From Alteraurantiacibacter aestuarii (lineage in GTDB: Bacteria > Pseudomonadota > Alphaproteobacteria > Sphingomonadales > Sphingomonadaceae), in contig NZ_WTYY01000002.1 in the NCBI RefSeq assembly GCF_009827405.1, positions 372,001-436,000 on the forward strand: a stretch of DNA of 64,000 nucleotides, written 5' to 3'. The first letter of the stretch is position 1. Each line of letters opens with the position of its first letter. The translations under genes were made by a program, and so were the position numbers. Positions 1 through 64,000 of the stretch are shown piece after piece. The notes beneath the pieces were generated by a model. That model was not told where the DNA came from and did not search any database. It worked only from the letters and a program-made list of their open reading frames with translations.

Positions 1-1
1 A

Positions 2-295
2 GCCACCGCCCTGCGGCCCTGCCTTGGCAGCATCATCTCGATCACCGGCCATACAGACAGCTCCGGCCCGGAACCGGGCAATCTGGAACTCTCGCAAGTG
101 CGGGCAGAAGCTGTGCGCAGCGAACTGGTCCGCCGCGGCATTCCCGAAGACGGACTGCGCGTTCGCGGCATCGGCTCACGCGATCCTGTCGAAGGGCTGG
201 ACCCTGCTGACCCCGCCAACCGGCGCATCGAATTCGCCGTTATCGCGACGGAGCCAATTCGCCCGACCCCGGTCGATACGCCCGGACCGCACTGA
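2..295 (+). CDS. OmpA-family C-terminal domain protein (5' truncated)
   Basis: The reading frame is already open at base 2 and closes at a TGA at 293-295, so only the last 97 codons are present. The visible part has the peptidoglycan-binding OmpA signature: GHTDSSG, then LSQVRAEAV, a GIPEDGLRVRGIGS stretch, and NRRIEF near the end. In this family the Asp of GHTD and the Arg of NRR contact diaminopimelate of peptidoglycan. The protein is therefore expected to tether the envelope to the cell wall from the periplasm or outer membrane. The N-terminal part (signal peptide, lipobox or barrel) lies outside the window, so OmpA, Pal-like and MotB-like forms cannot be told apart. Confidence 0.85.
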   Translation, partial: ATALRPCLGSIISITGHTDSSGPEPGNLELSQVRAEAVRSELVRRGIPEDGLRVRGIGSRDPVEGLDPADPANRRIEFAVIATEPIRPTPVDTPGPH

Positions 296-371
296 ACAAA
301 CCCCGCCGCACATTCTGCTGTCCCAACTGGCGCATTGCCGAATCGCCCCCAGCCACCCTAGAGAACCCATC

Positions 372-461
372 ATGCCCATCTGGCTCGAACTGCTGGTCCT
401 TCTGCTGGTCGCTTATGCGCTGGGCTTTGGCATTGGCTGGCTGATCTGGGGCCGGGAATAG
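372..461 (+). CDS. 29-residue single-pass membrane protein
   Basis: This is a small ORF beginning MPIWLELLVLL and ending GWLIWGRE. It is almost entirely one hydrophobic helix (residues about 4-26) with a charged end. It sits 17 bases before the next gene, which also starts with a membrane helix, so the two are probably co-transcribed. No function is known to me. Its natural hydrophobic pattern and its position support it, but a peptide this short could be a chance ORF. Confidence 0.5.
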   Translation: MPIWLELLVLLLVAYALGFGIGWLIWGRE

Positions 462-478
462 ATTGAAAGGTTGGGAAG

Positions 479-1024
479 ATGGCTGAACTGATACAGGCAA
501 ACTGGGTTCTGCTGGTGATTGCAGTGATCATCGGGCTGATCGTCGCCTGGTGGATTTTCGTCGCCAATCGCAAGACCAGTGTCGAGCTGGAAAGCAAGGA
601 AGACGGCGCGCAGACCGCCAAGCGCAATCAGGCGCTGATCGATGCTCCGCCCGCCGTTGCCAGACACGCCACCGTTCAGCCAAAGCCCGCGGCGACGCCA
701 GAAGTGGCGCCCGTTGCAGCTACTCCAGCGCCCGCCCCTGCTCCCACACCGGCACCGGCACCGGCACCGGCACCGGCAGCCGCCAAGGCAGACGATCTCA
801 CCCGGATCAAGGGTCTTGGTCCCAAGCTGAACAGCCAGCTGGCCGAAATGGGGATCACCAGCTTTGCCCAGATCGCCGCATGGGACGATGCCGAGATTGA
901 CCGCGTGGACGCGCAGATGGGCCGCTTTCAGGGCCGCATCCGCCGCGATGACTGGGTGACCCAGGCCCGGCTTCTGGCCGCTGGCGACCTGGTTGCCTAT
1001 GAAAGCCAGTTCGGACGCAACTGA
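479..1024 (+). CDS. membrane-anchored helix-hairpin-helix protein
   Basis: The 181-residue protein has three parts: an N-terminal membrane helix (about residues 5-27, [20 protein letters not shown]), a flexible linker of repeated Pro-Ala dipeptides (about 65-100), and a C-terminal helix-hairpin-helix domain. The last contains [17 protein letters not shown] and a [17 protein letters not shown] segment. Such C-terminal domains occur in 'flap endonuclease-1-like 5' DNA nuclease' and NADH-quinone oxidoreductase-annotated proteins, where the GLGPKL hairpin is thought to bind nucleic acid or protein. Its real role is unknown. The linker DNA at about 721-780 is a short tandem CCGGCA repeat, which may vary in length between strains. 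Confidence 0.8.
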
Positions 1025-1125
1025 CAGCGACAGGCCGGAATTTCCGGCGCGCTTACGCTTATTGCCCAAGTGGATTGGCGAGCCGTTCCAATGTCGCTAA
1101 GGCGGTTGCAAAGGAGACTTGTTTC

Positions 1126-2310
1126 ATGGCCGGAATGGTGCCTTTCGACTGGGCAGACCCCCTCAATCTGGACGACCAGCTTACCGACGAAGAGCGGATG
1201 ATCCGCGAAGCCGCGCACGGCTTTGCGCAAGACGTGCTGCAACCGCGCGTGATCGACGACTTCCGCGACGAGGTGGACGCATCCGAACTGTTCCCCTTGA
1301 TGGGAGAGGCGGGGCTGCTGGGCGTGACTGTGCCCGATGAATATGGCGGCGCGGGTGCCAGCTATGTCGCCTATGGCCTTGTCGCGCGCGAGATTGAGCG
1401 GGTCGATTCGGGTTACCGCTCAATGGCCTCTGTCCAGTCCAGCCTGGTGATGTATCCGATCCACGCTTACGGCTCCGAAGAGCAGAAGCAGAAGTACCTG
1501 CCGCGCCTCGCCAGCGGTGAACTGATCGGCTGCTTTGGCCTGACCGAGCCCGATGCGGGCTCCGACCCTGCCGGCATGCTGACCACCGCCAAGAAGGATG
1601 GCGATGGCTACACCATCAGCGGTTCCAAGACGTGGATTTCCAACTCACCCTTCGCCGATGTGTTCATCGTGTGGGCCAAGTCAGAAGCGCATGGCGGCAA
1701 GATCCGCGGCTTCATTCTGGAAAAGGGCATGGCGGGACTTTCCGCGCCCAAGATCGGCGGCAAGCTTTCGCTACGCGCCAGCACCACCGGCATGATCCAG
1801 ATGGACGAGGTCAAGCTGCCCGCCGATGCCCTGCTGCCCGGCGTGGAGGGGATCAAGGGGCCGTTCGGCTGCCTCAACCGCGCACGTTACGGCATCAGCT
1901 GGGGCGTTCTGGGTGCGGCGGAATTCTGCCTGCATGCCGCGCGCCAGTATGGCCTCGATCGCAAGCAGTTCGGCAAGCCGCTCGCCGCCAACCAGCTGTT
2001 CCAGTTCAAGCTCGCCAATATGCTGACCGAGATTTCGCTCGGCGCGCAGGCGTCGCTGCGCGTTGGCAGGCTGATGGATGAGGGGCGTTTCGCGCCCGAG
2101 ATGATCTCCGTCGTCAAGCGCAACAATGTGGGCAAGGCGCTGGACGTGGCGCGCGCCGCGCGGGACATGCATGGCGGCAATGGCATATCGGAAGAATATC
2201 AAGTGATGCGCCACATGCTGAACCTGGAGACGGTCAACACCTATGAAGGGACGGCCGATATTCACGCGCTGATCCTGGGCCGCGCCATCACCGATATCGC
2301 TGCCTTCTGA
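1126..2310 (+). CDS. gcdH: glutaryl-CoA dehydrogenase
   Basis: This FAD-dependent acyl-CoA dehydrogenase of 394 residues oxidatively decarboxylates glutaryl-CoA to crotonyl-CoA, the step that ends lysine, tryptophan and some aromatic catabolism. It keeps the family motifs: [12 protein letters not shown] for FAD/substrate binding, the WISN strand, and the [21 protein letters not shown]-terminus, whose Glu (TYEGT) is the catalytic base. The [18 protein letters not shown]-terminus is typical of GcdH rather than of short-chain dehydrogenases. The start at 1126 is chosen because AAGGAG lies 9 bases upstream; a TTG at 1075 would add 17 unlike residues. It stands alone, without a glutarate transporter or CoA-transferase beside it. 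Confidence 0.9.
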
Positions 2311-2541
2311 TCGCAGGCTTTCGATTGGAGCATGATGGCGGCTGGTGGACGCGGTGAAAGCTGCCGTTCATCGCCGCCATATTATCGCGCGCGGAAGGCA
2401 GGCGCACGCGACAGGCAGGACATGGCTCGCAGAGCGGTGTAATGGCGGCTATCCGGCGTATTGCTCCCTAACGCAAAAGGCTTTCCGGCCATCTTGAAGC
2501 AGACATCACCAGCAGCGGTTCGCGGCAACCCGGCCCTTCGC

Positions 2542-3303
2542 ATGGCGGACCGCCTGCGCGAGCGGTTTGGCGAACGCGCCGTGGGCATGGTGCTCGCGCT
2601 GGTGCTGGAGGCTCTGCTGATCCTCCTGATCGTGATGATGGGCCGCACCGGATTCCAGCCTGCCGGCAGCGATTCCAGCATCGCCAGCTTCGACGTATCG
2701 CAGGCGGCCGAGCAGGCTCCCGCGCAGGAGGAACAGGCGGCGACGCAGCCCGCAGTCCAGGTGCCAGCCACTCCAAGCGAGCAAACGCCCGATAGCCAGC
2801 TTCCCCCACCCGCACCCACGCTGGAACGCGCCTTGTCCGTCAATCCGGTCGGCCCGCCCGTGGTTACGCTGACGCCCGAGGAATTTGCCTCCACCGACAT
2901 ATCCAACCTGCCGCGCCGACGGCCCGATGCGCCCAGCGGGCCTGCCTATGGTCCGCCCGCGCCCGCCGCCAATCCCGCTGACAGCCAGGTGGTCGGGACC
3001 GCCCCCGATGGATCGCCGATGTATGGTGCGCGTTGGTATCAGGAACCGACCGATCAGGAGATGGCCGGATATCTTTCCACCGCCAATCCCGGAAGCTGGG
3101 CGCTGATCGCCTGCAAGACCGCGCCGGGCTGGCGGGTGGAAGATTGCGTGGGGCTGGAGGAATATCCCACCGGATCGAACCTGCAACGCGCCGTGCTGGC
3201 CGCAGCGTGGCAGTTCCAGGTCCGCCCGCCCCGGCGCGGCAACGCCTCGCTGGTGGGAAGCTGGGTGCGCATCAGAATCACCTATGACAGGCGCGTGCGA
3301 TAG
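2542..3303 (+). CDS. TonB-like inner-membrane protein
   Basis: The 253-residue protein begins MADRLRERFGERAVG and has a single membrane helix (about residues 16-35, VGMVLALVLEALLILLIVMMG). A Pro/Gln/Ala-rich periplasmic stretch follows, then a C-terminal alpha/beta domain with one conserved-looking Cys pair (IACKTAPGWRVEDC). This layout resembles energy-transducing TonB/TolA proteins, but I see no clear TonB C-terminal YPxxA motif. It is best called a TonB-like protein of unknown partner. The start is uncertain: the frame is open from a TTG at 2461, and neither position has a strong ribosome binding site. Confidence 0.6.
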   Translation: MADRLRERFGERAVGMVLALVLEALLILLIVMMGRTGFQPAGSDSSIASFDVSQAAEQAPAQEEQAATQPAVQVPATPSEQTPDSQLPPPAPTLERALSVNPVGPPVVTLTPEEFASTDISNLPRRRPDAPSGPAYGPPAPAANPADSQVVGTAPDGSPMYGARWYQEPTDQEMAGYLSTANPGSWALIACKTAPGWRVEDCVGLEEYPTGSNLQRAVLAAAWQFQVRPPRRGNASLVGSWVRIRITYDRRVR

Positions 3304-3340
3304 GATCTGCCGGAGGGCTGCGCAGATGACAACGGTGGCG

Positions 3341-3427
3341 AAGGTGACAAAGGTGACACCGTGTCACCTTGGCATTTCCATAACTATCATTGCAAACCAG
3401 CAGCTTAGTCAACTTTCACAAGGTGAC
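3341..3427. promoter_or_regulatory. AAGGTGAC repeats with a perfect 10-bp-arm palindrome
   Basis: In the gap after the TonB-like gene, AAGGTGACA occurs at 3341-3349. It is followed directly by a perfect inverted repeat with 10-base arms at 3350-3359 and 3361-3370 around a single C. A third AAGGTGAC copy lies near 3420. There is no T-tract, so a simple terminator is unlikely. A dimeric-regulator operator or a short genome-wide repeat fits better. The rest of 3304-3570 holds nothing I can identify. Confidence 0.45.
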
Positions 3428-3570
3428 GCTTGTCGGGAAAGCGGCGCAGAGCCGCAACTGTATGGATCGACGGTGGAAAGAGCCTCCCGCCGATTGGACG
3501 AAACCCCCGCCTGTAGGAAAGCGCCTTTAAGCGCCGAACAATGCGCCGATCATTGCGCCGGTTCGGTGGC

Positions 3571-3762
3571 CTAATCCCCGGGTGCCTCAGCGACTGCATG
3601 CTGCGCCATCGCCAGCAGTTCCAGCGCAACGGCATGGATCGCCTTTTCGAACACGATATTCCGATTGGGCCAGGCATAAAGCGTGGCTGCCAGCTCAGCC
3701 AGCATCACATCCTCATCCGCGCAGATGTCGTCGCTGGGGCAGGCGCAATATGCGCCGGACAT
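3571..3762 (-). CDS. small hypothetical protein
   Basis: A 63-residue ORF begins MSGAYCACPSDDICADED and continues VMLAELAATLYAWPNRNIVFEKAIHAVALELLAMAQH. Its composition is balanced and it has an amphipathic helical C-terminal half, unlike the Arg/Pro-rich antisense frames around it, which supports real coding. The Cys-rich N-terminus (C6, C8, C14) could bind a metal or a disulfide. I do not recognise the family. A TTG at 3774 with AAAGG upstream is an alternative start that adds four residues. It lies 162 bases downstream of ferA on the same strand. Confidence 0.4.
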   Translation of the reverse strand: MSGAYCACPSDDICADEDVMLAELAATLYAWPNRNIVFEKAIHAVALELLAMAQHAVAEAPGD

Positions 3763-3880
3763 GCCTTGGATCAATTCGCCTTTGATTGGACTGCCTCCGC
3801 ATCGGGCGAATCCTGCCCGGTGCGAAGTGTGATCCTGCTTTGTTACCGTTCCGGGACTCTTTGGCCCGTCAATCTGCCAG

Positions 3881-3942
3881 CATCAGTCCAACGGCATCAG
3901 TCCAACGGCATCAGTCCACCGGCATCAGTCCACCAGCATCAG
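3881..3942. repeat. 14-bp tandem repeat at the ferA 3' end
   Basis: The hexamer CATCAG recurs exactly every 14 bases at 3881, 3895, 3909, 3923 and 3937. The intervening bases are TCCAACGG or TCCACC(G/A)G. The array covers the ferA stop codon, which is the TCA at 3925-3927 on the plus strand, and extends about 45 bases beyond it. Because the period is not a multiple of three, each unit puts a stop triplet into a different frame. Confidence 0.85.
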
Positions 3943-6045
3943 GGCATCCAGCGCCACAACGCCTTCTCCCCTGGGATGGAGGATCACCGGGTTGAGGTCG
4001 ATTTCGCGGATGGCGGGGTTGCCGTCCATGATGCGGCCCATCTGCACGATGAGGTCTGCCAGCGCGTCCACATCCAGTTCGGGCGATCCGCGATAGCCCT
4101 TGAGCAGCGCTGCCTGCTTCAGGCCCAACAGACCGGCGACAACCTGGTCCTTGCCCATGTCGGGCGTGAACAGCTTCACGTCCTTGAGGATTTCGGCAGT
4201 CACGCCGCCAAAGCCCGCCAGCACCACCGGACCCCATTCGGGATCGGACTTGGCGCCGACGATCATTTCGGTGCCCATGCGGCCCATCTTTTCAACCAGC
4301 ACACCGTCCAGCGCGATGGAGGCATCGTAATTGGCGACGTTCTGGTACATGCGCTCAAACGCCTCGGCCACGTCGGCACGGGTCTTGAGGTTGAGGATCA
4401 CCCCGCCCGCATCGCTCTTGTGACCCAGCGCGGCGGCCTGCGCCTTCATCACCACCGGATAGCCGAGCGCTTCGGCGACCGAGGCAGCTTCCTCCGCCGT
4501 GGCGGCGAACTGGCTTTGCGGGAAGGAAATGCCCAGCGGGCCGAGCAGCGCCTTGGCCTTGTATTCGGGGATCACGCCGCTTTCGGAAGCGAGGCCGGGA
4601 ACCACGATGGGTTCCTGCGAGCGATCGGTCAGGTCGCGCTTGGACAGGTCTGCCAGGCGGGCGATCGCGCGATAGGCGCGTTCGGTGCTGGGGAACCACG
4701 GAATGCCCACGGCGCGCAGGCCGTCGATATATTCCTGCGGTACGCGCGCGCCCTCATCCACCCCGGCAAACACCAGCGGCTTGGGGAAAGTGCCGTCTTC
4801 CAGCACCTTGATGATGGCGGGGAACTTGATCCTGGAGGTGATCGGGTCAGACTGGATGATCGATGCGACCACCGATCCGATGCGATCATCTTCCAGCAGC
4901 GCGGTCAGCACCTTGGTGTAGATCTCCGGCTCGCTGAGGCCCAGCGCGGTGATGTCCGTGGGGTTCGACACCGGCACGAAATCGGGCAGGATGGCGCGCA
5001 GTTCCGGGCTGTTGTCATCGTCCAGGTGGATCAGGTCGAGGCCGATATCCTCGGCAATGTCGAAGGCGAGGCCGCGCAGCGCGCCGCTTTCACCCAGCAC
5101 CGCCATGTTGGCGCCGGGCAGCGATTTGCAGCGCAGGGCGATCTCGGTGATGTCGGCCAGTTCCTCCAGCGTATCGGCGAAGATCACGCCTTCGCGCATC
5201 AGCTTGGTCTTCATCAGCGCGTAGTCACCGGCCATCGCGCCCGTATGCGTGGCGGCGCTTTCCTGCGCCTTGTCGCTCTTGCCCGGGTGCAGCATGATCA
5301 CCGGCTTGCCGGCTTCGCGCGCGCGGCGGGCGGCAGCGATGAAGGCCTTCGGGCGGCGCAGGCTTTCGACATACAGGGTGATGACGTGGGTGGCGGGATC
5401 ATCCACCAGCCATTCGACATAATCCTCAACGCCCGAAGCCGCCTCATTGCCGGTGGAAACAGAGGTTGAGACGAAGCAGCCGCGCGGATGCAGCGCAGTG
5501 GCGAGCACGGCGGCAAGCGCGCCGGACTGGCTGGCGATCCCCACGGCGCGGTCATTGGGGCCGGGGCTGACCATGTTGGTTTCCACGAAGGTCAGCGGCA
5601 CGCGGGCGATGTAATTGGTGCAGCCCAGGCAGTTGGGGCCTTCGATGACCATGCCGTATTTCCCGGCAATCTCGCCCAGTTCGATCTGGTCGCGCATGCC
5701 CTCTTCCCCGGCTTCGGAGAAACCGGCGGAATAGATAACCACCGCGCCGCAGCCGCGCTCTGCCAGATCGCGCACGGTCTGGATCACGAAGGGGCGCGGG
5801 ATCGCCAGCACGGCGCAATCCACGCCTTCGGGCAGATCGTTGACCGAGTGATAGACCTTGAGGCCGAGCAGCTCGTCGCGCTTGGGATTGACCGGGTAGA
5901 TGTCCCCGTCGAATTCATACTGAACCAGATTGTTGAGCAGCGTGGCGCCCAGCGCGCCGTGGCGATCCGAAGCGCCGACAACGGCAACGCTCCTGGGACG
6001 CAGCAGGCGATCGATCTGGTCATTGGTGAAACGGCGGGTGGTCAT
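3925..6045 (-). CDS. ferA: feruloyl-CoA synthetase (NDP-forming acyl-CoA ligase)
   Basis: The 706-residue fused NDP-forming acyl-CoA synthetase has an N-terminal CoA-binding domain (RSVAVVGASDRHGALGATLLNNL) and a succinyl-CoA-ligase-like middle. The middle carries GIASQSGALAAVLA and the phosphohistidine segment ATHTGAMAGDYAL. The C-terminal ATP-grasp part has YPVVMKAQAAALGHKSDAGGV. The family makes an acyl-CoA from acid, CoA and ATP through a phosphorylated His. In Sphingobium SYK-6 FerA belongs to this superfamily and activates ferulate, coumarate and caffeate. The ferB gene 122 bases upstream and the divergent MarR gene support that role here over acetate activation. The start at 6045 follows a GAGAG-rich purine stretch; upstream in-frame ATGs are less likely. 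Confidence 0.82.
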   Translation of the reverse strand: MTTRRFTNDQIDRLLRPRSVAVVGASDRHGALGATLLNNLVQYEFDGDIYPVNPKRDELLGLKVYHSVNDLPEGVDCAVLAIPRPFVIQTVRDLAERGCGAVVIYSAGFSEAGEEGMRDQIELGEIAGKYGMVIEGPNCLGCTNYIARVPLTFVETNMVSPGPNDRAVGIASQSGALAAVLATALHPRGCFVSTSVSTGNEAASGVEDYVEWLVDDPATHVITLYVESLRRPKAFIAAARRAREAGKPVIMLHPGKSDKAQESAATHTGAMAGDYALMKTKLMREGVIFADTLEELADITEIALRCKSLPGANMAVLGESGALRGLAFDIAEDIGLDLIHLDDDNSPELRAILPDFVPVSNPTDITALGLSEPEIYTKVLTALLEDDRIGSVVASIIQSDPITSRIKFPAIIKVLEDGTFPKPLVFAGVDEGARVPQEYIDGLRAVGIPWFPSTERAYRAIARLADLSKRDLTDRSQEPIVVPGLASESGVIPEYKAKALLGPLGISFPQSQFAATAEEAASVAEALGYPVVMKAQAAALGHKSDAGGVILNLKTRADVAEAFERMYQNVANYDASIALDGVLVEKMGRMGTEMIVGAKSDPEWGPVVLAGFGGVTAEILKDVKLFTPDMGKDQVVAGLLGLKQAALLKGYRGSPELDVDALADLIVQMGRIMDGNPAIREIDLNPVILHPRGEGVVALDALMLVD

Positions 6046-6121
6046 TTCTCTCATCCCTCTGGACATGCAAAACCCCGGCAGCACCGGGGCATGTTCTCTG
6101 GTTCTGGTTTCCCTAGGAAGA

Positions 6122-6155
6122 AGCGGCGGCATGGACAAGTGCCCGTGCCGCCGCT
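6122..6155 (-). promoter_or_regulatory. stem-loop between ferB and ferA
   Basis: AGCGGCGGCA at 6122-6131 is the exact reverse complement of TGCCGCCGCT at 6146-6155, with a 14-base loop. A second small stem (CCCCGG/CCGGGG) lies near 6074-6090. Neither has a T-tract, so RNA stabilisation or partial attenuation between the two co-directional genes is more likely than full termination. Confidence 0.5.
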
Positions 6156-6167
6156 CCGATCATGCGA

Positions 6168-7031
6168 TCAGTCTTCCTTTTGCAGCTTGGTCTTGTCGAA
6201 AACGCCAAGGCCGGGCTTGAAGGTCTTGTCATCAAGGAACTGCTTGGTGGCCTCCTTGCGCGATGCAATGCCGCCGAACTGGTTCAGGGCTTCCTGCGCC
6301 CGGATCAGATAGTCCTCGGCATTGTCATAGGTCATTTCCATGACGCGGCGCATCGCCCATTTGGTGGCGCGCACGGCCTGACTGTCCTTGGCCTTCAGCA
6401 CATCGGCCACTTCCTGCACACGCGCCTTCAACTTGTCAGCGGGCAGCGATTCGTTGACCATGCCCTTGGCCGCAGCCTGCGGACCGGTCAGGTTTTCACC
6501 CATCATGGCGTGATACATGGCATCGCGGAAACCCATCAGATTGGCCGCCACCTTGGATGCGCCGCCGCCGGGCAGGATGGCCCAGTTGATTTCGGACAGG
6601 CCGAATTGTGCTTCATCGGCGCAGAAGGCGAGGTCACAGGCGAACAGCGGGCCGTAAGCACCGCCAAAACACCAGCCATTGATCATGGCGACGGTAGGCT
6701 TTTCATACCAGCGCAGGCGTTCCCACCAGCTGTAGGCTTCGCGCTGATGCTTGCGCACCTGCGACAGGCCCACTTGTTCGGCTTCGCGGAAATACTCCAG
6801 CAGATCCATGCCGGCCGACCATGACGTGCCTTCACCCGTCAGCACCAGCACCTGCACATCGTCGCGAAATTCCAGTTCTTCCAGCACGCGCAGCATCTGG
6901 CGGTTGAGCTTGGGGCTCATGCAGTTGCGCTTGTCGGGGCGGTTGAAGGAAACCCACGCAACGCCGTCAATCACGTCATACTTGACGGTCTCTTCTTCGG
7001 GACGGGGATCGGGTTGGGATGGCTTGGCCAT
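6168..7031 (-). CDS. ferB: feruloyl-CoA hydratase/lyase (crotonase family)
   Basis: The 287-residue crotonase-fold enzyme matches hydroxycinnamoyl-CoA hydratase-lyases, which turn feruloyl-CoA into vanillin and acetyl-CoA. Visible signatures are NRPDKRNCMSPKLNRQM, the oxyanion loop WSAGMDLLEYFRE, INGWCFGGAYGPL, and FGLSEINWA, whose Glu147 matches the catalytic Glu143 of Pseudomonas HCHL. The C-terminus has QFLDDKTFKPGL. Where HCHL has Ser123 this protein has Gly127. The start at 7031 has AGGAGAG about 6 bases upstream. Order ferB then ferA on one transcript, with a MarR gene divergent, is as expected for the SYK-6 type ferBA module. Confidence 0.88.
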   Translation of the reverse strand: MAKPSQPDPRPEEETVKYDVIDGVAWVSFNRPDKRNCMSPKLNRQMLRVLEELEFRDDVQVLVLTGEGTSWSAGMDLLEYFREAEQVGLSQVRKHQREAYSWWERLRWYEKPTVAMINGWCFGGAYGPLFACDLAFCADEAQFGLSEINWAILPGGGASKVAANLMGFRDAMYHAMMGENLTGPQAAAKGMVNESLPADKLKARVQEVADVLKAKDSQAVRATKWAMRRVMEMTYDNAEDYLIRAQEALNQFGGIASRKEATKQFLDDKTFKPGLGVFDKTKLQKED

Positions 7032-7077
7032 GACTGCTCTCCTGTAAAGGGCGCGATTCGCGTCCCTGTGGGCTTGA

Positions 7078-7129
7078 ATTGCTATCGCCCATAGCGATTG
7101 TGATTGCTATGAGCAACAACAATCGCTAT
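7078..7129. promoter_or_regulatory. putative FerC operator repeats between ferB and ferC
   Basis: The divergent intergenic region holds ATTGCTAT at 7078-7085 facing ATAGCGAT at 7091-7098, an inverted repeat. Two more half-sites follow: ATTGCTAT at 7103-7110 and AATCGCTAT at 7121-7129. MarR proteins bind such short palindromes in the promoters they control. FerC of SYK-6 represses ferBA and is released by hydroxycinnamoyl-CoA. The repeats therefore probably cover the ferC and ferB promoters. No clear -35/-10 pair was assigned. Confidence 0.65.
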
Positions 7130-7141
7130 CCCCGTTGCACG

Positions 7142-7552
7142 ATGCGCGATCCGCTTCCCTCCCTGCCCGGCTATTCGCTGCGCCGCGCCGCCAATGCCGC
7201 GGCGGCTGAACTGGCGAGCCGCCTGGGGGAGCTGAACCTGCGTCAGGTCGATGCGTCGCTGCTGATCCTGATCGGCGAGAATCCCGACGTCACCGCCAGC
7301 GCTCTTGGCCGCCAGCTGGATATCCAGCGCGCCAACATGGTGCCGCTGCTCAAACGGCTGGAAGATGCCGGGCTGATTGAACGCAAGGCGATTGACGGCA
7401 AGTCGCAAGGACTGACGCTGACCGCACAGGGAGCCGAGATTACGCAACAGGCGCGCACGATGATCGAGCGGTTCGAAGCCGAACTTCTCGCCCGCATTCC
7501 GGCGCAGCACCGCGATCATTTGCTGCCCGCGCTGGATGCCCTCTGGCGTTGA
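7142..7552 (+). CDS. ferC: MarR-family regulator of ferBA
   Basis: The 136-residue winged-helix protein begins MRDPLPSLPGYSLRRAANA. It contains the MarR recognition region DVTASALGRQLDIQRANMVPLLKRLEDAGLIERKAIDGKSQGLTLT. The protein is expected to be a dimeric repressor that reads CoA-thioester intermediates of ferulate catabolism, as SYK-6 FerC does. It is divergent from ferB with repeats in between. The start at 7142 is preferred because an upstream in-frame ATG at 7109 would place the coding region over the operator-like repeats; neither site has a good ribosome binding site. Assignment to ferC rests on context as well as family. Confidence 0.78.
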   Translation: MRDPLPSLPGYSLRRAANAAAAELASRLGELNLRQVDASLLILIGENPDVTASALGRQLDIQRANMVPLLKRLEDAGLIERKAIDGKSQGLTLTAQGAEITQQARTMIERFEAELLARIPAQHRDHLLPALDALWR

Positions 7553-7599
7553 GGCAGCCCATTCCCTAAGTCTTGCACAAAGACCCCTGGGAGCACGAA

Positions 7600-9564
7600 A
7601 TGAGCGACAACGCAGTCTATCCGGTCAGCAGCGAATGGGCGAACAACGCCATCATCGACGCCGCCACCTATGATGAGAAATACCGTCGCTCCATCGAAGA
7701 CCCGGAAGGCTTCTGGCGCGAGGAGGCGCAGCGGCTCGACTGGATCAAGCCGTTCACGCAGGTGAAGGGCACCAGCTTCGACCAGCAGGATTTCGGCATT
7801 CGCTGGTTCTGGGACGGCACGCTCAACCTGTCCGCCAACTGCCTCGATCGCCACCTGGAAACGCACGGCAATACGCCGGCGATCATCTGGGAGCCGGACG
7901 ATCCTACAAGCCGCAACCGCATCCTCACCTATAACGATCTGCACGAACAGGTGTGCCGCTTTGCCAATGTGCTCAAGGCCAATGGCGTGACCAAGGGGGA
8001 GCGGGTGACGATCTACCTGCCGATGATCCCCGAAGCTGCTGTGGCCATGCTCGCCTGCGCCCGCATCGGCGCAGCGCATTCGATCGTGTTCGCCGGTTTC
8101 AGCCCGGAGGCGCTGGGCGGCAGGATCGACGATTGCGCCAGCACCATCGTCATCACCGCCGACGAAGGCCTGCGCGGCGGCAAGCGCATTCCGCTGAAAG
8201 CCAATGTGGATGAGGCGCTGGAGCATCACGCCAGGGACGTCAGCCGCGTCATCGTGGTGCAGCATACCGGTGCCGACATCCCCATGGATGAAAGCCGCGA
8301 CGTGTGGTGGCACGAAGCCATCGCCGCGGGCAGCCATATTTGCGAGCCGGAAGAAATAAACGCCGAAGATCCGCTGTTTATCCTCTATACTTCAGGATCC
8401 ACGGGAAAGCCCAAGGGCGTGCTCCACACCACTGGCGGATATGGCGTGTGGTGTTCCATGACGCATGAATACACCTTCGATTACCGCCCCCATGCCGATG
8501 GTTCGAACCAGATCTACTGGTGCGCCGCCGATATCGGCTGGGTCACCGGGCATTCCTATGTCGTCTATGGTCCGCTGGCCAATGGCGGCACCTCGCTGAT
8601 GTTCGAAGGCGTGCCCAATTACCCGGATTTCAGCCGTTTCTGGCACATCATCGACAAGTATCAGGTAGAGATTTTCTACGCCGCCCCCACCGCCCTGCGC
8701 GCACTGATGCGCGAAGGTGATGACTATGTGACAAGAACCAGCCGCAAGAGCCTGAAAGTACTTGGTTCCGTAGGCGAGCCGATCAATCCCGAGGCGTGGG
8801 AATGGTATTATAATGTGGTGGGCGAAAAGCGCTGCCCGATTGTCGACACGTGGTGGCAGACAGAGACAGGCGGCCACATGATCACCCCACTGCCCGGCGC
8901 CACGGCGCTGAAGCCCGGCAGTGCCAGCAGGCCGATGTTCGGCGTGCAGCCCGCGCTGGTCGATCCGGAAAAAGGCACGCTGCTGGAAGGCGCAACAGAG
9001 GGCGCGCTGGTCATCCTGGATAGCTGGCCCGGCCAGATGCGCAGCATCTTTGGCGATCACGAGCGCTTCTTCCAGACCTATTTCAGCACCTATCCGGGCA
9101 TGTATTTCACCGGCGATGGCTGCCGCCGGGATGAGGACGGCTATTACTGGATAACCGGCCGCATCGACGATGTGATCAACGTATCCGGCCATCGCATGGG
9201 CACTGCCGAGGTGGAGAGCGCGCTGGTCCTCCATCCCAAGGTGGCCGAAGCTGCCGTTGTCGGCATGCCGCATGACGTGAAGGGTCAGGGCATCTATGCC
9301 TATGTCACCACTGTTGCGGGAACCGATGACAGCGACGAATTGCGCAGGGAACTGGTGCAGTGGGTGCGCAAGGAAATAGGCCCCATCGCCACGCCCGACG
9401 TGGTGCAATTTGCTCCCGGCCTGCCCAAGACGCGCAGTGGAAAGATCATGCGCCGCATCCTGCGCAAGATCGCCGAGAACGATGTCGGCAATCTGGGGGA
9501 CACGTCCACTCTGGCCGATCCCGGCGTGGTGGATGATCTGCTGGCGAACCGGCCGCACGCATGA
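7600..9564 (+). CDS. acsA: acetyl-CoA synthetase (AMP-forming)
   Basis: The 654-residue adenylate-forming enzyme converts acetate, ATP and CoA to acetyl-CoA. It has the P-loop [11 protein letters not shown], the [16 protein letters not shown] acetate-site motif, [31 protein letters not shown] around the hinge, and the C-terminal [11 protein letters not shown], whose Lys is acetylated in regulated homologues. Length and motifs are those of Acs rather than propionyl- or acetoacetyl-CoA synthetase. The start at 7600 has GGGAG upstream at good spacing. It directly follows ferC, so it may re-activate acetate released in side-chain degradation, but it could equally be housekeeping. Confidence 0.93.
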
Positions 9565-9570
9565 TAATTT

Positions 9571-9592
9571 CCCCTCCGGGTCGCTGGAGGGG
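9571..9592 (+). promoter_or_regulatory. leader hairpin that pairs with the ribosome binding site
   Basis: CCCCTCC at 9571-9577 is complementary to GGAGGGG at 9586-9592, which is also the only Shine-Dalgarno sequence for the gene starting at 9601. Pairing would close the ribosome binding site. It could alternatively act as a weak terminator for acsA, but no T-tract follows. Confidence 0.4.
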
Positions 9593-9600
9593 GAATAATC

Positions 9601-10008
9601 ATGGCAAGCAATACTGCAACCACCGCGCCGCGATTGCGCCGGGGCCGTCCGTTGATCGCCGCGGTCGCTGTCGAGATCGTGCTGATAGCCATCACCATCG
9701 CGCTGTTCGCGTCCATGCCGGACCCCAACCCGGTGCTGGATATGGTGATCCCGCCGCTGGCGCTGCTGCTGTTCATTCCGGCCGGCTATTGGACGGCAAA
9801 CGGAACCACTGCTCCGGTCCTCAACGGCTTTGTCGCCGGACTGTGGGGCATCGTGCTCTACGTGGCGCTGACGCTGATCGCGAATGGCGCAGTCGCCGAC
9901 TTCGACCTGGAGAGCAGCGTTCGCCCGGCCTATCTTCTGGCGCACGGCCTGAAGGTGGTCGGCGGGGTGATCGGCGGCTGGCTTGTCGCGCGCAAGCTGG
10001 CTGACTGA
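9601..10008 (+). CDS. four-helix membrane protein of unknown function
   Basis: The 135-residue protein has a short basic N-terminus (RLRRGR) and about four membrane helices: residues about 18-37, 46-62, 70-93 and 108-131. There are few polar residues within the helices. A strong GGAGGGG site precedes the ATG. I do not recognise a family. It is followed 27 bases later by another membrane protein and then a glutathione transferase, so the three probably form one transcript. Confidence 0.75.
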   Translation: MASNTATTAPRLRRGRPLIAAVAVEIVLIAITIALFASMPDPNPVLDMVIPPLALLLFIPAGYWTANGTTAPVLNGFVAGLWGIVLYVALTLIANGAVADFDLESSVRPAYLLAHGLKVVGGVIGGWLVARKLAD

Positions 10009-10035
10009 TCGCGCCTTGCCGATGGAGGGCGCAGC

Positions 10036-10698
10036 ATGATCCTTTCCCTCGCCACAAGGCGAACAGGCATCTGGTCCGCCGCCGCTTCGCTGGCTTTCAG
10101 CCTGGCCTATATCATCGCCCAGCTGTTCGAATGGGCGGGGATGCTGGGTTCTGGCGGAGGGCCCAACGCTTCAAGCACGGCGCTGGGCATCTTCCTGCTG
10201 CTCGCGCCATCGTTGCTGCTCGGCCCTGCCTTTGTGGTGCTGTGTGCCGCGCTGCACGTCAGCGCCCCTGCTGATCGCAAGGTGTTCACGCTGGCGGGCC
10301 TGGCCTTTGCGATCATGTATGCGACGCTGACCGGCATGGTCTATTTCGTCCAGCTGACCTTTGTCGCCCCGCGCATCGCCAGTGGCGAAACGGCAGGCAT
10401 AGAGCTGCTGCTGTTCGTCCCTTACGAATCCTTCCTGTTTGCCATCGACCTGCTGGGCTACAGCCTGATGAGCGCGGCCACGCTGATCGCCGCATTCGGC
10501 CTGCCGCTGTCATCGCGCGCCAAATTCGCCAGATTTGCGATGATTGCCAACGGTGCGATCCTGCCGTTCCTGGCCCTGCAAATGGCCTTCCCCGTGCTGA
10601 TCTGGCCAGCGGCCGCATGGGCGATCACCTTTCCGCTGGCGATGGCGGCGATCCTCAATATGTTCCGCGCAACGGCGCAGGGAGAGCAAGAGCCATGA
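10036..10698 (+). CDS. polytopic membrane protein of unknown function
   Basis: The 220-residue protein has about six membrane helices, starting with TGIWSAAASLAFSLAYIIAQLFEW and ending with WAITFPLAMAAILNMFRA. A GGAGGG sequence lies 8 bases before the ATG. Its stop overlaps the next start (ATGA at 10695-10698), which implies translational coupling with the glutathione transferase. It resembles small uncharacterised membrane proteins that are widespread in bacteria. No catalytic motif is apparent. Confidence 0.75.
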   Translation: MILSLATRRTGIWSAAASLAFSLAYIIAQLFEWAGMLGSGGGPNASSTALGIFLLLAPSLLLGPAFVVLCAALHVSAPADRKVFTLAGLAFAIMYATLTGMVYFVQLTFVAPRIASGETAGIELLLFVPYESFLFAIDLLGYSLMSAATLIAAFGLPLSSRAKFARFAMIANGAILPFLALQMAFPVLIWPAAAWAITFPLAMAAILNMFRATAQGEQEP

Positions 10699-11327
10699 TC
10701 AAAATCTACCACGTCCCCAATTCGCGCAGCCAGCGCGTCGTCTGGCTGATGGAGGAACTGGGAGAAGACTATGCGCTGGAGAAATTCGGCATTCCGGTGC
10801 CCGACAGCTTCCTGAAGGTGAACCCGCTCGGTTCTGTGCCGACCATCGAGGATACCGATGCGCAAACCCCCATCGTGATGTTCGAGAGCCTGGCGATCCT
10901 GCAATATCTCACCGGGCGGCGGCTGGTGGCGGGAGAGGCAAAGGCGGCAGGCCTTACCACCGGCCCCATGCCCGATCCCGCAGCCTACGCCGAGCACCTG
11001 CAATTCCTGCATTTCGGCGAGGCGGACCTGGCCACGCCCATCGGCACGATCTTCCGCACCCGCATCTTCACCGGGGAGCAGAGCAATGCCACGATCCAGG
11101 ACCAGCTGGGCCAGCTGAAAAAGCGCATCGCCTATCTGGACGATCATCTGGCAGACGGGCGCGATTATGTGACCGGAGCGCGCTTCACCATTGCCGATAT
11201 CTCCATCGGCTATGCCTTCCTGCTGGCGGAATTCACCAAATGCGAAGCGGTGCTTCCCGGTCACGTGGTCGCCTATTGGCAGCGCTTGCAGGCGCGGCCG
11301 GCATACCAGCGCGCGCAAGAAGCCTGA
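10695..11327 (+). CDS. glutathione S-transferase
   Basis: The 210-residue protein has an N-terminal thioredoxin-fold domain (MIKIYHVPNSRSQRVVWLMEELGEDY, then NPLGSVPTIED and the FESLAILQYL glutathione gamma-glutamyl site). An all-helical C-terminal domain follows, with the FTIADISIGYAFLL capping motif near residue 165. Glutathione transferases conjugate or reductively cleave hydrophobic electrophiles; in sphingomonads some cleave lignin beta-aryl ethers (LigE/F/G). This one shows general GST features and no feature that identifies it as an etherase. Its ATG lies inside the stop codon of the preceding membrane gene, so a linked function is likely. Confidence 0.85.
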   Translation: MIKIYHVPNSRSQRVVWLMEELGEDYALEKFGIPVPDSFLKVNPLGSVPTIEDTDAQTPIVMFESLAILQYLTGRRLVAGEAKAAGLTTGPMPDPAAYAEHLQFLHFGEADLATPIGTIFRTRIFTGEQSNATIQDQLGQLKKRIAYLDDHLADGRDYVTGARFTIADISIGYAFLLAEFTKCEAVLPGHVVAYWQRLQARPAYQRAQEA

Positions 11328-11395
11328 CGAACCGTCTGGCCAAGCGACTGTAAAGCTGATTAACTCCCCGCCTGAGAGATTCTTGGGAGGGAATA

Positions 11396-12412
11396 ATGAT
11401 CCGACAGATTCGTCTGGCAACTGCTGTTGCCGCAATGAGTTTTGCCAGCACTCTGGCCGTGCCGGCATCGGCGCAGGTGGCCGGGGTGCCGCTGCCGCAA
11501 TATGAATGCCAGCGCGAATGCCTGGAAAATTTTGTCGAGCGCTATGTCCAGGCAATGGCCGATGGCACGGTGTCCGATGACCTGTTCGCCCGCAGCGTGC
11601 GCTTCACCGAAAACGGCGTGGAATTGCCGCTGGGCAATGAAGGTCTGTGGGCCACCACCACGGGTGCCGGCACTTACCAGCTGATCGTTCCCGACGTGGA
11701 AACGCAGCAGGTCGCCGCTCTGCTCACCGTCAGGGAGCAGGCAAACAGCTCTGCCACCGGCCCGCAGCGCGATCCGGAGCCTGTTGGGGTGAGCCTGCGC
11801 CTGCGCATCGATGCGGACGGCAAGATCTCCGAAATCGAACAGATCGCCGCACGGCCCGATCGCCCGCTGGGCGCGAATGCTGCCCCGGCTGGACCGTTTG
11901 GCAATACCGGCGAGATGGTGGAAGCCATGGGATCGCCCAACCCGGCCTATCTCACCGCCGTTCCCGCAGGCGAGCGCCACACGCGCGCCGAACTGGTGGA
12001 AATGGCCAGCGCCTATTTCGAGGCGGTGGAGCGCAATACCGGCAATGATTACTACCCCTTCACCGACGACTGCATCCGCTATGAAAACGGCATCGTCACC
12101 GCCGGGCCGGAAGGCTCTGGCGCGCGCGCCGGTTGCCGCCAGCAGCTGGAAACCACGCTGATCGGCGCGGTCACATCGATCCGCGATCGCCGCATTGTGG
12201 CGGTGGACCGGGAACGCGGCGTGGTGTTCGCCTTCGCCTTCTTCGACCACCGTCCGATCAACTGGAGCTGGCAGCTGGGCGAATTGTTCAAGATCGACCA
12301 GGGCAAGATCAGCCATATCGAAGCGATCTTCATCCGCGGCCCATACGGCATGTGTTCCGGCTGGAGCACCTATGAGGCCTGCCGCAGCGAAGAACCGCAG
12401 GACATTCGCTGA
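11396..12412 (+). CDS. secreted NTF2/SnoaL-like protein
   Basis: The 338-residue protein has a Sec signal peptide (MIRQIRLATAVAAMSFASTLAVPASA, cleavage after about residue 26). The mature part starts near YECQRECLENFVERYVQAMADG, the opening helix of an NTF2-like fold with paired Cys, and contains RFTENGVELPLGNEGLW. The second half (about 195-330) repeats the fold pattern with ASAYFEAVERNTGNDYYPFTDDCIRYENG. It is clearly related to the secreted protein at 23845-24780 and more loosely to the next gene. The role is unknown; the fold can isomerise, hydrolyse or bind small molecules. A GGGAGGG site precedes the ATG. Confidence 0.8.
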   Translation: MIRQIRLATAVAAMSFASTLAVPASAQVAGVPLPQYECQRECLENFVERYVQAMADGTVSDDLFARSVRFTENGVELPLGNEGLWATTTGAGTYQLIVPDVETQQVAALLTVREQANSSATGPQRDPEPVGVSLRLRIDADGKISEIEQIAARPDRPLGANAAPAGPFGNTGEMVEAMGSPNPAYLTAVPAGERHTRAELVEMASAYFEAVERNTGNDYYPFTDDCIRYENGIVTAGPEGSGARAGCRQQLETTLIGAVTSIRDRRIVAVDRERGVVFAFAFFDHRPINWSWQLGELFKIDQGKISHIEAIFIRGPYGMCSGWSTYEACRSEEPQDIR

Positions 12413-12433
12413 ACACTTCTGGGGGGACAAGAC

Positions 12434-13342
12434 ATGCTGAAGAAACTGACCACCATCGCCGCGCACTCAGTCGTAGCGCTGGCGGCCCTTGCCATCTCCG
12501 CGCCCGCAATGGCGCAGAATGGCCCGCCGCCCAGCCCGTTCGCGCCGTTGCAGGATCATCCGACCTGCGACCGTGACCAGCTGAAAGCCGCCACCACGGC
12601 TTTCGTGGAGGCACAGCGCAGCGGCGACACTTCCGCCCTGCCGCTGGCATCGAACGCGCATTACCTGCAGAACATGGAAACGGTGGAGGCGTCCGCAGGC
12701 CTGTGGAACACCGCCCTGCCCATCGCCCATGCGATGAGCTTTCACGATGACCGCCGGTGCAAGACCTTTACCGAAATCATCGTGACCGAGGGCGGCCATC
12801 CCTATGTCATCGGCACGCGGCTTTACATGCATGACGGGGAGATCATCCGCGTCGATTCCATCGTTACCGAGCAGGGTGACTGGCTGTTCAACGCCAATGC
12901 CTATCTGCTGTATACGCAACGAGAGAACTGGGGACCGCTGACCCCTTACCAGCGCACCTCGCCATCGGAAATGATCCGCGGGGCCAATGCCTATCTGGAT
13001 GGCTTTGCCGACAAGTTCACCGATATTCCGTGGGGCACGCCCTGCGCCCGGCTGGAAGGCGGTGCCTATACCAACCGGGAAGGCCGGGCGGATGCCAGCT
13101 GCGAAGTCGGCATGCCGGGCGGCGTGCTGTATATCGTCAATCGCGATTACCTGATCGATGAGGAACTGGGCGTGATCAACGTGTTCTGCCGCTTTGGCGG
13201 ATCGACCGGCGGCCCGGATTCGCACAGCTTCCGCTATATCGATGGCAAGTTCCGCCAGGTTCACACGCTCACCGCCATTCCCGGCCCGCAGGCCAATGAT
13301 GAAGGCGGGATGATGATGGGCCAGGCCGATCCCAACGCCTGA
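12434..13342 (+). CDS. secreted NTF2-like protein, paralogue
   Basis: The 302-residue protein has a clear signal peptide (MLKKLTTIAAHSVVALAALAISAPAMA, cleavage near 27). The body starts with TCDRDQLKAATTAFVEAQRSGDTSALPLA and has two NTF2-like segments, the second around RGANAYLDGFADKFTDIPWGTPCARLEGGAYTN. Conserved Cys residues suggest disulfides in the periplasm. It follows the previous secreted protein by 21 bases and shares its general plan, so both probably come from one transcript. The function is unknown. Their position just before ligAB suggests a link with aromatic compounds, but this is inference. Confidence 0.75.
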   Translation: MLKKLTTIAAHSVVALAALAISAPAMAQNGPPPSPFAPLQDHPTCDRDQLKAATTAFVEAQRSGDTSALPLASNAHYLQNMETVEASAGLWNTALPIAHAMSFHDDRRCKTFTEIIVTEGGHPYVIGTRLYMHDGEIIRVDSIVTEQGDWLFNANAYLLYTQRENWGPLTPYQRTSPSEMIRGANAYLDGFADKFTDIPWGTPCARLEGGAYTNREGRADASCEVGMPGGVLYIVNRDYLIDEELGVINVFCRFGGSTGGPDSHSFRYIDGKFRQVHTLTAIPGPQANDEGGMMMGQADPNA

Positions 13343-13412
13343 CAAAAGCACCATAAGTGCGTCTTAACTGCACCGGCAGTTGCAGTCTTTGCAATTGCCA
13401 ATGACTGGCTTG

Positions 13413-13445
13413 ATATCACCGCCCCTGTTACGGGGGCGGTGATAT
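13413..13445 (+). terminator. 13-bp perfect stem-loop upstream of ligA
   Basis: ATATCACCGCCCC at 13413-13425 pairs perfectly with GGGGCGGTGATAT at 13433-13445 around a 7-base loop. It lies between the NTF2-like gene (stop at 13342) and ligA (start at 13466). It could end the upstream transcript, but the following TCATATAAAAGG is not a T-tract and contains the ligA ribosome binding site. A leader element controlling ligAB is an equal possibility. Confidence 0.5.
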
Positions 13446-13465
13446 TCATATAAAAGGTCTGCACC

Positions 13466-14712
<1,247 letters not shown>

Positions 14713-14751
14713 GGCCGGTCGCCGGAGGCTGGCCCCGACGTAATGGCCCGC

Positions 14752-15447
14752 TTACTGGCGGTGATTCCTCGCCGGTTCTTCCTTGGACAGTCGCCGCGCG
14801 GTGGCGGCGGTCTGCACCACGAACAGCGCGATCAGCAGCAGGCCGACACCGCCCACAAACAGATCGAAACCGTTGAGGTCCCAGATGATCGCCTGTTCGG
14901 GTCCGGCGAAATACATCGCCAGCGTCAGTCCGATCAGGATCAGCCGCAGCTCTGTCGGCCCGGCGTTGAGGTAGGAGAGCCGCAATTCTCCCAGCACGCG
15001 CACGGACAGAAATGCGTGGATCGACATCAGCAGATATCCCGCAAGCGCGATCAGCGCGACCTTGAGCGCGACATAGGAGCTGAGACCGATACCGACCACC
15101 ACCAGCATGGTGGCAAACCCGTCGCAGCTGTGATCGAGGAAATAGCCATAGCGCGGGCGCTCGATCTTGCGGAAGCGGGCCAGACTGCCGTCCAGTGAAT
15201 CGCCGAACCAGTGGACAATATATCCGCCGATGGACAGCAGCAGCCAGTTGGGATCAAGATTGCTGGCAAGATATCCGGCGAATACCAGCAAGGCCCCGAC
15301 CAGTCCGGTATAGGTCAGCATGTCGGGCGTGACCCAGTGCGGCATATCGGCGCACAGACGGTTGAGCGCGCGCCGTTCAATCCGGGCGACCAGATTCTCC
15401 TGAATGCGGTTGATAGGGGCCGCTTGTACCCCTTGTACTGGATCCAT
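14752..15447 (-). CDS. CDP-alcohol phosphatidyltransferase family protein
   Basis: The 231-residue membrane enzyme shows the family signature D-x2-D-G-x2-A-R...G-x3-D-x3-D as GDSLDGSLARFRKIERPRYGYFLDHSCDG (about residues 81-109). The Asp residues bind the metal and CDP-linked lipid. About six membrane helices surround it. The family transfers a phosphatidyl group from CDP-diacylglycerol to an alcohol such as glycerol phosphate, serine, choline or inositol. The sequence does not tell me which. It is separated by 133 bases from a second, different family member upstream on the same strand. Confidence 0.8.
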   Translation of the reverse strand: MDPVQGVQAAPINRIQENLVARIERRALNRLCADMPHWVTPDMLTYTGLVGALLVFAGYLASNLDPNWLLLSIGGYIVHWFGDSLDGSLARFRKIERPRYGYFLDHSCDGFATMLVVVGIGLSSYVALKVALIALAGYLLMSIHAFLSVRVLGELRLSYLNAGPTELRLILIGLTLAMYFAGPEQAIIWDLNGFDLFVGGVGLLLIALFVVQTAATARRLSKEEPARNHRQ

Positions 15448-15580
15448 CGCTGACAGCTTCCAAAGAGCTATTTACCGTGAATTTTCGCCTCATGTCCAGA
15501 GCATCAGTTCAGGCGTGTGGAGGCATGGCTGTCACGGACAGGTGCGTCGGGTCAGCGCAGCCGGTCGTTGCCATCAGTCT

Positions 15581-16150
15581 TCAGCGCTGGCCGGGCTCCA
15601 CGAACAGCAGGCTGCCGACGTCGGCCCGAAAGCGCTTCAGGCGCCGGGTGACGAGGACGGATTCGCAATTTGCCATCACCCCGATGGAGGCCAGCACGAT
15701 GAAGAACGGGCGCGAGTAATCGACGAAATAGAGCCATGCGACGAACGGCCCTGAAAAGCTGGCGGCGGTCTTGGACAGATACAGGTGATAGGCTGGCAGC
15801 GTGCGGAATTTGATCAGGCTGGTAGTCGCCGCAGCGGCATAGGTGGCAAAGAACAGGTAGAGCCAGAAGACATCGGCCTGCATAGTGTGTCGCTCAAACA
15901 GCCACAGCCCGAAAAAGCCGACGATCAGCGTGGAACCATCGGCCATCGAATCGAGCTTTGCCCCGAATGCAGAGGCATGGCCGGCCCACCGGGCAATCGG
16001 GCCATCGACCAGATCGGTGGCCAGGCTTATGATCAGCAGGATGAAAAAGGCATCGCGGTGCCCGCTCATCGCCATGAATGCCAACACGGGTGCCGCAGCC
16101 AGCCGGTATACGGTCAGGAAATCGGCGAACCTGGAGGCGATGGCACGCAT
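15581..16150 (-). CDS. CDP-alcohol phosphatidyltransferase family protein (short)
   Basis: The 189-residue protein has the signature as DLVDGPIARWAGHASAFGAKLDSMAD (about residues 46-71), with five to six membrane helices. It begins MRAIASRFADFLTVYRLAAAPVLAF, as in PgsA-like phosphatidylglycerophosphate synthases. It starts 6 bases after the stop of the tandem OsmC gene, so it is read from the same transcript as that aromatic-type operon, an unexpected place for a lipid enzyme. Substrate unknown. The rest of the gap 15448-15580 shows no feature. Confidence 0.78.
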   Translation of the reverse strand: MRAIASRFADFLTVYRLAAAPVLAFMAMSGHRDAFFILLIISLATDLVDGPIARWAGHASAFGAKLDSMADGSTLIVGFFGLWLFERHTMQADVFWLYLFFATYAAAATTSLIKFRTLPAYHLYLSKTAASFSGPFVAWLYFVDYSRPFFIVLASIGVMANCESVLVTRRLKRFRADVGSLLFVEPGQR

Positions 16151-16156
16151 GGCGGG

Positions 16157-17323
16157 CTAAAGCTGCGAAACCCGCACGCGCGCCTTCAGATCGGTGCGGC
16201 AGAAGGCGTGCAGGAAACAGGTCTGTTCGCCCATGTCGAGCGCGGCTCTGGCGAAGGCCTCGTCCTCAGCGCTTTGCAGATAGACATGCGTTTCAACCGG
16301 GTCGGCACTGCCCGCCTGCCCCGTGCCGCCGCTGGCTCCGCCGCGCGAGAAATGGATGTCCTGCACGATGTTGTAGGCGGACAGGTCCTTCCTCGCGATC
16401 TTCGCGTAACGGCCAAGCTGGGTCATGAAGCAGAAGCCGATTCCGGCGGCGATATAGCTGGCGGCATCGGGCGCGCGGCCTTCCTCATCGCACAGATAAT
16501 GAAAGATGGAGCCGTGCGGGTTGAACAATTGCTGTTCGACCATTTTCACCCCGTCTTCGCGCAGGGTGCAGATGCCGCGAATGTGCAAAATGCGGTCCTG
16601 TTCCTCGGCAAGGCTGGAGCTTTGCGAGGAGGTGGCTTCCGCTGTCAGCGGGCTGGTCCCGGCGCGGCGGATGAAGGCTTCGCTGGTGGCGGGCTGCGCG
16701 CCGATTATCTGCGCCGAGGGATCACCCGGCACATCCCCCGCCACCGGCCTTGCCTTGTCCGGCTTCACTTCCTCACCGTTGAGAGAAAGTGTGAACAGGC
16801 TCTCTTTTTCACCGCGCATCAGGCCGTTAAGCGGCGATGCTGCCACCGCATCATAAACCAGCGCGCGCAACGCCTCGGCATCGGCGTCGCTGTCTATCCG
16901 CGCTTCAAGGTCGATGTCCTTCGCGCCGCCGGTCATCGTGCCTTTGAGCGCGGAGCCTTTCATCGTGTAGTAATTGTCCTGCACCAGCGTGACGTCGCGG
17001 ATGGCAATGCCGCGCTGTTTGGCCAGCGCCAGCAGCTCCGTCATGTAGCTTGAAACCATGCCGGTGGTGAGGAAGGACAGCGGGCACGGCGCCTCGTCAA
17101 ATCCGTCCAGATAGGCGCCTTCGTCGGACACCAGCCGCCACACCTGATCGCCCGCGGAAGAAGCCACCAGCCCCTCCTTCTGCATCACTGACAGCGACCG
17201 CGCGGCAAATCTCACGGCGAGGCCCTTGCGGTCTGCTGGCGGGGCAAGGCGCTGTGCCCCGCCCTCCACCGCGAAGAAGGACGGGCGCGGATCAGGGCCG
17301 AGGATATTGCCGTGCGCGGCCAT
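16157..17323 (-). CDS. tandem OsmC-like protein
   Basis: The 388-residue protein appears to contain two OsmC-type modules. The first (about residues 50-175) has APCPLSFLTTGMVSSYM, and the second (about 240-385) has AAGIGFCFMTQLGRYAKI near a degenerate repeat of the same helix. OsmC/Ohr proteins are thiol peroxidases using two Cys per chain; here one Cys sits on the helix of each half. The C-terminal part also has CFLHAFCRTDLKARV. The ATG at 17323 overlaps the CoA-transferase stop (TGATG) and has GGAGG upstream. Substrate unknown. Fusions of this kind may bind CoA thioesters or organic peroxides rather than act as classic OsmC. Confidence 0.65.
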   Translation of the reverse strand: MAAHGNILGPDPRPSFFAVEGGAQRLAPPADRKGLAVRFAARSLSVMQKEGLVASSAGDQVWRLVSDEGAYLDGFDEAPCPLSFLTTGMVSSYMTELLALAKQRGIAIRDVTLVQDNYYTMKGSALKGTMTGGAKDIDLEARIDSDADAEALRALVYDAVAASPLNGLMRGEKESLFTLSLNGEEVKPDKARPVAGDVPGDPSAQIIGAQPATSEAFIRRAGTSPLTAEATSSQSSSLAEEQDRILHIRGICTLREDGVKMVEQQLFNPHGSIFHYLCDEEGRAPDAASYIAAGIGFCFMTQLGRYAKIARKDLSAYNIVQDIHFSRGGASGGTGQAGSADPVETHVYLQSAEDEAFARAALDMGEQTCFLHAFCRTDLKARVRVSQL

Positions 17324-18447
17324 CAATCCTCCCGGTGCGGCATGCGCGGTGACGGGGTCCCCAGCGCCAGTTCGGCATCGGAGAAACTGATCGGCGTGCG
17401 GATGCCCTTGACCCGTGTGCCGTCGCGCCGCTGCATATCCAGCACCATGCCGCGCGCCTTCACCTGCGGATCGTTCAGCGCCTCACCCACATCGTTGATC
17501 GGGCCGGCGGGGATACCGTGCTCCTCCAGTTCCAGCAGCAGCTTGTTACGCGGCCACTGGCGGGTCTTCTCGCTGACGGCGGCAGACACGGCTTCGCGGT
17601 GTTCCACCCGGCCTTCATTGGTCTGCCAGCCGGGCTGCACCTCTATCCCGATCAGCCCTGCAAGCCGGGAGAACTGGCGATCATTACCGACCGCGATGAT
17701 CAGCCAGCCATCGGATGTGGGGAAGGATTCGTAAGGCACGATATTGGGATGGGCGTTGCCCATGCGGTGCGGCACCACGCCGCTGGTGAGGTAGTTCATC
17801 GCCTGATTGGCCAGCGTGCCCACCATCACATCCAGCAGCGCCATGTCGATATGCTGGCCGCGCCCGGTCTTTTCGCGCTGGTGCAGCGCGGCTTGTATGC
17901 CGATCACCCCGTAAAGCCCGGTCATGATATCCGCATAGGCCATCCCGATCTTGATTGGCGGGCCGTCCTTTTCGCCCGTCAGATCCATGATCCCGCTCAT
18001 CCCCTGAACGATGAAATCATAGCCCGCATAGGCGGCATAGGGTCCATCATGGCCAAAGCCGGTGATCGAGCAATAGACGAGGCGCGGATTGATCTTCGCG
18101 CAGCTTTCATAATCGAGGCCGAATTTGGCGAGGCCGCCGGTCTTGAAATTCTCGATCAGCACATCGGCATCGCGGATCAGGTCGATCACCCGGGCGAGGT
18201 CATCCGCGTCCCTGAAATTGGCAAGGATGGAGGTCTTGCCGCGATTGGCGGCGTGGAAATAGGCCGCGTCCTTGGTGCCATCGGCGTTTTCGATGAAGGG
18301 CGGCCCCCAGCGGCGCGTGTCATCGCCTTCGGGGCTTTCCACCTTGATCACTTCCGCGCCCAGATCGGCGAGCACCTGACCAGCCCACGGGCCGGCCAGG
18401 ATACGCGCCAGTTCGACAACCTTGATACCTTCAAGCGGTGCAGTCAT
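17323..18447 (-). CDS. class III (CaiB/BaiF) CoA-transferase
   Basis: The 374-residue family III CoA-transferase begins MTAPLEGIKVVELARILAGPWAGQVLADLGAEVIKVE, the usual N-terminal nucleotide/CoA-binding region. It contains NRGKTSILANF, DVLIENFKTGGLAKFGLDY and GYDFIVQGMSGIMDLTG. The catalytic Asp of the family lies in the KIGMAYADIMTGLYGVIGI segment. Such enzymes move CoA between organic acids, for example succinyl-CoA to an aromatic or dicarboxylic acid. The gene sits 8 bases after the preceding membrane protein and overlaps the OsmC gene, so it belongs to the AraC-linked operon. Confidence 0.85.
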   Translation of the reverse strand: MTAPLEGIKVVELARILAGPWAGQVLADLGAEVIKVESPEGDDTRRWGPPFIENADGTKDAAYFHAANRGKTSILANFRDADDLARVIDLIRDADVLIENFKTGGLAKFGLDYESCAKINPRLVYCSITGFGHDGPYAAYAGYDFIVQGMSGIMDLTGEKDGPPIKIGMAYADIMTGLYGVIGIQAALHQREKTGRGQHIDMALLDVMVGTLANQAMNYLTSGVVPHRMGNAHPNIVPYESFPTSDGWLIIAVGNDRQFSRLAGLIGIEVQPGWQTNEGRVEHREAVSAAVSEKTRQWPRNKLLLELEEHGIPAGPINDVGEALNDPQVKARGMVLDMQRRDGTRVKGIRTPISFSDAELALGTPSPRMPHRED

Positions 18448-18455
18448 GGCCAGTC

Positions 18456-18923
18456 TCACGCAGCCATCAGCATGGCATGGGGCCTGAGGTTGCCAAAGGC
18501 AGGGTCGGTTTCATCATCGTTGGCCGGACTGCTGCGATCCTGTTTGCGGACAGCCCGCCTGCGCCTGCCAGCCTCGGGCCGCCTGAGCAATCGGCTGAAA
18601 CTGCCGCGCAGATGCGCCAGTGCAGTCCTGGTCTGCCGCGCAACCGAAACCGCATAGCTGACCATCACCAGATCGAGGTAGATCGAAAGATCCAGCGCAT
18701 AGGTAGCGATGATTTCAGGCCCCATCAGGGCCATGATCTCCCCGCCGCCGATCATGAAGCCGACCATGATCATCAGCATGATCAGATGATGGCGCTCCAT
18801 CCGGGCGAGGCGTTCCAGCGGCAGTTCAACCAGTTGCCGGTGCAGCAGCCGTGCCGCCGCAGAGGCAGGCGCAAACAGCAACACCAGCATCACCGCAGCC
18901 ATGAAACCGACAAAAGCAATCAT
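18456..18923 (-). CDS. small membrane protein with basic C-terminal tail
   Basis: The 155-residue protein begins with a membrane helix (MIAFVGFMAAVMLVLLFAPASAAA). More hydrophobic segments follow (HHLIMLMIMVGFMIGGGEIMALMGPEIIATYALDLSIYLDLVMVSYAVSVA), then an Arg-rich tail. A GGGGAA sequence lies 7 bases before the ATG. It is placed between the amidohydrolase (15 bases upstream) and the CoA-transferase (8 bases downstream), so it is part of the operon. I recognise no family. A small transporter-associated or scaffold protein is possible. Confidence 0.6.
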   Translation of the reverse strand: MIAFVGFMAAVMLVLLFAPASAAARLLHRQLVELPLERLARMERHHLIMLMIMVGFMIGGGEIMALMGPEIIATYALDLSIYLDLVMVSYAVSVARQTRTALAHLRGSFSRLLRRPEAGRRRRAVRKQDRSSPANDDETDPAFGNLRPHAMLMAA

Positions 18924-18938
18924 CCGCAAATTCCCCTG

Positions 18939-19973
18939 TTACTCGGGTGCTATATGGAACACGCGCTCGGCATTTCCATGAGTGAGTGCATGGCGCTCTG
19001 CATCGGTGCACTGGAAGTTCTCGATGAAATCCACCGCCGGCTTCATCGGCTGATAGGGATAGTCGATCGCCCAGATGACGTTTTCAATGCCCATGCGGTC
19101 AATCGCATAGCGCAGCGCCAGCGGGTCTTCCACGCCGCTGGTGGTGAAGACGAAATTGTCCTTGAAATACTCTTCCATGCTGCGCTTGGTCCTGGGCGCA
19201 CGGCCCACCTGCTGCGCGCGGCTGTTCATGAAATTGATGCGCCAGATGAAGAACGGCACCATCTCGCCCATATGGCCGACGCAGATCTTGAGGTTGGGGA
19301 AATGGTCGAACACGCCGCCCGCCATCATCCGCAGCATGTTGGTGCCCACTTCCACCCCATATGCCCACATGGCGCTATCCATCGCATAGTCCATCAGCGG
19401 ACCCTTCAGCGTGTCTGACGGCCCGCGCGGGTGGATATAGATGGTGGCATTCATCGCCTCTGCCGCCTCGAAGATCGGCCAGAACTTGGGATCATCGAAA
19501 TACTCGCCATTGGTATGGCCGTTCACCACCATGCCGTTGAGCTTGAGATCGGTCATCACCCGCTGGATTTCCTTGGCCGCGCGCTTGGGCGAATGCGGGG
19601 CAAAGCTGCCAAGCCCGGCAAAGCGCCTGGGATATTTGGCGCAGATTGCGGCCATCCGGTCATTCGCCAGCGCTGCCAGCTCGGTAGCGGTATCGGCATC
19701 GAACATCTGCACGCCGGGCGCGGTGAGTGTGAGCAGGTGCATGTCCACGCCATATTCGTCCATCTGCGACAGGCGCTGGCCCTCCACGTCCTTCAACCCT
19801 TCGAGGAAGTTCATCTTGCCATAGCCGGTGGTGTCATGGTCCGCATCGTAGATGCCGCCTACCAGCAGCTTGTCGCTGCTTTGTGACGGTCCGCGTGCAA
19901 CCTTGCGCAATTCCTCGGCAACTTCGGGGATCGACCAGGCTTCCTCGCAGGCGATCAGACGTGTTTTTCCCAT
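18939..19973 (-). CDS. LigW-like amidohydrolase (decarboxylase family)
   Basis: The 344-residue TIM-barrel protein is of the ACMSD/LigW type. Metal and catalytic positions are visible: Glu10-Glu11 in ACEEAW, His181 in YIHPRGP, His234 in VGHMGE, and Asp304 in AIDYPYQ. LTLTAPGVQ, NDRMAAICAKYPRRFAGLGSFAPHSP and NGHTNGEYFDDP match non-oxidative aromatic decarboxylases such as 5-carboxyvanillate decarboxylase (LigW) and gamma-resorcylate decarboxylase. It probably removes or adds a ring carboxyl group, but hydrolase activity cannot be excluded. GAGGGAAG precedes the ATG. It lies in the operon with the CoA-transferase and OsmC genes. Confidence 0.8.
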   Translation of the reverse strand: MGKTRLIACEEAWSIPEVAEELRKVARGPSQSSDKLLVGGIYDADHDTTGYGKMNFLEGLKDVEGQRLSQMDEYGVDMHLLTLTAPGVQMFDADTATELAALANDRMAAICAKYPRRFAGLGSFAPHSPKRAAKEIQRVMTDLKLNGMVVNGHTNGEYFDDPKFWPIFEAAEAMNATIYIHPRGPSDTLKGPLMDYAMDSAMWAYGVEVGTNMLRMMAGGVFDHFPNLKICVGHMGEMVPFFIWRINFMNSRAQQVGRAPRTKRSMEEYFKDNFVFTTSGVEDPLALRYAIDRMGIENVIWAIDYPYQPMKPAVDFIENFQCTDAERHALTHGNAERVFHIAPE

Positions 19974-20003
19974 GACTTCCCTCTCTATTTGGTAGGTTTG
20001 TTA

Positions 20004-20744
20004 TCAGTGATATGTGGCAAATGAACCCAGCCAGAAGACAAAATCCGCCCAGCCCTTTGTGGAGGAGACCGGATAGAGCAGCAGTTGCGGCACCACCACG
20101 ATGGCAGCGCCGATCCATGTGGCGCGGCTGACGGTGCCTGCGCCGCGCCATTCATGCCACACAACTGCGGCCAGAAAGGCGTTCATGGTCATGTAGGTTT
20201 GCACGAAGGGTACGTAATCCAGCCCGACACCGGCCATGTATACGCGGTTGATACCGGGCATCAGGATGCTGATGGTGGCGATCAATATCAGGCTGCGATG
20301 CACCACCGGCGTCTTCACCGCGCGGATGGCCATCACGAACAGGATGGCAAAGCTGGGCGGCGCGAACACCGACAGGTAGAACACGCCCGGCCCATTGCCC
20401 ACCAGATCGGTGGTGGAGGCGGCGGCGATGGTGATGAACACGCCCATCACCACCACCAGCGTGGCCACGGCAATTCCGAACATGCCGAGCGATCGGTGCA
20501 GCTTCACATTGCGCATATTGACCAGCAGCGCCTGCACCACCAGCAGCACCATCCAGCTGAAAAAGGCGATTCCGTGCAGGTGGACGATGGGGGCATCCCC
20601 GGTGCGCGTTCCCGCAGCAACCGGGCCAAGGTAGGTCAGGCCAAAACCGGTGAAGACAAAGGCCGCCATCGCCAGCACCAGCCACAGGTGGAAGCTGGGA
20701 CGAAAGCCCGATTTTCCGACTTTGGACGATGAAACAGTCGCCAT
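20004..20744 (-). CDS. seven-helix membrane protein of unknown function
   Basis: The 246-residue protein has about seven membrane helices and conserved-looking His residues at helix ends: FHLWLVLA, VHLHGIAFFSWMVLLVVQ, KLHRSLG, VHRSLILI and VWHEW. This His pattern recalls haem-binding or DUF2306-like membrane proteins, but I cannot assign it. GGAGGG lies 6 bases before the ATG. It is the second gene of the operon, 34 bases after the triple-NTF2 gene and 30 bases before the amidohydrolase. Confidence 0.65.
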   Translation of the reverse strand: MATVSSSKVGKSGFRPSFHLWLVLAMAAFVFTGFGLTYLGPVAAGTRTGDAPIVHLHGIAFFSWMVLLVVQALLVNMRNVKLHRSLGMFGIAVATLVVVMGVFITIAAASTTDLVGNGPGVFYLSVFAPPSFAILFVMAIRAVKTPVVHRSLILIATISILMPGINRVYMAGVGLDYVPFVQTYMTMNAFLAAVVWHEWRGAGTVSRATWIGAAIVVVPQLLLYPVSSTKGWADFVFWLGSFATYH

Positions 20745-20778
20745 GCGTTACCCTCCCCACAGACCAGTCACCCGGCCC

Positions 20779-22665
20779 TTATGGACCGCGATGACCGTCA
20801 GACCAGCGCAACCTGACAGCAGGTTCGCGCCCGCTGACCGGATTGGCAAAGTGAAATCCCACGGGTGCAATACGCGGGAATGGCGCGAATGTCTCGCCGC
20901 GCAAGGGGGCATCGGGAGCAAATTCGGCAATCACATCATCAGACACGCCAAAGCGTGCGCTGCCCGCCGGATCGATACCGGTCCAGCCGCTGGCGTAATC
21001 GGCCAGCCAGACATAATCGAGGTCCATCCCGTGGATGCGCCAGATGCCACCTTCCTTGACCACCTGGTTCTCGTAGATCCCGGCAATCCAGCTGCCCGGG
21101 CCGCTGGCGGACGAATTCATCTGCATCAGCCGCGTGCGCACCATCGCGCGCTGACCGCCGTCCATGACAGTCACATAAGGCTGGGTCTTCTGGTGAATCG
21201 CCTGCATGGCATCGTTCGGCCCGCCTTCGCCGTAACGCTGGATCAGGCTGGCGAGCACGCGATCGCGGCCGATGAAGGTGCCGATGTAGGACAGCTCCTT
21301 CCACCCGTCGCGGGCAAATATGGCGGCGGTGTCCCGCCAGGCAAACTGATCGATGTAATAGCCATAGGCGTTGGAGACATTCTCCGCCCCGTCAAACGCC
21401 TCGGCCATCGCCAGCGCGCCGGGAACGGGGGCAACCACGGCTTCGCGCGCCGAAGGTGCGATCAGCGACAGGCTGGAGGGCATGACCACGGTGGGCGCGG
21501 CATCGAAGCCGACCTCCCGCTCGCGCGCGCTGTCCGGCTCTCCGCCTGCGGGAACGGGCAGCGATGCTGGCAGCGGATGCGCCCATCCATCCTGATAGGT
21601 TGATCGCATCAGCGGCACGCGCTGCATGGCGGCGATGCGCCATATGCCATCCTCTGCGCGCACAAGGCGGAAATCCACCAGTGCGGCGGACCAGTATCCG
21701 GTGCCGCCGTGCTGGCCTTCCATCCCCAGTTCCACCACGTTGACGATCACGGAATTGCCGTCCGCCCCCACATTGACCAGCGGCATCAGCAAGGGGTGAT
21801 CGTTCATCTCACCTTCGTCCAGGCCCGGCGTCCCGAAGCGGCTGAGTAAGCGGCGCGCACCGTCTGGCCCGCTCCACACGCCCTGCCCCTGCACGCGGAT
21901 GCTGGCACCGGGTGCGAACAGCTCCGCCGCATCATCAAACATGCCGCGATCGAGGTAATAGCCAAAGGCAGCAACAAGGTTCTGTGCCCGGCTTGCCCCC
22001 AGAAGCAGGCTCGCCCGCGTATCGATCTCGGCCTGGGTCTGGGGCCGACTCGCCCGCCTTTGCGGAATGACCACGCCGGCCTGATCGGGCGTATAATGAT
22101 AGGGCGCGCGCACCAGAGTTGCCGCATCATGGCTCCAGCCATCGGCATAAGGTCCGGCAAATTGCGGGAAATAGCGCATTTCGGCGATGCGCCAGCCGTC
22201 ATCTGTCAGGCGATACTGGACAACATGGGTGCCGCCCGCCCAATCGGCGGAGACCCCGGCCTGCGCCATCATCGCCACTTCGTGCCAGCGTCCGGTGGCA
22301 GATCGCCCATCGGCGGCCAGCGTAATCACCGGGCTGATGAACAGGCGCAGATTCATGCGGCCCACCGCCATGCCGTCCGCGCCGCCGCCCTGATTATCAC
22401 GCAAATGGGCAATTATGGCGCTGCGCCCGCGCACTTCCCCGGCATTCCATTGCAGCACCGCATCATCGGTGAACAAGGCGCCGATATTCTCCCACCGGCC
22501 GCCGATGGCCAGATGGCCCAGTGCGGCCTGCACCCGCTTGATCTCGCGCACGGAGGTGAGGTCTTCCGCCTGCGCGGTTTGTACCGCCAGATCCTGCGCA
22601 GCGGCGGTTTGCGGGGCCAGCAGCAAGGCTGCCATCGCCAGAGCCAGCCAGCGGATCACCACCAT
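20779..22665 (-). CDS. secreted protein with three NTF2/SnoaL-like domains
   Basis: The 628-residue protein has a signal peptide (MVVIRWLALAMAALLLAPQTAAA). Three units of the NTF2-like type follow: about residues 35-190 (ALGHLAIGGRWENIGALFTDDAVLQW), 215-375 (AFGYYLDRGMFDDAAELFAPGASIRVQG) and 430-600 (AYGYYIDQFAWRDTAAIFARDGWKEL). Units 2 and 3 share GYY(L/I)D and the later IWRI strand. It is probably periplasmic and binds or transforms a hydrophobic small molecule; the catalytic mode is unknown. It heads the operon and is divergent from the AraC gene, which suggests regulation by it. Three fused copies are unusual for this fold. Confidence 0.75.
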   Translation of the reverse strand: MVVIRWLALAMAALLLAPQTAAAQDLAVQTAQAEDLTSVREIKRVQAALGHLAIGGRWENIGALFTDDAVLQWNAGEVRGRSAIIAHLRDNQGGGADGMAVGRMNLRLFISPVITLAADGRSATGRWHEVAMMAQAGVSADWAGGTHVVQYRLTDDGWRIAEMRYFPQFAGPYADGWSHDAATLVRAPYHYTPDQAGVVIPQRRASRPQTQAEIDTRASLLLGASRAQNLVAAFGYYLDRGMFDDAAELFAPGASIRVQGQGVWSGPDGARRLLSRFGTPGLDEGEMNDHPLLMPLVNVGADGNSVIVNVVELGMEGQHGGTGYWSAALVDFRLVRAEDGIWRIAAMQRVPLMRSTYQDGWAHPLPASLPVPAGGEPDSAREREVGFDAAPTVVMPSSLSLIAPSAREAVVAPVPGALAMAEAFDGAENVSNAYGYYIDQFAWRDTAAIFARDGWKELSYIGTFIGRDRVLASLIQRYGEGGPNDAMQAIHQKTQPYVTVMDGGQRAMVRTRLMQMNSSASGPGSWIAGIYENQVVKEGGIWRIHGMDLDYVWLADYASGWTGIDPAGSARFGVSDDVIAEFAPDAPLRGETFAPFPRIAPVGFHFANPVSGREPAVRLRWSDGHRGP

Positions 22666-22820
22666 GCCTCAAGCGTCCCAGCACAGACAATTTGCATCCA
22701 GACCCTCCCGCCAATCGCCACCCCGACCCTGGCGCAGACCCTAGCGGTTGCACTGATCAGGACAACTGCTCAATTGCCCAAAGCTTGCCCCGCCGCGCTG
22801 CGCGCCCTAGCCTGCGCATC

Positions 22821-23807
22821 ATGGCAAAACCCGCAATTTCTCAGGATGACAGCTGGACCTCCACCGGGCTTGGCCAGCGGGAGGCGATCAGCGCGTGGCG
22901 TGACTGGGCCGCCAGCACCATCGCCCCCATCGAAGTGGAGGTGTTCGATGCAGACGCCTTTGCCGCGCGCTGGATCAGCCACGGAATCGGCCAGCTGCGG
23001 TTGCTGCACCTGTATGCCCCGGCGCAGCGGGTGACGCATATCGGCGCGCATCACACCACCATGCGCGCCACACCCTCGATCCAGCTGGTTTATGCGCGCG
23101 ACGGCGTGCTGAAGACCAATATGGCCGGTCGCGTGTTCGATGTGGAGCCCGGCCAGTTCGTGATGCTGGACAACACCCGCTTCTACCAGATGGAAATGGC
23201 CACCGAGCATGAGGCGGTGGATTTGATGATGCCGCAGGGCTGGCTGGACAAGTACCTGCCCGATCCCACCGGCCTGCTGGCGCGGCCCATGTCTGCACGC
23301 AAGGGCTGGGGTGCGCCGCTGGGCGCGCTGCTGGAGACGATCCTTGATGGCGGGCTGGACGATTCTCCGCTGCCCCGCCCGCTGATTGCCGAGCAGTTCG
23401 GCAATTTGCTGGCGCTGGCCACCGGAGTGGAGCTGGGCGATGAAACCCGCAACCAGCACGGGCGCCACCGCGGCCAGCTGGCCAGCCGCATCCTGCGGCG
23501 GATCGAGGACGATTACTCCGATCCCGACCTCTCGCCGGAAATGGTGGCCGAGCAGGTGGGCATTTCCAAACGCTATCTGCAGACGCTGCTGGCAGGCAGC
23601 AGCACCAGCTTTGTGCAGGAACTCAACGCCACCAGGCTGGACCGGGCAAGCGAGTTGCTGTGCGATCCGCGCGCGGGCAATCTGTCGATCGCCGATATCG
23701 CCTTTCGCACCGGCTTCCTCGATCCGGGATATTTCACCCGCCTGTTCCGCAAACGCTATGGCGTCACCCCGCGTGAATGGCGCGCAGGAAACGCTCCGCG
23801 CAGCTGA
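22821..23807 (+). CDS. AraC-family regulator
   Basis: The 328-residue regulator has an AraC-binding-like N-terminal sensor (about residues 20-195, with YAPAQRVTHIGAHHTTMRATPSIQLVYARDG) and a C-terminal double helix-turn-helix. The latter contains DPDLSPEMVAEQVGISKRYLQTLL and NLSIADIAFRTGFLDPGYFTRLFRKRYGVTPREWR. This architecture is that of FeaR/NphR-like activators of aromatic pathways. The 155-base gap to the divergent triple-NTF2 gene should contain both promoters; I could not define its binding site. The ATG lacks a good ribosome binding site, so the start is moderately certain. Confidence 0.85.
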   Translation: MAKPAISQDDSWTSTGLGQREAISAWRDWAASTIAPIEVEVFDADAFAARWISHGIGQLRLLHLYAPAQRVTHIGAHHTTMRATPSIQLVYARDGVLKTNMAGRVFDVEPGQFVMLDNTRFYQMEMATEHEAVDLMMPQGWLDKYLPDPTGLLARPMSARKGWGAPLGALLETILDGGLDDSPLPRPLIAEQFGNLLALATGVELGDETRNQHGRHRGQLASRILRRIEDDYSDPDLSPEMVAEQVGISKRYLQTLLAGSSTSFVQELNATRLDRASELLCDPRAGNLSIADIAFRTGFLDPGYFTRLFRKRYGVTPREWRAGNAPRS

Positions 23808-23844
23808 TCATATCCGGGCTGGAACGCCGGAATTTGGCCCGGCC

Positions 23845-24780
23845 CTATGGAATGGCAATCGGGTCCGTCGAATTCCAGAAGCGCGGAGTTGCCAGTGGCA
23901 TGGTGCGGAAAAAGGCGTTGATCGACCGGATCTGTCCGCCCCATATCTTGAACGCCTCATACGTCACCAGCGCATTGCCATCGCCATAGGAATTGGTGAA
24001 GCCAAAGTTCATCCACAGCACCACCACGCCGTTCTCCTCATCCACCGCAGCCACGCTGGGGATGATATCGGGATGCAGCATGATGCGCTGGGCATACATG
24101 CCGCAATCTGCGCGTCCGCAGCCCGGCCCGGCAGTGATCACCCCGTTTTCCACGCGGTAGGTTTGCGCCGCAAAGGGCGTGCCGCCGTCGGTGAAATTGC
24201 CGATCCTGAGCCCTTCGGTATAGGTCAGCGCCGTTCGGATCATGGATTCGCGCGATTGCCTTTGTGCGGCTGGCACCGGATCATTCATCCCCCGGATCGG
24301 CGCGCCAAGCTGTGTCGGCTGCCACGGCGAATCCGGTGCAATACGCTGGATCAGCGTTTCGATGCCGGCAATCCGGCTGTCCTCCACATGCAGGACAAGT
24401 GAATAGAGCACCGGGATGTCGCCTTCGCGAAGCTCCACATGCGCGGCGGCGATCTGCCTTGCGCTGTCTATGTAATCCTGCCGAAAGCCGCCCTTGGCCG
24501 TGACCGTTTCCCACAAGCCCTGACCAATTTCGATTTCGTACGAATCCTCGGTAAAACGCACATGCTCGGGCAAAGGCAGATTTGCCGGATCATGCGCAAC
24601 CAGGGCATCGATATAGGCGGTGATCATCCCAGAAAGACATTGCCTGTCACAGTCGTGAGCGGTGGCGGCCTGAGCGGCGGGGGCCTGAGCGGAGGCGGCC
24701 TGCGGCAGCAGGGCAAGCAGCATCAATGCACCGGCAGCGGCGCAGGCCCTGGCGTGAATCGCGCGAAAAAACTCTGCCAT
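23845..24780 (-). CDS. secreted NTF2-like protein, paralogue
   Basis: The 311-residue protein has a signal peptide (ARACAAAGALMLLALLPQAASA). Its mature body starts HDCDRQCLSGMITAYIDALVAHDPANLPLPEHVRFTEDSYEIEIGQGLW. This aligns by eye with the protein at 11396-12412 (ECQRECLENFVERYVQAMADG ... RFTENGVELPLGNEGLW), so the two are paralogues. A second half has YTEGLRIGNFTDGGTPFAAQTYRVENG. The ATG at 24780 has GGAGGGG just upstream in the same arrangement as the other paralogue. Another in-frame ATG at 24792 would start inside that site. Function unknown. Confidence 0.78.
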   Translation of the reverse strand: MAEFFRAIHARACAAAGALMLLALLPQAASAQAPAAQAATAHDCDRQCLSGMITAYIDALVAHDPANLPLPEHVRFTEDSYEIEIGQGLWETVTAKGGFRQDYIDSARQIAAAHVELREGDIPVLYSLVLHVEDSRIAGIETLIQRIAPDSPWQPTQLGAPIRGMNDPVPAAQRQSRESMIRTALTYTEGLRIGNFTDGGTPFAAQTYRVENGVITAGPGCGRADCGMYAQRIMLHPDIIPSVAAVDEENGVVVLWMNFGFTNSYGDGNALVTYEAFKIWGGQIRSINAFFRTMPLATPRFWNSTDPIAIP

Positions 24781-24883
24781 TATCCCCTCCATACCCGGCC
24801 AATGCCCGTTGCAGGCGCTCGGGACTGGCTTGATAGGTGCACCCCGCAGCAGCGCAGGACAAGCCCCGATCCCCCGCAGGGAA

Positions 24884-25936
24884 CTACATCATCGGAGCCA
24901 GCGCGCTGCCGACATGTTCAAGCGTGCCCAGCCCCAGCACCAGCCGTCCGGCCATCAGCGATGCCAGGATGATCAGCACCACCGTCCAGGTGGCGAAGAT
25001 GCCGCCAGTCATGCGCCAGCTCTTGGGCGGCAGGCCCTGAAACAGGAAGGTGGCGATGCCCGCCACGTTCACGCACACCAGGTTGATGGTGAACAGGAAC
25101 AGCGCATTGCCGCTCGCCACCGGATATCCGGCGCCAAGGTAAATGCCCGAAGCGGCCAGCGGCGGCACCAGCGCGACGGCGATCATCACCCCCACCAGCG
25201 TGAGCGAGGCAGCGCGGCTGAACGCCAGCACGCCCGCCATTCCGCAAGCCAGCGCCAGCGCAATATCGGCAGGCTGCACCAGCGTGCGGTTGTGCAATTC
25301 GGGCACCAGCGGATCGATCTCCACCATCATGCCCACTGCGACCCCGGCCAGCACGGCAACGATGCTGCCCACTGTCAGCGTGATCGCGGCCTCGCGGCCC
25401 AGCTTTCCATTGCCCACCGTTGCCGCCAGCGCCACACCCATTGTCGGGCCCAGCAGCGGGGCGATGATCATGGCGCCGATCACCACCGCGGTCTGTCCGC
25501 TGCGCATGCCCAGCCCGGCAATCACCGCAGACAGCAATACCGTGAGCAGGAAGCTGGGGGTGATGTGGAGGCTTTCCTCGATATCGTCATACAGCTCGTC
25601 GGTGCTGATGCGGTCACGGGTAAGAAAACGCTCCAGCCGCGTGGGTGGTGGCCTGTCGCGAAGATCGATCAGTTCCGTTTCGGCGGATTCGATCACGGGA
25701 GGAATGGCCGCCTCTATCTGAGAGACAAGCGCGGTGAAGCCCTCCAGCTCGGCAAATTCGCTCTCAAGGTCTTCCAGCAGGCGTTCGGTATAGCGTTGCT
25801 GGACCAGGCAGGAGTACTTCTCCTGATTGCCCGGCACGCTTTCACGCCAGAAGCGGCGCGCATGGCGGGCGAGCACGATCTCCAGCCGATCGGCATGGGT
25901 ATCGGGCAGATAGACTTCCACCAGGCGTGCCGACAT
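24884..25936 (-). CDS. DUF389 family membrane protein
   Basis: The 350-residue protein has a soluble N-terminal part (about 1-115) and then eight or so membrane helices starting at ITPSFLLTVLLSAVIAGLGM. The family hallmark SGQTAVVIGAMIIAPLLGPTMGVALA is present at about residues 145-170, and VALVPPLAASGIYLG later. DUF389 (TIGR00341) proteins are common and uncharacterised; a transport role is suspected. The start has GAGGT at suitable spacing. It is not obviously linked to its neighbours. Confidence 0.85.
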   Translation of the reverse strand: MSARLVEVYLPDTHADRLEIVLARHARRFWRESVPGNQEKYSCLVQQRYTERLLEDLESEFAELEGFTALVSQIEAAIPPVIESAETELIDLRDRPPPTRLERFLTRDRISTDELYDDIEESLHITPSFLLTVLLSAVIAGLGMRSGQTAVVIGAMIIAPLLGPTMGVALAATVGNGKLGREAAITLTVGSIVAVLAGVAVGMMVEIDPLVPELHNRTLVQPADIALALACGMAGVLAFSRAASLTLVGVMIAVALVPPLAASGIYLGAGYPVASGNALFLFTINLVCVNVAGIATFLFQGLPPKSWRMTGGIFATWTVVLIILASLMAGRLVLGLGTLEHVGSALAPMM

Positions 25937-25959
25937 CGTGTGCTACCTCACCCGGCGAG

Positions 25960-26370
25960 TTACTGGACTGGCGGCATCTGGGCGAAGGTGGCGATGCCCG
26001 CCGGCGGCTGGTCCCACGCCGACGCCTGGCTGCAGAACACCGCCATGGCCGGTTCAACGGCAGAGGAATCGTCCAGCGTGCCAGCGCGCACGATGCGTAT
26101 GTCACCCATCACATGCGGATGGCTGAACAGCGTGCTGCCGCATTCGGCGCAGAAAATCCGGTCAATATTGCCGCCACTGCCGCCAATGGACTGGAACACT
26201 CTTGTCGGTCCTGAAAAACTGATCGCAGCAGCCGGCACGGCGACGGCGGTCAGGTGGCCGCTGCCCGATTCCTTCTGGCAGTCGGTGCAATAGCAGCTGC
26301 CCGCCCACTCGACTTCGCCAGAAATCGCATAGCGCGACCTTGCACAAAGGCATCCGCCTTCAAGTGTCAT
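25960..26370 (-). CDS. GFA/CENP-V domain protein
   Basis: The 136-residue zinc-binding protein is of the glutathione-dependent formaldehyde-activating enzyme fold. The Cys pattern is GGCLCA (Cys7, Cys9), GSCYCTDCQK (Cys26, Cys28, Cys31) and FCAECGSTLF. The family was named for spontaneous S-hydroxymethylglutathione formation, though most members have no proven activity. GGGGAAGG precedes the ATG. Formaldehyde is released by demethylation of methoxylated aromatics, so a link to lignin catabolism is possible but not shown. Confidence 0.85.
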   Translation of the reverse strand: MTLEGGCLCARSRYAISGEVEWAGSCYCTDCQKESGSGHLTAVAVPAAAISFSGPTRVFQSIGGSGGNIDRIFCAECGSTLFSHPHVMGDIRIVRAGTLDDSSAVEPAMAVFCSQASAWDQPPAGIATFAQMPPVQ

Positions 26371-26449
26371 GAGACCTTCCCCGCTTGTTCAAACAGTCGC
26401 CAGCCAGCCTGATCGCGCGGGCCGCCAAAAACAAGCGATTTGATCCTGC

Positions 26450-27643
26450 CTATTCACTCACGTCCTGCAACCGCCTGAGGCGCGGGGACACCATCGGCAC
26501 GGTCAGCATGGTGCTGGCCACCGCCATCAGCAGCAGCGCGGTGAAGGTCTGCGAAGTGATGATCGCCTTGTCGAGCAGGACATTGGCAAAAATGATCATG
26601 ATCAGCGCCTTGGTCTGCAACAGCCAGCCGATCAGCGATGCCTCCCCCTTGCGCCAGCCGAGCAGGCGCCCGGCCATATGTACGCCCACCAGCTTGCCCG
26701 CCACTGATGCCGCCAGCAGCAGGCCGGCCACGGCGAAAACTGCCAGACCGCCGCCGCTCCAGTCCGTTCTGAGGCCGGTGGACAGGAAAAACACCGGCAT
26801 CACCGTAAGCAGTACAATCTCGCGGAAGGAGTCGAGCTTCTGGCGCGAAAACCAGCCGGTATCGAGCACGCAGCCGGCCAGAAAGGCACCGACCATGAAG
26901 TGCAGCCCGGCCCAGTCCGCCGCCAGACCGCAGCCTGCCAGCCACACCAGACCCACATACCAGCGATCGGTTTCCGCCAGTCTGCGCATGGCCTTGCGCA
27001 CGGCCCGGGCCGCCAGCGCGAATGCCAGCAGGAACGCGCCCTGCCGCGCGATCCGCTCCACATCCAGCAGGATGATAGCCAGCACCCCCCAGATCGCCAG
27101 ATCATCCAGACTGGCATAGCGCAGCAGGCGCTGGCCCAGCGGCTGGTGGAAAATGCCCAGCTTCTCCATCAGCAGGACCAGGATCGGCAAGGCGGTGACC
27201 GCGCAGGCCATGCCAATGCCCAGCACGCCCTGCGCAAGCGAGCCTTGCGGCCCCAGCCAGCCCGGTGTGGCAAGCACCAGCGCACCTGCCGCCGCGCCAA
27301 ATGCCAGCGGCGTTGCCAGCGCCAGCGAGGCGGTGATCGCGGATTCCCGGCGGTTGGCCCAGGCCGCACTCAGATCCAGTTCCACACCCGCCACGAACAC
27401 GAACATCATCACCGCCCACCACGCAATACCGTTCAGTGCACCGATCACATCGGGGGTGAAGATGGCGGAATAATAGGCTGGCCAGACTGCCCCCAGCACG
27501 CCCGGCCCCAGCACGATGCCGCCAATTATCTGCACCACCACCAGCGGAGCATAGTAATCCGTGCGCAGCCCTCGCCATATGGCAAAGGGCACGGTGAAGA
27601 TCAGCAGCAGGGCGACGAGGAAGGTCTCACTTGTCGTGGGCAT
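26450..27643 (-). CDS. CPA2-family cation:proton antiporter
   Basis: The 397-residue membrane protein has about twelve helices and the antiporter core features QIIGGIVLGPGVLG, MMFVFVAGVELDL, a CAVTALPILVLLME helix and DDLAIWGVLAIILLD, whose Asp pair is typical of the ion site. No C-terminal TrkA-N domain follows, so it is a short NapA/KefB-core type. It exports Na+ or K+ in exchange for H+. The start at 27643 (MPTTSETFLVALLL) puts the first helix at the N-terminus. An ATG at 27673 is also possible and neither has a clear ribosome binding site. Confidence 0.82.
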   Translation of the reverse strand: MPTTSETFLVALLLIFTVPFAIWRGLRTDYYAPLVVVQIIGGIVLGPGVLGAVWPAYYSAIFTPDVIGALNGIAWWAVMMFVFVAGVELDLSAAWANRRESAITASLALATPLAFGAAAGALVLATPGWLGPQGSLAQGVLGIGMACAVTALPILVLLMEKLGIFHQPLGQRLLRYASLDDLAIWGVLAIILLDVERIARQGAFLLAFALAARAVRKAMRRLAETDRWYVGLVWLAGCGLAADWAGLHFMVGAFLAGCVLDTGWFSRQKLDSFREIVLLTVMPVFFLSTGLRTDWSGGGLAVFAVAGLLLAASVAGKLVGVHMAGRLLGWRKGEASLIGWLLQTKALIMIIFANVLLDKAIITSQTFTALLLMAVASTMLTVPMVSPRLRRLQDVSE

Positions 27644-27981
27644 GATTTGGCAGCAGGTCTCCAGCGTTGGCATGCCGCGAATCAGGCAGCCCCCCGGATG
27701 ATGAGATGCGCCTGAACCGGCAGCTTGGAAAGTGGCCTCTCGCGCGCTTGTCTCACATGCAACCAAGACAAATTACCCTGCGCTTTTATCCTAATTGATA
27801 TGCGCAAGAATCCTTGGGGTTTAACCCCGCAGTGCTGTATCACCGTTTCAAATGACGATCAGCCTTTGAGCACTTCGGGTCGAAAAGTGCGCAAAGTTAA
27901 GCCTCGGAGAGGAGGCCTGGGCGCGCCGCCACTGTCCACAAGAGGCAGGGCGGCGCCCCTAAATTGCTTGAGAGGATATCC
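27644..27981 (+). promoter_or_regulatory. leader and promoter region of the ketone-carboxylation cluster
   Basis: This 338-base gap separates the antiporter from the divergent five-gene cluster. It is less GC-rich than its surroundings between about 27760 and 27880. It contains a GGGGTT-T-AACCCC palindrome (27816-27828), a small GCACTT/AAGTGC stem near 27869-27890, and a GCGCCGCC/GGCGGCGC stem near 27932-27958, just before the GAGAGG ribosome binding site. The palindrome is a candidate operator. No regulator gene is adjacent, and I could not fix a -35/-10 pair. Confidence 0.4.
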
Positions 27982-29844
27982 ATGAGCGATACGAAAAAGG
28001 GCTTCCCGCTTCCCAGTTCGCTGGAAGTGGTGCCGGGCACTGAGCAGGCGCAGGCCGCATACCCCTATTACACCCATTTCGTGCCGGAGGATGACAGCAA
28101 GTTCTGGTTCTACAACTCCATGCATTTTCCCGAGCCGATGCATCATTTCGACATGATCACGGCAGAGGCCGCCTATGTCGCGATGGGCGCGTTCAACACC
28201 CGCGTGCATGTGCTGCCCACGGCCAAGGGCATTGAACACCGCGTCATCAACGGCCGCGTGTTCATCGGCGGCGTGGCGGTGACCGATCCGGCCGAGATCG
28301 AGGAGCGCATTGGCGAATTCCAGAAGCGCGCCTTCTATTATTACGAAAACTGGGAAGACCTGTACGCCCAGTGGAAAGACAAGATGAAGGCGCTGATCGC
28401 CGATGCGCAGGCGCTGCCCACCCCGTCCCTGCCCGATTATGAGCCGATCGAAACGACCCATACCGGCAAGGGCGTGGCCGCCAGTCATGATCTGCTGGTG
28501 ATCTACCAGAAGCAGATCGAAGGGTACCACCGGATGTGGCACCACCACTTCGAATTCCTGCTGCTGGGCTATGGCGCCTACATGACCTTTTTCGATTTCT
28601 GCAAGAAGGCCTTCCCGGAGATTTCCGACCAGGCGATCAGCCGCATGGTGGCGGGCATGGAAGCCGAGATCTTCCGCCCGGACGAGGAAGTGAAGCGCCT
28701 CGCCCGCAGCGCGGTGGAACTGGGCGTGGATGCGCATTTCGTCGACAATGCCGATATCGAAAAGGTGCTGACAGACCTCGACGCGCTGGGTGAGAAAGGC
28801 CAGGCATGGCTGGCCGAGCTGGAGACCAGCCGCAACCCGTGGTTCAACGTCAGCAGCGGCGATGGCTTCTACCATTATCACCGCAGCTGGAATGATGACC
28901 TGTCGCTGCCCTTCGCCGCCTTCCCCGGCTATATCGAGAAGATCAAGGCCGGCATGAACCTGGAACGCCCGACCGCGCAGCTGATCGAAGAGCGTGAACA
29001 GCTGGTGATCGATTACCGCGAACTGCTGGACACAGAGGAAGACAAGGCCACCTATGACCAGCTGATCAGTCTGGCGCACCGCGTGTTCCCATACGTCGAA
29101 GGCCACAAGTTCTATTGCGAGCACTGGTACACCAACCTGTTCTTCAACAAGATCCGGGAGTTTGGCCGGTTGCTGCTGGCACATGGCTTCTTCGGTGACG
29201 ACGGGGTGGAGGAGGACGTGTTCCACCTCACCCAATATGAGCTGGAAAGCGCGATCATCGACCTGATGCTCGCGTGGGGCATCGGCGCCGAAGCGCGCGG
29301 CCCCAAGCACTGGCCTGCACTGGTGGCCCAGCGCCGGGCGGCGATTGAGGAATGGGGCAAGCATGACTGCCCGCCTGCCCTTGGCGCCGTTCCCGATGCG
29401 ATCGACGATCCGGCCATCAACATGCTGTGGGGCATCACCCGCGAAAATCTCGACAAATGGCTCGACGACGGAACCGAGAACGAGAAGGAACTGAAAGGCT
29501 TTGCCGCCTGTTCGGGCGTGGTCGAAGGCACCGCGCGCGTGGTCAAGTCCGTGGCCGAGATGGGCCGCATCCAGCAGGGCGATATCCTGGTGTGCCAGGT
29601 TACCAACCCCACCTGGTCGCCGATCTTCCAGAAGATTGGCGCGGCGGTATCGGACATTGGCGGATCGATGAGCCACATGGCCATCGTGGCGCGCGAATAT
29701 GGCCTGCCCGCCGTTGTCGGCACGGGCAAGGCGACCAAGCTGATCAAGGACGGCATGCGCATCCGCGTGGATGGCGGCCGCGGCACCGTGACCATCCTCG
29801 ATGATCTGGACGCGGATGCAGAAAAACTGCTCGAGGAAGTCTGA
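27982..29844 (+). CDS. PEP-utiliser-type kinase subunit with phosphohistidine domain
   Basis: The 620-residue protein ends in the mobile phosphohistidine domain of PEP synthase/PPDK: VSDIGGSMSHMAIVAREYGLPAVVGTG, with His565 as the phospho-carrier. The long N-terminal part (about 1-500) resembles no standard PEP-synthase C-domain and has YYENWEDLYAQWKDKM and HHHFEFLLLGYGAY. Split kinases of this design phosphorylate phenols (phenylphosphate synthase). In Sphingobium AcvAB and Rhodococcus HpeHI, such kinases phosphorylate acetovanillone or hydroxyphenylethanone on the phenolic oxygen. GAGAGG lies 6 bases before the ATG. The ATP-binding partner starts 4 bases after its stop. Confidence 0.78.
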   Translation: MSDTKKGFPLPSSLEVVPGTEQAQAAYPYYTHFVPEDDSKFWFYNSMHFPEPMHHFDMITAEAAYVAMGAFNTRVHVLPTAKGIEHRVINGRVFIGGVAVTDPAEIEERIGEFQKRAFYYYENWEDLYAQWKDKMKALIADAQALPTPSLPDYEPIETTHTGKGVAASHDLLVIYQKQIEGYHRMWHHHFEFLLLGYGAYMTFFDFCKKAFPEISDQAISRMVAGMEAEIFRPDEEVKRLARSAVELGVDAHFVDNADIEKVLTDLDALGEKGQAWLAELETSRNPWFNVSSGDGFYHYHRSWNDDLSLPFAAFPGYIEKIKAGMNLERPTAQLIEEREQLVIDYRELLDTEEDKATYDQLISLAHRVFPYVEGHKFYCEHWYTNLFFNKIREFGRLLLAHGFFGDDGVEEDVFHLTQYELESAIIDLMLAWGIGAEARGPKHWPALVAQRRAAIEEWGKHDCPPALGAVPDAIDDPAINMLWGITRENLDKWLDDGTENEKELKGFAACSGVVEGTARVVKSVAEMGRIQQGDILVCQVTNPTWSPIFQKIGAAVSDIGGSMSHMAIVAREYGLPAVVGTGKATKLIKDGMRIRVDGGRGTVTILDDLDADAEKLLEEV

Positions 29845-29848
29845 GCCA

Positions 29849-30886
29849 ATGACCCCTGCTGTTGCATGGTTTGCCGATGTCGGCATTGCCGATCGCCCGA
29901 CCGTGGGCGGAAAGGGCGGCTCTCTGGGTGAGCTGACGCAGGCCGGCATTGCCGTGCCGCCCGGTTTCGTGGTCACCACCAGCGCGTTCGAGACATTCCT
30001 CGCCGCACTGGAAGCGCGCGAGGACGTGCGCGGGCAGGTCGAAGCGCTCGACCCCAATGACCTGGGCGCGGCCACCCGCCTGTCCGAACAATTGCGCGCC
30101 CGCGTGATGAACGAACCCATGCCGCCAGCGGTGGAACAGGCGATCATGTCGGCGATGGACGAGCTGTGCCCGGACGGCCAGCCGGTCGCCGTGCGATCCT
30201 CCGCCACCACTGAAGACGCCGACGATGCCAGCTTTGCCGGCCTGCAGGACACATTCCTGTGGGTGCTGACCGCGCAGGACATGGCGATGAAGGTGCGCGA
30301 ATGCTGGGGCAGTCTCTATTCGGTCGAGAGCATGATCTATCGCCGCAAGCAGGACTTTCCCGAGGATGGCGTGGCGATGGCCGTGGTCATCCAGCAGATG
30401 GTCGATGCGCGCTGTGCCGGGGTGATGTTCACCCGCAGCCCGACCACCGGCGACAAGTCCGTGATCACCATCGAAGGCGCATGGGGGCTTGGCTCCTCTG
30501 TCGTCTCAGGCGAGGTAACGCCGGACAAATGGGTGGTCGGCAAGATCACCGGAGAGATTTCCGCGCGCGATATCTCGGACAAGCACGCCAAGCAGGTGCC
30601 CGCACCGGGCGGCGGCATTGTCGAGATTGAGCTGGAAGGCGATGAACGCACCACACCCTGCCTGACAGACGAAGACCTGATGGGCCTGCGCGAAGTGGGC
30701 CGCAAGGTGGAGCGGCATTACGGCAAGGCGCAGGATATCGAATGGGCGCTGGACAAGGACGGCAACATATTGCTGCTCCAGTCGCGGCCCGAAACCGTGT
30801 GGTCGGCCAAGGACGTGGCATCGGTGACCAAGCCGGTCGATAACCCACTGGCGCATGTGATGAACATCTTCGGGGGCAGGAAGTGA
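29849..30886 (+). CDS. PEP-synthase-like ATP-binding kinase subunit
   Basis: The 345-residue protein is an isolated ATP-grasp (PPDK_N) domain. It has GGKGGSLGELTQAGIAVPPGFVVTTSAF, VAVRSSATTEDADDASFAGLQDTFLWV, and the closing ILLLQSRPETVW motif. In PEP synthase this domain transfers the beta-phosphate of ATP to the catalytic His. Here that His is on the preceding gene product, so both are needed. Its length equals the ATP subunit of the acetovanillone and phenol kinases. It overlaps the biotin-carrier gene by 4 bases (GTGA). Confidence 0.82.
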   Translation: MTPAVAWFADVGIADRPTVGGKGGSLGELTQAGIAVPPGFVVTTSAFETFLAALEAREDVRGQVEALDPNDLGAATRLSEQLRARVMNEPMPPAVEQAIMSAMDELCPDGQPVAVRSSATTEDADDASFAGLQDTFLWVLTAQDMAMKVRECWGSLYSVESMIYRRKQDFPEDGVAMAVVIQQMVDARCAGVMFTRSPTTGDKSVITIEGAWGLGSSVVSGEVTPDKWVVGKITGEISARDISDKHAKQVPAPGGGIVEIELEGDERTTPCLTDEDLMGLREVGRKVERHYGKAQDIEWALDKDGNILLLQSRPETVWSAKDVASVTKPVDNPLAHVMNIFGGRK

Positions 30887-31386
30887 GCCGCCTTACCGGC
30901 AAGGACATTGCCGAGATTGCTGCGCTGCTGGACGAAAGCCACTTCCGTTCGCTCGATCTGCAGATGGGCGAATTTCGCCTGCGTATTCGCCGCGATGGCG
31001 GCGGCGGATGGAGCGGCGGCGATGATGAAGAGATTGAGGATGAGGCCCCGCCCGCCAGGTCTGGCCGTGCACCCTCACGCAATGCAGCACCGGCACCAGC
31101 ACCCGCTCCCGCACCTTCCGCCAGCAGCGGCCCCGGTGCCGGAGAAGTCGACGTGGTCGCGCCGCTGTTGGGCAATTTCTACCTCACCCCGCGACCGGGC
31201 GAACCGCCCTTTGTCCAGCTTGGCGACAGCGTCAGCGAGGATACAACCATCGCCATTATCGAGGTGATGAAGCTGATGAATCCGATCCGCGCCGGCGTTT
31301 CCGGCACTGTCACCGCGATCCTGGCCGAGAACGGCAAGCCGGTGGAAGAAGGCCAGCCGCTGGTCCGCGTGAAAGTGGGCGGCTGA
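30883..31386 (+). CDS. biotin carboxyl carrier protein
   Basis: The 167-residue AccB-like protein has three parts: an N-terminal helical segment (LTGKDIAEIAALLDESHFRSLDLQMGEFRLRIRRDG), a Pro/Ala linker (about 55-85) and a biotinyl domain. The thumb-bearing biotinyl domain is VVAPLLGNFYLTPRPGEPPFVQLGDSV, and IEVMKLMNP contains the biotinylated Lys130. It carries carboxybiotin between a biotin carboxylase and the carboxyltransferase encoded next. The GTG start is preceded by GGGGCAGG and overlaps the upstream stop. Its place in the cluster makes it the carrier of the aryl ketone carboxylase rather than of acetyl-CoA carboxylase. Confidence 0.85.
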   Translation: MSRLTGKDIAEIAALLDESHFRSLDLQMGEFRLRIRRDGGGGWSGGDDEEIEDEAPPARSGRAPSRNAAPAPAPAPAPSASSGPGAGEVDVVAPLLGNFYLTPRPGEPPFVQLGDSVSEDTTIAIIEVMKLMNPIRAGVSGTVTAILAENGKPVEEGQPLVRVKVGG

Positions 31387-32846
31387 TGGCCAATATCCAG
31401 ATCGTCGAGACAAGCCTGCGTGATGGCAATCAGTGCCTGTGGGGGGCGCTCGGCGTCGATACCGCCAAGACGCTGACCGTGGCGCCTGCGATGGAGCGCG
31501 CGGGCTACAAGGCAATCGATTTCACCACCTCCACCCACATGGGCGTGGCGGTGCGCTACAAGCAGGAAGACCCGTGGGAGCGCATTCGCTCCATGGCGGC
31601 GATCTGCAAGGACACGCCGCTGCAGTTCCTGTCCACCGGCTTCCGCTTCATCGCGTGGGAAACCGCCACGCCCGATTTCATGGAGCTGGCATTCAGGACG
31701 CTGGCCACCAACGGCATCCGCCGTTTCGCGCTGGCCGATCCGATGAATGACGCCAGCAGCAATGTGGAAGTGGCGAAGCTGGTCAAGCGCGCTGGCGGAG
31801 AGCAGGTGGTGGGCGCGCTGGTGTTCTCCATCAGCCCGATCCACGACGATGCCCATTATGCCGAGGCCGCGCGGATCATGGCCGCCAGCCCGGACATTGA
31901 CGCGCTGTATATCAAGGACCCCGGCGGCCTGCTGACCCCCAAGCGCGCACAGACACTGATCCCCGCCATCATGGCCCAGATCGGCGACAAGGCGCTGGAA
32001 CTGCACAATCACTGCACCATCGGCCAGGCCGAACCGGCCTGTCTGGAAGCTGCGGAACTGGGCGTTACCGCCGTGCAATGCGCCAGCGGCGGCGCAGCGG
32101 ATGGCACCAGCAATCCGCCGATCATGCGCATGATCGCCAATCTGCGGGCACAGGGCCACACCGTCGATATCGATGACGAGGCCGCACAGGAAGTCGCCGA
32201 TTTCTGGACTGCCATGGCCGAGGCCGAGGGGCTTCCCACCGGCAGCCCGATGGCGTTCGATGCCGCCTATTACAAACACAACCTGCCCGGCGGAATGGTC
32301 GGCACCATGCGCCGCCATCTGGCAGACCAGCGCGCGAGCCATCTGGAAGGCGCAGTGATCGAGGAAATCGGCCGCGTGCGTGAGGAACTGGGCTGGCCCA
32401 TCGTGATGACCCCCTTTGCCCAGATGCTGCAGACGCAGGCGGTGATGAACGTGACCGGCAAGGAACGCTGGGCGATCATCCCGGATGAGATCATCCGCTT
32501 CGCCATCGGCAAGTTTGGCCGCCCCAATGCTCCGGTCGATCAGGCGGTGATGGACCGCATCATGGCCAATCCGCGAACGAAGGAATTGCAGGCCGAAACC
32601 GGCATGGCCGACCTGCCCGAACTGCGCCGCAGGATCGGATCGAACCTGTCTGACGAGGAATTCCTGCTGCGCGCCACCATGCCCGTCGATCTGGTCGATG
32701 CAATGCAGGCCGCCGGTCCCGCTCGCCAAGAATATGATCCCGATACGGTGGCGGTGATGGAGCTTGTCCGCACTATCCTGGCCCGCCGCGATGTCGATCA
32801 GTTCAGCGTCGAAAAAGACGATTTCAAACTGGAAGTTTCTGCATGA
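31386..32846 (+). CDS. biotin-dependent carboxyltransferase (PYC/OADA type)
   Basis: The 486-residue TIM-barrel carboxyltransferase is of the pyruvate carboxylase/oxaloacetate decarboxylase family. It has VETSLRDGNQCLWG at the active site, YIKDPGGLLTP with the family's carboxylated Lys, LELHNHCTIGQAEPACLEAAELGVTAVQCA with the metal-binding His residues, and a C-terminal PYC_OADA region. Only the carboxyltransferase is present, without a fused biotinyl domain. In the acetovanillone pathway it would carboxylate the methyl group of the phosphorylated ketone to a 3-oxo-3-arylpropanoate. The start overlaps the carrier stop by one base. Confidence 0.82.
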   Translation: MANIQIVETSLRDGNQCLWGALGVDTAKTLTVAPAMERAGYKAIDFTTSTHMGVAVRYKQEDPWERIRSMAAICKDTPLQFLSTGFRFIAWETATPDFMELAFRTLATNGIRRFALADPMNDASSNVEVAKLVKRAGGEQVVGALVFSISPIHDDAHYAEAARIMAASPDIDALYIKDPGGLLTPKRAQTLIPAIMAQIGDKALELHNHCTIGQAEPACLEAAELGVTAVQCASGGAADGTSNPPIMRMIANLRAQGHTVDIDDEAAQEVADFWTAMAEAEGLPTGSPMAFDAAYYKHNLPGGMVGTMRRHLADQRASHLEGAVIEEIGRVREELGWPIVMTPFAQMLQTQAVMNVTGKERWAIIPDEIIRFAIGKFGRPNAPVDQAVMDRIMANPRTKELQAETGMADLPELRRRIGSNLSDEEFLLRATMPVDLVDAMQAAGPARQEYDPDTVAVMELVRTILARRDVDQFSVEKDDFKLEVSA

Positions 32847-33670
32847 GCGTTCGCACACCCAAAGGCTTCATGTTCGATCTGGACGGAACGCTGATCCTGT
32901 CCAACCGCAAGCTGGGCAGTTATGACGCGATTGAAGGCGCGGCTGAGGCTCTGCAGGAGCTGGACCGGCTGGGCATTCCGTGGCTCGCGCTGACCAATGG
33001 CAGCGCCTATGCCGCGCGCGTACAGGGCCCGCGCCTGCGCGATGCGGGCGTTCCCGTGCCGGACGAAAAGCTGTTCACCCCCAACTCCGTGGCCGCGCGC
33101 GTGATTGCGGACCGGGGCTATGACAATGTGCTGGTGCTGGGCACGCAGGGCGTGGTCGATGCGCTGTCCGAAATGGCCATCAACTGCTGCCTGCCGGGCG
33201 ATGCGGCGGCGGATTATGCCGATGCGGTCTATGTCGCCTGGCATCCCGAATGCGTGATGGACCATATCCACATCGCCTGCAGCCGGGTGCTGGATGGCGC
33301 AGCGTTCCTGTCCGCTTCCGACGTGCCGTATTTCGCCACCAAGGAAGGCCGCAGCTTCGGCTATAGCTGCGCCATCAACGGGGCGATTTCGCGCGTCACC
33401 GGGATGGAGCCTGAACCCACTGGCAAGCCCAGCACGCACGCGATGGAGATGATCGCCGAGGTTCTGGGCTGCGCGCAGCAGGACGTGGGCGTGGTGGGAG
33501 ACGATGCCACCGCCGAAATGCAGATGGCCGTCGCCAGCGGCGCCATCGGCATTGCCGTCACCAGCGGAGCCACCGATGCCGCGCAATGGGCGAGCCAGCC
33601 GCCCGAAAAGACCCCAGATCTGGTGATCCCCAACATCAGCGAGTTGGTAAAGGCCTGCGGATTGGGCTAG
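32843..33670 (+). CDS. HAD-family phosphatase (NagD-like)
   Basis: The 275-residue HAD type IIA phosphatase has FMFDLDGTLILSN (nucleophile Asp12 and Asp14), LALTNGSAYAARV as the second motif, and the VVGDDATAEMQMAVASGAIGIAVTSG metal-binding end. Cap domain between. It overlaps the carboxyltransferase stop by 4 bases (ATGA), so it is the fifth gene of the cluster. The known pathways need a phosphatase that removes the phenolic phosphate after carboxylation (AcvF/HpeD role), and this gene fits that step. A generic p-nitrophenyl phosphatase is the alternative. Confidence 0.8.
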   Translation: MSVRTPKGFMFDLDGTLILSNRKLGSYDAIEGAAEALQELDRLGIPWLALTNGSAYAARVQGPRLRDAGVPVPDEKLFTPNSVAARVIADRGYDNVLVLGTQGVVDALSEMAINCCLPGDAAADYADAVYVAWHPECVMDHIHIACSRVLDGAAFLSASDVPYFATKEGRSFGYSCAINGAISRVTGMEPEPTGKPSTHAMEMIAEVLGCAQQDVGVVGDDATAEMQMAVASGAIGIAVTSGATDAAQWASQPPEKTPDLVIPNISELVKACGLG

Positions 33671-33704
33671 CCTTCGTCCGAGCTATTCGGGAGAGGCAAA
33701 CACC

Positions 33705-34127
33705 ATGAAACTCGGACGCCTGAACCATGTCGGCATTGCCGTGCCCGATATGGACGCGGCGATTGCCCATTGGCGGGAGAGCGCGGGTGCCACGCTGACC
33801 ACGCCCCCGTTCGAAATGCCCGAACAGGGCGTGCTGGTGTGCTTCATGGATACTGCCGAAGGCGCGGCGCAGATGGAACTGCTCAGCCCGCTGGATAAGA
33901 CATCGCCCATCACCAGTTTCCTCGCCAGGAACCCGCTGGGCGGACAGCATCACATGTGTTTCGAAGTGCCTGATATCGAGGCGGCGCGGACCAATTTCGA
34001 AGCGCAGGGCAAGCGCATCCTTGGCCCCACGCGCATTGGCGCGCATGGCACGCCGATCTTCTTCGTCCACCCAAAGGACATGGGCGGCATCCTGACAGAG
34101 ATCATGGAAACTCCGGGTGATGTTTAA
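33705..34127 (+). CDS. mce: methylmalonyl-CoA epimerase
   Basis: The 140-residue VOC-fold protein begins MKLGRLNHVGIAVPDMDAAIAHWRESAGA and has GQHHMCFEVPDIEAA and PIFFVHPKDMGGILTEIMETP. These give the His and Glu metal ligands of methylmalonyl-CoA epimerase, which interconverts the S and R isomers. The length is typical. GGGAGAGG precedes the ATG. It lies just before methylmalonyl-CoA mutase, so the propionate pathway assignment is consistent. A REP-like repeat fills the space between them. Confidence 0.9.
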   Translation: MKLGRLNHVGIAVPDMDAAIAHWRESAGATLTTPPFEMPEQGVLVCFMDTAEGAAQMELLSPLDKTSPITSFLARNPLGGQHHMCFEVPDIEAARTNFEAQGKRILGPTRIGAHGTPIFFVHPKDMGGILTEIMETPGDV

Positions 34128-34134
34128 TCAATAT

Positions 34135-34225
34135 CGTCACCCTGAACTTGTTTCAGGGTCCATTTCTCCAATTGCGCCGTCTGTTGAAGCGAGCACATGG
34201 ATGCTGAAACAAGTTCAGCATGACG
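34135..34225. repeat. REP-like double palindrome (copy 1)
   Basis: Two imperfect palindromes face each other: CACCCTGAACTTGTTTCAGGG at about 34138-34158 and ATGCTGAAACAAGTTCAGCAT at about 34201-34221. They are separated by about 45 unrelated bases. A related element occurs at 39247-39336. Repeats of this type are, from general knowledge, abundant in sphingomonad genomes. The last bases of this copy supply an ATG at 34220 that is in frame with the mutase. Confidence 0.85.
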
Positions 34226-34237
34226 GGGGAGTTGTTC

Positions 34238-36364
34238 GTGGCTGACAAATCCGAATGGCAGGCCAAGGCCTCCAAAGAGGTGAAAGGCCGCGACCTCACC
34301 TGGCACACGCCCGAAGGCATCGCGATCCAGCCGCTCTACACCGCTGAAGACGCCCCTGCCGATCCCGGCCTGCCGGGCTTCGCGCCCTTCACGCGCGGGC
34401 CTTATGCCAGCATGTACACCGGCCGCCCGTGGACGATCCGGCAGTATGCGGGCTTCTCCACCGCCGAGGATTCCAACGCCTTCTACCGCCGCAACCTCGC
34501 CGCCGGGCAAAAGGGACTGAGCGTGGCTTTCGACCTCGCCACGCACCGCGGGTATGACTCCGATCATCCGCGCGTTGTCGGCGATGTCGGCAAGGCGGGC
34601 GTGGCCATCGATACGGTGGCCGACATGCAGATCCTGTTTGACCAGATCCCGCTCGGTGAAATGAGTGTTTCGATGACAATGAACGGCGCGGTTATCCCGG
34701 TCATGGCCTTCTATATCGTGGCGGCGGAACGGCAGGGCGTTTCGCGCGATCAGCTGTCCGGGACGATCCAGAACGACATTCTCAAGGAGTTCATGGTCCG
34801 CAACACCTACATCTATCCGCCGCAGCCAAGCATGCGGATTGTGTCGGACATTATCGCCTATTGTTCCGCCGAAATGCCGCGTTTCAACTCGATCTCCATC
34901 AGCGGCTATCACATGCATGAAGCGGGTGCGACGGCGGTGCAGGAGCTCGCCTTCACCATCGCCGACGGCAAGGAATATGTGAAACGCGCCGTGGCAGCGG
35001 GCCAGCATATCGATGATTTCGCCCCGCGCCTGTCGTTCTTCTTCGGCATAGGCATGAATGTGTTCATGGAGGTCGCCAAGCTGCGCGCTGCACGAACGCT
35101 GTGGCATGAGGTGATGGAGGGGCTTGGGGCGCAAAATCCCAAGTCAAAGATGCTGCGCACCCATTGCCAGACGTCCGGCGTGTCGCTGCAGGAGCAGGAC
35201 CCCTACAACAATGTCATCCGCACCACGGTGGAGGCGATGGCGGCCATCTTGGGCGGCACGCAAAGCCTGCACACCAATGCGCTGGATGAGGCGCTGGCCC
35301 TGCCGACCGATTTTTCCGCCCGCATCGCCCGCAACACGCAGCTGGTGCTGGCCGAGGAGACGGGCATCACCAATGTCGTCGATCCGCTGGGCGGCAGCTA
35401 TTATGTCGAGGCTCTGACAGCGGAACTGGCCGACAAGGCGCGCGAACTGATGGCCGAGGTGGACGCGCTTGGCGGCATGACCGCAGCTGTCGCCAGCGGC
35501 ATGCCCAAGCGCCGCATCGAAGAAGCCGCTGCCGCCAGGCAGGCGCGCGTGGACCGGGGCGAAGACGTGGTGGTGGGGGTGAACAAATATCCATCCGAAG
35601 ACCGCTCCCGCATCGACACGCTCGACATTGATAATCACGCCGTGCGGCTTGGGCAGATCACGCGCCTTGCCAAGGTGCGAAGTGGCCGTGATGAAGCTGC
35701 ATGCAAGGCGGCCCTGGACGCATTGCGAGAGGGTGCAAGGGGGGACGGCAACCTGCTCGCCCTCGCCGTGGAAGCGGCCCGCGCCGATGCGACACTGGGC
35801 GAGATTTCCGCCGCGATGGAGGACGTGTTCGGCCGCTATGGCACAACCCCCACACCCGTCACCGGCGTCTATAAGCAGGCCTATGCCGGCGATGCCCGCT
35901 ATGCGCAGGTGATCGCCGGAGTAGAGGCAGTGACCGCCCGCCTTGGCCGCAAACCGCGCCTGCTGGTGGCCAAGATGGGGCAGGATGGGCACGATCGCGG
36001 CGCCAATGTCATCGCCGGGGCCTTTGCCGGAATGGGCTTTGACGTCACCAGCGGGCCGCTGTTCCAGACACCGCAAGAAACCGCTACAATGGCGCTGGAA
36101 CTGGACGTGGATGCGGTCGGCGCAAGCTCGCTGGCGGCTGGTCACAAGACGCTCGTGCCCGAACTGATCCAGCATCTTCGCGAAGCAGGCCGCGCCGATA
36201 TCAAGGTGGTGGCAGGTGGCGTTATTCCGCCGCAAGACTATGATTTCCTGCGCGAAGCAGGTGTGCAGGGCATTTACGGCCCCGGCTCCAACGTGGTCGA
36301 ATGCGCAGCCGATATGCTTCGCCTGCTGGGGCATAATATGCCGCCGATTGAGGACCCTGAATGA
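34238..36364 (+). CDS. mcm: methylmalonyl-CoA mutase (single-chain)
   Basis: The 708-residue B12-dependent enzyme converts R-methylmalonyl-CoA to succinyl-CoA. The catalytic barrel has the [29 protein letters not shown] substrate loop. The C-terminal cobalamin domain has the [25 protein letters not shown] motif (D-x-H-x-x-G), [10 protein letters not shown] and [11 protein letters not shown] prefer the GTG at 34238, which has GGGGGAG about 7 bases upstream. The ATG at 34220 belongs to the REP-like repeat and would have no ribosome binding site. Its stop overlaps bioB. Confidence 0.92.
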
Positions 36365-37368
36365 CCCAAATCCGCACCGACTGGACCCGCGAGGAAATCG
36401 CCGCGCTGTTTGACCTGCCGTTCACTGAACTGGTCTTCCGCGCCGCCGAAACGCACCGCCTGCACCATGCCGCAGACGAGGTGCAATTGTGCACTCTGCT
36501 GTCGATCAAGACCGGCGGTTGCCCGGAAGACTGCGGCTATTGCAGCCAAAGCGTGAAGGCTGACAGCGGCGTTGAGGCGACCAAGCTGATGGACGTGCAA
36601 CAAGTCCTCCAGCGCGCCGCGCAGGCCAAGGATGCGGGCAGCCAGCGCTTCTGCATGGGCGCGGCATGGCGCAATCCCAAGGACCGCGACATGCCCGCGA
36701 TTGTGCAGATCGTGGCCGGTGTGCGCGCCATGGGGCTGGAAACCTGCATGACGCTGGGCATGTTGACGCCCCAACAGGCCGATATGCTGGCCGAGGCGGG
36801 CCTCGATTACTACAACCACAATATCGACACCGGGCCGGAATATTACGAACGGGTTATCACCACGCGCAATTATCAGGACCGGCTGGATACGCTGGGTAAC
36901 GTCCGCCAATCGGGCATCAACGTCTGTTCGGGCGGCATCGTCGGCATGGGCGAAACGCGCAGCGATCGGGTGGGCTTCGTCCACACGCTGGCAACCTTGG
37001 AGCGGCATCCCGAAAGCGTGCCGGTCAATGCGCTGGTGCCGGTAAAAGGCACGGTGCTGGGCGATATGCTGGCGGATACACCGCTGGCGAAAATCGACGA
37101 TATCGAATTCATCCGCACCATCGCCGTGGCGCGCATCTGCATGCCGCTAAGCATGGTGCGCCTGTCTGCAGGCCGCGAGTCCATGAGCGAGGCCACGCAG
37201 GCCATGTGTTTCATGGCTGGGGCGAACTCGATCTTCACCGGCGACAAGCTCCTCACCGCGCCCAATGCGGGCGATGATGAGGATGCGGCGATGTTTGCGC
37301 GGCTGGGGTTAACGCCGATGCAGGGCGCGGAACCGATGCGGGCGTGCAAAATGGCGGCGGCGGAATGA
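36361..37368 (+). CDS. bioB: biotin synthase
   Basis: The 335-residue radical SAM enzyme inserts sulfur into dethiobiotin. It has [18 protein letters not shown] (CxxxCxxC cluster), [27 protein letters not shown] and the C-terminal [13 protein letters not shown]. It starts within the stop of methylmalonyl-CoA mutase (ATGA) and itself overlaps the next gene. Location between the mutase and the biotin-carrying PccA suggests co-expression of biotin supply with biotin enzymes. The other bio genes are not in this window. Confidence 0.95.
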
Positions 37369-37937
37369 GAACGCAGGCGACATTGCTGGTGCTCGCCGCC
37401 GCATTTTCCCTGCTTCCTGCCAGCGCTTCCGGGCAAGTTGCGGATGACGCGATCACGCAGTTCGAAACGCTGGAGGATGCCATGGCGCAGCCGGGCCTTT
37501 CGCGCACCCAGCGCTTCGCAGCGGGCGATAAGTGGTGCCACGGCCCGGCATATCCCGGCGAGTTGACGTGCTCCCAGCAGCTTGCCGCGCTGGCTGAAGG
37601 CGAGCTTGAGACGACATGGGACCAGTCGGTGCTGATTGCCGACGTTGCTGACAGTTACCTGCGCGATGAGTGCACACGCGAAGACAGCACCACCGGCTGC
37701 AATATCCCGGCCTTGATGGACCTGCTCACCTTGTCGCAAGAGGCATGGCGGGATTATGCCGCCGCCCAGTGCGAAGCCGAAGCGCACAGGGGGCGTGGCG
37801 GCTGGGGTGGAACTGCCGACCGCAATTTCTGCAGCGCGCGTCTTGCCGCCGTGCGGGCTGACGAAATTGAGGATATGATGCGCTTCTATCGTGCCCAGTT
37901 CGGGCCAGAACTAGACTTGGGGGAGGAAACTCAATGA
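37365..37937 (+). CDS. secreted LprI-like (DUF1311) protein
   Basis: The 190-residue protein has a signal peptide ([23 protein letters not shown]). A Cys-rich periplasmic domain follows, with Cys near [40 protein letters not shown] and FCSARLAA. The helical pattern with [29 protein letters not shown] matches lysozyme-inhibitor LprI N-terminal (DUF1311) proteins. It overlaps bioB and metY by 4 bases each, so it is translationally coupled to both. Its link to these metabolic genes is unclear. Confidence 0.72.
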
Positions 37938-39220
37938 CCAACCAACGCCTCGAAACACTCACTGTCCACGCTGGCTGCGAGCCTGATCCCACCACCAAGG
38001 CGCGGATCACGCCGATCTACCAGACGGCCAGTTACGTGTTCGACGATGCCGAGCATGCGGCCAAGCTGTTCTCGCTGCAGGAATTCGGCAATATCTACAC
38101 CCGCATCATGAACCCCACCAATGCCGCGCTGGAAGGCAAGATCGCGGCGCTGGAAGGCGGCGTGGGCGCGCTGGGTGTGGCATCGGGCCATGCGGCGCAG
38201 TTCATCGCCTTTCACACGCTGATGGAACCGGGCTGCAACATCGTCGCGGCGAAGAAGCTGTACGGCGGATCGCTCAACCAGATTGGCAACAGCTTCCAGA
38301 AATTCGGCTGGGAGGCGCGCTTTGTCGATGCCGATAATCTGGCAGAAGTGGCGGCGGCCATTGATGAGAATACCCGCGTGGTGTTCGTCGAAAGCCTCGC
38401 CAATCCCGGCGGCGTGGTGACGGATATCGCCGCGCTGGCCAAGGTCGCGCATGAAGCAGGCGTGCCGCTGATGGTGGACAACACCATGGCCAGCCCCGCC
38501 CTGTGCCGCCCGATTGAACATGGCGCCGATATTGTCGTTCATTCGACCACCAAATTCCTCAACGGCCATGGCAATTCGGTCGGCGGTCTGATCGTGGATT
38601 CGGGCAAGTTTGACTGGGCCGCCAGCGACAAGTTCCCCTCGCTCACCGCACCCAATCCGTCATACCACGGCGCGGTGCTGACCGATGCGCTGGCGCCGGT
38701 TGGCCCCATCGCCTTCATCATCGGGTGCCGGGTGCTGGGCCTGCGCGATCTGGGCCCGGCAATGGCTCCGCAAAACGCCTTCCTGACGCTGACCGGCATG
38801 GAGACGCTGGCGCTGCGGATGGAGCGGCATTGCAGCAATGCGCTGGCGCTGGCCACATGGCTGAAGGCGCATCCCAAGGTTGGCTGGGTGTCCTATGCCG
38901 GCCTGCCGGACGATCCCTATCACGCATTGGCGCAGCAATATCTGGGCGGCCTCGGCGGCGCGGTGTTCACCTTCGGGCTGAAGGGCGGATTTGAGGCAGG
39001 CGTCAAGCTGGTCGAAGGCGTGGAGCTGTTCAGCCACCTGGCCAATATCGGCGACACCCGCAGCCTGATCATCCACCCCGCCTCCACCACCCACAGCCAG
39101 CTTTCGGCAGAGGAACTGGTTGCGGCTGGTGCGGGTCCGGACGTGGTGCGTGTGTCCGTGGGGATTGAGCATATCGACGATATCATTGCCGATCTGGATG
39201 CCGGACTGGCGAAGGTTTGA
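37934..39220 (+). CDS. metY: O-acetylhomoserine sulfhydrylase
   Basis: The 428-residue PLP enzyme is of the Cys/Met metabolism family. Its PLP lysine lies in VHSTTKFLNGHGNSVGG. QTASYVFDDAEHAAKLF, GNIYTRIMNPTNAALEGKIAALEGG and FSHLANIGDTRSLIIHPASTTHSQLS are typical of O-acetylhomoserine aminocarboxypropyltransferase, which makes homocysteine from O-acetylhomoserine and sulfide. Length (about 430) fits MetY rather than the shorter MetZ/MetB. The start overlaps the LprI-like gene (ATGA), and GGGAGGAAAC precedes it. Confidence 0.9.
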   Translation: MTNQRLETLTVHAGCEPDPTTKARITPIYQTASYVFDDAEHAAKLFSLQEFGNIYTRIMNPTNAALEGKIAALEGGVGALGVASGHAAQFIAFHTLMEPGCNIVAAKKLYGGSLNQIGNSFQKFGWEARFVDADNLAEVAAAIDENTRVVFVESLANPGGVVTDIAALAKVAHEAGVPLMVDNTMASPALCRPIEHGADIVVHSTTKFLNGHGNSVGGLIVDSGKFDWAASDKFPSLTAPNPSYHGAVLTDALAPVGPIAFIIGCRVLGLRDLGPAMAPQNAFLTLTGMETLALRMERHCSNALALATWLKAHPKVGWVSYAGLPDDPYHALAQQYLGGLGGAVFTFGLKGGFEAGVKLVEGVELFSHLANIGDTRSLIIHPASTTHSQLSAEELVAAGAGPDVVRVSVGIEHIDDIIADLDAGLAKV

Positions 39221-39246
39221 TCACACCCATGTTCGCAATCAATTTT

Positions 39247-39336
39247 CGTCATGCTGAACTCGTTTCAGCATCCATCCGGCAAGCTGCGGCAACGCATCGA
39301 TTTGCGAAATGGACCCTGAAACAAGTTCAGGGTGAC
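39247..39336. repeat. REP-like double palindrome (copy 2)
   Basis: ATGCTGAACTCGTTTCAGCAT at about 39251-39271 and ACCCTGAAACAAGTTCAGGGT at about 39313-39333 are imperfect palindromes with about 41 bases between. It is the same element as 34135-34225 with the two halves in exchanged order. It lies between metY and pccA. The gap holds nothing else. Confidence 0.85.
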
Positions 39337-39353
39337 AGGGAAGGCAGGGTCTG

Positions 39354-41360
39354 ATGTTCACCAAAATCCTGATCGCCAATCGCGGCGAAATCGCCTGCCG
39401 GGTTATCACCACTGCGCGGCGCATGGGGATTGCCACGGTGGCGGTCTATTCCGATGCCGATGCGCGCGCGCCATTTGTGCGCATGGCGGATGAGGCGGTG
39501 CATATCGGTCCTGCTCCGGCGGCGGAGAGTTATCTGCTGGCGGACAAGATCATCGCAGCCTGCAAGGCAACTGGCGCACAGGCGGTGCATCCCGGCTATG
39601 GCTTCCTGTCCGAACGGGCCAGTTTCGTGGAAGCGCTGGAGGCCGAGGGCATCGCCTTTATCGGTCCGCCGGTGAACGCCATTGCGGCGATGGGTGACAA
39701 GATTGAATCCAAGCGGCTCGCCGCCAGGGCGGGCGTGAATACCGTTCCCGGCTCTGACGGTGAAATCTCCGATACGGCACATGCTTTGAAAGAAGCAAAC
39801 CGTATCGGTTATCCGGTGATGATGAAGGCCAGCGCGGGCGGCGGCGGCAAGGGCATGCGGCTGGCGTGGAATGATACGGACGTGGAGGACGGCTTCGAGG
39901 CCACCCAGCGAGAGGGGCTTCACAGCTTTGGCGATGAGCGCGTGTTCATTGAGAAATTCATCGAACACCCGCGTCATATCGAAATTCAGGTGCTGGGCGA
40001 CAAGCACGGCAATATCGTCCATCTGAATGAGCGTGAATGCTCGATCCAGCGCCGCCACCAGAAGGTGGTGGAGGAAGCCCCCTCCCCCTTCGTGACCCCC
40101 GAAATGCGCGCCAAGATGGGCGCACAGGCCATCGCGCTGGCGGCGGCGGTGGGGTATCACTCGGCAGGCACGGTGGAGCTGATCGTCAGCGGCGCAGACC
40201 CCACGGGCGAGAGCTTCTACTTCCTGGAAATGAACACCCGCCTGCAGGTGGAACACCCCGTGACAGAGGCGACCACCGGCATCGACCTGGTCGAACAGAT
40301 GATCCGCGTTGCCGCAGGTGAGGCGCTGCCGTTCACGCAAGCCGATATCGGCATTGACGGACACGCCATCGAAACGCGCGTCTATGCCGAGGACCCCTAT
40401 CGCGGCTTCCTGCCCAGCACCGGGCGGCTGGTGCGCTACAGACCACCGGCAAAGCCGTGGAGCGGGGGCTTGCGCGGGGTGGACAATGTCCGCGTGGATG
40501 ACGGCGTGGCCGAAGGCGGCGAGGTCTCCATCCATTACGACCCGATGATCGCCAAGCTGATCACCTGGGGCGAAACCCGCGATCAGGCGGCGGACCTGCA
40601 GATCCGCGCGCTCGACGATTTCGAGATCGAGGGGCCGGGCCATAACACCGATTTCCTCTCCGCCCTGATGCAGCATCCGCGCTTTCGCAGCGGGGACCTT
40701 TCCACCGGCTTCATTGCCGAGGAATATCCCGATGGCTTCTCCGGCGCTCCGGCAGATGAGGAGCGGTGCCGGGTGATCGCTGCCTGCGCGGCGGGCATGG
40801 AATTCACCCGCACGGCCCGCGCCGGGCGCACCACTGGCAAGATCGACGGAGCGCCGCCGCTGCCCGCCGACTGGGCGGTGTTCAACAATGGCCAGCAGTT
40901 CCATGTGACGCTGGGTGACGGCCATGCGATCGTCGATGGCCACCGGATCGATGGCACATGTTCATGGGCACCGGGCATGCGCCTGGCCGAAGCCACGGGC
41001 AGGACCGAGCGGCTGGGGCTGCAAGTCAGCCGCCAGCGCCATCGCTGGACGATCACCACCCACGGCCGCAGGCATCACACGCGTGTGCTGCCCGCAAGGC
41101 TGGCCCCGCTGACGCAGCACATGCTGGAAAAGACACCGCCCGATACATCCCGCCTGCTGATCTGCCCGATGCCCGGCCTGCTGATGAAGCTGCATGTGGA
41201 ACAAGGCGATGAGGTAGCTGCCGGTCAGCCACTGGCAACGATAGAGGCGATGAAGATGGAGAACATCCTGCGCGCCACCAAGGCCGGCACGATTGCCACC
41301 GTCAACGCTGCCGAAGGGGACAGCCTGGCGACTGATTTCGTGATCCTGGAGCTGGCATGA
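39354..41360 (+). CDS. pccA: propionyl-CoA carboxylase alpha subunit (biotin carboxylase + BCCP)
   Basis: The 668-residue protein combines a biotin carboxylase with a biotinyl domain. The carboxylase has GGGGKGMRLAW near residues 162-172, HIEIQVLGDKHGNIVHLNERECSIQRRHQKVVEE, and EMNTRLQVEHPVTE. A BT-like linker region (about 460-590) follows, then a biotinyl domain with IEAMKMENI (Lys634). This is the PCC/MCC alpha architecture, and the mce-mcm context favours propionyl-CoA. No beta subunit (pccB) is found in the window. Its carboxylase domain could also charge the orphan biotin carrier at 30883-31386, but there is no direct evidence. It overlaps the following gene by 4 bases. Confidence 0.88.
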   Translation: MFTKILIANRGEIACRVITTARRMGIATVAVYSDADARAPFVRMADEAVHIGPAPAAESYLLADKIIAACKATGAQAVHPGYGFLSERASFVEALEAEGIAFIGPPVNAIAAMGDKIESKRLAARAGVNTVPGSDGEISDTAHALKEANRIGYPVMMKASAGGGGKGMRLAWNDTDVEDGFEATQREGLHSFGDERVFIEKFIEHPRHIEIQVLGDKHGNIVHLNERECSIQRRHQKVVEEAPSPFVTPEMRAKMGAQAIALAAAVGYHSAGTVELIVSGADPTGESFYFLEMNTRLQVEHPVTEATTGIDLVEQMIRVAAGEALPFTQADIGIDGHAIETRVYAEDPYRGFLPSTGRLVRYRPPAKPWSGGLRGVDNVRVDDGVAEGGEVSIHYDPMIAKLITWGETRDQAADLQIRALDDFEIEGPGHNTDFLSALMQHPRFRSGDLSTGFIAEEYPDGFSGAPADEERCRVIAACAAGMEFTRTARAGRTTGKIDGAPPLPADWAVFNNGQQFHVTLGDGHAIVDGHRIDGTCSWAPGMRLAEATGRTERLGLQVSRQRHRWTITTHGRRHHTRVLPARLAPLTQHMLEKTPPDTSRLLICPMPGLLMKLHVEQGDEVAAGQPLATIEAMKMENILRATKAGTIATVNAAEGDSLATDFVILELA

Positions 41361-42169
41361 GCATGGACTATCTCGCCTATATCGACATGTTCCTGACCGG
41401 CGATGACGATGCTCTGGTGGAGCGCTTCTTCGCCGAAGACTGCGCCATGCATTCGGGCAGCGGCGTGCGCAGCGGCAAGCAGGGGATGCGCGAATTCCTG
41501 GCCTGGGCGCATGACGGCGTGCGCGAATGTCCGCGCATCCAGCATTATGTGCAGGACGAAAACACCATCTTTGCCGACATCGACATGGATTTCCACGCCA
41601 CCAGGCACCGCCCGGACTTCCCCTTTGGCGAGATGTTTCCCGGTGACAGCATCACGGTGAAATTCCTCGCCCGCTACGATCTGGATGATGCGGGCAGGAT
41701 CACCCGATTGACCACCGCCGCATGGCCGCCCGAACAGGGCGTGACCAGATTGGCTCCGCTGGGCGGACACCCCAGCCAGCTGGCGGCCTATGACGCATAC
41801 GCCGCCGCCTTTTCGGCGGGCGATCCGGCCCGCTACACGCGTTTCTACACCGATGACGTGGTGCTGGAACTCAGCAGCCTGCCGCCGATCCGCGGCGCGC
41901 AGGCCATTGCCGATTTCTACAGCGAGATGTTCAAATCGGTGCGCGAGACGCTGACCATCCATTCGCTCGATGCCGATGATGAGCGGTTGATCGTCGATTG
42001 CACCAGCCGCTTCACCGCCGTGCAGGACGCGCCCGATTTCGTGGTCGGGGCGCTGGCCAAGGGCGATTACATCGATGTGCGGGTGATCGTGACCTATGCC
42101 CTGCGCGAAGGCCGCATCTGCCATATCGGCGTGCAGCGCGGCGGGGAGCCGGTGACTACCCGCGCCTGA
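41357..42169 (+). CDS. cytoplasmic tandem NTF2/SnoaL-like protein
   Basis: The 270-residue protein has no signal peptide and two NTF2-like halves. The first starts YLAYIDMFLTGDDDALVERFFAEDCAMHSGSG (about residues 5-130), and the second YDAYAAAFSAGDPARYTRFYTDDVVLELSSLPPIRG (about 142-262). Both start with the family helix, an acidic turn and a G-x-x-G-like segment. It overlaps pccA (ATGA), so it is made with it. It is convergent with mocA and the ends overlap by 14 bases. Function unknown. It belongs to the same fold as the secreted paralogues but is a different branch. Confidence 0.72.
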   Translation: MSMDYLAYIDMFLTGDDDALVERFFAEDCAMHSGSGVRSGKQGMREFLAWAHDGVRECPRIQHYVQDENTIFADIDMDFHATRHRPDFPFGEMFPGDSITVKFLARYDLDDAGRITRLTTAAWPPEQGVTRLAPLGGHPSQLAAYDAYAAAFSAGDPARYTRFYTDDVVLELSSLPPIRGAQAIADFYSEMFKSVRETLTIHSLDADDERLIVDCTSRFTAVQDAPDFVVGALAKGDYIDVRVIVTYALREGRICHIGVQRGGEPVTTRA

Positions 42170-42749
42170 GCAATATCTGCTCTGCCCGCGCCAGATCGGC
42201 GGGCGTATCGATATCGATGAGCATGGCAGGATCAACTTGCACATGCTCAAGGTCGATCAGACTCGTCAAGAAGGCTGCTGCGCCGCGATCACCGCATGAC
42301 TTTTCAAGCTGCGGCAAATGGCATTTGTGGAACAACGCGGGCACTCCGGCATAGGTCGAACCAGACACGGTAGCGCTGGTGCCGGGCTGACACGCCAACT
42401 CGCGCAAATGTGCAGCGGTAATCAGCGGCATGTCCGCAAGAAGCACCAGCAGATCTCGATCCGCCTTCTGCGCATGGTTTGCCGCCAGAGCCAGCGATGT
42501 GCCAAGGCCCGCTTCCGCGCTGTGATTGACGATCAGGCTCCAGCCCGAAGCCAGTGCAAATTGCGGCGGGTCCTCTCCCACCACAATCACGCCTGCGGCA
42601 AGCCCCGCCCCTGCAACCGCATCCAGCACCCATTGCCCGACAGGCTTGCCAGCGCACAACGCATCCAGCTTGCCGCCGCCAAAGCGCGTTGCCCCGCCCG
42701 CTGCCAGCACGGCGACCAGCGGAGCCGGTTCAGCCACCGCGCGGTGCAT
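42156..42749 (-). CDS. mocA: MocA-like molybdenum cofactor cytidylyltransferase
   Basis: The 197-residue nucleotidyltransferase begins near PLVAVLAAGGATRFGGGKLDALCAGKPV, the LAAGxSxRxGxxK nucleotide-binding loop. It continues with DRDLLVLLADMPLI and later ALFHKCHLPQLEKSCGDRGA. MocA adds CMP to the molybdopterin cofactor of xanthine-oxidase-family enzymes. The ATG at 42749 lies 19 bases inside the end of the xdhC gene, so both are co-translated. The pairing with xdhC supports cofactor maturation over other sugar-nucleotide roles. Confidence 0.82.
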   Translation of the reverse strand: MHRAVAEPAPLVAVLAAGGATRFGGGKLDALCAGKPVGQWVLDAVAGAGLAAGVIVVGEDPPQFALASGWSLIVNHSAEAGLGTSLALAANHAQKADRDLLVLLADMPLITAAHLRELACQPGTSATVSGSTYAGVPALFHKCHLPQLEKSCGDRGAAAFLTSLIDLEHVQVDPAMLIDIDTPADLARAEQILLRRG

Positions 42750-43602
42750 GGTGCGGGTGGATCGCCTCATATTCACCCACCACGGAGGCGAGGATGGACA
42801 GCGCCAGCGCCACGGGTTCACGGCTGTGCTGGACAATGCCGATCGGGCTGGCGATGCGCGCCATCTGGCCGGGCGCAACGCCGCTGGCCAGCAGGCGCTC
42901 GGCCCGCTCCTCGCGCGCGGTCTGACCGCCCTGCGCGCCGATGAAGAAGGCCGGTGTTTGGAGCGCCCATTGCAGGATCGCCTGCTCCCATTCGTGATCG
43001 TGGAACAGCAGGATCACCGCGCACCATCTGTCGATGGCGATGCCGCTGGGGGACTTGCCCAGCGAAAGATCGGAAGATCGGCCCTCGCTCCCGTCCTTGC
43101 TGTGGGTTTCGACTGCCAGCCCTGCCGTCCGCGCGAGAAGGGCCAGCGCATCGAGTTCCGGCCCCTCGCCAAACAGCGCCAGCCGCAGCGCCGGGACATA
43201 ATGACGCTGTGCCAGTGCTCCCATCGGCAAGGCCAGCATCGCTGCCTCCCGCCGGTCAAGCTTTGCCACCACATCGCGGCAGGCCGCATGATCGGGAGCG
43301 GGATCGACCAGTATGTCGAGGCCACTGCCGCATGGCAGGCGAAAATCGATCATCGGGGAGCCGGCGCCAAAGCGCATTACCCGGCGCTCCCCGCCCTTGG
43401 CGATCTCTGCCGCAAGCTGGTTTTCAAGGCAGCCATCGGCCAGGCTGCCAACAACGCTGCCATCAGCGCGCACAGCCAGCTGCGCGCCAAGGCGGCGCGA
43501 GAAACTGCCTTCGATATGGGTTATCGTGCACAGACCAACGCCCTGCGCGCACGCGGCGCGCAGGGCGTCATGGTCGTTTCCCAGCGCAGCCGCGCTCAGC
43601 AC
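42730..43602 (-). CDS. xdhC: XdhC-family molybdoenzyme maturation factor
   Basis: The 290-residue protein has the XdhC/CoxI signature. An N-terminal part has GVGLCTITHIEGSFSRRLGAQLAVRADGSVVGSLADGCLENQLAAEI, then ALRLALFGEGPELDALALLARTAG as a Rossmann-like domain, and the closing AFFIGAQGGQTAREERAERLLASG and ARIASPIGI. XdhC proteins carry the sulfurated cofactor to xanthine dehydrogenase or CO dehydrogenase-like enzymes. None of those structural genes is in the window. The start is a GTG at 43602, two bases after the MBL-fold gene stop. Confidence 0.85.
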   Translation of the reverse strand: MLSAAALGNDHDALRAACAQGVGLCTITHIEGSFSRRLGAQLAVRADGSVVGSLADGCLENQLAAEIAKGGERRVMRFGAGSPMIDFRLPCGSGLDILVDPAPDHAACRDVVAKLDRREAAMLALPMGALAQRHYVPALRLALFGEGPELDALALLARTAGLAVETHSKDGSEGRSSDLSLGKSPSGIAIDRWCAVILLFHDHEWEQAILQWALQTPAFFIGAQGGQTAREERAERLLASGVAPGQMARIASPIGIVQHSREPVALALSILASVVGEYEAIHPHHAPRGG

Positions 43603-43603
43603 A

Positions 43604-44554
43604 TTACTCGGGCCATTCTTCCCGTGGCAGGCCCATGATCAGCTGCGGTTCTTCGCCGCGCAATTCCTGGAAGGCCACCATCAGGTTGATGAGAGCGCGC
43701 GACTTGGGGCTGCCGCCATATTCCAGGCCCGGCAGTGTTTCAGTACCCAGGAAGATGGCGAAGCTTGGGTTGGCAGCCAGCCGGTCGAGCGCTTCACGCT
43801 CCGTACCGCCCGATTGCACCGTCTGCTCGGCAATCTGCACCAGCGCACGGTTGAAGGTCACGAAGCTGAGGAATTCAGACGACGTGCTGACGCCGCCATG
43901 ACCCTGAATCCAGTAATCGACGTTGGGAATGGTGTAATAGGCCGCCGTCACCGAAGTCGGCAGTGCCAGCATGGAGCCGCCGGAGCCGGGATCGATCAGC
44001 GGAGACATGTGCCAGGCGTAGATATCGCCCGCCATCACCGTGCGCGCGGCGGGGAAGGCCACGAAGGCATCGCCATCGGTATGGCCCGCGCCGAAGTAAT
44101 ACAGGTCAATCTCGTCAGCGCCTTCACCGATCTTCATGTGGCTGGAGAAGCTGCGATCGACGTTGGACGCGCCAAACGGACCGCCCTCGGCCTCCATCCG
44201 CTTTTCCGAATTCACGTGTGCGATGACTTCGATGCCGTCACCGCTCAGTTCGTTGTTGGAACCCATGTGATCGGGGTGCGAATGGGTGTTGATGATCATC
44301 GCCAGCGGCTTGTCGGTGATCTTGCGAACCTCGGTCATGATCGCTTCACCGCTGTTGGGCAGCTTGGTATCGATCAGCACGACATCATTGGCGCGTTCGA
44401 ACACCACCGTGTTGCCGCCGGCGCCGGCGATCTTGTAGACCTTGCCGGCCACATGCTCGATGCCTTCGATGCCGGGCAGGCCCTGCGCAGTTACACCCAC
44501 TGCCGTCAGGCCGCTCACCACAATGGCCCCAAGGACCGCAATCCGCTTCATCAT
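43604..44554 (-). CDS. secreted MBL-fold metallohydrolase
   Basis: The 316-residue protein has a signal peptide (MKRIAVLGAIVVSGLTAVGVTAQG). The metallo-beta-lactamase fold has THSHPDHMGS (HxHxDH zinc motif), the later GAGHTDGDAFVAFP His, a VMAGDIYAW strand and WIQGHGG near the end. Such secreted enzymes hydrolyse diverse substrates such as quinoprotein-related compounds, lactones and beta-lactams. The sequence does not fix which, and I do not call it a resistance gene. It overlaps the HupE gene upstream by 4 bases. Confidence 0.8.
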   Translation of the reverse strand: MMKRIAVLGAIVVSGLTAVGVTAQGLPGIEGIEHVAGKVYKIAGAGGNTVVFERANDVVLIDTKLPNSGEAIMTEVRKITDKPLAMIINTHSHPDHMGSNNELSGDGIEVIAHVNSEKRMEAEGGPFGASNVDRSFSSHMKIGEGADEIDLYYFGAGHTDGDAFVAFPAARTVMAGDIYAWHMSPLIDPGSGGSMLALPTSVTAAYYTIPNVDYWIQGHGGVSTSSEFLSFVTFNRALVQIAEQTVQSGGTEREALDRLAANPSFAIFLGTETLPGLEYGGSPKSRALINLMVAFQELRGEEPQLIMGLPREEWPE

Positions 44555-45612
44555 CCCACTCCCGCAAAAAAGACTCTGTCAACAAACCAATAGGCACCAG
44601 CCGCCATTACCGCAAGCGAGCCAATTGTCGCGGTGTGTCGCGCCGCTTTTTCGGATCGGCGGCGCAGCAGCAGCATCAGGCCCGCAACCACCGCCACGAT
44701 AGCCAGCTGGCCGATTTCCACGCCCAGATTGAAGGAAAACAGCGACCAAGCCAGCGATGCATCGGGCAGGCCGAACTCGCGCAGCACATAGGCAAAGCCG
44801 AAACCGTGGATCAGCCCGAAGGCGAAGGCCAGACCCGCACGCAGGTCCCGGCCATCGCCGCGCAGCAGGTTATCCGCCCCCACCACCACGATGCTGAGCG
44901 CGATCAGCGGTTCGATGATCCCGGCCGGGATCATCACGATATCCAGCGCCGCGAGGGACAAAGTCACCGAATGGCCGATGGTGAAGCTGGTGACGATGAT
45001 CGCCAGCCGCCGCCAGCTGCCGCCCAGCAGGATCAGGCCGATGATGAAGAGTACGTGATCCGGCCCGATCATGATGTGGTGAATGCCGGACGGGACGAAG
45101 GTGCCCATCACCGCCAGCACACCGGCGCTCGTTCCGGTAAAATAGGTCTGCGGGTCGCTCCCCCGATCAAACAGCCACTGCTGGCGCAGATCGCCATCTT
45201 CATAAACATTGACGAAGGTCTGGTGCAGCGGATCGCGCGGGAACAGATTGGCGTCCACTTCCAGCGCGCCGGGTGACGGGGCGGGAATGGTGAAGCGCAG
45301 CCTTATGGCATCGTCGCCCGGCAAGGGTTCTGCCGATTGCCACTCCGGCGCGGGCAATTCTCCGGCGCCGATCGAGATCATGCCGTCAAGAACTGATCCG
45401 ATTTGGCTGTATTGGCTGGACAACACACCCTGGTCGAGCAATATCGCCACTTCGTCCATTTCAAGTTCATGTCCGATGTCGATCAGATGCACTGTCAAAG
45501 TGCCTTCGATTTGCTGTTCTTGCAGATCGAGATCGAGATAGCTGAACGGGACCGGATGGGCCTGGACAGTAAAAGGGAAGAACAGCAGGCCAAACAACAT
45601 AAGCCAGCGCAT
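44551..45612 (-). CDS. HupE/UreJ-family membrane protein
   Basis: The protein has a signal-peptide-like N-terminus (MRWLMLFGLLFFPFTVQAHP) and an extracytoplasmic domain (about residues 20-165). About six membrane helices follow, with the HupE/UreJ metal motifs SGIHHIMIGPDHVLFIIGL and SFTIGHSVTLSLAALD and a later GLIHGFGFAYVL. The family imports nickel or cobalt or supports hydrogenase and urease. No such enzyme lies near. The ATG at 45612 is chosen because it starts a clean signal peptide; an ATG at 45657 would add 15 residues. Neither has a good ribosome binding site. Confidence 0.75.
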   Translation of the reverse strand: MRWLMLFGLLFFPFTVQAHPVPFSYLDLDLQEQQIEGTLTVHLIDIGHELEMDEVAILLDQGVLSSQYSQIGSVLDGMISIGAGELPAPEWQSAEPLPGDDAIRLRFTIPAPSPGALEVDANLFPRDPLHQTFVNVYEDGDLRQQWLFDRGSDPQTYFTGTSAGVLAVMGTFVPSGIHHIMIGPDHVLFIIGLILLGGSWRRLAIIVTSFTIGHSVTLSLAALDIVMIPAGIIEPLIALSIVVVGADNLLRGDGRDLRAGLAFAFGLIHGFGFAYVLREFGLPDASLAWSLFSFNLGVEIGQLAIVAVVAGLMLLLRRRSEKAARHTATIGSLAVMAAGAYWFVDRVFFAGVG

Positions 45613-45768
45613 GCAAATGCGTTGCACGGGCAGGACAGGTGCGCAATTAAGTTTCATGAACAACGATATACGGTGGATAACATGCATGATGGCCTGTTAC
45701 CCTTTGTTACAAGGTTGCAATTGGAGCAAGCACTGATCGGCGATAGGCGGGCAGCAGGGATCAAATAA

Positions 45769-47214
45769 GTGCCATTCGGGGGAATCTTGGGTTTTCAACC
45801 AGACATGAAAATGGGCGTGCTGAGCAGTACAGCCATGGCGATTGCACTGCTATCCAGCGGCTGCACCCATGCAGATGTTGCTCCGCCTGCGGCCAGTTTC
45901 GCAATTCCCGATCAGTGGGCGCAAAGCGATCCTGCCCCCATCTCCGTCGACATTACCGATTACTGGCTGCTGCTGGACGATCCGCTGCTGACCCAGCTGG
46001 TCGAAGCGTCCATCGCCAATAATCTGGACCTGGCGCAAAGCGCCGCACGGCTGGATCAGTCGCGCGCGCGTCTGGTGCAGGCCCGGTCCAGCTTCCTGCC
46101 TTCCGTTTCGGGCAGCGGACGGGTCAGCCGCGACCTGGGTGATCTGTCCACCAACCAGTTCGGCTTTTCGCTGGGCGCGGACGCATCGTGGGAACTGGAC
46201 CTGTTCGGCCAGATCAGCGGCAATGTGAACGCGGCGGAGGCAGACCTGCTGTCCGCCGGATATTCGCTGGCAGACCTGCAGCGGCTGATCGTGGGCCAGG
46301 TGGCGATTTCCGCCATCAACGCCCGCTCGATCGCGCAGCAGCTGGAAATTGCCCGCAGCACGCTGGCCTATCAGGAAGACAACCTGCGGATCGCCCGCTG
46401 GCGCAATCAGGCGGGGCTGGTGTCCAGCCTGGATGTGGAACAGGCCCGCACCCAGCGCGCCCAGACCGCCGCCACCATTCCTTCGCTGGAAAGCAGCCTG
46501 ACTTCCACCGCCAATGCCATTTCCACCCTGATCGGGGAGCCGCCGGGACGCGTGCTGACTGCTTTTCAGGCGGTCAAGCCCATTCCCCAGCCGGCGTTGC
46601 TGGCGGGCTTTGCGCCCCCCGCTGATGTGCTGCGCCGCCGCCCCGATGTGCGCGGCGCGGAAGCCAATCTGCTGGCCAGCACCGCGCGGATCGGCGTGGC
46701 CCGCGCGCAATTGCTGCCGCTGGTTCGGCTGGGCGGCAATATCGGCACCAATTCGCTGGGCATCAGCAACCTTTTCGATGTGCTGACATCCAGCGTGTTT
46801 GCCAGCGTCAGCCAGCTGATCTTCGATGGCGGCCGCACACAGGCGCAGATCGACAGTGCAGAGGCTGGCGCGCGCGGCGCATTGGCGGCATGGGAACAAT
46901 CGATTCTGGGCGCGCTGGAAGATGTCGAAAGCGCCGCCGTTGACCAGCGCAGCGCCGACACCCGCGTCGGCATCATCAATGAAGCGCTGGATGCAGCCAG
47001 CAACTCGGCCATACTGGCGCGCAGCCAGTATCAGGCGGGATTGACCGATTTCCAGACCCTGCTTTCGGCAGAGAACCAATTACTTTCCGCCCGTAACCAG
47101 CTCGTCTCCGCTCAGGCTGACAGGGCCAGCGCCTTTGTGCGCCTGACCCAGGCGCTTGGCGGCGGATGGAGCGAGCAGGACTTCCCCTTACCTGCCAGTG
47201 ACAGGACCGAGTGA
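45769..47214 (+). CDS. outer-membrane efflux lipoprotein (NodT/TolC family)
   Basis: The 481-residue protein has a lipoprotein signal (AMAIALLSSGC, Cys32) and two TolC-like repeats (DYWLLLDDPLLTQLVEASIANNLDLAQSAARLDQSRA and the matching C-terminal FDGGRTQAQIDSAEAG ... LLSAENQLLSARNQLVSAQ). It should form the trimeric outer-membrane channel for the MacAB genes that follow by overlap. The GTG at 45769 has AGGGA 8 bases upstream. An ATG at 45805 would begin just before the signal peptide and is a good alternative. Confidence 0.85.
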   Translation: MPFGGILGFQPDMKMGVLSSTAMAIALLSSGCTHADVAPPAASFAIPDQWAQSDPAPISVDITDYWLLLDDPLLTQLVEASIANNLDLAQSAARLDQSRARLVQARSSFLPSVSGSGRVSRDLGDLSTNQFGFSLGADASWELDLFGQISGNVNAAEADLLSAGYSLADLQRLIVGQVAISAINARSIAQQLEIARSTLAYQEDNLRIARWRNQAGLVSSLDVEQARTQRAQTAATIPSLESSLTSTANAISTLIGEPPGRVLTAFQAVKPIPQPALLAGFAPPADVLRRRPDVRGAEANLLASTARIGVARAQLLPLVRLGGNIGTNSLGISNLFDVLTSSVFASVSQLIFDGGRTQAQIDSAEAGARGALAAWEQSILGALEDVESAAVDQRSADTRVGIINEALDAASNSAILARSQYQAGLTDFQTLLSAENQLLSARNQLVSAQADRASAFVRLTQALGGGWSEQDFPLPASDRTE

Positions 47215-48512
47215 TGAACGACACGCAAGCGCAGGACATCGATGCCTTTCTGGGCGAAGACGCCACCAAACCATTCTACAAGCGGCGGATTGTCTGGATC
47301 CCGGCCCTGCTCATCGTTCTGGCGCTGATTGCCTATGCCATCTTTGGCCGCGGCGATCAGCCGGTCGACTATATCACCGAGGAGGTAGAGGCACGCTCGC
47401 TTGATCTGGTGGTCACCGCCACCGGCAATCTGCGCCCCACCAACCAGGTGGAAGTCGGCTCCGAAGTATCCGGCCGGATTGATGACGTGCTGGTTGACGT
47501 GAATGACATCGTATCGCGCGGTCAGGTGCTGGCGCGGATCAATACCGATGTGATCGACGATCAGATCCTGCAGAGCCGCGCAAACCTCAACGCCTCGCGC
47601 GCATCGGTTGAGCAGGCACGCGCCACGCTGGAAGTCGACACCGCCCAGCTGGAGCGTCTGCGCGAAGTCTATCGCCTGTCCGATGGCCGCGTGCCCTCGC
47701 AGGCAGAGATGCAATCGGCCGAAGGATCGGTGCGGCGTGACCGGGCCGCGCTCGCTTCGGCAGAAGCCAATGTGGCATCGGCGCAGGCATCGCTGTCCAC
47801 CGCCCTGACCAACCGCGACCGCGCGGTGATCCGCTCCCCCGTTTCGGGCGTGGTGCTGGTGCGGCAGGTGGAACCGGGCCAGACCGTGGCTGCCAGTTTC
47901 AACACGCCCACGCTGTTCATCCTGGCCGAAGACCTCGCCATCATGCAGCTGCGCGTGGACATTGACGAGGCCGATGTTGGCCAGGTCGAGGCGAACCAGT
48001 CCGCCACCTTCACCGTCGATGCCTATCCGGGCCGCCAGTTCCCCGCTCAGGTGGAGCGGGTGGACCTCGCATCGGGCAATATCGCCACTACAGCTGAGAC
48101 AACAAACAGCAATTCGGTGGTCGAATATGAAGCTCGCCTCACGGTGGACAACGCCAGCGGACTGCTGCGTCCGGGCATGACGGCAACCGCCAATATCGCC
48201 ACGGAAAGCACCGCCAACCAGCTGGCCGTGCCCAATGGCGCGCTGCGTTTCGAGCCACCCAAGCAAGAGGAAGACGGGGGCGTCCAGCTGGGCGGCGGAC
48301 CCGGCAATGACTTCGGGCTTGAACGCGAAGAGGTCACGGCCAGCATTGGCGCGGGCAGCCAGCAAAATGTCTATGTACTGGGCGATGATGGCAAGCCGCG
48401 CGCGATACTGGTCACCACCGGGCTGAGCGACGGACGCTATACCGTGGTCACGTCTGACGAGCTGGAAGCTGGCATGAAGGTGATCACGGCGATCAGGGCC
48501 TCTGATCAGTGA
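47214..48512 (+). CDS. MacA-like periplasmic adaptor (HlyD family)
   Basis: The 432-residue protein has a membrane anchor (IVWIPALLIVLALIAYAIF), the lipoyl/barrel halves flanking a long alpha-hairpin, GNLRPTNQVEVGSEVSGRIDDVLVDVNDIVSRGQVLARI at the N-side, and RSPVSGVVLVRQVEPGQTVAASF after the hairpin. The adaptor bridges the inner-membrane ABC transporter and the outer-membrane channel. Its ATG overlaps the preceding stop (TGATG) and its stop overlaps the ATPase start (GTGA), so the four genes form one operon. Confidence 0.88.
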   Translation: MNDTQAQDIDAFLGEDATKPFYKRRIVWIPALLIVLALIAYAIFGRGDQPVDYITEEVEARSLDLVVTATGNLRPTNQVEVGSEVSGRIDDVLVDVNDIVSRGQVLARINTDVIDDQILQSRANLNASRASVEQARATLEVDTAQLERLREVYRLSDGRVPSQAEMQSAEGSVRRDRAALASAEANVASAQASLSTALTNRDRAVIRSPVSGVVLVRQVEPGQTVAASFNTPTLFILAEDLAIMQLRVDIDEADVGQVEANQSATFTVDAYPGRQFPAQVERVDLASGNIATTAETTNSNSVVEYEARLTVDNASGLLRPGMTATANIATESTANQLAVPNGALRFEPPKQEEDGGVQLGGGPGNDFGLEREEVTASIGAGSQQNVYVLGDDGKPRAILVTTGLSDGRYTVVTSDELEAGMKVITAIRASDQ

Positions 48513-49237
48513 GCTCAGGCCCCATCATCGAACTGGAGGGGATAACCAAGACCTTTGGCACGGGCGCGGCTGCATTCCAGGCGCTCAAGGGCGTGAACAT
48601 GAGCATCCAGCGCGGCGATTTTGTTGCCGTGATGGGGCCATCGGGCTCGGGCAAATCCACCACCATGAACATTCTGGGCTGCCTGGACGTGCCGACTACG
48701 GGCAAGTTCCGCTTCCTGGGCACGGAAGTGCAATCGCTCAACAAGGATCAGCGATCATTGTTGCGGCGCCGTTACCTCGGCTTCGTCTTCCAGGGCTTCA
48801 ACCTGCTGGCGCGCACCACTGCGGTGGAGAATGTGGAGCTGCCGCTGGTCTATCGCGGGGCAAGCAAGTCCGAACGCCACGCCTCTGCCATGCGCGCGCT
48901 GGACCGTGTGGGACTGGCGCCTTGGGCACACCATACTCCGGCGGAACTTTCCGGCGGTCAGCAGCAGCGCGTGGCCATTGCCCGTGCGCTGGTGACCGAT
49001 CCCGAAGTGCTGCTGGCCGATGAGCCGACGGGCAATCTGGATTCCGAACGCTCGATCGAGATCATGGAGTTTCTGGGTGAACTCAACCGCCAGGGCATCA
49101 CCATATTGATGGTGACGCATGAGCCGGAAATGGCCGATTTTGCCAAGACCATCGTCCACTTCAAGGATGGGCTGGTGGAACGGGTGGAGAATGGCAACCG
49201 CGTCCGCCACGGCAAGCATGAAGGCGTGACCGCCTGA
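48509..49237 (+). CDS. MacB-type ABC transporter ATPase
   Basis: The 242-residue ABC protein has Walker [13 protein letters not shown], signature [16 protein letters not shown], Walker [13 protein letters not shown] and switch [10 protein letters not shown]. These are typical of the MacB/LolD/FtsE branch. It drives a tripartite efflux or lipid-release system together with the permease that follows (TGATG overlap). The ATPase and permease are separate genes here, unlike Escherichia coli MacB, where they are fused. Confidence 0.9.
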
Positions 49238-50433
49238 TGTTCGGCACCACGCTCCTGCTCGCCATGCGCGAGATCCGCCGCCACCTGATGCGCAGCTTCC
49301 TGACCACGCTGGGCATCATCATTGGCGTCGCCGCCGTGATCACCATGGTCACGCTGGGTCGCGGCGTAACTGCCGATATCGAGGAACAGATCAGTTCGCT
49401 CGGCTCCAATCTCTACATCGTCTTCCCGGTTCAGGGCGAACGCGGCCAGTTCCGCGCCTTTGACGAGGACGACGTCACCGCCGTGCGCGAACAGATCGCC
49501 GGGGTGAAGGCCGTGGCAGGGCAGGTCGACCAGAACGTCACCGCCATCCACAACGGACAGGACTGGGAAACCAAGGTCGAAGGCGTCAGCAACGATTTCA
49601 TGGATGCGCGCGGAATAGACATGGATGATGGCCGCCGGTTCACTCCGGCAGAGGAACAGGCCGGTTCCAACGTCTGCATCATCGGCCCGACGGTGCTGGA
49701 GGAGATTTTCATCCCCGGACAGAGTCCGGTGGGTGAGCGCATGCGCCTCAACAATGTCTCGTGTCAGGTGATCGGCGTATTTGCCACGCGCGGCTCAGTC
49801 GGCGGCGGCGGCGATGATGACAATTCGGTGTTCATGCCGCTCACCAATGTCCAGCGCCGCTTCACCGGCAACAACAACATCGGTTACATGGTGATATCCT
49901 ATGACTCCGCCTATGATGGGGACACCATGACCAATTCGCTGATTGACCTGCTGCGGGAGCGGCGGGTGCTGCTGGCGGGTCAGGCCAATGACTTCGATAT
50001 CGTCGATACGGCCGCCATCAATGAAACGGTTGCCAGCACGGTGGGCACGCTCACCATCATGGTGGCCGCCATTGCCGCCATCAGCCTGGTTGTGGGCGGT
50101 GTGGGCATCATGAACATCATGCTGGTTTCGGTGACGGAGCGCACCCGCGAGATCGGCATCCGCCTGGCCATTGGCGCACTGGCGCGCGAGGTGCGCATGC
50201 AGTTCCTGACAGAGGCAGTGGTACTGTGCTGCTTTGGCGGCCTGGTGGGTATATTACTCGGCTTCCTGCTGTCCTTCAGCCTGTCCAGCGCGCTGGGTTT
50301 CCCCTTCGTGTTCGACCCCTTCATCAACATACTCAGCTTTGTGATCTCGGCACTGATCGGGATCATGTTCGGCTATTTCCCGGCGCGCAGGGCCAGTATG
50401 CTCGACCCGATCGAAGCGCTGCGGCACGAATAG
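49237..50433 (+). CDS. MacB-type ABC permease
   Basis: The 398-residue FtsX-like permease has a first membrane helix near residues 18-40 ([25 protein letters not shown]), a large periplasmic domain, and three C-terminal helices with [29 protein letters not shown]. The final [15 protein letters not shown] is the usual family end. It uses mechanotransmission to push substrate through MacA and the TolC-type channel. The export substrate is unknown (macrolide, peptide, siderophore or lipid). Confidence 0.9.
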
Positions 50434-50462
50434 AATTCAAGAAACAGCGCAAGTATTGCTGC

Positions 50463-50504
50463 CAAAAAAGGAAAGGGCCACGCCTTTGCAAAAAGACGCG
50501 GCCC
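50463..50504 (-). terminator. rho-independent terminator for the pirin gene
   Basis: Read on the minus strand, GGGCC (50500-50504) and GGCCC (50475-50479) close a stem, which is followed by TTTCC and a run of six T residues (50464-50469 region). It lies between convergent macB permease and pirin genes, and could weakly serve the other direction as well. The rest of the gap shows no other feature. Confidence 0.55.
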
Positions 50505-50532
50505 GCCGCCTGACTTTACCCCAAGCAAGGAA

Positions 50533-51228
50533 TCAGGCGGTATCTACCATAACCAATTCGCTATCTTGCACCGCAACAATTTGCAAGGTCGCAAGGTCAG
50601 CAATTGCCACCCCATCGCGGGCATTGATCACTTCCCCTTCAATTTCGATCTGTCCGCTGGCGGGAACGAGGTAGGCCTTGCGTCCGCCCAGGTCATATTC
50701 GATCGTCTCGCCAGCCCTGACATTTGCGCCCAGTACGCGCGCATCGGCATGGATGCGCAGGGCATCGCCATCACCTTCGCGGCCGCTTGCCAGTACCACA
50801 AAGCGCCCTGCGCGATCATCCCGGGGGAACTGCCTAGTTCCCCAGCTTGGGGCGTGCCCCTTGCTGTCTGGCAGTATCCACAACTGGAAGCTGTGCGTTT
50901 CCTCGTCCTCAAGGTTGTATTCGGCATGGGTGATGCCGGTGCCGGCGCTCATCACCTGCACGTCGCCCGCTTCGGTACGGCCCTCATTGCCCAGCGAATC
51001 CTTGTGCGTGATCGCGCCCTTGCGCACGTAGGTGATGATTTCCATGTCGGAATGCGGATGCGGCGGAAAGCCGGACCTTGGGCCAATGATATCGTCATTC
51101 CACACCCGCAACCTGCCCCAGTGCATGCGGCGCTGGTCGAAATATTCGGCGAAGGAGAAATGGAAATTGGCATCGAGCCAACCGTGGTTGGCACCGCCAA
51201 GCGTTTCGAAACGGCGAATATCGATCAT
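50533..51228 (-). CDS. pirin family protein
   Basis: The 231-residue bicupin begins MIDIRRFETLGGANHGWLDANFHFSFAEYF. It has the metal-binding motif PPHPHSDMEIITYVRKGAITHKDSLGN and SAGTGITHAEYN, giving the His and Glu iron ligands. Pirins can act as quercetinases or redox-sensing cofactors; substrate unknown here. GGAGA lies 7 bases before the ATG. The 267-base gap upstream (51229-51495) has no recognisable gene or repeat. Confidence 0.88.
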   Translation of the reverse strand: MIDIRRFETLGGANHGWLDANFHFSFAEYFDQRRMHWGRLRVWNDDIIGPRSGFPPHPHSDMEIITYVRKGAITHKDSLGNEGRTEAGDVQVMSAGTGITHAEYNLEDEETHSFQLWILPDSKGHAPSWGTRQFPRDDRAGRFVVLASGREGDGDALRIHADARVLGANVRAGETIEYDLGGRKAYLVPASGQIEIEGEVINARDGVAIADLATLQIVAVQDSELVMVDTA

Positions 51229-51495
51229 GCCAGTTCTCCATGCTGCGCCGGTAACGGCGGAAGGCTGTGACGTGCCTGTGCGGGACGCAAGGTCCAGCAG
51301 GCCCGACGGCGGTTTAAGGGGTGTTGGAAGCCAAATAGGAAGCTTTCCGGGACTGACAAGATAACCCTGTATCGACACGGTACTTCCACCTGCGTGATCA
51401 AGGTTCGACCCGCCTTGGTGGGCTGAACCGGGCCTGACTTGACTTGCCGGTGCTATTTGGCAGTCTGCGCGCTTCCTAACGGGGAGCTTGCGACG

Positions 51496-51639
51496 ATGAG
51501 GGACCGGCGCGCACATCGTGAAATCGCTGATTCTCCGCCACAAAGCGAGGATGGCCGGATCGACAAGGCGCGAATCGCCCTCGCGCTGCTTGGCCTTGCC
51601 GGCGCGGTGGCGATCCTGGCCATGAACATGCAGGGCTGA
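51496..51639 (+). CDS. small single-pass membrane protein
   Basis: The 47-residue ORF has a charged N-terminal half (MRDRRAHREIADSPPQSEDGRIDKAR) and a C-terminal membrane helix (IALALLGLAGAVAILAMNMQG). GGGGAG precedes the ATG by about 9 bases. The charge and helix pattern supports real coding, but I do not recognise a family. It stands between pirin and the BVMO gene, on the opposite strand. Confidence 0.45.
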   Translation: MRDRRAHREIADSPPQSEDGRIDKARIALALLGLAGAVAILAMNMQG

Positions 51640-51682
51640 ACATGCAGGGCCGACCTTGCTGTCCTGACATGGCCATCCGGCC

Positions 51683-53275
51683 CTAACTGCTAAGCGCAAA
51701 GCCCTCATATCCGGCAGCGGCAATTTCATCGCACTTTGCCCGGTACGCGCCCACACCGCCGACATAGGGCATGAACACATCGCGCCCATCGCGGGTGCGG
51801 CCCTTGTACCAGCTGTCCGCACGCGGGAAGAGCGTGGTCTGCGCCACTTCGTCCACATGGCGCATCCATTCCTGCTCGGCATCGGCATCGGCTTCGATCA
51901 CCCGCTTGCCGCTGGCGCGCATATCGCAAAGACAGCGCGCTACCCATTCCACATGCTGTTCGATGGAGACGACCACGTTGGACAGCACAGACGGGCTGCC
52001 CGGCCCGGTGATGGCAAACATGTTGGGAAAGCCGGACACGGTCAGGCCCAGGAAGGCGCGCGGCCCATTGGCCCATTCCTCGCCAATCTGCTGGCCGCCC
52101 CGGCCCCGGATGTCGATCGCCAGGACGGCGCCGACGCAGGCATCGAAGCCGGTGGCCAGCACGATGGCATCGGCGGCATAGCTGGCCTTGTCCGTGATCA
52201 CCGCATGGGCGGTGATATCGACCACCTTTTCCTCGCGCACATCGACCAGTTCGACATTGTCCCTGTTGAGCGCATCGTAAAAGCCGATTTCGCTGCACAG
52301 CCGCCGCGATCCCAGCGGATAGTCCGGGGTCAGCTTGCGCGCATCATCGGGATCGCGCACCGCATCGGCAATCTTGCCGCGCGCGAATTTCGCCGCCAGT
52401 TCGTTCGATGTTTCATCAAACAACAGGTCCTCGAAAGCATTGAGAAGTCCGGTGGTGCCGGCATTCCAGGCCTGTTCCAGCCGTTCCTTCAGCGCGGCGG
52501 GTGCAAACGTCTTGGCGCTGCCGGGCATGGGCGGGGCGGCGAAGCCCAGCGGTGAATGGCGCGCCACGTCGCGCTTTTCGCGGTAGGTGGCCTTGGCCGC
52601 CTCCTGCTCGCCATCTTCGAGCGGTCGGTTATTGGCCGGAACGGCATAGCTGGGCGTGCGCTGGAATACGGTGAGATGGCCGACATATTCGCTCATCGCC
52701 GCCACCGCCTGAATGCCCGAGGAGCCGGTGCCGAAATGGCAGACGGTCTTGCCCTTCAGGTCCACGCTATCGTCCCACTTGGCCGTGTGCAGCACCTTGC
52801 CTTCGAACTTCTCCAGACCGGGCAGGTCGGGCATTTTCGGTTCGGAAAGCGCGCCGGTGGCCAGGATCAGGAACTGCACGTCAAAGCTGCCGCCGGTGTC
52901 CGTCTCCACCTGCCAGCGCGATGTTGCTTCGTCCCAGTGCGCGGCGGTGACGCGGGTGTCGAATGCGATGTCCCGCCGCAGATCGTAGCGGTCGGCAACA
53001 TGATCGAGGTAGGAGAGGATTTCCCCCTGCGCGGCATAGCGCTCTGTCCATTCCCACTCCTGCTCCAGCTGCGGATCGAAGGAATAGGAATATTCGAGGC
53101 TGGGAATATCGCAGCGCGCGCCGGGATAGCGGTTCCAGAACCACGTCCCGCCCACGCCCGATCCGGCCTCCACCACCTGCGCCGAAAAGCCCTCCTGCCG
53201 CAATTTGTGCAGCATGTAGAGGCCCGAAAATCCCGCCCCTACGATCAGCGCATCCAGCTTCGCAGAATCAGGCAT
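51683..53275 (-). CDS. Baeyer-Villiger monooxygenase (class I flavoprotein)
   Basis: The 530-residue FAD/NADPH monooxygenase has the FAD site GAGFSGLYML (residues 13-22), GGTWFWNRYPGARCDI, and the BVMO fingerprint F-x-G-x3-H-x3-W as FEGKVLHTAKW (157-167). The NADPH site is FGTGSSGIQ. Class I BVMOs convert ketones to esters or lactones with one O atom of O2. The 8-base overlap with the esterase suggests a ketone-ester-alcohol route, as in cyclohexanone or hydroxyacetophenone pathways. Substrate unknown; it could oxidise aryl ketones, which a separate cluster in this window also seems to handle. Confidence 0.88.
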   Translation of the reverse strand: MPDSAKLDALIVGAGFSGLYMLHKLRQEGFSAQVVEAGSGVGGTWFWNRYPGARCDIPSLEYSYSFDPQLEQEWEWTERYAAQGEILSYLDHVADRYDLRRDIAFDTRVTAAHWDEATSRWQVETDTGGSFDVQFLILATGALSEPKMPDLPGLEKFEGKVLHTAKWDDSVDLKGKTVCHFGTGSSGIQAVAAMSEYVGHLTVFQRTPSYAVPANNRPLEDGEQEAAKATYREKRDVARHSPLGFAAPPMPGSAKTFAPAALKERLEQAWNAGTTGLLNAFEDLLFDETSNELAAKFARGKIADAVRDPDDARKLTPDYPLGSRRLCSEIGFYDALNRDNVELVDVREEKVVDITAHAVITDKASYAADAIVLATGFDACVGAVLAIDIRGRGGQQIGEEWANGPRAFLGLTVSGFPNMFAITGPGSPSVLSNVVVSIEQHVEWVARCLCDMRASGKRVIEADADAEQEWMRHVDEVAQTTLFPRADSWYKGRTRDGRDVFMPYVGGVGAYRAKCDEIAAAGYEGFALSS

Positions 53276-54170
53276 GGCTGGCTCCCGAAGTGTGGTTGCG
53301 CATGAAGGCACCTGCTGCGTCCAGCGCGGCGCGCCCTTCATCCAGCATGAAGGCGAAGCTTTGCCAGACATGCGGCATGTCCGGCCATATCTCCAACTGC
53401 ACATGCGTGCCCGCCGCCCCGGCCCGGGACGCCACCATCACCGCATCATCGAGCAATATCTCCGCCGAACCGACCTGCACCAGCAGTGGCGGCAGGCCTG
53501 ACAGATCGGCGTGGGCGGGTGATGCCAGCGGATCGCCGACGGGCGTTCCGGCAAGATACTGGCCTGCCGCGATATGCAGCCCCTTTTCGGTCAGCGCGGG
53601 ATCGGCCTGAGCCTTGCTCTGCATGCTGCCTCCGCTGCAGGAAAGATCCGCCCACGGGGAAAGCAGATAGGCGGCCGCAGGCATTTCCAGCCCTTCTTCG
53701 CGCAGCTTCACCAGCAGCGACAACGCCAGACCGCCGCCCGCGGAATCGCCCGCGATCACGATCCTGTCCGCCTTCATCCCGCTGCTCAGCAGCGCGCGAT
53801 AGGCCGTCAGCGCATCATCGATGGCGGCGGGAAAAGGGTGTTCGGGCGCCAGCCGGTAATCCAGCGCATAGGTGGGCAGGCCCGCTGCCTGACCGACATT
53901 GGCCGCCAGCCCGCGATACCCCTGCGCGCTGCCCGAAACAAAGGCCCCGCCATGCAGATAGAGTAGCGCACCAGCGCGCGCCGGGCCGGTCTTGCAGTGC
54001 AGTGCGGCCACGCCGCCCAGCTGCACGTCATTGAAGGAAAAGCCGGCGTCCACCGGCATGGTGGCCAGCAAGGCCTCGAATTCGTCACGCGCCCTGGACA
54101 GATCGCCGGAAAAATCCGGTCCGCCCGCTCGCATGCCTGCAATCAGTTCCTGCAAGGCTTCGCTCGCCAT
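53268..54170 (-). CDS. alpha/beta-hydrolase esterase (HSL family)
   Basis: The 300-residue hormone-sensitive-lipase-like esterase has the oxyanion motif LHGGAFVSG (about 72-80), the nucleophile elbow GDSAGGG (Ser143) and the late Asp/His pair with MPHVWQSF. It most likely hydrolyses the ester made by the BVMO encoded in overlap downstream. Similar BVMO-esterase pairs are known for hydroxyacetophenone and cyclic ketone use. The start ATG at 54170 has a GGAGGA-like stretch shortly upstream. Confidence 0.88.
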   Translation of the reverse strand: MASEALQELIAGMRAGGPDFSGDLSRARDEFEALLATMPVDAGFSFNDVQLGGVAALHCKTGPARAGALLYLHGGAFVSGSAQGYRGLAANVGQAAGLPTYALDYRLAPEHPFPAAIDDALTAYRALLSSGMKADRIVIAGDSAGGGLALSLLVKLREEGLEMPAAAYLLSPWADLSCSGGSMQSKAQADPALTEKGLHIAAGQYLAGTPVGDPLASPAHADLSGLPPLLVQVGSAEILLDDAVMVASRAGAAGTHVQLEIWPDMPHVWQSFAFMLDEGRAALDAAGAFMRNHTSGASHA

Positions 54171-54277
54171 GCCTTATCCTCCCCATGTCGCGGGCCTTGC
54201 TGGCCCGTCTGGAGAGGATCATACGCGATTGAGCCTGTGTGGGAAGTCTGCCGCGATGGTGGCCGCGATGGTGTTTG

Positions 54278-55447
54278 TCAGACGGGCAACCCCACGTAGT
54301 TTTCCGCAATGCTGGTCTGCGCTGCCACGCTGGTGGCGATGTAGTCCAGCTCTGCCACCTGCATGGCGCGTTCAAAGGGGCCATCGTCGGGAAAACGGTG
54401 CATCAGCTTGGTCAGCGACCAGCTGAACCGTTCGCACTTCCACACCCGCGCCAGCGCCGTGTCCGAATAGGCCGCAATGGCATCGGCATCATTGGCCTTG
54501 AAGAAGCTGGTCAGCGCAGCGGCGGCATAATGCACGTCGCTGGCGGCAAGGTTCAGGCCCTTGGCGCCCGTTGGCGGCACGATATGCGCCGCATCGCCGC
54601 ACAGCATCAGCGAACCATGCCGCATCGGCGCAAACACATAGGATCGCAGCGGGGCGATGCTTTTTTCCAGCGCCGGTCCGCGCGTCATATTGGCCGCCGC
54701 TTCGGGGCCAAGGCGGATCGCCAGCTCATCCCACAGCCGGTCATCGCTCCAGTTTTCCACCCGCTCCGTCAGCGGCACGTCGATGTAATAGCGGCTGCGC
54801 GTGGGGCTGCGCATGCTGGCCAGGGCAAAGCCGCGCTCATGATTGGCATAGATAAGTTCATGGTTGCACGGCGGCACATCGGCCAGGATGCCCAGCCAGC
54901 CAAAGGGATAGACCCGCTCATACTCCTGCCCGGCGGATGCGGGGATGGCCTGGCGGGTGGGGCCATAAAAGCCATCACAGCCCACAATGATGCGGCAATC
55001 GATACGCTGGGGCGTGTCGCCCTTGTTGTAGGTGACATAGGGCGCATCGCTTTCCACATCGTGCAGCGCGGTATCAGCGGCTTCATAGATCACCTGCAGA
55101 TCGCGCGCTTCGGCGGCGTCCATCAGGTCCTGGGTCAGCTCAGTCTGGCCATAAACCACCACCTGCTGGCCGGTCAGGGCCTTGATATCGATGCGGATCA
55201 GCCGCTCGCCATCGGCCAGGTTGAAGCCATCGTGCGGCAGGCCCTCCGCCTTCAGCCGGGCGTCCAGCCCAAGCCGTTCCATCAACGATACGGTGATGTT
55301 TTCCAGCACGCCTGCGCGGATGCGGCTGAGCACATAGTCTGGCGTTCGCCGTTCCAGGATAACGCAGTCCACGCCCTCTGCCCGCAGCAAATGGCCCAGC
55401 AAAAGTCCCGCCGGACCCGCCCCGATGATGCAAACCTGTGTTTTCAT
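54278..55447 (-). CDS. pobA: 4-hydroxybenzoate 3-monooxygenase
   Basis: The 389-residue FAD hydroxylase converts 4-hydroxybenzoate to protocatechuate. It has the FAD motif GAGPAGLLLGHLL, the GCDGFYGPTR (DG) motif and GDAAHIVPPTGAKGLNLAASDV (GD). RRTPDYVLSRIRAGVLE is the stretch typical of PobA. Length and motifs are those of PobA rather than of general phenol hydroxylases. The product is the LigAB substrate. No adjacent PobR-type regulator is seen. The start ATG at 55447 has AGGCAGGA upstream. Confidence 0.92.
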   Translation of the reverse strand: MKTQVCIIGAGPAGLLLGHLLRAEGVDCVILERRTPDYVLSRIRAGVLENITVSLMERLGLDARLKAEGLPHDGFNLADGERLIRIDIKALTGQQVVVYGQTELTQDLMDAAEARDLQVIYEAADTALHDVESDAPYVTYNKGDTPQRIDCRIIVGCDGFYGPTRQAIPASAGQEYERVYPFGWLGILADVPPCNHELIYANHERGFALASMRSPTRSRYYIDVPLTERVENWSDDRLWDELAIRLGPEAAANMTRGPALEKSIAPLRSYVFAPMRHGSLMLCGDAAHIVPPTGAKGLNLAASDVHYAAAALTSFFKANDADAIAAYSDTALARVWKCERFSWSLTKLMHRFPDDGPFERAMQVAELDYIATSVAAQTSIAENYVGLPV

Positions 55448-55618
55448 GTCCTGCCTGATAGCTGCCTGTTCCAGATTGACTGACGATGTGTCCGCCCGCG
55501 GCGCCAATGTCCAGCCCGATGCAGGAGGAGCGCCGATCAACCGCCGCGATTGGAGCGGCGCGGCGAAGTCTGGTAATAATTCACGGTCAGCGTGCTGATT
55601 CGAACGGGGGAGACATCT

Positions 55619-57154
55619 GTGGCCAATAGAACAGCGATAATCCTGATTCACGGTATTGGTGAACAGATCCCGATGGAAACACTTTCCGGCTTTGTCGATA
55701 CTGTGTGGAGCCGCGACATGTCGCTGATTACACCCAGCCGCGTCGATCCCAGAACTGGCAAGCCACGGCAGGAAAACGCCGCGTGGAGCAAACCTGATGA
55801 GCGCAATCGCAGTTTCGAACTGCGACTGATCACCACCGAATCGCGCGGATCGGGCCATTCGCAGCGGCGGTTCGACTTTTTCGAATATTACTGGGCGCAT
55901 CAGGTTACCGGCACCAGCTTCGAGATGGTCAAGGACTGGCTGTTTGGCCTGATGTGGCGCAATCCGTTCACCAATGTGCCGCGCGGCCTGATCCCGGCGT
56001 GGCTGTTAATGTGGGTGATCACGCTGGGCTTCGTGGCGATATCGATCCTGGCCGGCATGGCAATCAGCGATACGCCCATCGACCCGCAAATGACCGGCAT
56101 TGCGGCAATCGACTGGATATTCCGCCTCGCCGCCGGGGTGCAATCCTGGCCGGGGTGGATGACGGCATTCGTCTGGGCAGTCCTGAGCGGGATTGGCGCC
56201 TTCATCATCAAGGTCATGATCAGCCATGTCGGCGATGTGGCGCGCTATGTCCGCGCCCAGCCCCGCAACATCGCCATTCGCCAGGCAATCCGCGAGAATG
56301 GCGTGCGCCTGCTGGAAGAACTGATGGGTGTGGGAGAGGATGGATCGGCTGGCAAAAGCCGGTACGACAGGATCATCGTGGTTGGCCATTCGCTGGGCAC
56401 CATCGTGGGCTACGATATCCTGACCCACGCCTTTGGCCGGCACAATGACCGGATCGATCCCGAAAAGCTGAAAGGCTTCCGCCAGCCCCGCCGCGCGCAG
56501 ATGGAGGAGATGATCCGCAGCGCGCGGGCAGGTGGCAACTTCGATCTCGATGAATTCCGCAAATTGCAGGCGCTGTGCCGCCGCGAGCTCAACGCCTTGG
56601 GCAATCCGTGGATCGTCAGCGATTTCGTGACCATGGGATCACCCCTCACCCACGCCGAATTCCTGATGGAAAAAGACCGCGCGGCGGTTTCAAAGGCCAA
56701 GGACAAGCGCGTGCTGCCCGCCTGCCCGCCGGTGATGGAATATGACGGCACCACCAAGAAACTGCATTTCACCTATCGCACCGGCAAGGTGAAGGGCGAA
56801 GGTGTTACCCACGATCTGGAAGCCCCGCGCGTGCCGCACCACGCCGCGCTGTTCGCCTTCACCCGCTGGACCAATATCTTCTCTCCCCTGCGCGGCGTGG
56901 TGGGCGGCGATATCGTTTCCGGGCCTGTGGCGGATATATTCGGGCTGGACGCGGGCGAGACGGAAAAGCCCGTCAGCGGCATCAGGGATATTGCCGTGCT
57001 TCCTACCGCTGGCGGTACGCCGCAAGACCGCAAGAAGCGCTGGTTCACGCATTTGCTCTACTGGAACATGGACGCTGCGAAAACCGGGGATGCGGCACAC
57101 GTCCCCGCCCATATCCAGGCGCTGAGGGATGCGCTGGCGCTGAAGGAGAACTGA
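55619..57154 (+). CDS. membrane alpha/beta hydrolase of unknown function
   Basis: The 511-residue protein begins MANRTAIILIHGIGEQIPMETLSGF, with an HGIG oxyanion motif at about 11-14. Two membrane segments follow (about 122-149 and 178-201). The nucleophile elbow GHSLGT lies at about 256-261, giving Ser258. It resembles membrane-associated lipase-like hydrolases. GGGGAG lies 6 bases before the GTG start at 55619; another GTG at 55592 would add 9 residues. It is convergent with the HNH/ATPase pair, with a short tandem repeat between, so a defence role is conceivable but unproven. Confidence 0.7.
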   Translation: MANRTAIILIHGIGEQIPMETLSGFVDTVWSRDMSLITPSRVDPRTGKPRQENAAWSKPDERNRSFELRLITTESRGSGHSQRRFDFFEYYWAHQVTGTSFEMVKDWLFGLMWRNPFTNVPRGLIPAWLLMWVITLGFVAISILAGMAISDTPIDPQMTGIAAIDWIFRLAAGVQSWPGWMTAFVWAVLSGIGAFIIKVMISHVGDVARYVRAQPRNIAIRQAIRENGVRLLEELMGVGEDGSAGKSRYDRIIVVGHSLGTIVGYDILTHAFGRHNDRIDPEKLKGFRQPRRAQMEEMIRSARAGGNFDLDEFRKLQALCRRELNALGNPWIVSDFVTMGSPLTHAEFLMEKDRAAVSKAKDKRVLPACPPVMEYDGTTKKLHFTYRTGKVKGEGVTHDLEAPRVPHHAALFAFTRWTNIFSPLRGVVGGDIVSGPVADIFGLDAGETEKPVSGIRDIAVLPTAGGTPQDRKKRWFTHLLYWNMDAAKTGDAAHVPAHIQALRDALALKEN

Positions 57155-57157
57155 TCC

Positions 57158-57190
57158 GGGAACTGGCGGGGAACTGGCGGGGAACTGGCG
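57158..57190. repeat. 11-bp tandem repeat between convergent genes
   Basis: AACTGGCG recurs at 57161, 57172 and 57183 as three copies of an 11-base unit GGG-AACTGGCG. It lies between the stop of the membrane hydrolase and the stop of the HNH gene. It is too short and uninterrupted to be a CRISPR. Confidence 0.85.
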
Positions 57191-57194
57191 CACC

Positions 57195-58100
57195 TCAGGC
57201 CAGCATCGCCTCAATCTCGCCCTGCAATTTGCGGCGGAAAGCGCGCGCCAGACCGGCGAAGGGATTTTCCGCGCTGCACGCCTGCTTCACCTCCAGCATA
57301 TCCTCCACCACGGTCTGCATCAGTTCAGCGGCGAGTTGCTCATCTTCCATGGCGGAGACGCGGTTGAGCCGGTCGATGATCTTCTTGCGCTTGAGCCGCA
57401 GGCCATTGAGCACCGTCACCCGCGCCTCTGTCAGGAAGCGGCGGTTGAGGCCCAGAATCTCGATGGTCGCCTCCGCCCGCGGATCGCCGCCGCGCGGTTT
57501 GACGGTGGATATGGAGCGCTCGAACTCCCACTCGAACAGGTCTTCAGGATCGGTATCGCACGGATTGAGCAGCAGCGGATGTTCGCCCGCCATATCGGCC
57601 TGGAAATCCAGCACCCAGGCATTGTTTTCAACGGGAAAGCGGTTTTTCTTGCCGGTGGTCCTGAGCTTCTTTTCGCGCAGCTCGCGTTCGATATCGGCTT
57701 CGGACAGGCCGGCCTGGTGGATCAGCTGACGGCGAGACTGGTTGCAGTGCTGGCAGCTCAGCAGCAGGTTCTCCCACGCCATCGCCAGCCACCAGTAACC
57801 GGGATGCTCCACCCCCGCCTTGTCCGCATCGGTGATGCCCTTCTTGGGCCGGTAATGCTCCACATCGCCGTCAAAGCCGCCGCTCGTCAAAATCTCGCAA
57901 TAGGCGCATTTTCCGTGATGCATGGCGATCAGCACGTCTTTCACCTGGGCGTGGGCATAGACCTCGAACTTCGGCGATTTGGGAAGCTTTCCCTCGGCCG
58001 CCAGATAATCGACGATTGCCTGCCGCTCCCTGGCGGCGGGACTTTCCGCATCGCCAAAGTCGAGCACGGCGGGGGTGGGTTCGCGTTCGATCCTGATCAC
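57195..58100 (-). CDS. HNH endonuclease, PtuB-like
   Basis: The 301-residue protein has an HNH nuclease core with CAYCE (Cys65, Cys68), EHYRPKKG (Glu81, His82, Arg84) and LSCQHCNQSRR (Cys116, Cys119, Asn120). EHPLLLNPCDTDPEDLFEWEF and ATIEILGLNRRFLTEAR follow. This matches PtuB, the nuclease of the Septu defence system, which works with the ATPase PtuA. The GTG start lies 11 bases after the ATPase gene stop, so both are one transcript. It is a second HNH module next to the one fused to the ATPase. Confidence 0.82.
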   Translation of the reverse strand: MIRIEREPTPAVLDFGDAESPAARERQAIVDYLAAEGKLPKSPKFEVYAHAQVKDVLIAMHHGKCAYCEILTSGGFDGDVEHYRPKKGITDADKAGVEHPGYWWLAMAWENLLLSCQHCNQSRRQLIHQAGLSEADIERELREKKLRTTGKKNRFPVENNAWVLDFQADMAGEHPLLLNPCDTDPEDLFEWEFERSISTVKPRGGDPRAEATIEILGLNRRFLTEARVTVLNGLRLKRKKIIDRLNRVSAMEDEQLAAELMQTVVEDMLEVKQACSAENPFAGLARAFRRKLQGEIEAMLA

Positions 58101-58111
58101 TGCGCGCGCCC

Positions 58112-60421
58112 CTAATCCGACAGCAGCCCAGACAGGGCCTGCTTCATCATGCGCTTGCGATCACCGTCCCGTACCGGTGCGAGCGGCAGGGTATCGATCT
58201 CGGTCCCTTCGGATATCACCGACAGCGCCGCAGCATTGACCTGCTCCTCCATCGTGGTGCCAACCATCATGCGCTTGTCGATCTGCGCAACCAGTGTCTT
58301 GCGCTCATCCTCCTCGGCGGCGGTGCGGCCCACTTTCTTGGCGAGGAAATGATAGCGCTCCACCTTGGCGTCGGTTTCCGGATCGGTGGAGCCCAGGCCG
58401 AAGAATTCGGACGTGAGGATCTGTTCGGCGCGCATGCCCTGCACATTGGGCAACTCCTCCAGCGTCTCCACCCGGGCGTTGTCCTCATTGCGCTGGAGCA
58501 CGAACACCTCACCCTGCTGCATGCCGCGCAGGCACAGCGGATCGTGCGTGGTGAGGATGAACTGCACCTTGGGAAAGGCCTCTCGCAACAGGCCGACGAT
58601 CTGCATTTTCCAGCGCGGGTGGAGGTGCGTTTCGATCTCATCCACCAGCACCACGCCGTGGGCATCCTCCAGATTATCGTAATGGTGGAACAGCTCACGG
58701 ATGATATCGACTGACAGGGCGACGATGGATTTGTAACCGACGGACATCTTGGAAAGCGGTGTGCTGCCCTGCGGCGTATCGATCAGGATACGCTCCCCGT
58801 CGCGCAAGATCTTGGCGTCATCATCCAGCATCAGCACCACTCGCAGCGCGCGCACGGCGGCATCGAATTTCTTCTCGTCATCCAGTTCCAGCAGCCACTG
58901 GATGGGATTGGGGATCACCATCATCGGATCGAACAGCGATCGCACCCGCCATGCTGGCGCGCGGTATCGGCGGGAGGTCCTCTTCACGAAGAACCGGCGC
59001 GGCCCATAGGCGAGCAATATCTTGGACGGGGCCAGGCTGCCGCCGAAATGGCACTGCTTGCCGCCGCCCTCCAGATAGGCGCCCTGCTCCTGCCCCAGGA
59101 AGGAGACGGACACCTGCAACGGGTCCGTGGCCAGCACATCCCAGTTATCGAAATCGGGCCGGTGCTGGAATTCGGACGGGGTGATCGTCTCATCGTCCAG
59201 CAGCTTGTCCAGCTCAGCCACTTCGCCCGTGCCCAGCAGCGCCATGGCAATCGCTTCCAGGACGGAGCTTTTGCCCGTGGCGTTCTCGCCCAGGATCAGC
59301 ATGCACGGAACGCGGCGCAAATCCTGCGTCTGGCTGGGCAGTTCGAATTCGATCCCCGCCAGCGCCTTGAAATTGCTGATGGTGACCTTCTCCAGCGGCA
59401 GTTCCGCGGCGGGCAGGTCCTGCTTGCGGACGGTGCGCGAGGGCTTTCTGGGGCGCTTGGCCGGTGCGGGCGGCGGCGGAGCGGTTGAGCCTGTCTGCGC
59501 CTCATCTTCAAGGAACGGGCGGAGCAGGTCGTAACGTTCGGACCCCTCCAGCTTTTCCAGCAGCCCCAGCATCACCGGCAGGGTAGAGTTGCCCGGAAGC
59601 CATTCGTTCGCCTGCCGCATCAACGCCAGCGTCACCGCCCCGCGATGCGGCAGGATCAGCGAATTGTCGAAGCCGATGAGATAAGAAGCCCAGCCGTGTT
59701 CAGCGCCCGTGGGAATGGCTTCGACATGCTCCAGATCCTTGAGCAGGATCGATGCCATGAAGCGCATGGCCTGCTTGCGCGCGGAGACAAGGTCCGCGCG
59801 GTTGAGGCCCAGCATTTCAATCGTGGCTGCACCGCGCTTGCCCGCCGCAAAGGCCGTTCCACCGGGAAGGAATTGCAGCTCGTCCGCTATGCCATCGAAG
59901 GTAGGGTCCAGCAGCAGGGCATGCTCCATCCGCACCGGGTCCCCGACCATTGATGAGGTGAGCGATCTGCTGTTTTCACCATCGCCGCGCAATTCACGGA
60001 TCGACGCCCGCAGCCGTCCCCGCTCGCCCATAACCCAGAAACGATTGCCCTTGTGGCGATTACAGGCAGCGCAAACGGGCAGCAGGTTCTCCCACTCATA
60101 GGCCAGCCACACATAATGCAGCTGGCTGGTCGCCCCGCTCTCATCGGCGGCCCCGCCCAGCGGGCGGTGATGACCCACGCCCAGGCCCGATGTGCTGGCG
60201 GGCGTTTCACAATAGGCGCATATCTCGCCGAAGCCCTCAAACACCGCGCCGGTGATATCGGGATGGTTCAGAAGATCGGTATCGATCCGCATGCGCCGCT
60301 GACTGATCATCTTCTGATCTTCCAGCCCGAGATAGCTCATGACCTCATCCAGCGCCGCCCGCACCCGAGTAGAATCGAGCATCTTGGGCCGTTCCATCTG
60401 ACTGCGGTCGAAAAAGCGCAT
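58112..60421 (-). CDS. HNH-ATPase fusion, Septu PtuA-like with extra N-terminal HNH
   Basis: The 769-residue protein has two modules. The first is a PtuB-like HNH domain (about 60-215): CAYCE (Cys68, Cys71), GHHRPLGG (His84, His85), LPVCAACNRHKGNRF (Cys117, Cys120, Asn121), EHALLLDP and ATIEMLGLNR. A Pro-rich linker at about 311-326 leads to an AAA/ABC-type ATPase (about 340-680). Its Walker A is GENATGKSS (378-386), its Walker B VVLVDEIETHLHP (590-602) and its H-loop TTHDP (624-628). A KMSVGYKSIVALS segment takes the ABC-signature position. PtuA ATPases sense phage infection and control the HNH nuclease. The fused HNH is unusual; a standalone PtuB-like gene follows. AGGATC precedes the ATG. 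Confidence 0.85.
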   Translation of the reverse strand: MRFFDRSQMERPKMLDSTRVRAALDEVMSYLGLEDQKMISQRRMRIDTDLLNHPDITGAVFEGFGEICAYCETPASTSGLGVGHHRPLGGAADESGATSQLHYVWLAYEWENLLPVCAACNRHKGNRFWVMGERGRLRASIRELRGDGENSRSLTSSMVGDPVRMEHALLLDPTFDGIADELQFLPGGTAFAAGKRGAATIEMLGLNRADLVSARKQAMRFMASILLKDLEHVEAIPTGAEHGWASYLIGFDNSLILPHRGAVTLALMRQANEWLPGNSTLPVMLGLLEKLEGSERYDLLRPFLEDEAQTGSTAPPPPAPAKRPRKPSRTVRKQDLPAAELPLEKVTISNFKALAGIEFELPSQTQDLRRVPCMLILGENATGKSSVLEAIAMALLGTGEVAELDKLLDDETITPSEFQHRPDFDNWDVLATDPLQVSVSFLGQEQGAYLEGGGKQCHFGGSLAPSKILLAYGPRRFFVKRTSRRYRAPAWRVRSLFDPMMVIPNPIQWLLELDDEKKFDAAVRALRVVLMLDDDAKILRDGERILIDTPQGSTPLSKMSVGYKSIVALSVDIIRELFHHYDNLEDAHGVVLVDEIETHLHPRWKMQIVGLLREAFPKVQFILTTHDPLCLRGMQQGEVFVLQRNEDNARVETLEELPNVQGMRAEQILTSEFFGLGSTDPETDAKVERYHFLAKKVGRTAAEEDERKTLVAQIDKRMMVGTTMEEQVNAAALSVISEGTEIDTLPLAPVRDGDRKRMMKQALSGLLSD

Positions 60422-60582
60422 GGGTGATCCTGCCTCTGGCGTGAATTGCGGTCACCGTGCAGGTTACGCCTCAATCGCGAGGCTGCAAGTTTGAAGTATA
60501 GCGCCAGGGCGATTTGTGACGGTTAAGTAAAACCGCGCATTATTTGATTGCCGGGGTGAGAAACGGGCTTTCGCTGCCGACT

Positions 60583-61479
60583 TCAATCCTTGCCCGTGCT
60601 GGTCATCAGCGCGTAGCCCGCTTCGATCACCGCGCCCTCGATTATGCCATCGGCCAGCCGGTAATGCGGCGGGGCGAACACGACTATGGTGGAGCCATGT
60701 TCGAACCAGCCCATCTCCTGCCCGCGTGAAAAGGCGAATGCGCCTTGCCACACGCCCGCCACGCTATCGCGCACATTGCGGATGGGATCGAGGAAGGGCA
60801 GGCGGATGCTCGCCACCAGTATCGCCGCCACCGGCACCAGCAGCAGCCGGTCGCCAGCGGCAAGGGGGCCAGCCAGCCGCCCGGCCAGCCGCACGCTGAT
60901 CGGCGCGCGTTCATTGCGGCAATAAAGCCGCTCCACCCGTTTGAGCGCCACCGGGTTCACATTCCACGTATCGCCGGAGATATAACGCACCTGCTCCACC
61001 ACCAGATCGGCGGGCGCGTGGAAGCGGTGATACATGCCCGCTGTCAGCCGCAGGGTGACGAACTGCCCGCCCTCAAACTCGCTTGCCAGCGCCGCATCGC
61101 CCAGCAATTCGGCCAGTTCATAATCGAAGCCCTTGATCTGGTGCGCCTGCCCCGCCGTGACCGTTCCAGTTGCGCCGACGATGGCATCGCACGGGGACGC
61201 CAGCACGGCGGGATCGTCCACAAACGCCCGCGCGCCGGGCTTCAGCCTGCGGGTGAAAGCATCGTGCAGGCTGGAAAATCGCGCTTTCTCCGCGTGTGTC
61301 AGATCGACGTCACAAAACAATTGCCAAAGGGCGATCGAGGGCAGCCGCACCAGCGGATGTTCGCGCTTGCTGAACCAGCCCATGAAGCGGGTCGCGGCAT
61401 GGCGCGGGATGCAGTTGGTGAGGAGGAAGTTGAGATCCTCCTGCGCGGTCAGGCGCTTGATGGCGGATCGCAGACTCAT
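60583..61479 (-). CDS. psd: phosphatidylserine decarboxylase
   Basis: The 298-residue pyruvoyl-dependent enzyme decarboxylates phosphatidylserine to phosphatidylethanolamine. YHRFHAPAD carries the conserved His pair. GDTWNVNPVAL and the C-terminal WFEHGSTIVVF give the self-cleavage site Gly-Ser (Ser263 becomes the pyruvoyl group). The cleavage motif reads HGST where Escherichia coli has LGST. GGGAAG precedes the ATG. It is divergent from the aminotransferase, 35 bases away. It probably supplies phosphatidylethanolamine for the methyltransferase at the window end. Confidence 0.88.
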   Translation of the reverse strand: MSLRSAIKRLTAQEDLNFLLTNCIPRHAATRFMGWFSKREHPLVRLPSIALWQLFCDVDLTHAEKARFSSLHDAFTRRLKPGARAFVDDPAVLASPCDAIVGATGTVTAGQAHQIKGFDYELAELLGDAALASEFEGGQFVTLRLTAGMYHRFHAPADLVVEQVRYISGDTWNVNPVALKRVERLYCRNERAPISVRLAGRLAGPLAAGDRLLLVPVAAILVASIRLPFLDPIRNVRDSVAGVWQGAFAFSRGQEMGWFEHGSTIVVFAPPHYRLADGIIEGAVIEAGYALMTSTGKD

Positions 61480-61514
61480 GGCGGGCTTCCCGGGCTGAAT
61501 GTGAAGGAGCATTT

Positions 61515-63185
61515 GTGAAGATATCTTCGATTGGCTGGGCCTTGCTGGGCAGTGCGGCGGCGCTGGTGACATTGCGCCCCGCCCGCCGCCGCCTCCAGCT
61601 CTCCGCCGCCAAGCACAAGGGGCTGGTCGGCCATGTCCGCATGGCCAAGCGCGCGGCGCGGCTGATCCCGCACTATGCCTTTGACGAGGGCAATTTTGCC
61701 AACGCCGATGATGCGCCTGCCGATGTGGCGGCACAGCGGCAGGAAGCATTTGCCGCGCTGGCGGACACCTATCGCGCTCGCTTCCCAAAATCTGCCGAGA
61801 TGAGCGCACAGGCGGCGCACAGCATCCCCGATGTGGACTTCACCAGCACTTACCGCGTGCCATTCCAGTTCAGCGCGCTGGTGCGGCGGCATCTGTCTTC
61901 CGGATCGTTCTATCAGGCATCGTCCGGCGTGAAGCTGACCGATCTGGACGGCAATGCGTTTTACGACCTGACCGGCTCCTATGGCGTCAATCTGCTGGGC
62001 GTGGATGCGTACCGCGATCTGGTGGCGCAGGGGATTGCCAGCACCGCCGATCTTGGCCCGACCCTGTCCGGCCTGCACCCGCTGGTGCTGGATAATGTGG
62101 CGCGGCTGAAGGAAATTTCCGGGCTGGATGCGGTGTCCTTCCACATGTCCGGCACCGAAGCGGTGATGCAGGCGGTGCGGCTGGCACGCTATCACACCGG
62201 CCGTGCCCGCGTGGTGCGCTTTGCCGGGGCCTATCACGGGTGGTGGGGCGATGTGCAGCCGGGCATCGGCAATCCCGTTCCGGCAGACAACACGCTGACG
62301 CTGGCAGACATGAGCGAGGCGGCGCTTAAGGTGCTGGCAACGCGCCGGGATATCGCCTGCGTGCTGGTCAATCCGTTGCAGGCAATGCATCCCAACAGCA
62401 ATGCGCCGGGCGATTCCACGCTGGTGACAGGCCGCAAGCAGGCCAGCGTATCGCGCGCCGATTACGCCGCATGGCTCGCCCGCCTGCAACACACCTGCAA
62501 CAAGGCCGGGATCGTGCTGATCATGGATGAGGTGTTCACCGGCTTCCGCCTGGCGCAGCGCGGGGCATGCGAATATTTCGGCGTCACGCCCGACATGGTC
62601 ACCTATGGCAAGACGCTGGGCGGCGGACTGCCGGTGGGCGTGGTGTGCGGGCGTGCCGCCCTGATGAAGCGTTACCGCGAGGACAAGCCCGCCGACATCT
62701 GCTTTGCCCGCGGCACGTTCAATTCCCACCCCTATGTGATGGGCGCGATGGACGCCTTCCTGCGGTACATGGAAACGCCCACGGGCATGGCGCTGTATGA
62801 CGGGCTGGACGCGCGCTGGAATGACCGCGCCGACAGCCTCAACGCGCAGCTGGAGGCTGGCGGATACCCGGTTCGGATCAACAATCTGGGCACCATATGG
62901 ATGGTCTGTTTCACGCAGGCGGGCCGTTATCACTGGATGCTGCAATTCTATCTGCGCGCGCAGGGACTGGCGCTGAGCTGGGTGGGATCGGGCCGCTTCA
63001 TCTTCAGCCTGGCCTATACCGATGATGACTTCGCCGAGGTCGAGCGCCGCTTCCTCGCCGCTGTGCAGCAGATGCAGAGCGGCGGCTGGTGGTGGCGCGC
63101 CAGCGAAGGCGAGGCGGGCGACAAGGCGATCCGTCGCCGGCTGAGGAACGAAATGATCGGCCACGTGCTGGGCCGCTCCGCCTAA
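61515..63185 (+). CDS. class III aminotransferase with membrane-anchored N-terminal extension
   Basis: The 556-residue PLP enzyme has an extra N-terminal region (about 1-110) with a membrane segment (ISSIGWALLGSAAALVTL). The aminotransferase core has SGTEAVMQAVRLAR (210-225), YHGWWGDVQPG, LIMDEVFTGFRL (Asp338) and the PLP lysine Lys366 in TYGKTLGGGLPVG. The core is most like glutamate-1-semialdehyde aminomutase or diamine aminotransferases. A membrane tie and lipid neighbours suggest a lipid or polyamine-linked substrate. The exact reaction is unknown. Confidence 0.78.
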   Translation: MKISSIGWALLGSAAALVTLRPARRRLQLSAAKHKGLVGHVRMAKRAARLIPHYAFDEGNFANADDAPADVAAQRQEAFAALADTYRARFPKSAEMSAQAAHSIPDVDFTSTYRVPFQFSALVRRHLSSGSFYQASSGVKLTDLDGNAFYDLTGSYGVNLLGVDAYRDLVAQGIASTADLGPTLSGLHPLVLDNVARLKEISGLDAVSFHMSGTEAVMQAVRLARYHTGRARVVRFAGAYHGWWGDVQPGIGNPVPADNTLTLADMSEAALKVLATRRDIACVLVNPLQAMHPNSNAPGDSTLVTGRKQASVSRADYAAWLARLQHTCNKAGIVLIMDEVFTGFRLAQRGACEYFGVTPDMVTYGKTLGGGLPVGVVCGRAALMKRYREDKPADICFARGTFNSHPYVMGAMDAFLRYMETPTGMALYDGLDARWNDRADSLNAQLEAGGYPVRINNLGTIWMVCFTQAGRYHWMLQFYLRAQGLALSWVGSGRFIFSLAYTDDDFAEVERRFLAAVQQMQSGGWWWRASEGEAGDKAIRRRLRNEMIGHVLGRSA

Positions 63186-63207
63186 ACCAAATTCGGCTGA
63201 GCCGGGA

Positions 63208-63834
63208 TCAACTGGCCTTGCCGGGCCGCCATGCTGCCGCGCGCCGCGCCAGCTGGCCCGGTGCACGGCAATAGAGGCGAAAATCGTTGAACGGGTCGGT
63301 CAGGATCTTGGTCGCCCAGACCAGACCCGTCTCCACATCGCGGATGAAGAACAATTGCACCGTGCGGAACACCAGTCCGCCCACGCCCAGCGCCAGCCAC
63401 ATCATGCCAAGGTTCTCCAGGAAACTCATCAGTCCGGCATGCGGCGTAACCAGTCCGAACAGCGATGGATTGGCCAGCAGCAGCACCGGGCTGAACGCCC
63501 ACAACCCCATCAGCACCACCTTGCGCGCAAGGTTGTAACCGACCTTGATCTCTTCCTTGTATTCATGGCTGCAATCATTGACCTGATCATAGTCATGCGG
63601 CTCGAAAAAGAAGTGGCCCGCCTGGCGGCTGGTCATCGAAATGCCCCAGCCCAGCAGCGCCGCCAGCCACGGATCGCGCCACACGATCACATAGGCGACC
63701 AGAAAGGTTATCGCGCTGACGAAGTGCAGGCTCTGGTTGACCAGATTGTGATGGTAATAGCGGTGATCGTCCCACCGCTGTTCGCGCAAATGGTCCCGAA
63801 AATGCGCCAGTCTGCTGTCTTCACGAATGTGCAT
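63208..63834 (-). CDS. Mpo1-like / DUF962 membrane protein
   Basis: The 208-residue protein begins MHIREDSRLAHFRDHLREQRWDDHRYYHHNLVNQSLHFVSAITFL, then RQAGHFFFEPHDYDQ. The HHNxxNxxLHF and GHFFFE motifs match the Mpo1/DUF962 family, whose yeast member is a 2-hydroxy-fatty-acid dioxygenase using Fe bound by His residues. Five membrane helices follow. It begins 8 bases after the stop of the methyltransferase gene, so both are read together. The start ATG at 63834 is chosen to keep that spacing. Confidence 0.72.
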   Translation of the reverse strand: MHIREDSRLAHFRDHLREQRWDDHRYYHHNLVNQSLHFVSAITFLVAYVIVWRDPWLAALLGWGISMTSRQAGHFFFEPHDYDQVNDCSHEYKEEIKVGYNLARKVVLMGLWAFSPVLLLANPSLFGLVTPHAGLMSFLENLGMMWLALGVGGLVFRTVQLFFIRDVETGLVWATKILTDPFNDFRLYCRAPGQLARRAAAWRPGKAS

Positions 63835-63842
63835 GAGATGTC

Positions 63843-64000
63843 TCAACCTTCGATCTTTTCGTAACGGAGGAGCGAAAAATGGCCGAGCGGAGGCAGATCG
63901 CGCCGCTCGATCAGGCGCACGCCGGAATTGCGCGCCGCCCATTCCTGATATCGCTTCCAGGGAAATTCGGTGCGCCAGCCCAGCTTGCTGGTGACCGGCA
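63843..64000 (-). CDS. SAM-dependent methyltransferase, C-terminal end (truncated by window)
   Basis: On the minus strand a frame open at the window edge ends at 63843 with PVTSKLGWRTEFPWKRYQEW, followed by RDLPPLGHFSLLRYEKIEG. The GWRTEFPW and PPLGHF(S/T)L segments are like the C-terminus of phosphatidylethanolamine N-methyltransferase (PmtA type). The N-terminal catalytic part is outside the window. Together with psd it would complete a route toward methylated phosphatidylethanolamine or phosphatidylcholine. Identification rests on 52 residues only. Confidence 0.5.
   Translation of the reverse strand, partial: PVTSKLGWRTEFPWKRYQEWAARNSGVRLIERRDLPPLGHFSLLRYEKIEG

Follow-up and report, generated by a model that had tools for sequence, protein, structure and literature searches.

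Within the window, a 64,000-nucleotide stretch of the Alteraurantiacibacter aestuarii genome, two genes on the minus strand lie 11 bp apart and converge with a third gene on the plus strand (Table 1). The first, ptuA, encodes a fused protein in which an HNH core is joined by a proline-rich linker (approximately residues 315-330) to a Walker ATPase, and the second, ptuB, encodes a free HNH protein. The original prediction of an HNH-ATPase fusion followed 11 bases later by a separate HNH gene describes this pair accurately: both open reading frames are real, and the HNH core of the fused protein carries CAYCE, GHHRP, and CAACN at residues 68, 83, and 117. The free protein has CAYCE at residue 65, VEHYRPK at residue 80, and CQHCN at residue 116. 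The adjacent plus-strand gene at 55592-57154 was overlooked in that prediction.

Table 1 Genes, domains, and motifs of the locus, in window coordinates.
Feature	Position	Strand	Basis or remark
Lipase-like alpha/beta hydrolase	55592..57154	plus	Convergent with ptuB; GHSLG elbow, HGxGEQ, two hydrophobic segments
Pair of hydrophobic segments, likely transmembrane	56003-56059 and 56165-56221	plus	Hydropathy
GHSLG nucleophile elbow	56384..56398	plus	HSLG invariant in 11/11 of the relatives' set
PtuB, free HNH nuclease, 301 aa	57195..58100	minus	PADLOC PtuB1, motif intact
VEHYRPK catalytic motif of PtuB	57843..57863	minus	Residue comparison of rows
PtuA with N-terminal PtuB-like pseudo-HNH domain, 769 aa	58112..60421	minus	PADLOC PtuA1, profile and fold matches
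Walker B VVLVDE, PtuA residues 590-595	58637..58654	minus	DE kept in 81/81 rows
Walker A GENATGKS, PtuA residues 378-385	59267..59290	minus	Lys kept in 81/81 rows
PtuB-like HNH domain, PtuA residues 1-230	59732..60421	minus	Joint alignment; retains the zinc Cys but lacks the catalytic acid and Lys
CAACN, with the Asn and the second pair of zinc Cys, PtuA residues 117-121	60059..60073	minus	Motif comparison
GHHRP, PtuA residues 83-87	60161..60175	minus	Gly in place of the free enzyme's Glu (EHYRP)

The description of the pair as Septu-like was borne out by PADLOC, by sequence matches in the PDB, and by fold matches. The PADLOC PtuA1 model PDLC00288 matched residues 1-736 of the fused protein (E 9e-209) and the PtuB1 model PDLC00328 matched residues 1-300 of the HNH protein (E 4e-78). 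Because both matches are strong and near full length, the pairing of the two genes is not a matter of chance. The NCBIfam PtuA and PtuB models also match the pair, yet far under their own cut-offs. A profile built from 50 relatives of the fused PtuA matched solved chains of PtuA (E 3e-34) and PtuB (E 9e-11), the latter over chain residues 20-190, and the predicted model of the fused protein (pLDDT 86) had PtuA of Septu or retron complexes as its best 50 Foldseek matches listed. The best solved relatives belong to retron I-A/Septu type II (Eco7, Ec78, Ec83), which shares the PtuA and PtuB families with this locus. However, that type has a reverse transcriptase and an msr-msd RNA beside PtuAB, whereas here none of the seven proteins scanned (54278-63942) is a reverse transcriptase and no Rfam family matched at the gathering score (53000-63500). 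With Septu type I, the locus shares an ATPase with intact Walker A and Walker B motifs, an adjacent HNH nuclease with an intact PtuB motif, and the PADLOC PtuA1 and PtuB1 matches, but it departs from the classical layout, in which PtuA has no HNH domain of its own, by the tethered, degenerate PtuB-like domain at the N terminus. Since PADLOC counts such fusions as PtuA1, we file the locus as a Septu type I variant. The original prediction left open whether this layout had been described. Three PADLOC PtuA1 models (PDLC00288, PDLC00291, and PDLC00292; PADLOC-DB 2023) cover fusions of this kind from end to end, and the protein class is therefore already catalogued; their output says nothing, however, of a pseudo-HNH or of lipase partners, and in the part of the Septu literature covered we found no paper discussing the fusion.

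For comparison, we assembled a sample of fused loci consisting of the best 80 of at least 433 relatives of the fused PtuA in genome contigs. By the criterion applied here, a ptuB reading frame lies directly downstream of ptuA in 78 of these 80 loci, and the remaining two, L029 with a frameshift and L099 with a longer overlapping reading frame, also contain PtuB sequence. L029 was considered as a natural HNH-ATPase-HNH single chain and rejected, as comparison with L027 showed that its reading frame is broken over both the junction and the PtuB motif. That the locus serves housekeeping DNA or lipid metabolism and not defense is extremely improbable. Four other neighbors scanned in the window include no defense genes and are metabolic or of no assigned kind, as such a role would have it, but the distribution of the full-length fusion is patchy (3 of 99 genomes, its own included), fused loci also occur on plasmids, and those of relatives have CBASS and ABC-three-component neighbors. 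In phage records, the fused protein had no match at E 1e-20. An empty-site comparison was also attempted; in relatives that have homologues of both flanking genes, these are widely separated or sit on separate contigs, and therefore no insertion site could be defined.

We then compared the two HNH domains residue by residue, and also aligned 79 tethered domains together with 77 free ones. In free PtuB, the E, H, R, P, and K of EHxRPK are kept in 79 of 79 rows and the Asn in 78 of 79. By contrast, at least one of the acid, His, and Asn is lost in 70 of the 79 scored tethered domains, the His being lost in 46, while positions that maintain the fold are near-invariant (zinc Cys and WxN each in 78-79 of 79). 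Motif loss thus affects one HNH only. The window's tethered copy is intermediate in this respect: His84 and Asn121 are present, but Gly stands in place of the acid and the Lys is absent, leaving the active-site set of acid, His, and Asn or His incomplete. The absence of this acidic residue (GHHRP compared with EHYRP of PtuB) had been overlooked in the original prediction. Studies of other Septu systems report that the PtuB catalytic residues are required (PMC13096335; PMC12935923) and describe a PtuA6:PtuB2 assembly (PMC12948488; PMC12935923). Judged from these residue patterns, the tethered PtuB copy is probably a degenerating pseudo-HNH that acts as a structural or regulatory subunit, occupying or shaping the PtuB site. 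The original prediction had instead envisaged two active nucleases, one tethered and one free, that possibly cleave in stages. Because the window's copy retains its His and Asn, it may have residual activity; in addition, nine of the 79 relatives keep the full acid-His-Asn set, and the second His of GHHRP could in principle stand in for a ligand. Nonetheless, with the acid and Lys gone from the window's copy and catalytic positions missing from most scored members that keep the fold, we regard two active nucleases as quite improbable. Another reading, compatible with the explanation favored below, is that the tethered domain is an internal antitoxin-like plug that would hold PtuB inactive until remodeling by the ATPase. 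A PtuB-like domain that is retained after losing catalysis is how a competitive plug would be expected to look, and we rate this reading as leaning toward unlikely.

The convergent lipase-like neighbor is the unreported part of the locus, beyond what was originally found. Because it converges with ptuB, the hydrolase gene is not in the same transcript. A GxSxG elbow and an oxyanion HG motif mark alpha/beta hydrolase lipases, and the window's protein has both, the elbow reading GHSLG. HSLG and HGxGEQ are both invariant among the 11 hydrolases aligned, all of which have at least two hydrophobic segments. The protein falls below Pfam cut-offs (DUF676, 16.6 bits compared with 20.3), the hydrolase profile matches a diacylglycerol lipase weakly (E 0.08), and the predicted model is weak (pLDDT 55), with a best fold match that is not significant (E 0.8).

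A lipase-like gene, in one case a fragment, is the immediate neighbor of 24 of the 80 fused loci, a further difference from Septu type I; when the loci are clustered at 90% identity of PtuA, the count is 21 of 73 clusters. Three families account for these neighbors: relatives of the window's hydrolase adjoin 11 loci, one of them as the fragment, patatins adjoin 8, and Tle1-like phospholipases adjoin 5. Among 68 upstream reading frames, the two commonest Pfam families are patatin (7) and Tle1-like (5), and neither is among the Pfam matches listed for 32 control neighbors (25 of 50 matches, and 25 of 33 at E 1e-11). At E 0.001, no PADLOC family matched the representatives tested of the hydrolase, Tle1-like, and c5 patatin proteins, and the patatin of L098 had only a weak match to the PADLOC Phospholipase effector. 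A literature search for Septu together with lipases matched titles on phage strategies and Xylella genomics, and none of the Tle1/DUF2235 papers among the matches listed had the word antiphage.

These neighbors bear on whether Septu here consists of two genes only, PtuA with its pseudo-HNH acting with PtuB, and the lipases being separate defense genes or passengers of islands and plasmids. In 56 of the 80 fused loci no lipase was found as neighbor, and the lipase is therefore optional. Moreover, hydrolase relatives can stand alone: in three of four hydrolase-bearing genomes and two of six such plasmid groups, the 6-7 kb inspected contain no fused PtuA. Other defense genes, such as BrxL and HamB, are likewise direct neighbors of fused loci, one each among the 68. 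Against this, the three families recur right beside the pair and are seldom found farther away within these loci (lipase-cluster reading frames number 26 of 1103, and 23 of the 26 are immediate neighbors), they do so in several orientations, and the adjacency is repeated on plasmids (immediate in 9 of 20 groups, with one more at 2.9 kb). Furthermore, a search with models built for these families found no lipase at E 1e-5 in any of 20 canonical PtuA loci, a small control set from one class and 14 genomes. We therefore consider the two-gene reading unlikely. The hydrolase was found in none of 384 other genomes of the class, and its relatedness does not follow that of PtuAB: between L028 and L063, the hydrolases are 65% identical and PtuA and PtuB 30% each. 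That relatives keep the nuclease pair and differ in the adjoining lipase hints at a membrane-attacking arm.

On balance, we favor, with some confidence, a Septu variant composed of a pseudo-HNH-tethered ATPase, one active HNH (PtuB), and an exchangeable membrane lipase arm. In this variant, the degenerating PtuB copy of PtuA would be placed in the PtuB site or shape it, the free PtuB would be the source of nuclease activity, and the membrane-anchored hydrolase, acting on a presumed lipid substrate, would be a second, swappable effector. Infection would be sensed by the PtuAB assembly and PtuB would cut nucleic acid; the lipase would damage the membrane of its own cell, and phage production would stop. 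More tentatively, the locus could be a modular Septu alarm, in which PtuA-pseudoPtuB/PtuB senses infection and switches on the exchangeable lipase, killing through both membrane and nucleic acid.

Septu is known as an ATPase-HNH pair that cleaves nucleic acid, and the CBASS phospholipase effectors CapV and CapE are exchangeable membrane-attacking lipases under a sensor. The lipase arm proposed here would work alike, but the window proteins scanned include no cyclase, and sensing would fall to the PtuAB ATPase. If this is correct, Septu, with its ATPase tethered to a pseudo-nuclease and its interchangeable phospholipases, would join CBASS among sensors whose effectors can be swapped, and the pseudo-HNH would give a natural way into the question of how PtuB is held and released by PtuA.

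We also considered whether gain of a lipase drives decay of the tethered HNH. In the raw counts, a lipase accompanies 21 of 46 fused proteins that have lost the His and 3 of 33 that keep it (Fisher 5e-4); the difference is not significant among independent pairs, and the idea was set aside. Finally, comparison with its relatives suggests that the hydrolase more likely starts at a GTG at 55619 than at 55592.

Both genes predicted for the window locus were recovered as described (see the table), on the minus strand with 11 bp between them, in an assembly that is incomplete (2.24 Mb, 70% complete). The PADLOC search proposed with that prediction matched both products: the PtuA1 model PDLC00288 aligned with gene 1 over residues 1-736 (E 9e-209), and the PtuB1 model PDLC00328 covered gene 2 (E 4e-78). 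Scores from the NCBIfam models were far under their cut-offs, at 119.6 bits for PtuA on gene 1 (cut-off 500) and 57.9 bits for PtuB on gene 2 (cut-off 150). A profile built from 50 relatives matched solved PtuA chains with a best E of 3e-34, and its N-terminal part matched residues 20-190 of solved PtuB chains with a best E of 9e-11. The structure model of gene 1 was good (pLDDT 86), and all 50 Foldseek matches listed were Septu or retron PtuAB structures. These PADLOC, profile and Foldseek matches indicate that gene 1 encodes a PtuB-like domain joined to PtuA. The window locus belongs to the Septu family, and because three PADLOC PtuA1 models (PDLC00288, PDLC00291 and PDLC00292) gave full-length matches to such fusions, the fused form is already catalogued. 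The same genome carries a second, canonical PtuA/PtuB-like pair (L153) whose surrounding genes resemble type I restriction-modification; loci L147, L148 and L149 look alike.

Coordinates of the genes and repeats discussed (window positions, or positions within the locus named)
Feature	Location	Positions	Strand or orientation	Remarks
Gene 1, fused HNH-ATPase PtuA	window	58112-60421	minus	769 aa
Gene 2, free HNH PtuB	window	57195-58100	minus	301 aa
Lipase-like alpha/beta hydrolase	window	55592-57154	plus	convergent with ptuB
Direct repeat	window	57158-57190		11-bp unit (GGGAACTGGCG) three times head-to-tail
HATPase (MORC/GHKL-like) gene	L070	6339-7907	divergent from fused ptuA
HATPase (MORC/GHKL-like) gene	L090	6327-7913	divergent from fused ptuA
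Hydrolase, trypsin-like peptidase, hypothetical, fused PtuA, PtuB	L103, R. etli Mim1 plasmid	6887-14619	all co-oriented
Canonical PtuA/PtuB-like pair	L153 (G000:C3:80500-94500)	5838-8040

A scan of genome contigs yielded at least 433 relatives, and the best 80 were kept as fused loci. With the window these gave 81 rows, 79 of which were scored; L030 and L043 were left out because a split ORF made them unscorable. By our own criterion, a PtuB ORF lay directly downstream of fused ptuA in 78 of these best 80 of at least 433. PtuB was frameshifted into the fused PtuA ORF in L029, and in L099 its ORF overlapped, reaching further upstream. In HNH nucleases the first His acts as general base, and metal is bound by the acid and the third residue. 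Free PtuB had an invariant E-H-[YF]-R-P-K (79 rows including the window, from the best 80 of at least 433) and an Asn behind the second Cys pair in 78 of 79, all but the truncated L056. Among the 79 scored tethered domains of the best-80 loci and the window, 78-79 retained the zinc cysteines and WxN, and all 79 had RP; the acid was present in 15, Lys in 5, His in 33 (with Arg instead in 40) and Asn in 17 by joint alignment, or 18 in a separate count that included L043. The complete acid-His-Asn set occurred in 9 of 79, His and Asn without the acid in 4, the window copy among them, His without Asn in 20, and no His in 46. The same pattern of residue loss emerged when the 79 tethered domains were aligned jointly with 77 free ones, after two short free domains had been removed. 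According to PMC13096335 and PMC12935923, other Septu systems lost protection when PtuB was changed at H75/N91 or H53. We conclude from these residue patterns that the tethered domain is probably a pseudo-nuclease in most scored members; its nuclease status in the window copy is doubtful, and the original prediction of a two-nuclease Septu variant finds no support across the family.

The hydrolase encoded next to ptuB carries GHSLG, HGxGEQ and two hydrophobic segments. Its Pfam matches were all under cut-off, and its structure model was weak, with fold matches that were mostly lipases and esterases, none significant. The 11-bp repeats are found between the stop codons of these two convergent genes. 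Hydrolase relatives immediately adjoined 11 of the 80 fused loci (best 80 of at least 433; L031, with a C-terminal fragment only, is counted), lying upstream and co-directional, upstream and divergent (up to 449 bp off, in L020), or downstream and convergent as in the window. The same slot held Tle1-like phospholipases in 5 and patatins in 8 of the best 80, one patatin sitting downstream of ptuB; Pfam was run singly on two members of each class, the others being assigned by cluster or Pfam tally. Together, lipase-like neighbours occurred at 24 of the best 80 fused loci; after clustering at 90% PtuA identity the figure is 21 of 73 clusters. The L103 arrangement is possibly a five-gene version. 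A broken hydrolase copy adjoins fused PtuAB in L105, a Phaeobacter piscinae plasmid. Patatin and PtuAB are preceded in L066 and L098 by genes for a metallo-beta-lactamase and for a putative peptidase, the latter under the Pfam cut-off, and this pair was found in L079 too.

Of 1103 ORFs picked in the 80 fused loci, 26 belonged to the lipase clusters; 23 of these were immediate neighbours, and the other three were in L031, L061 and L070. Five gene-cluster models (E 1e-5) matched at none of 20 canonical PtuA loci (14 genomes of the same class, 5-14 kb stretches, two with doubtful ORFs), although a patatin of another subfamily could escape these models. In the fused loci, Pfam on 68 upstream ORFs, a set with four added by hand and one omitted, gave Patatin (7) and Tle1-like (5) as the commonest families. 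Among 32 control neighbours, taken from both sides of 18 loci, restriction and helicase families were commonest; no lipase appeared among the 25 of 50 families listed, nor, at E 1e-11, among the 25 of 33 listed, the other eight being single-member. Across the class, none of 384 other genomes had the hydrolase; across the phylum, 4 of 397 genomes had it, one with fused PtuA adjoining and three with no fused PtuA within about 7 kb on each side.

Across the 11 hydrolase-bearing rows, hydrolase and PtuA identities were hardly correlated (rho 0.29), whereas PtuA and PtuB identities tracked one another (rho 0.75). The hydrolases of L028 and L063 are 65% identical, their PtuA and PtuB about 30%. On a quick PtuA tree with 21 of 78 inner branches open, lipase presence changed at least 16 times. 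Several observations count against reading the locus as a Septu variant that combines an ATPase tethered to a pseudo-HNH, one active HNH and an exchangeable lipase arm: 56 of the best 80 fused loci had no lipase neighbour that we could find, the hydrolase also occurs standing alone, the window copy lies on the strand opposite to ptuAB, and none of the four other window neighbours scanned is a defence gene. A lipase accompanied 21 of 46 His-lacking versus 3 of 33 His-bearing tethered domains, window included, but this association was not significant on independent pairs, which likewise counts against that reading.

The defence context rests on the relatives' neighbours: CBASS genes (SAVED, ThiF, Mov34, nucleotidyltransferase) adjoin fused PtuAB in L105, ABC-three-component genes adjoin L102 and L201, and BrxL and HamB occur among upstream genes of fused loci. 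At six fused loci beyond the 24 with a lipase-like neighbour (L069, L075, L081, L088, L091 and L092), an ORF directly upstream of ptuA, overlapping or abutting it, encodes a protein of ~1,280 aa that has a P-loop-like motif (ILADAGAGKT, for example); the L092 copy had no match in Pfam (E 0.01) or PADLOC (E 0.001). The divergent HATPase gene, an assignment tested on the L070 copy, was found in two distant bacteria.

Earlier reports describe Septu types I and II (PMC8565338), the three-gene operon ptuXYZ, in which a PtuA-like protein has other partners (PMC11980606), PtuA6:PtuB2 assembly and retron-Septu release (PMC12948488), and tRNA-Tyr loss caused by Eco7 PtuAB (PMC11555353). In the literature searched, with subscription journals mostly outside its scope, we found nothing linking Septu with a phospholipase or lipase, or PtuA with patatin-like proteins, and no description of a pseudo-HNH tethered to PtuA or of exchangeable lipase neighbours of fused PtuAB.

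Finally, 26 plasmid records matched the fused protein; we grouped them into 20 and examined all 20. A lipase was the immediate neighbour in 9 of the 20 groups (2 hydrolase, 1 Tle1-like and 6 patatin, five of the six being from rhizobia), a count that leaves out a 110-aa annotated 'alpha/beta hydrolase' near L194, and one further group had the hydrolase 2.9 kb away. The reverse search, by hydrolase, gave 6 plasmid groups: 3 with fused PtuA immediate (one broken), 1 near and 2 without. The PtuA ORF lacked its N-terminal part in three plasmid groups (L196, L197 and L205), and near L197 there is a gene pair for a serine protease and a metallo-beta-lactamase.
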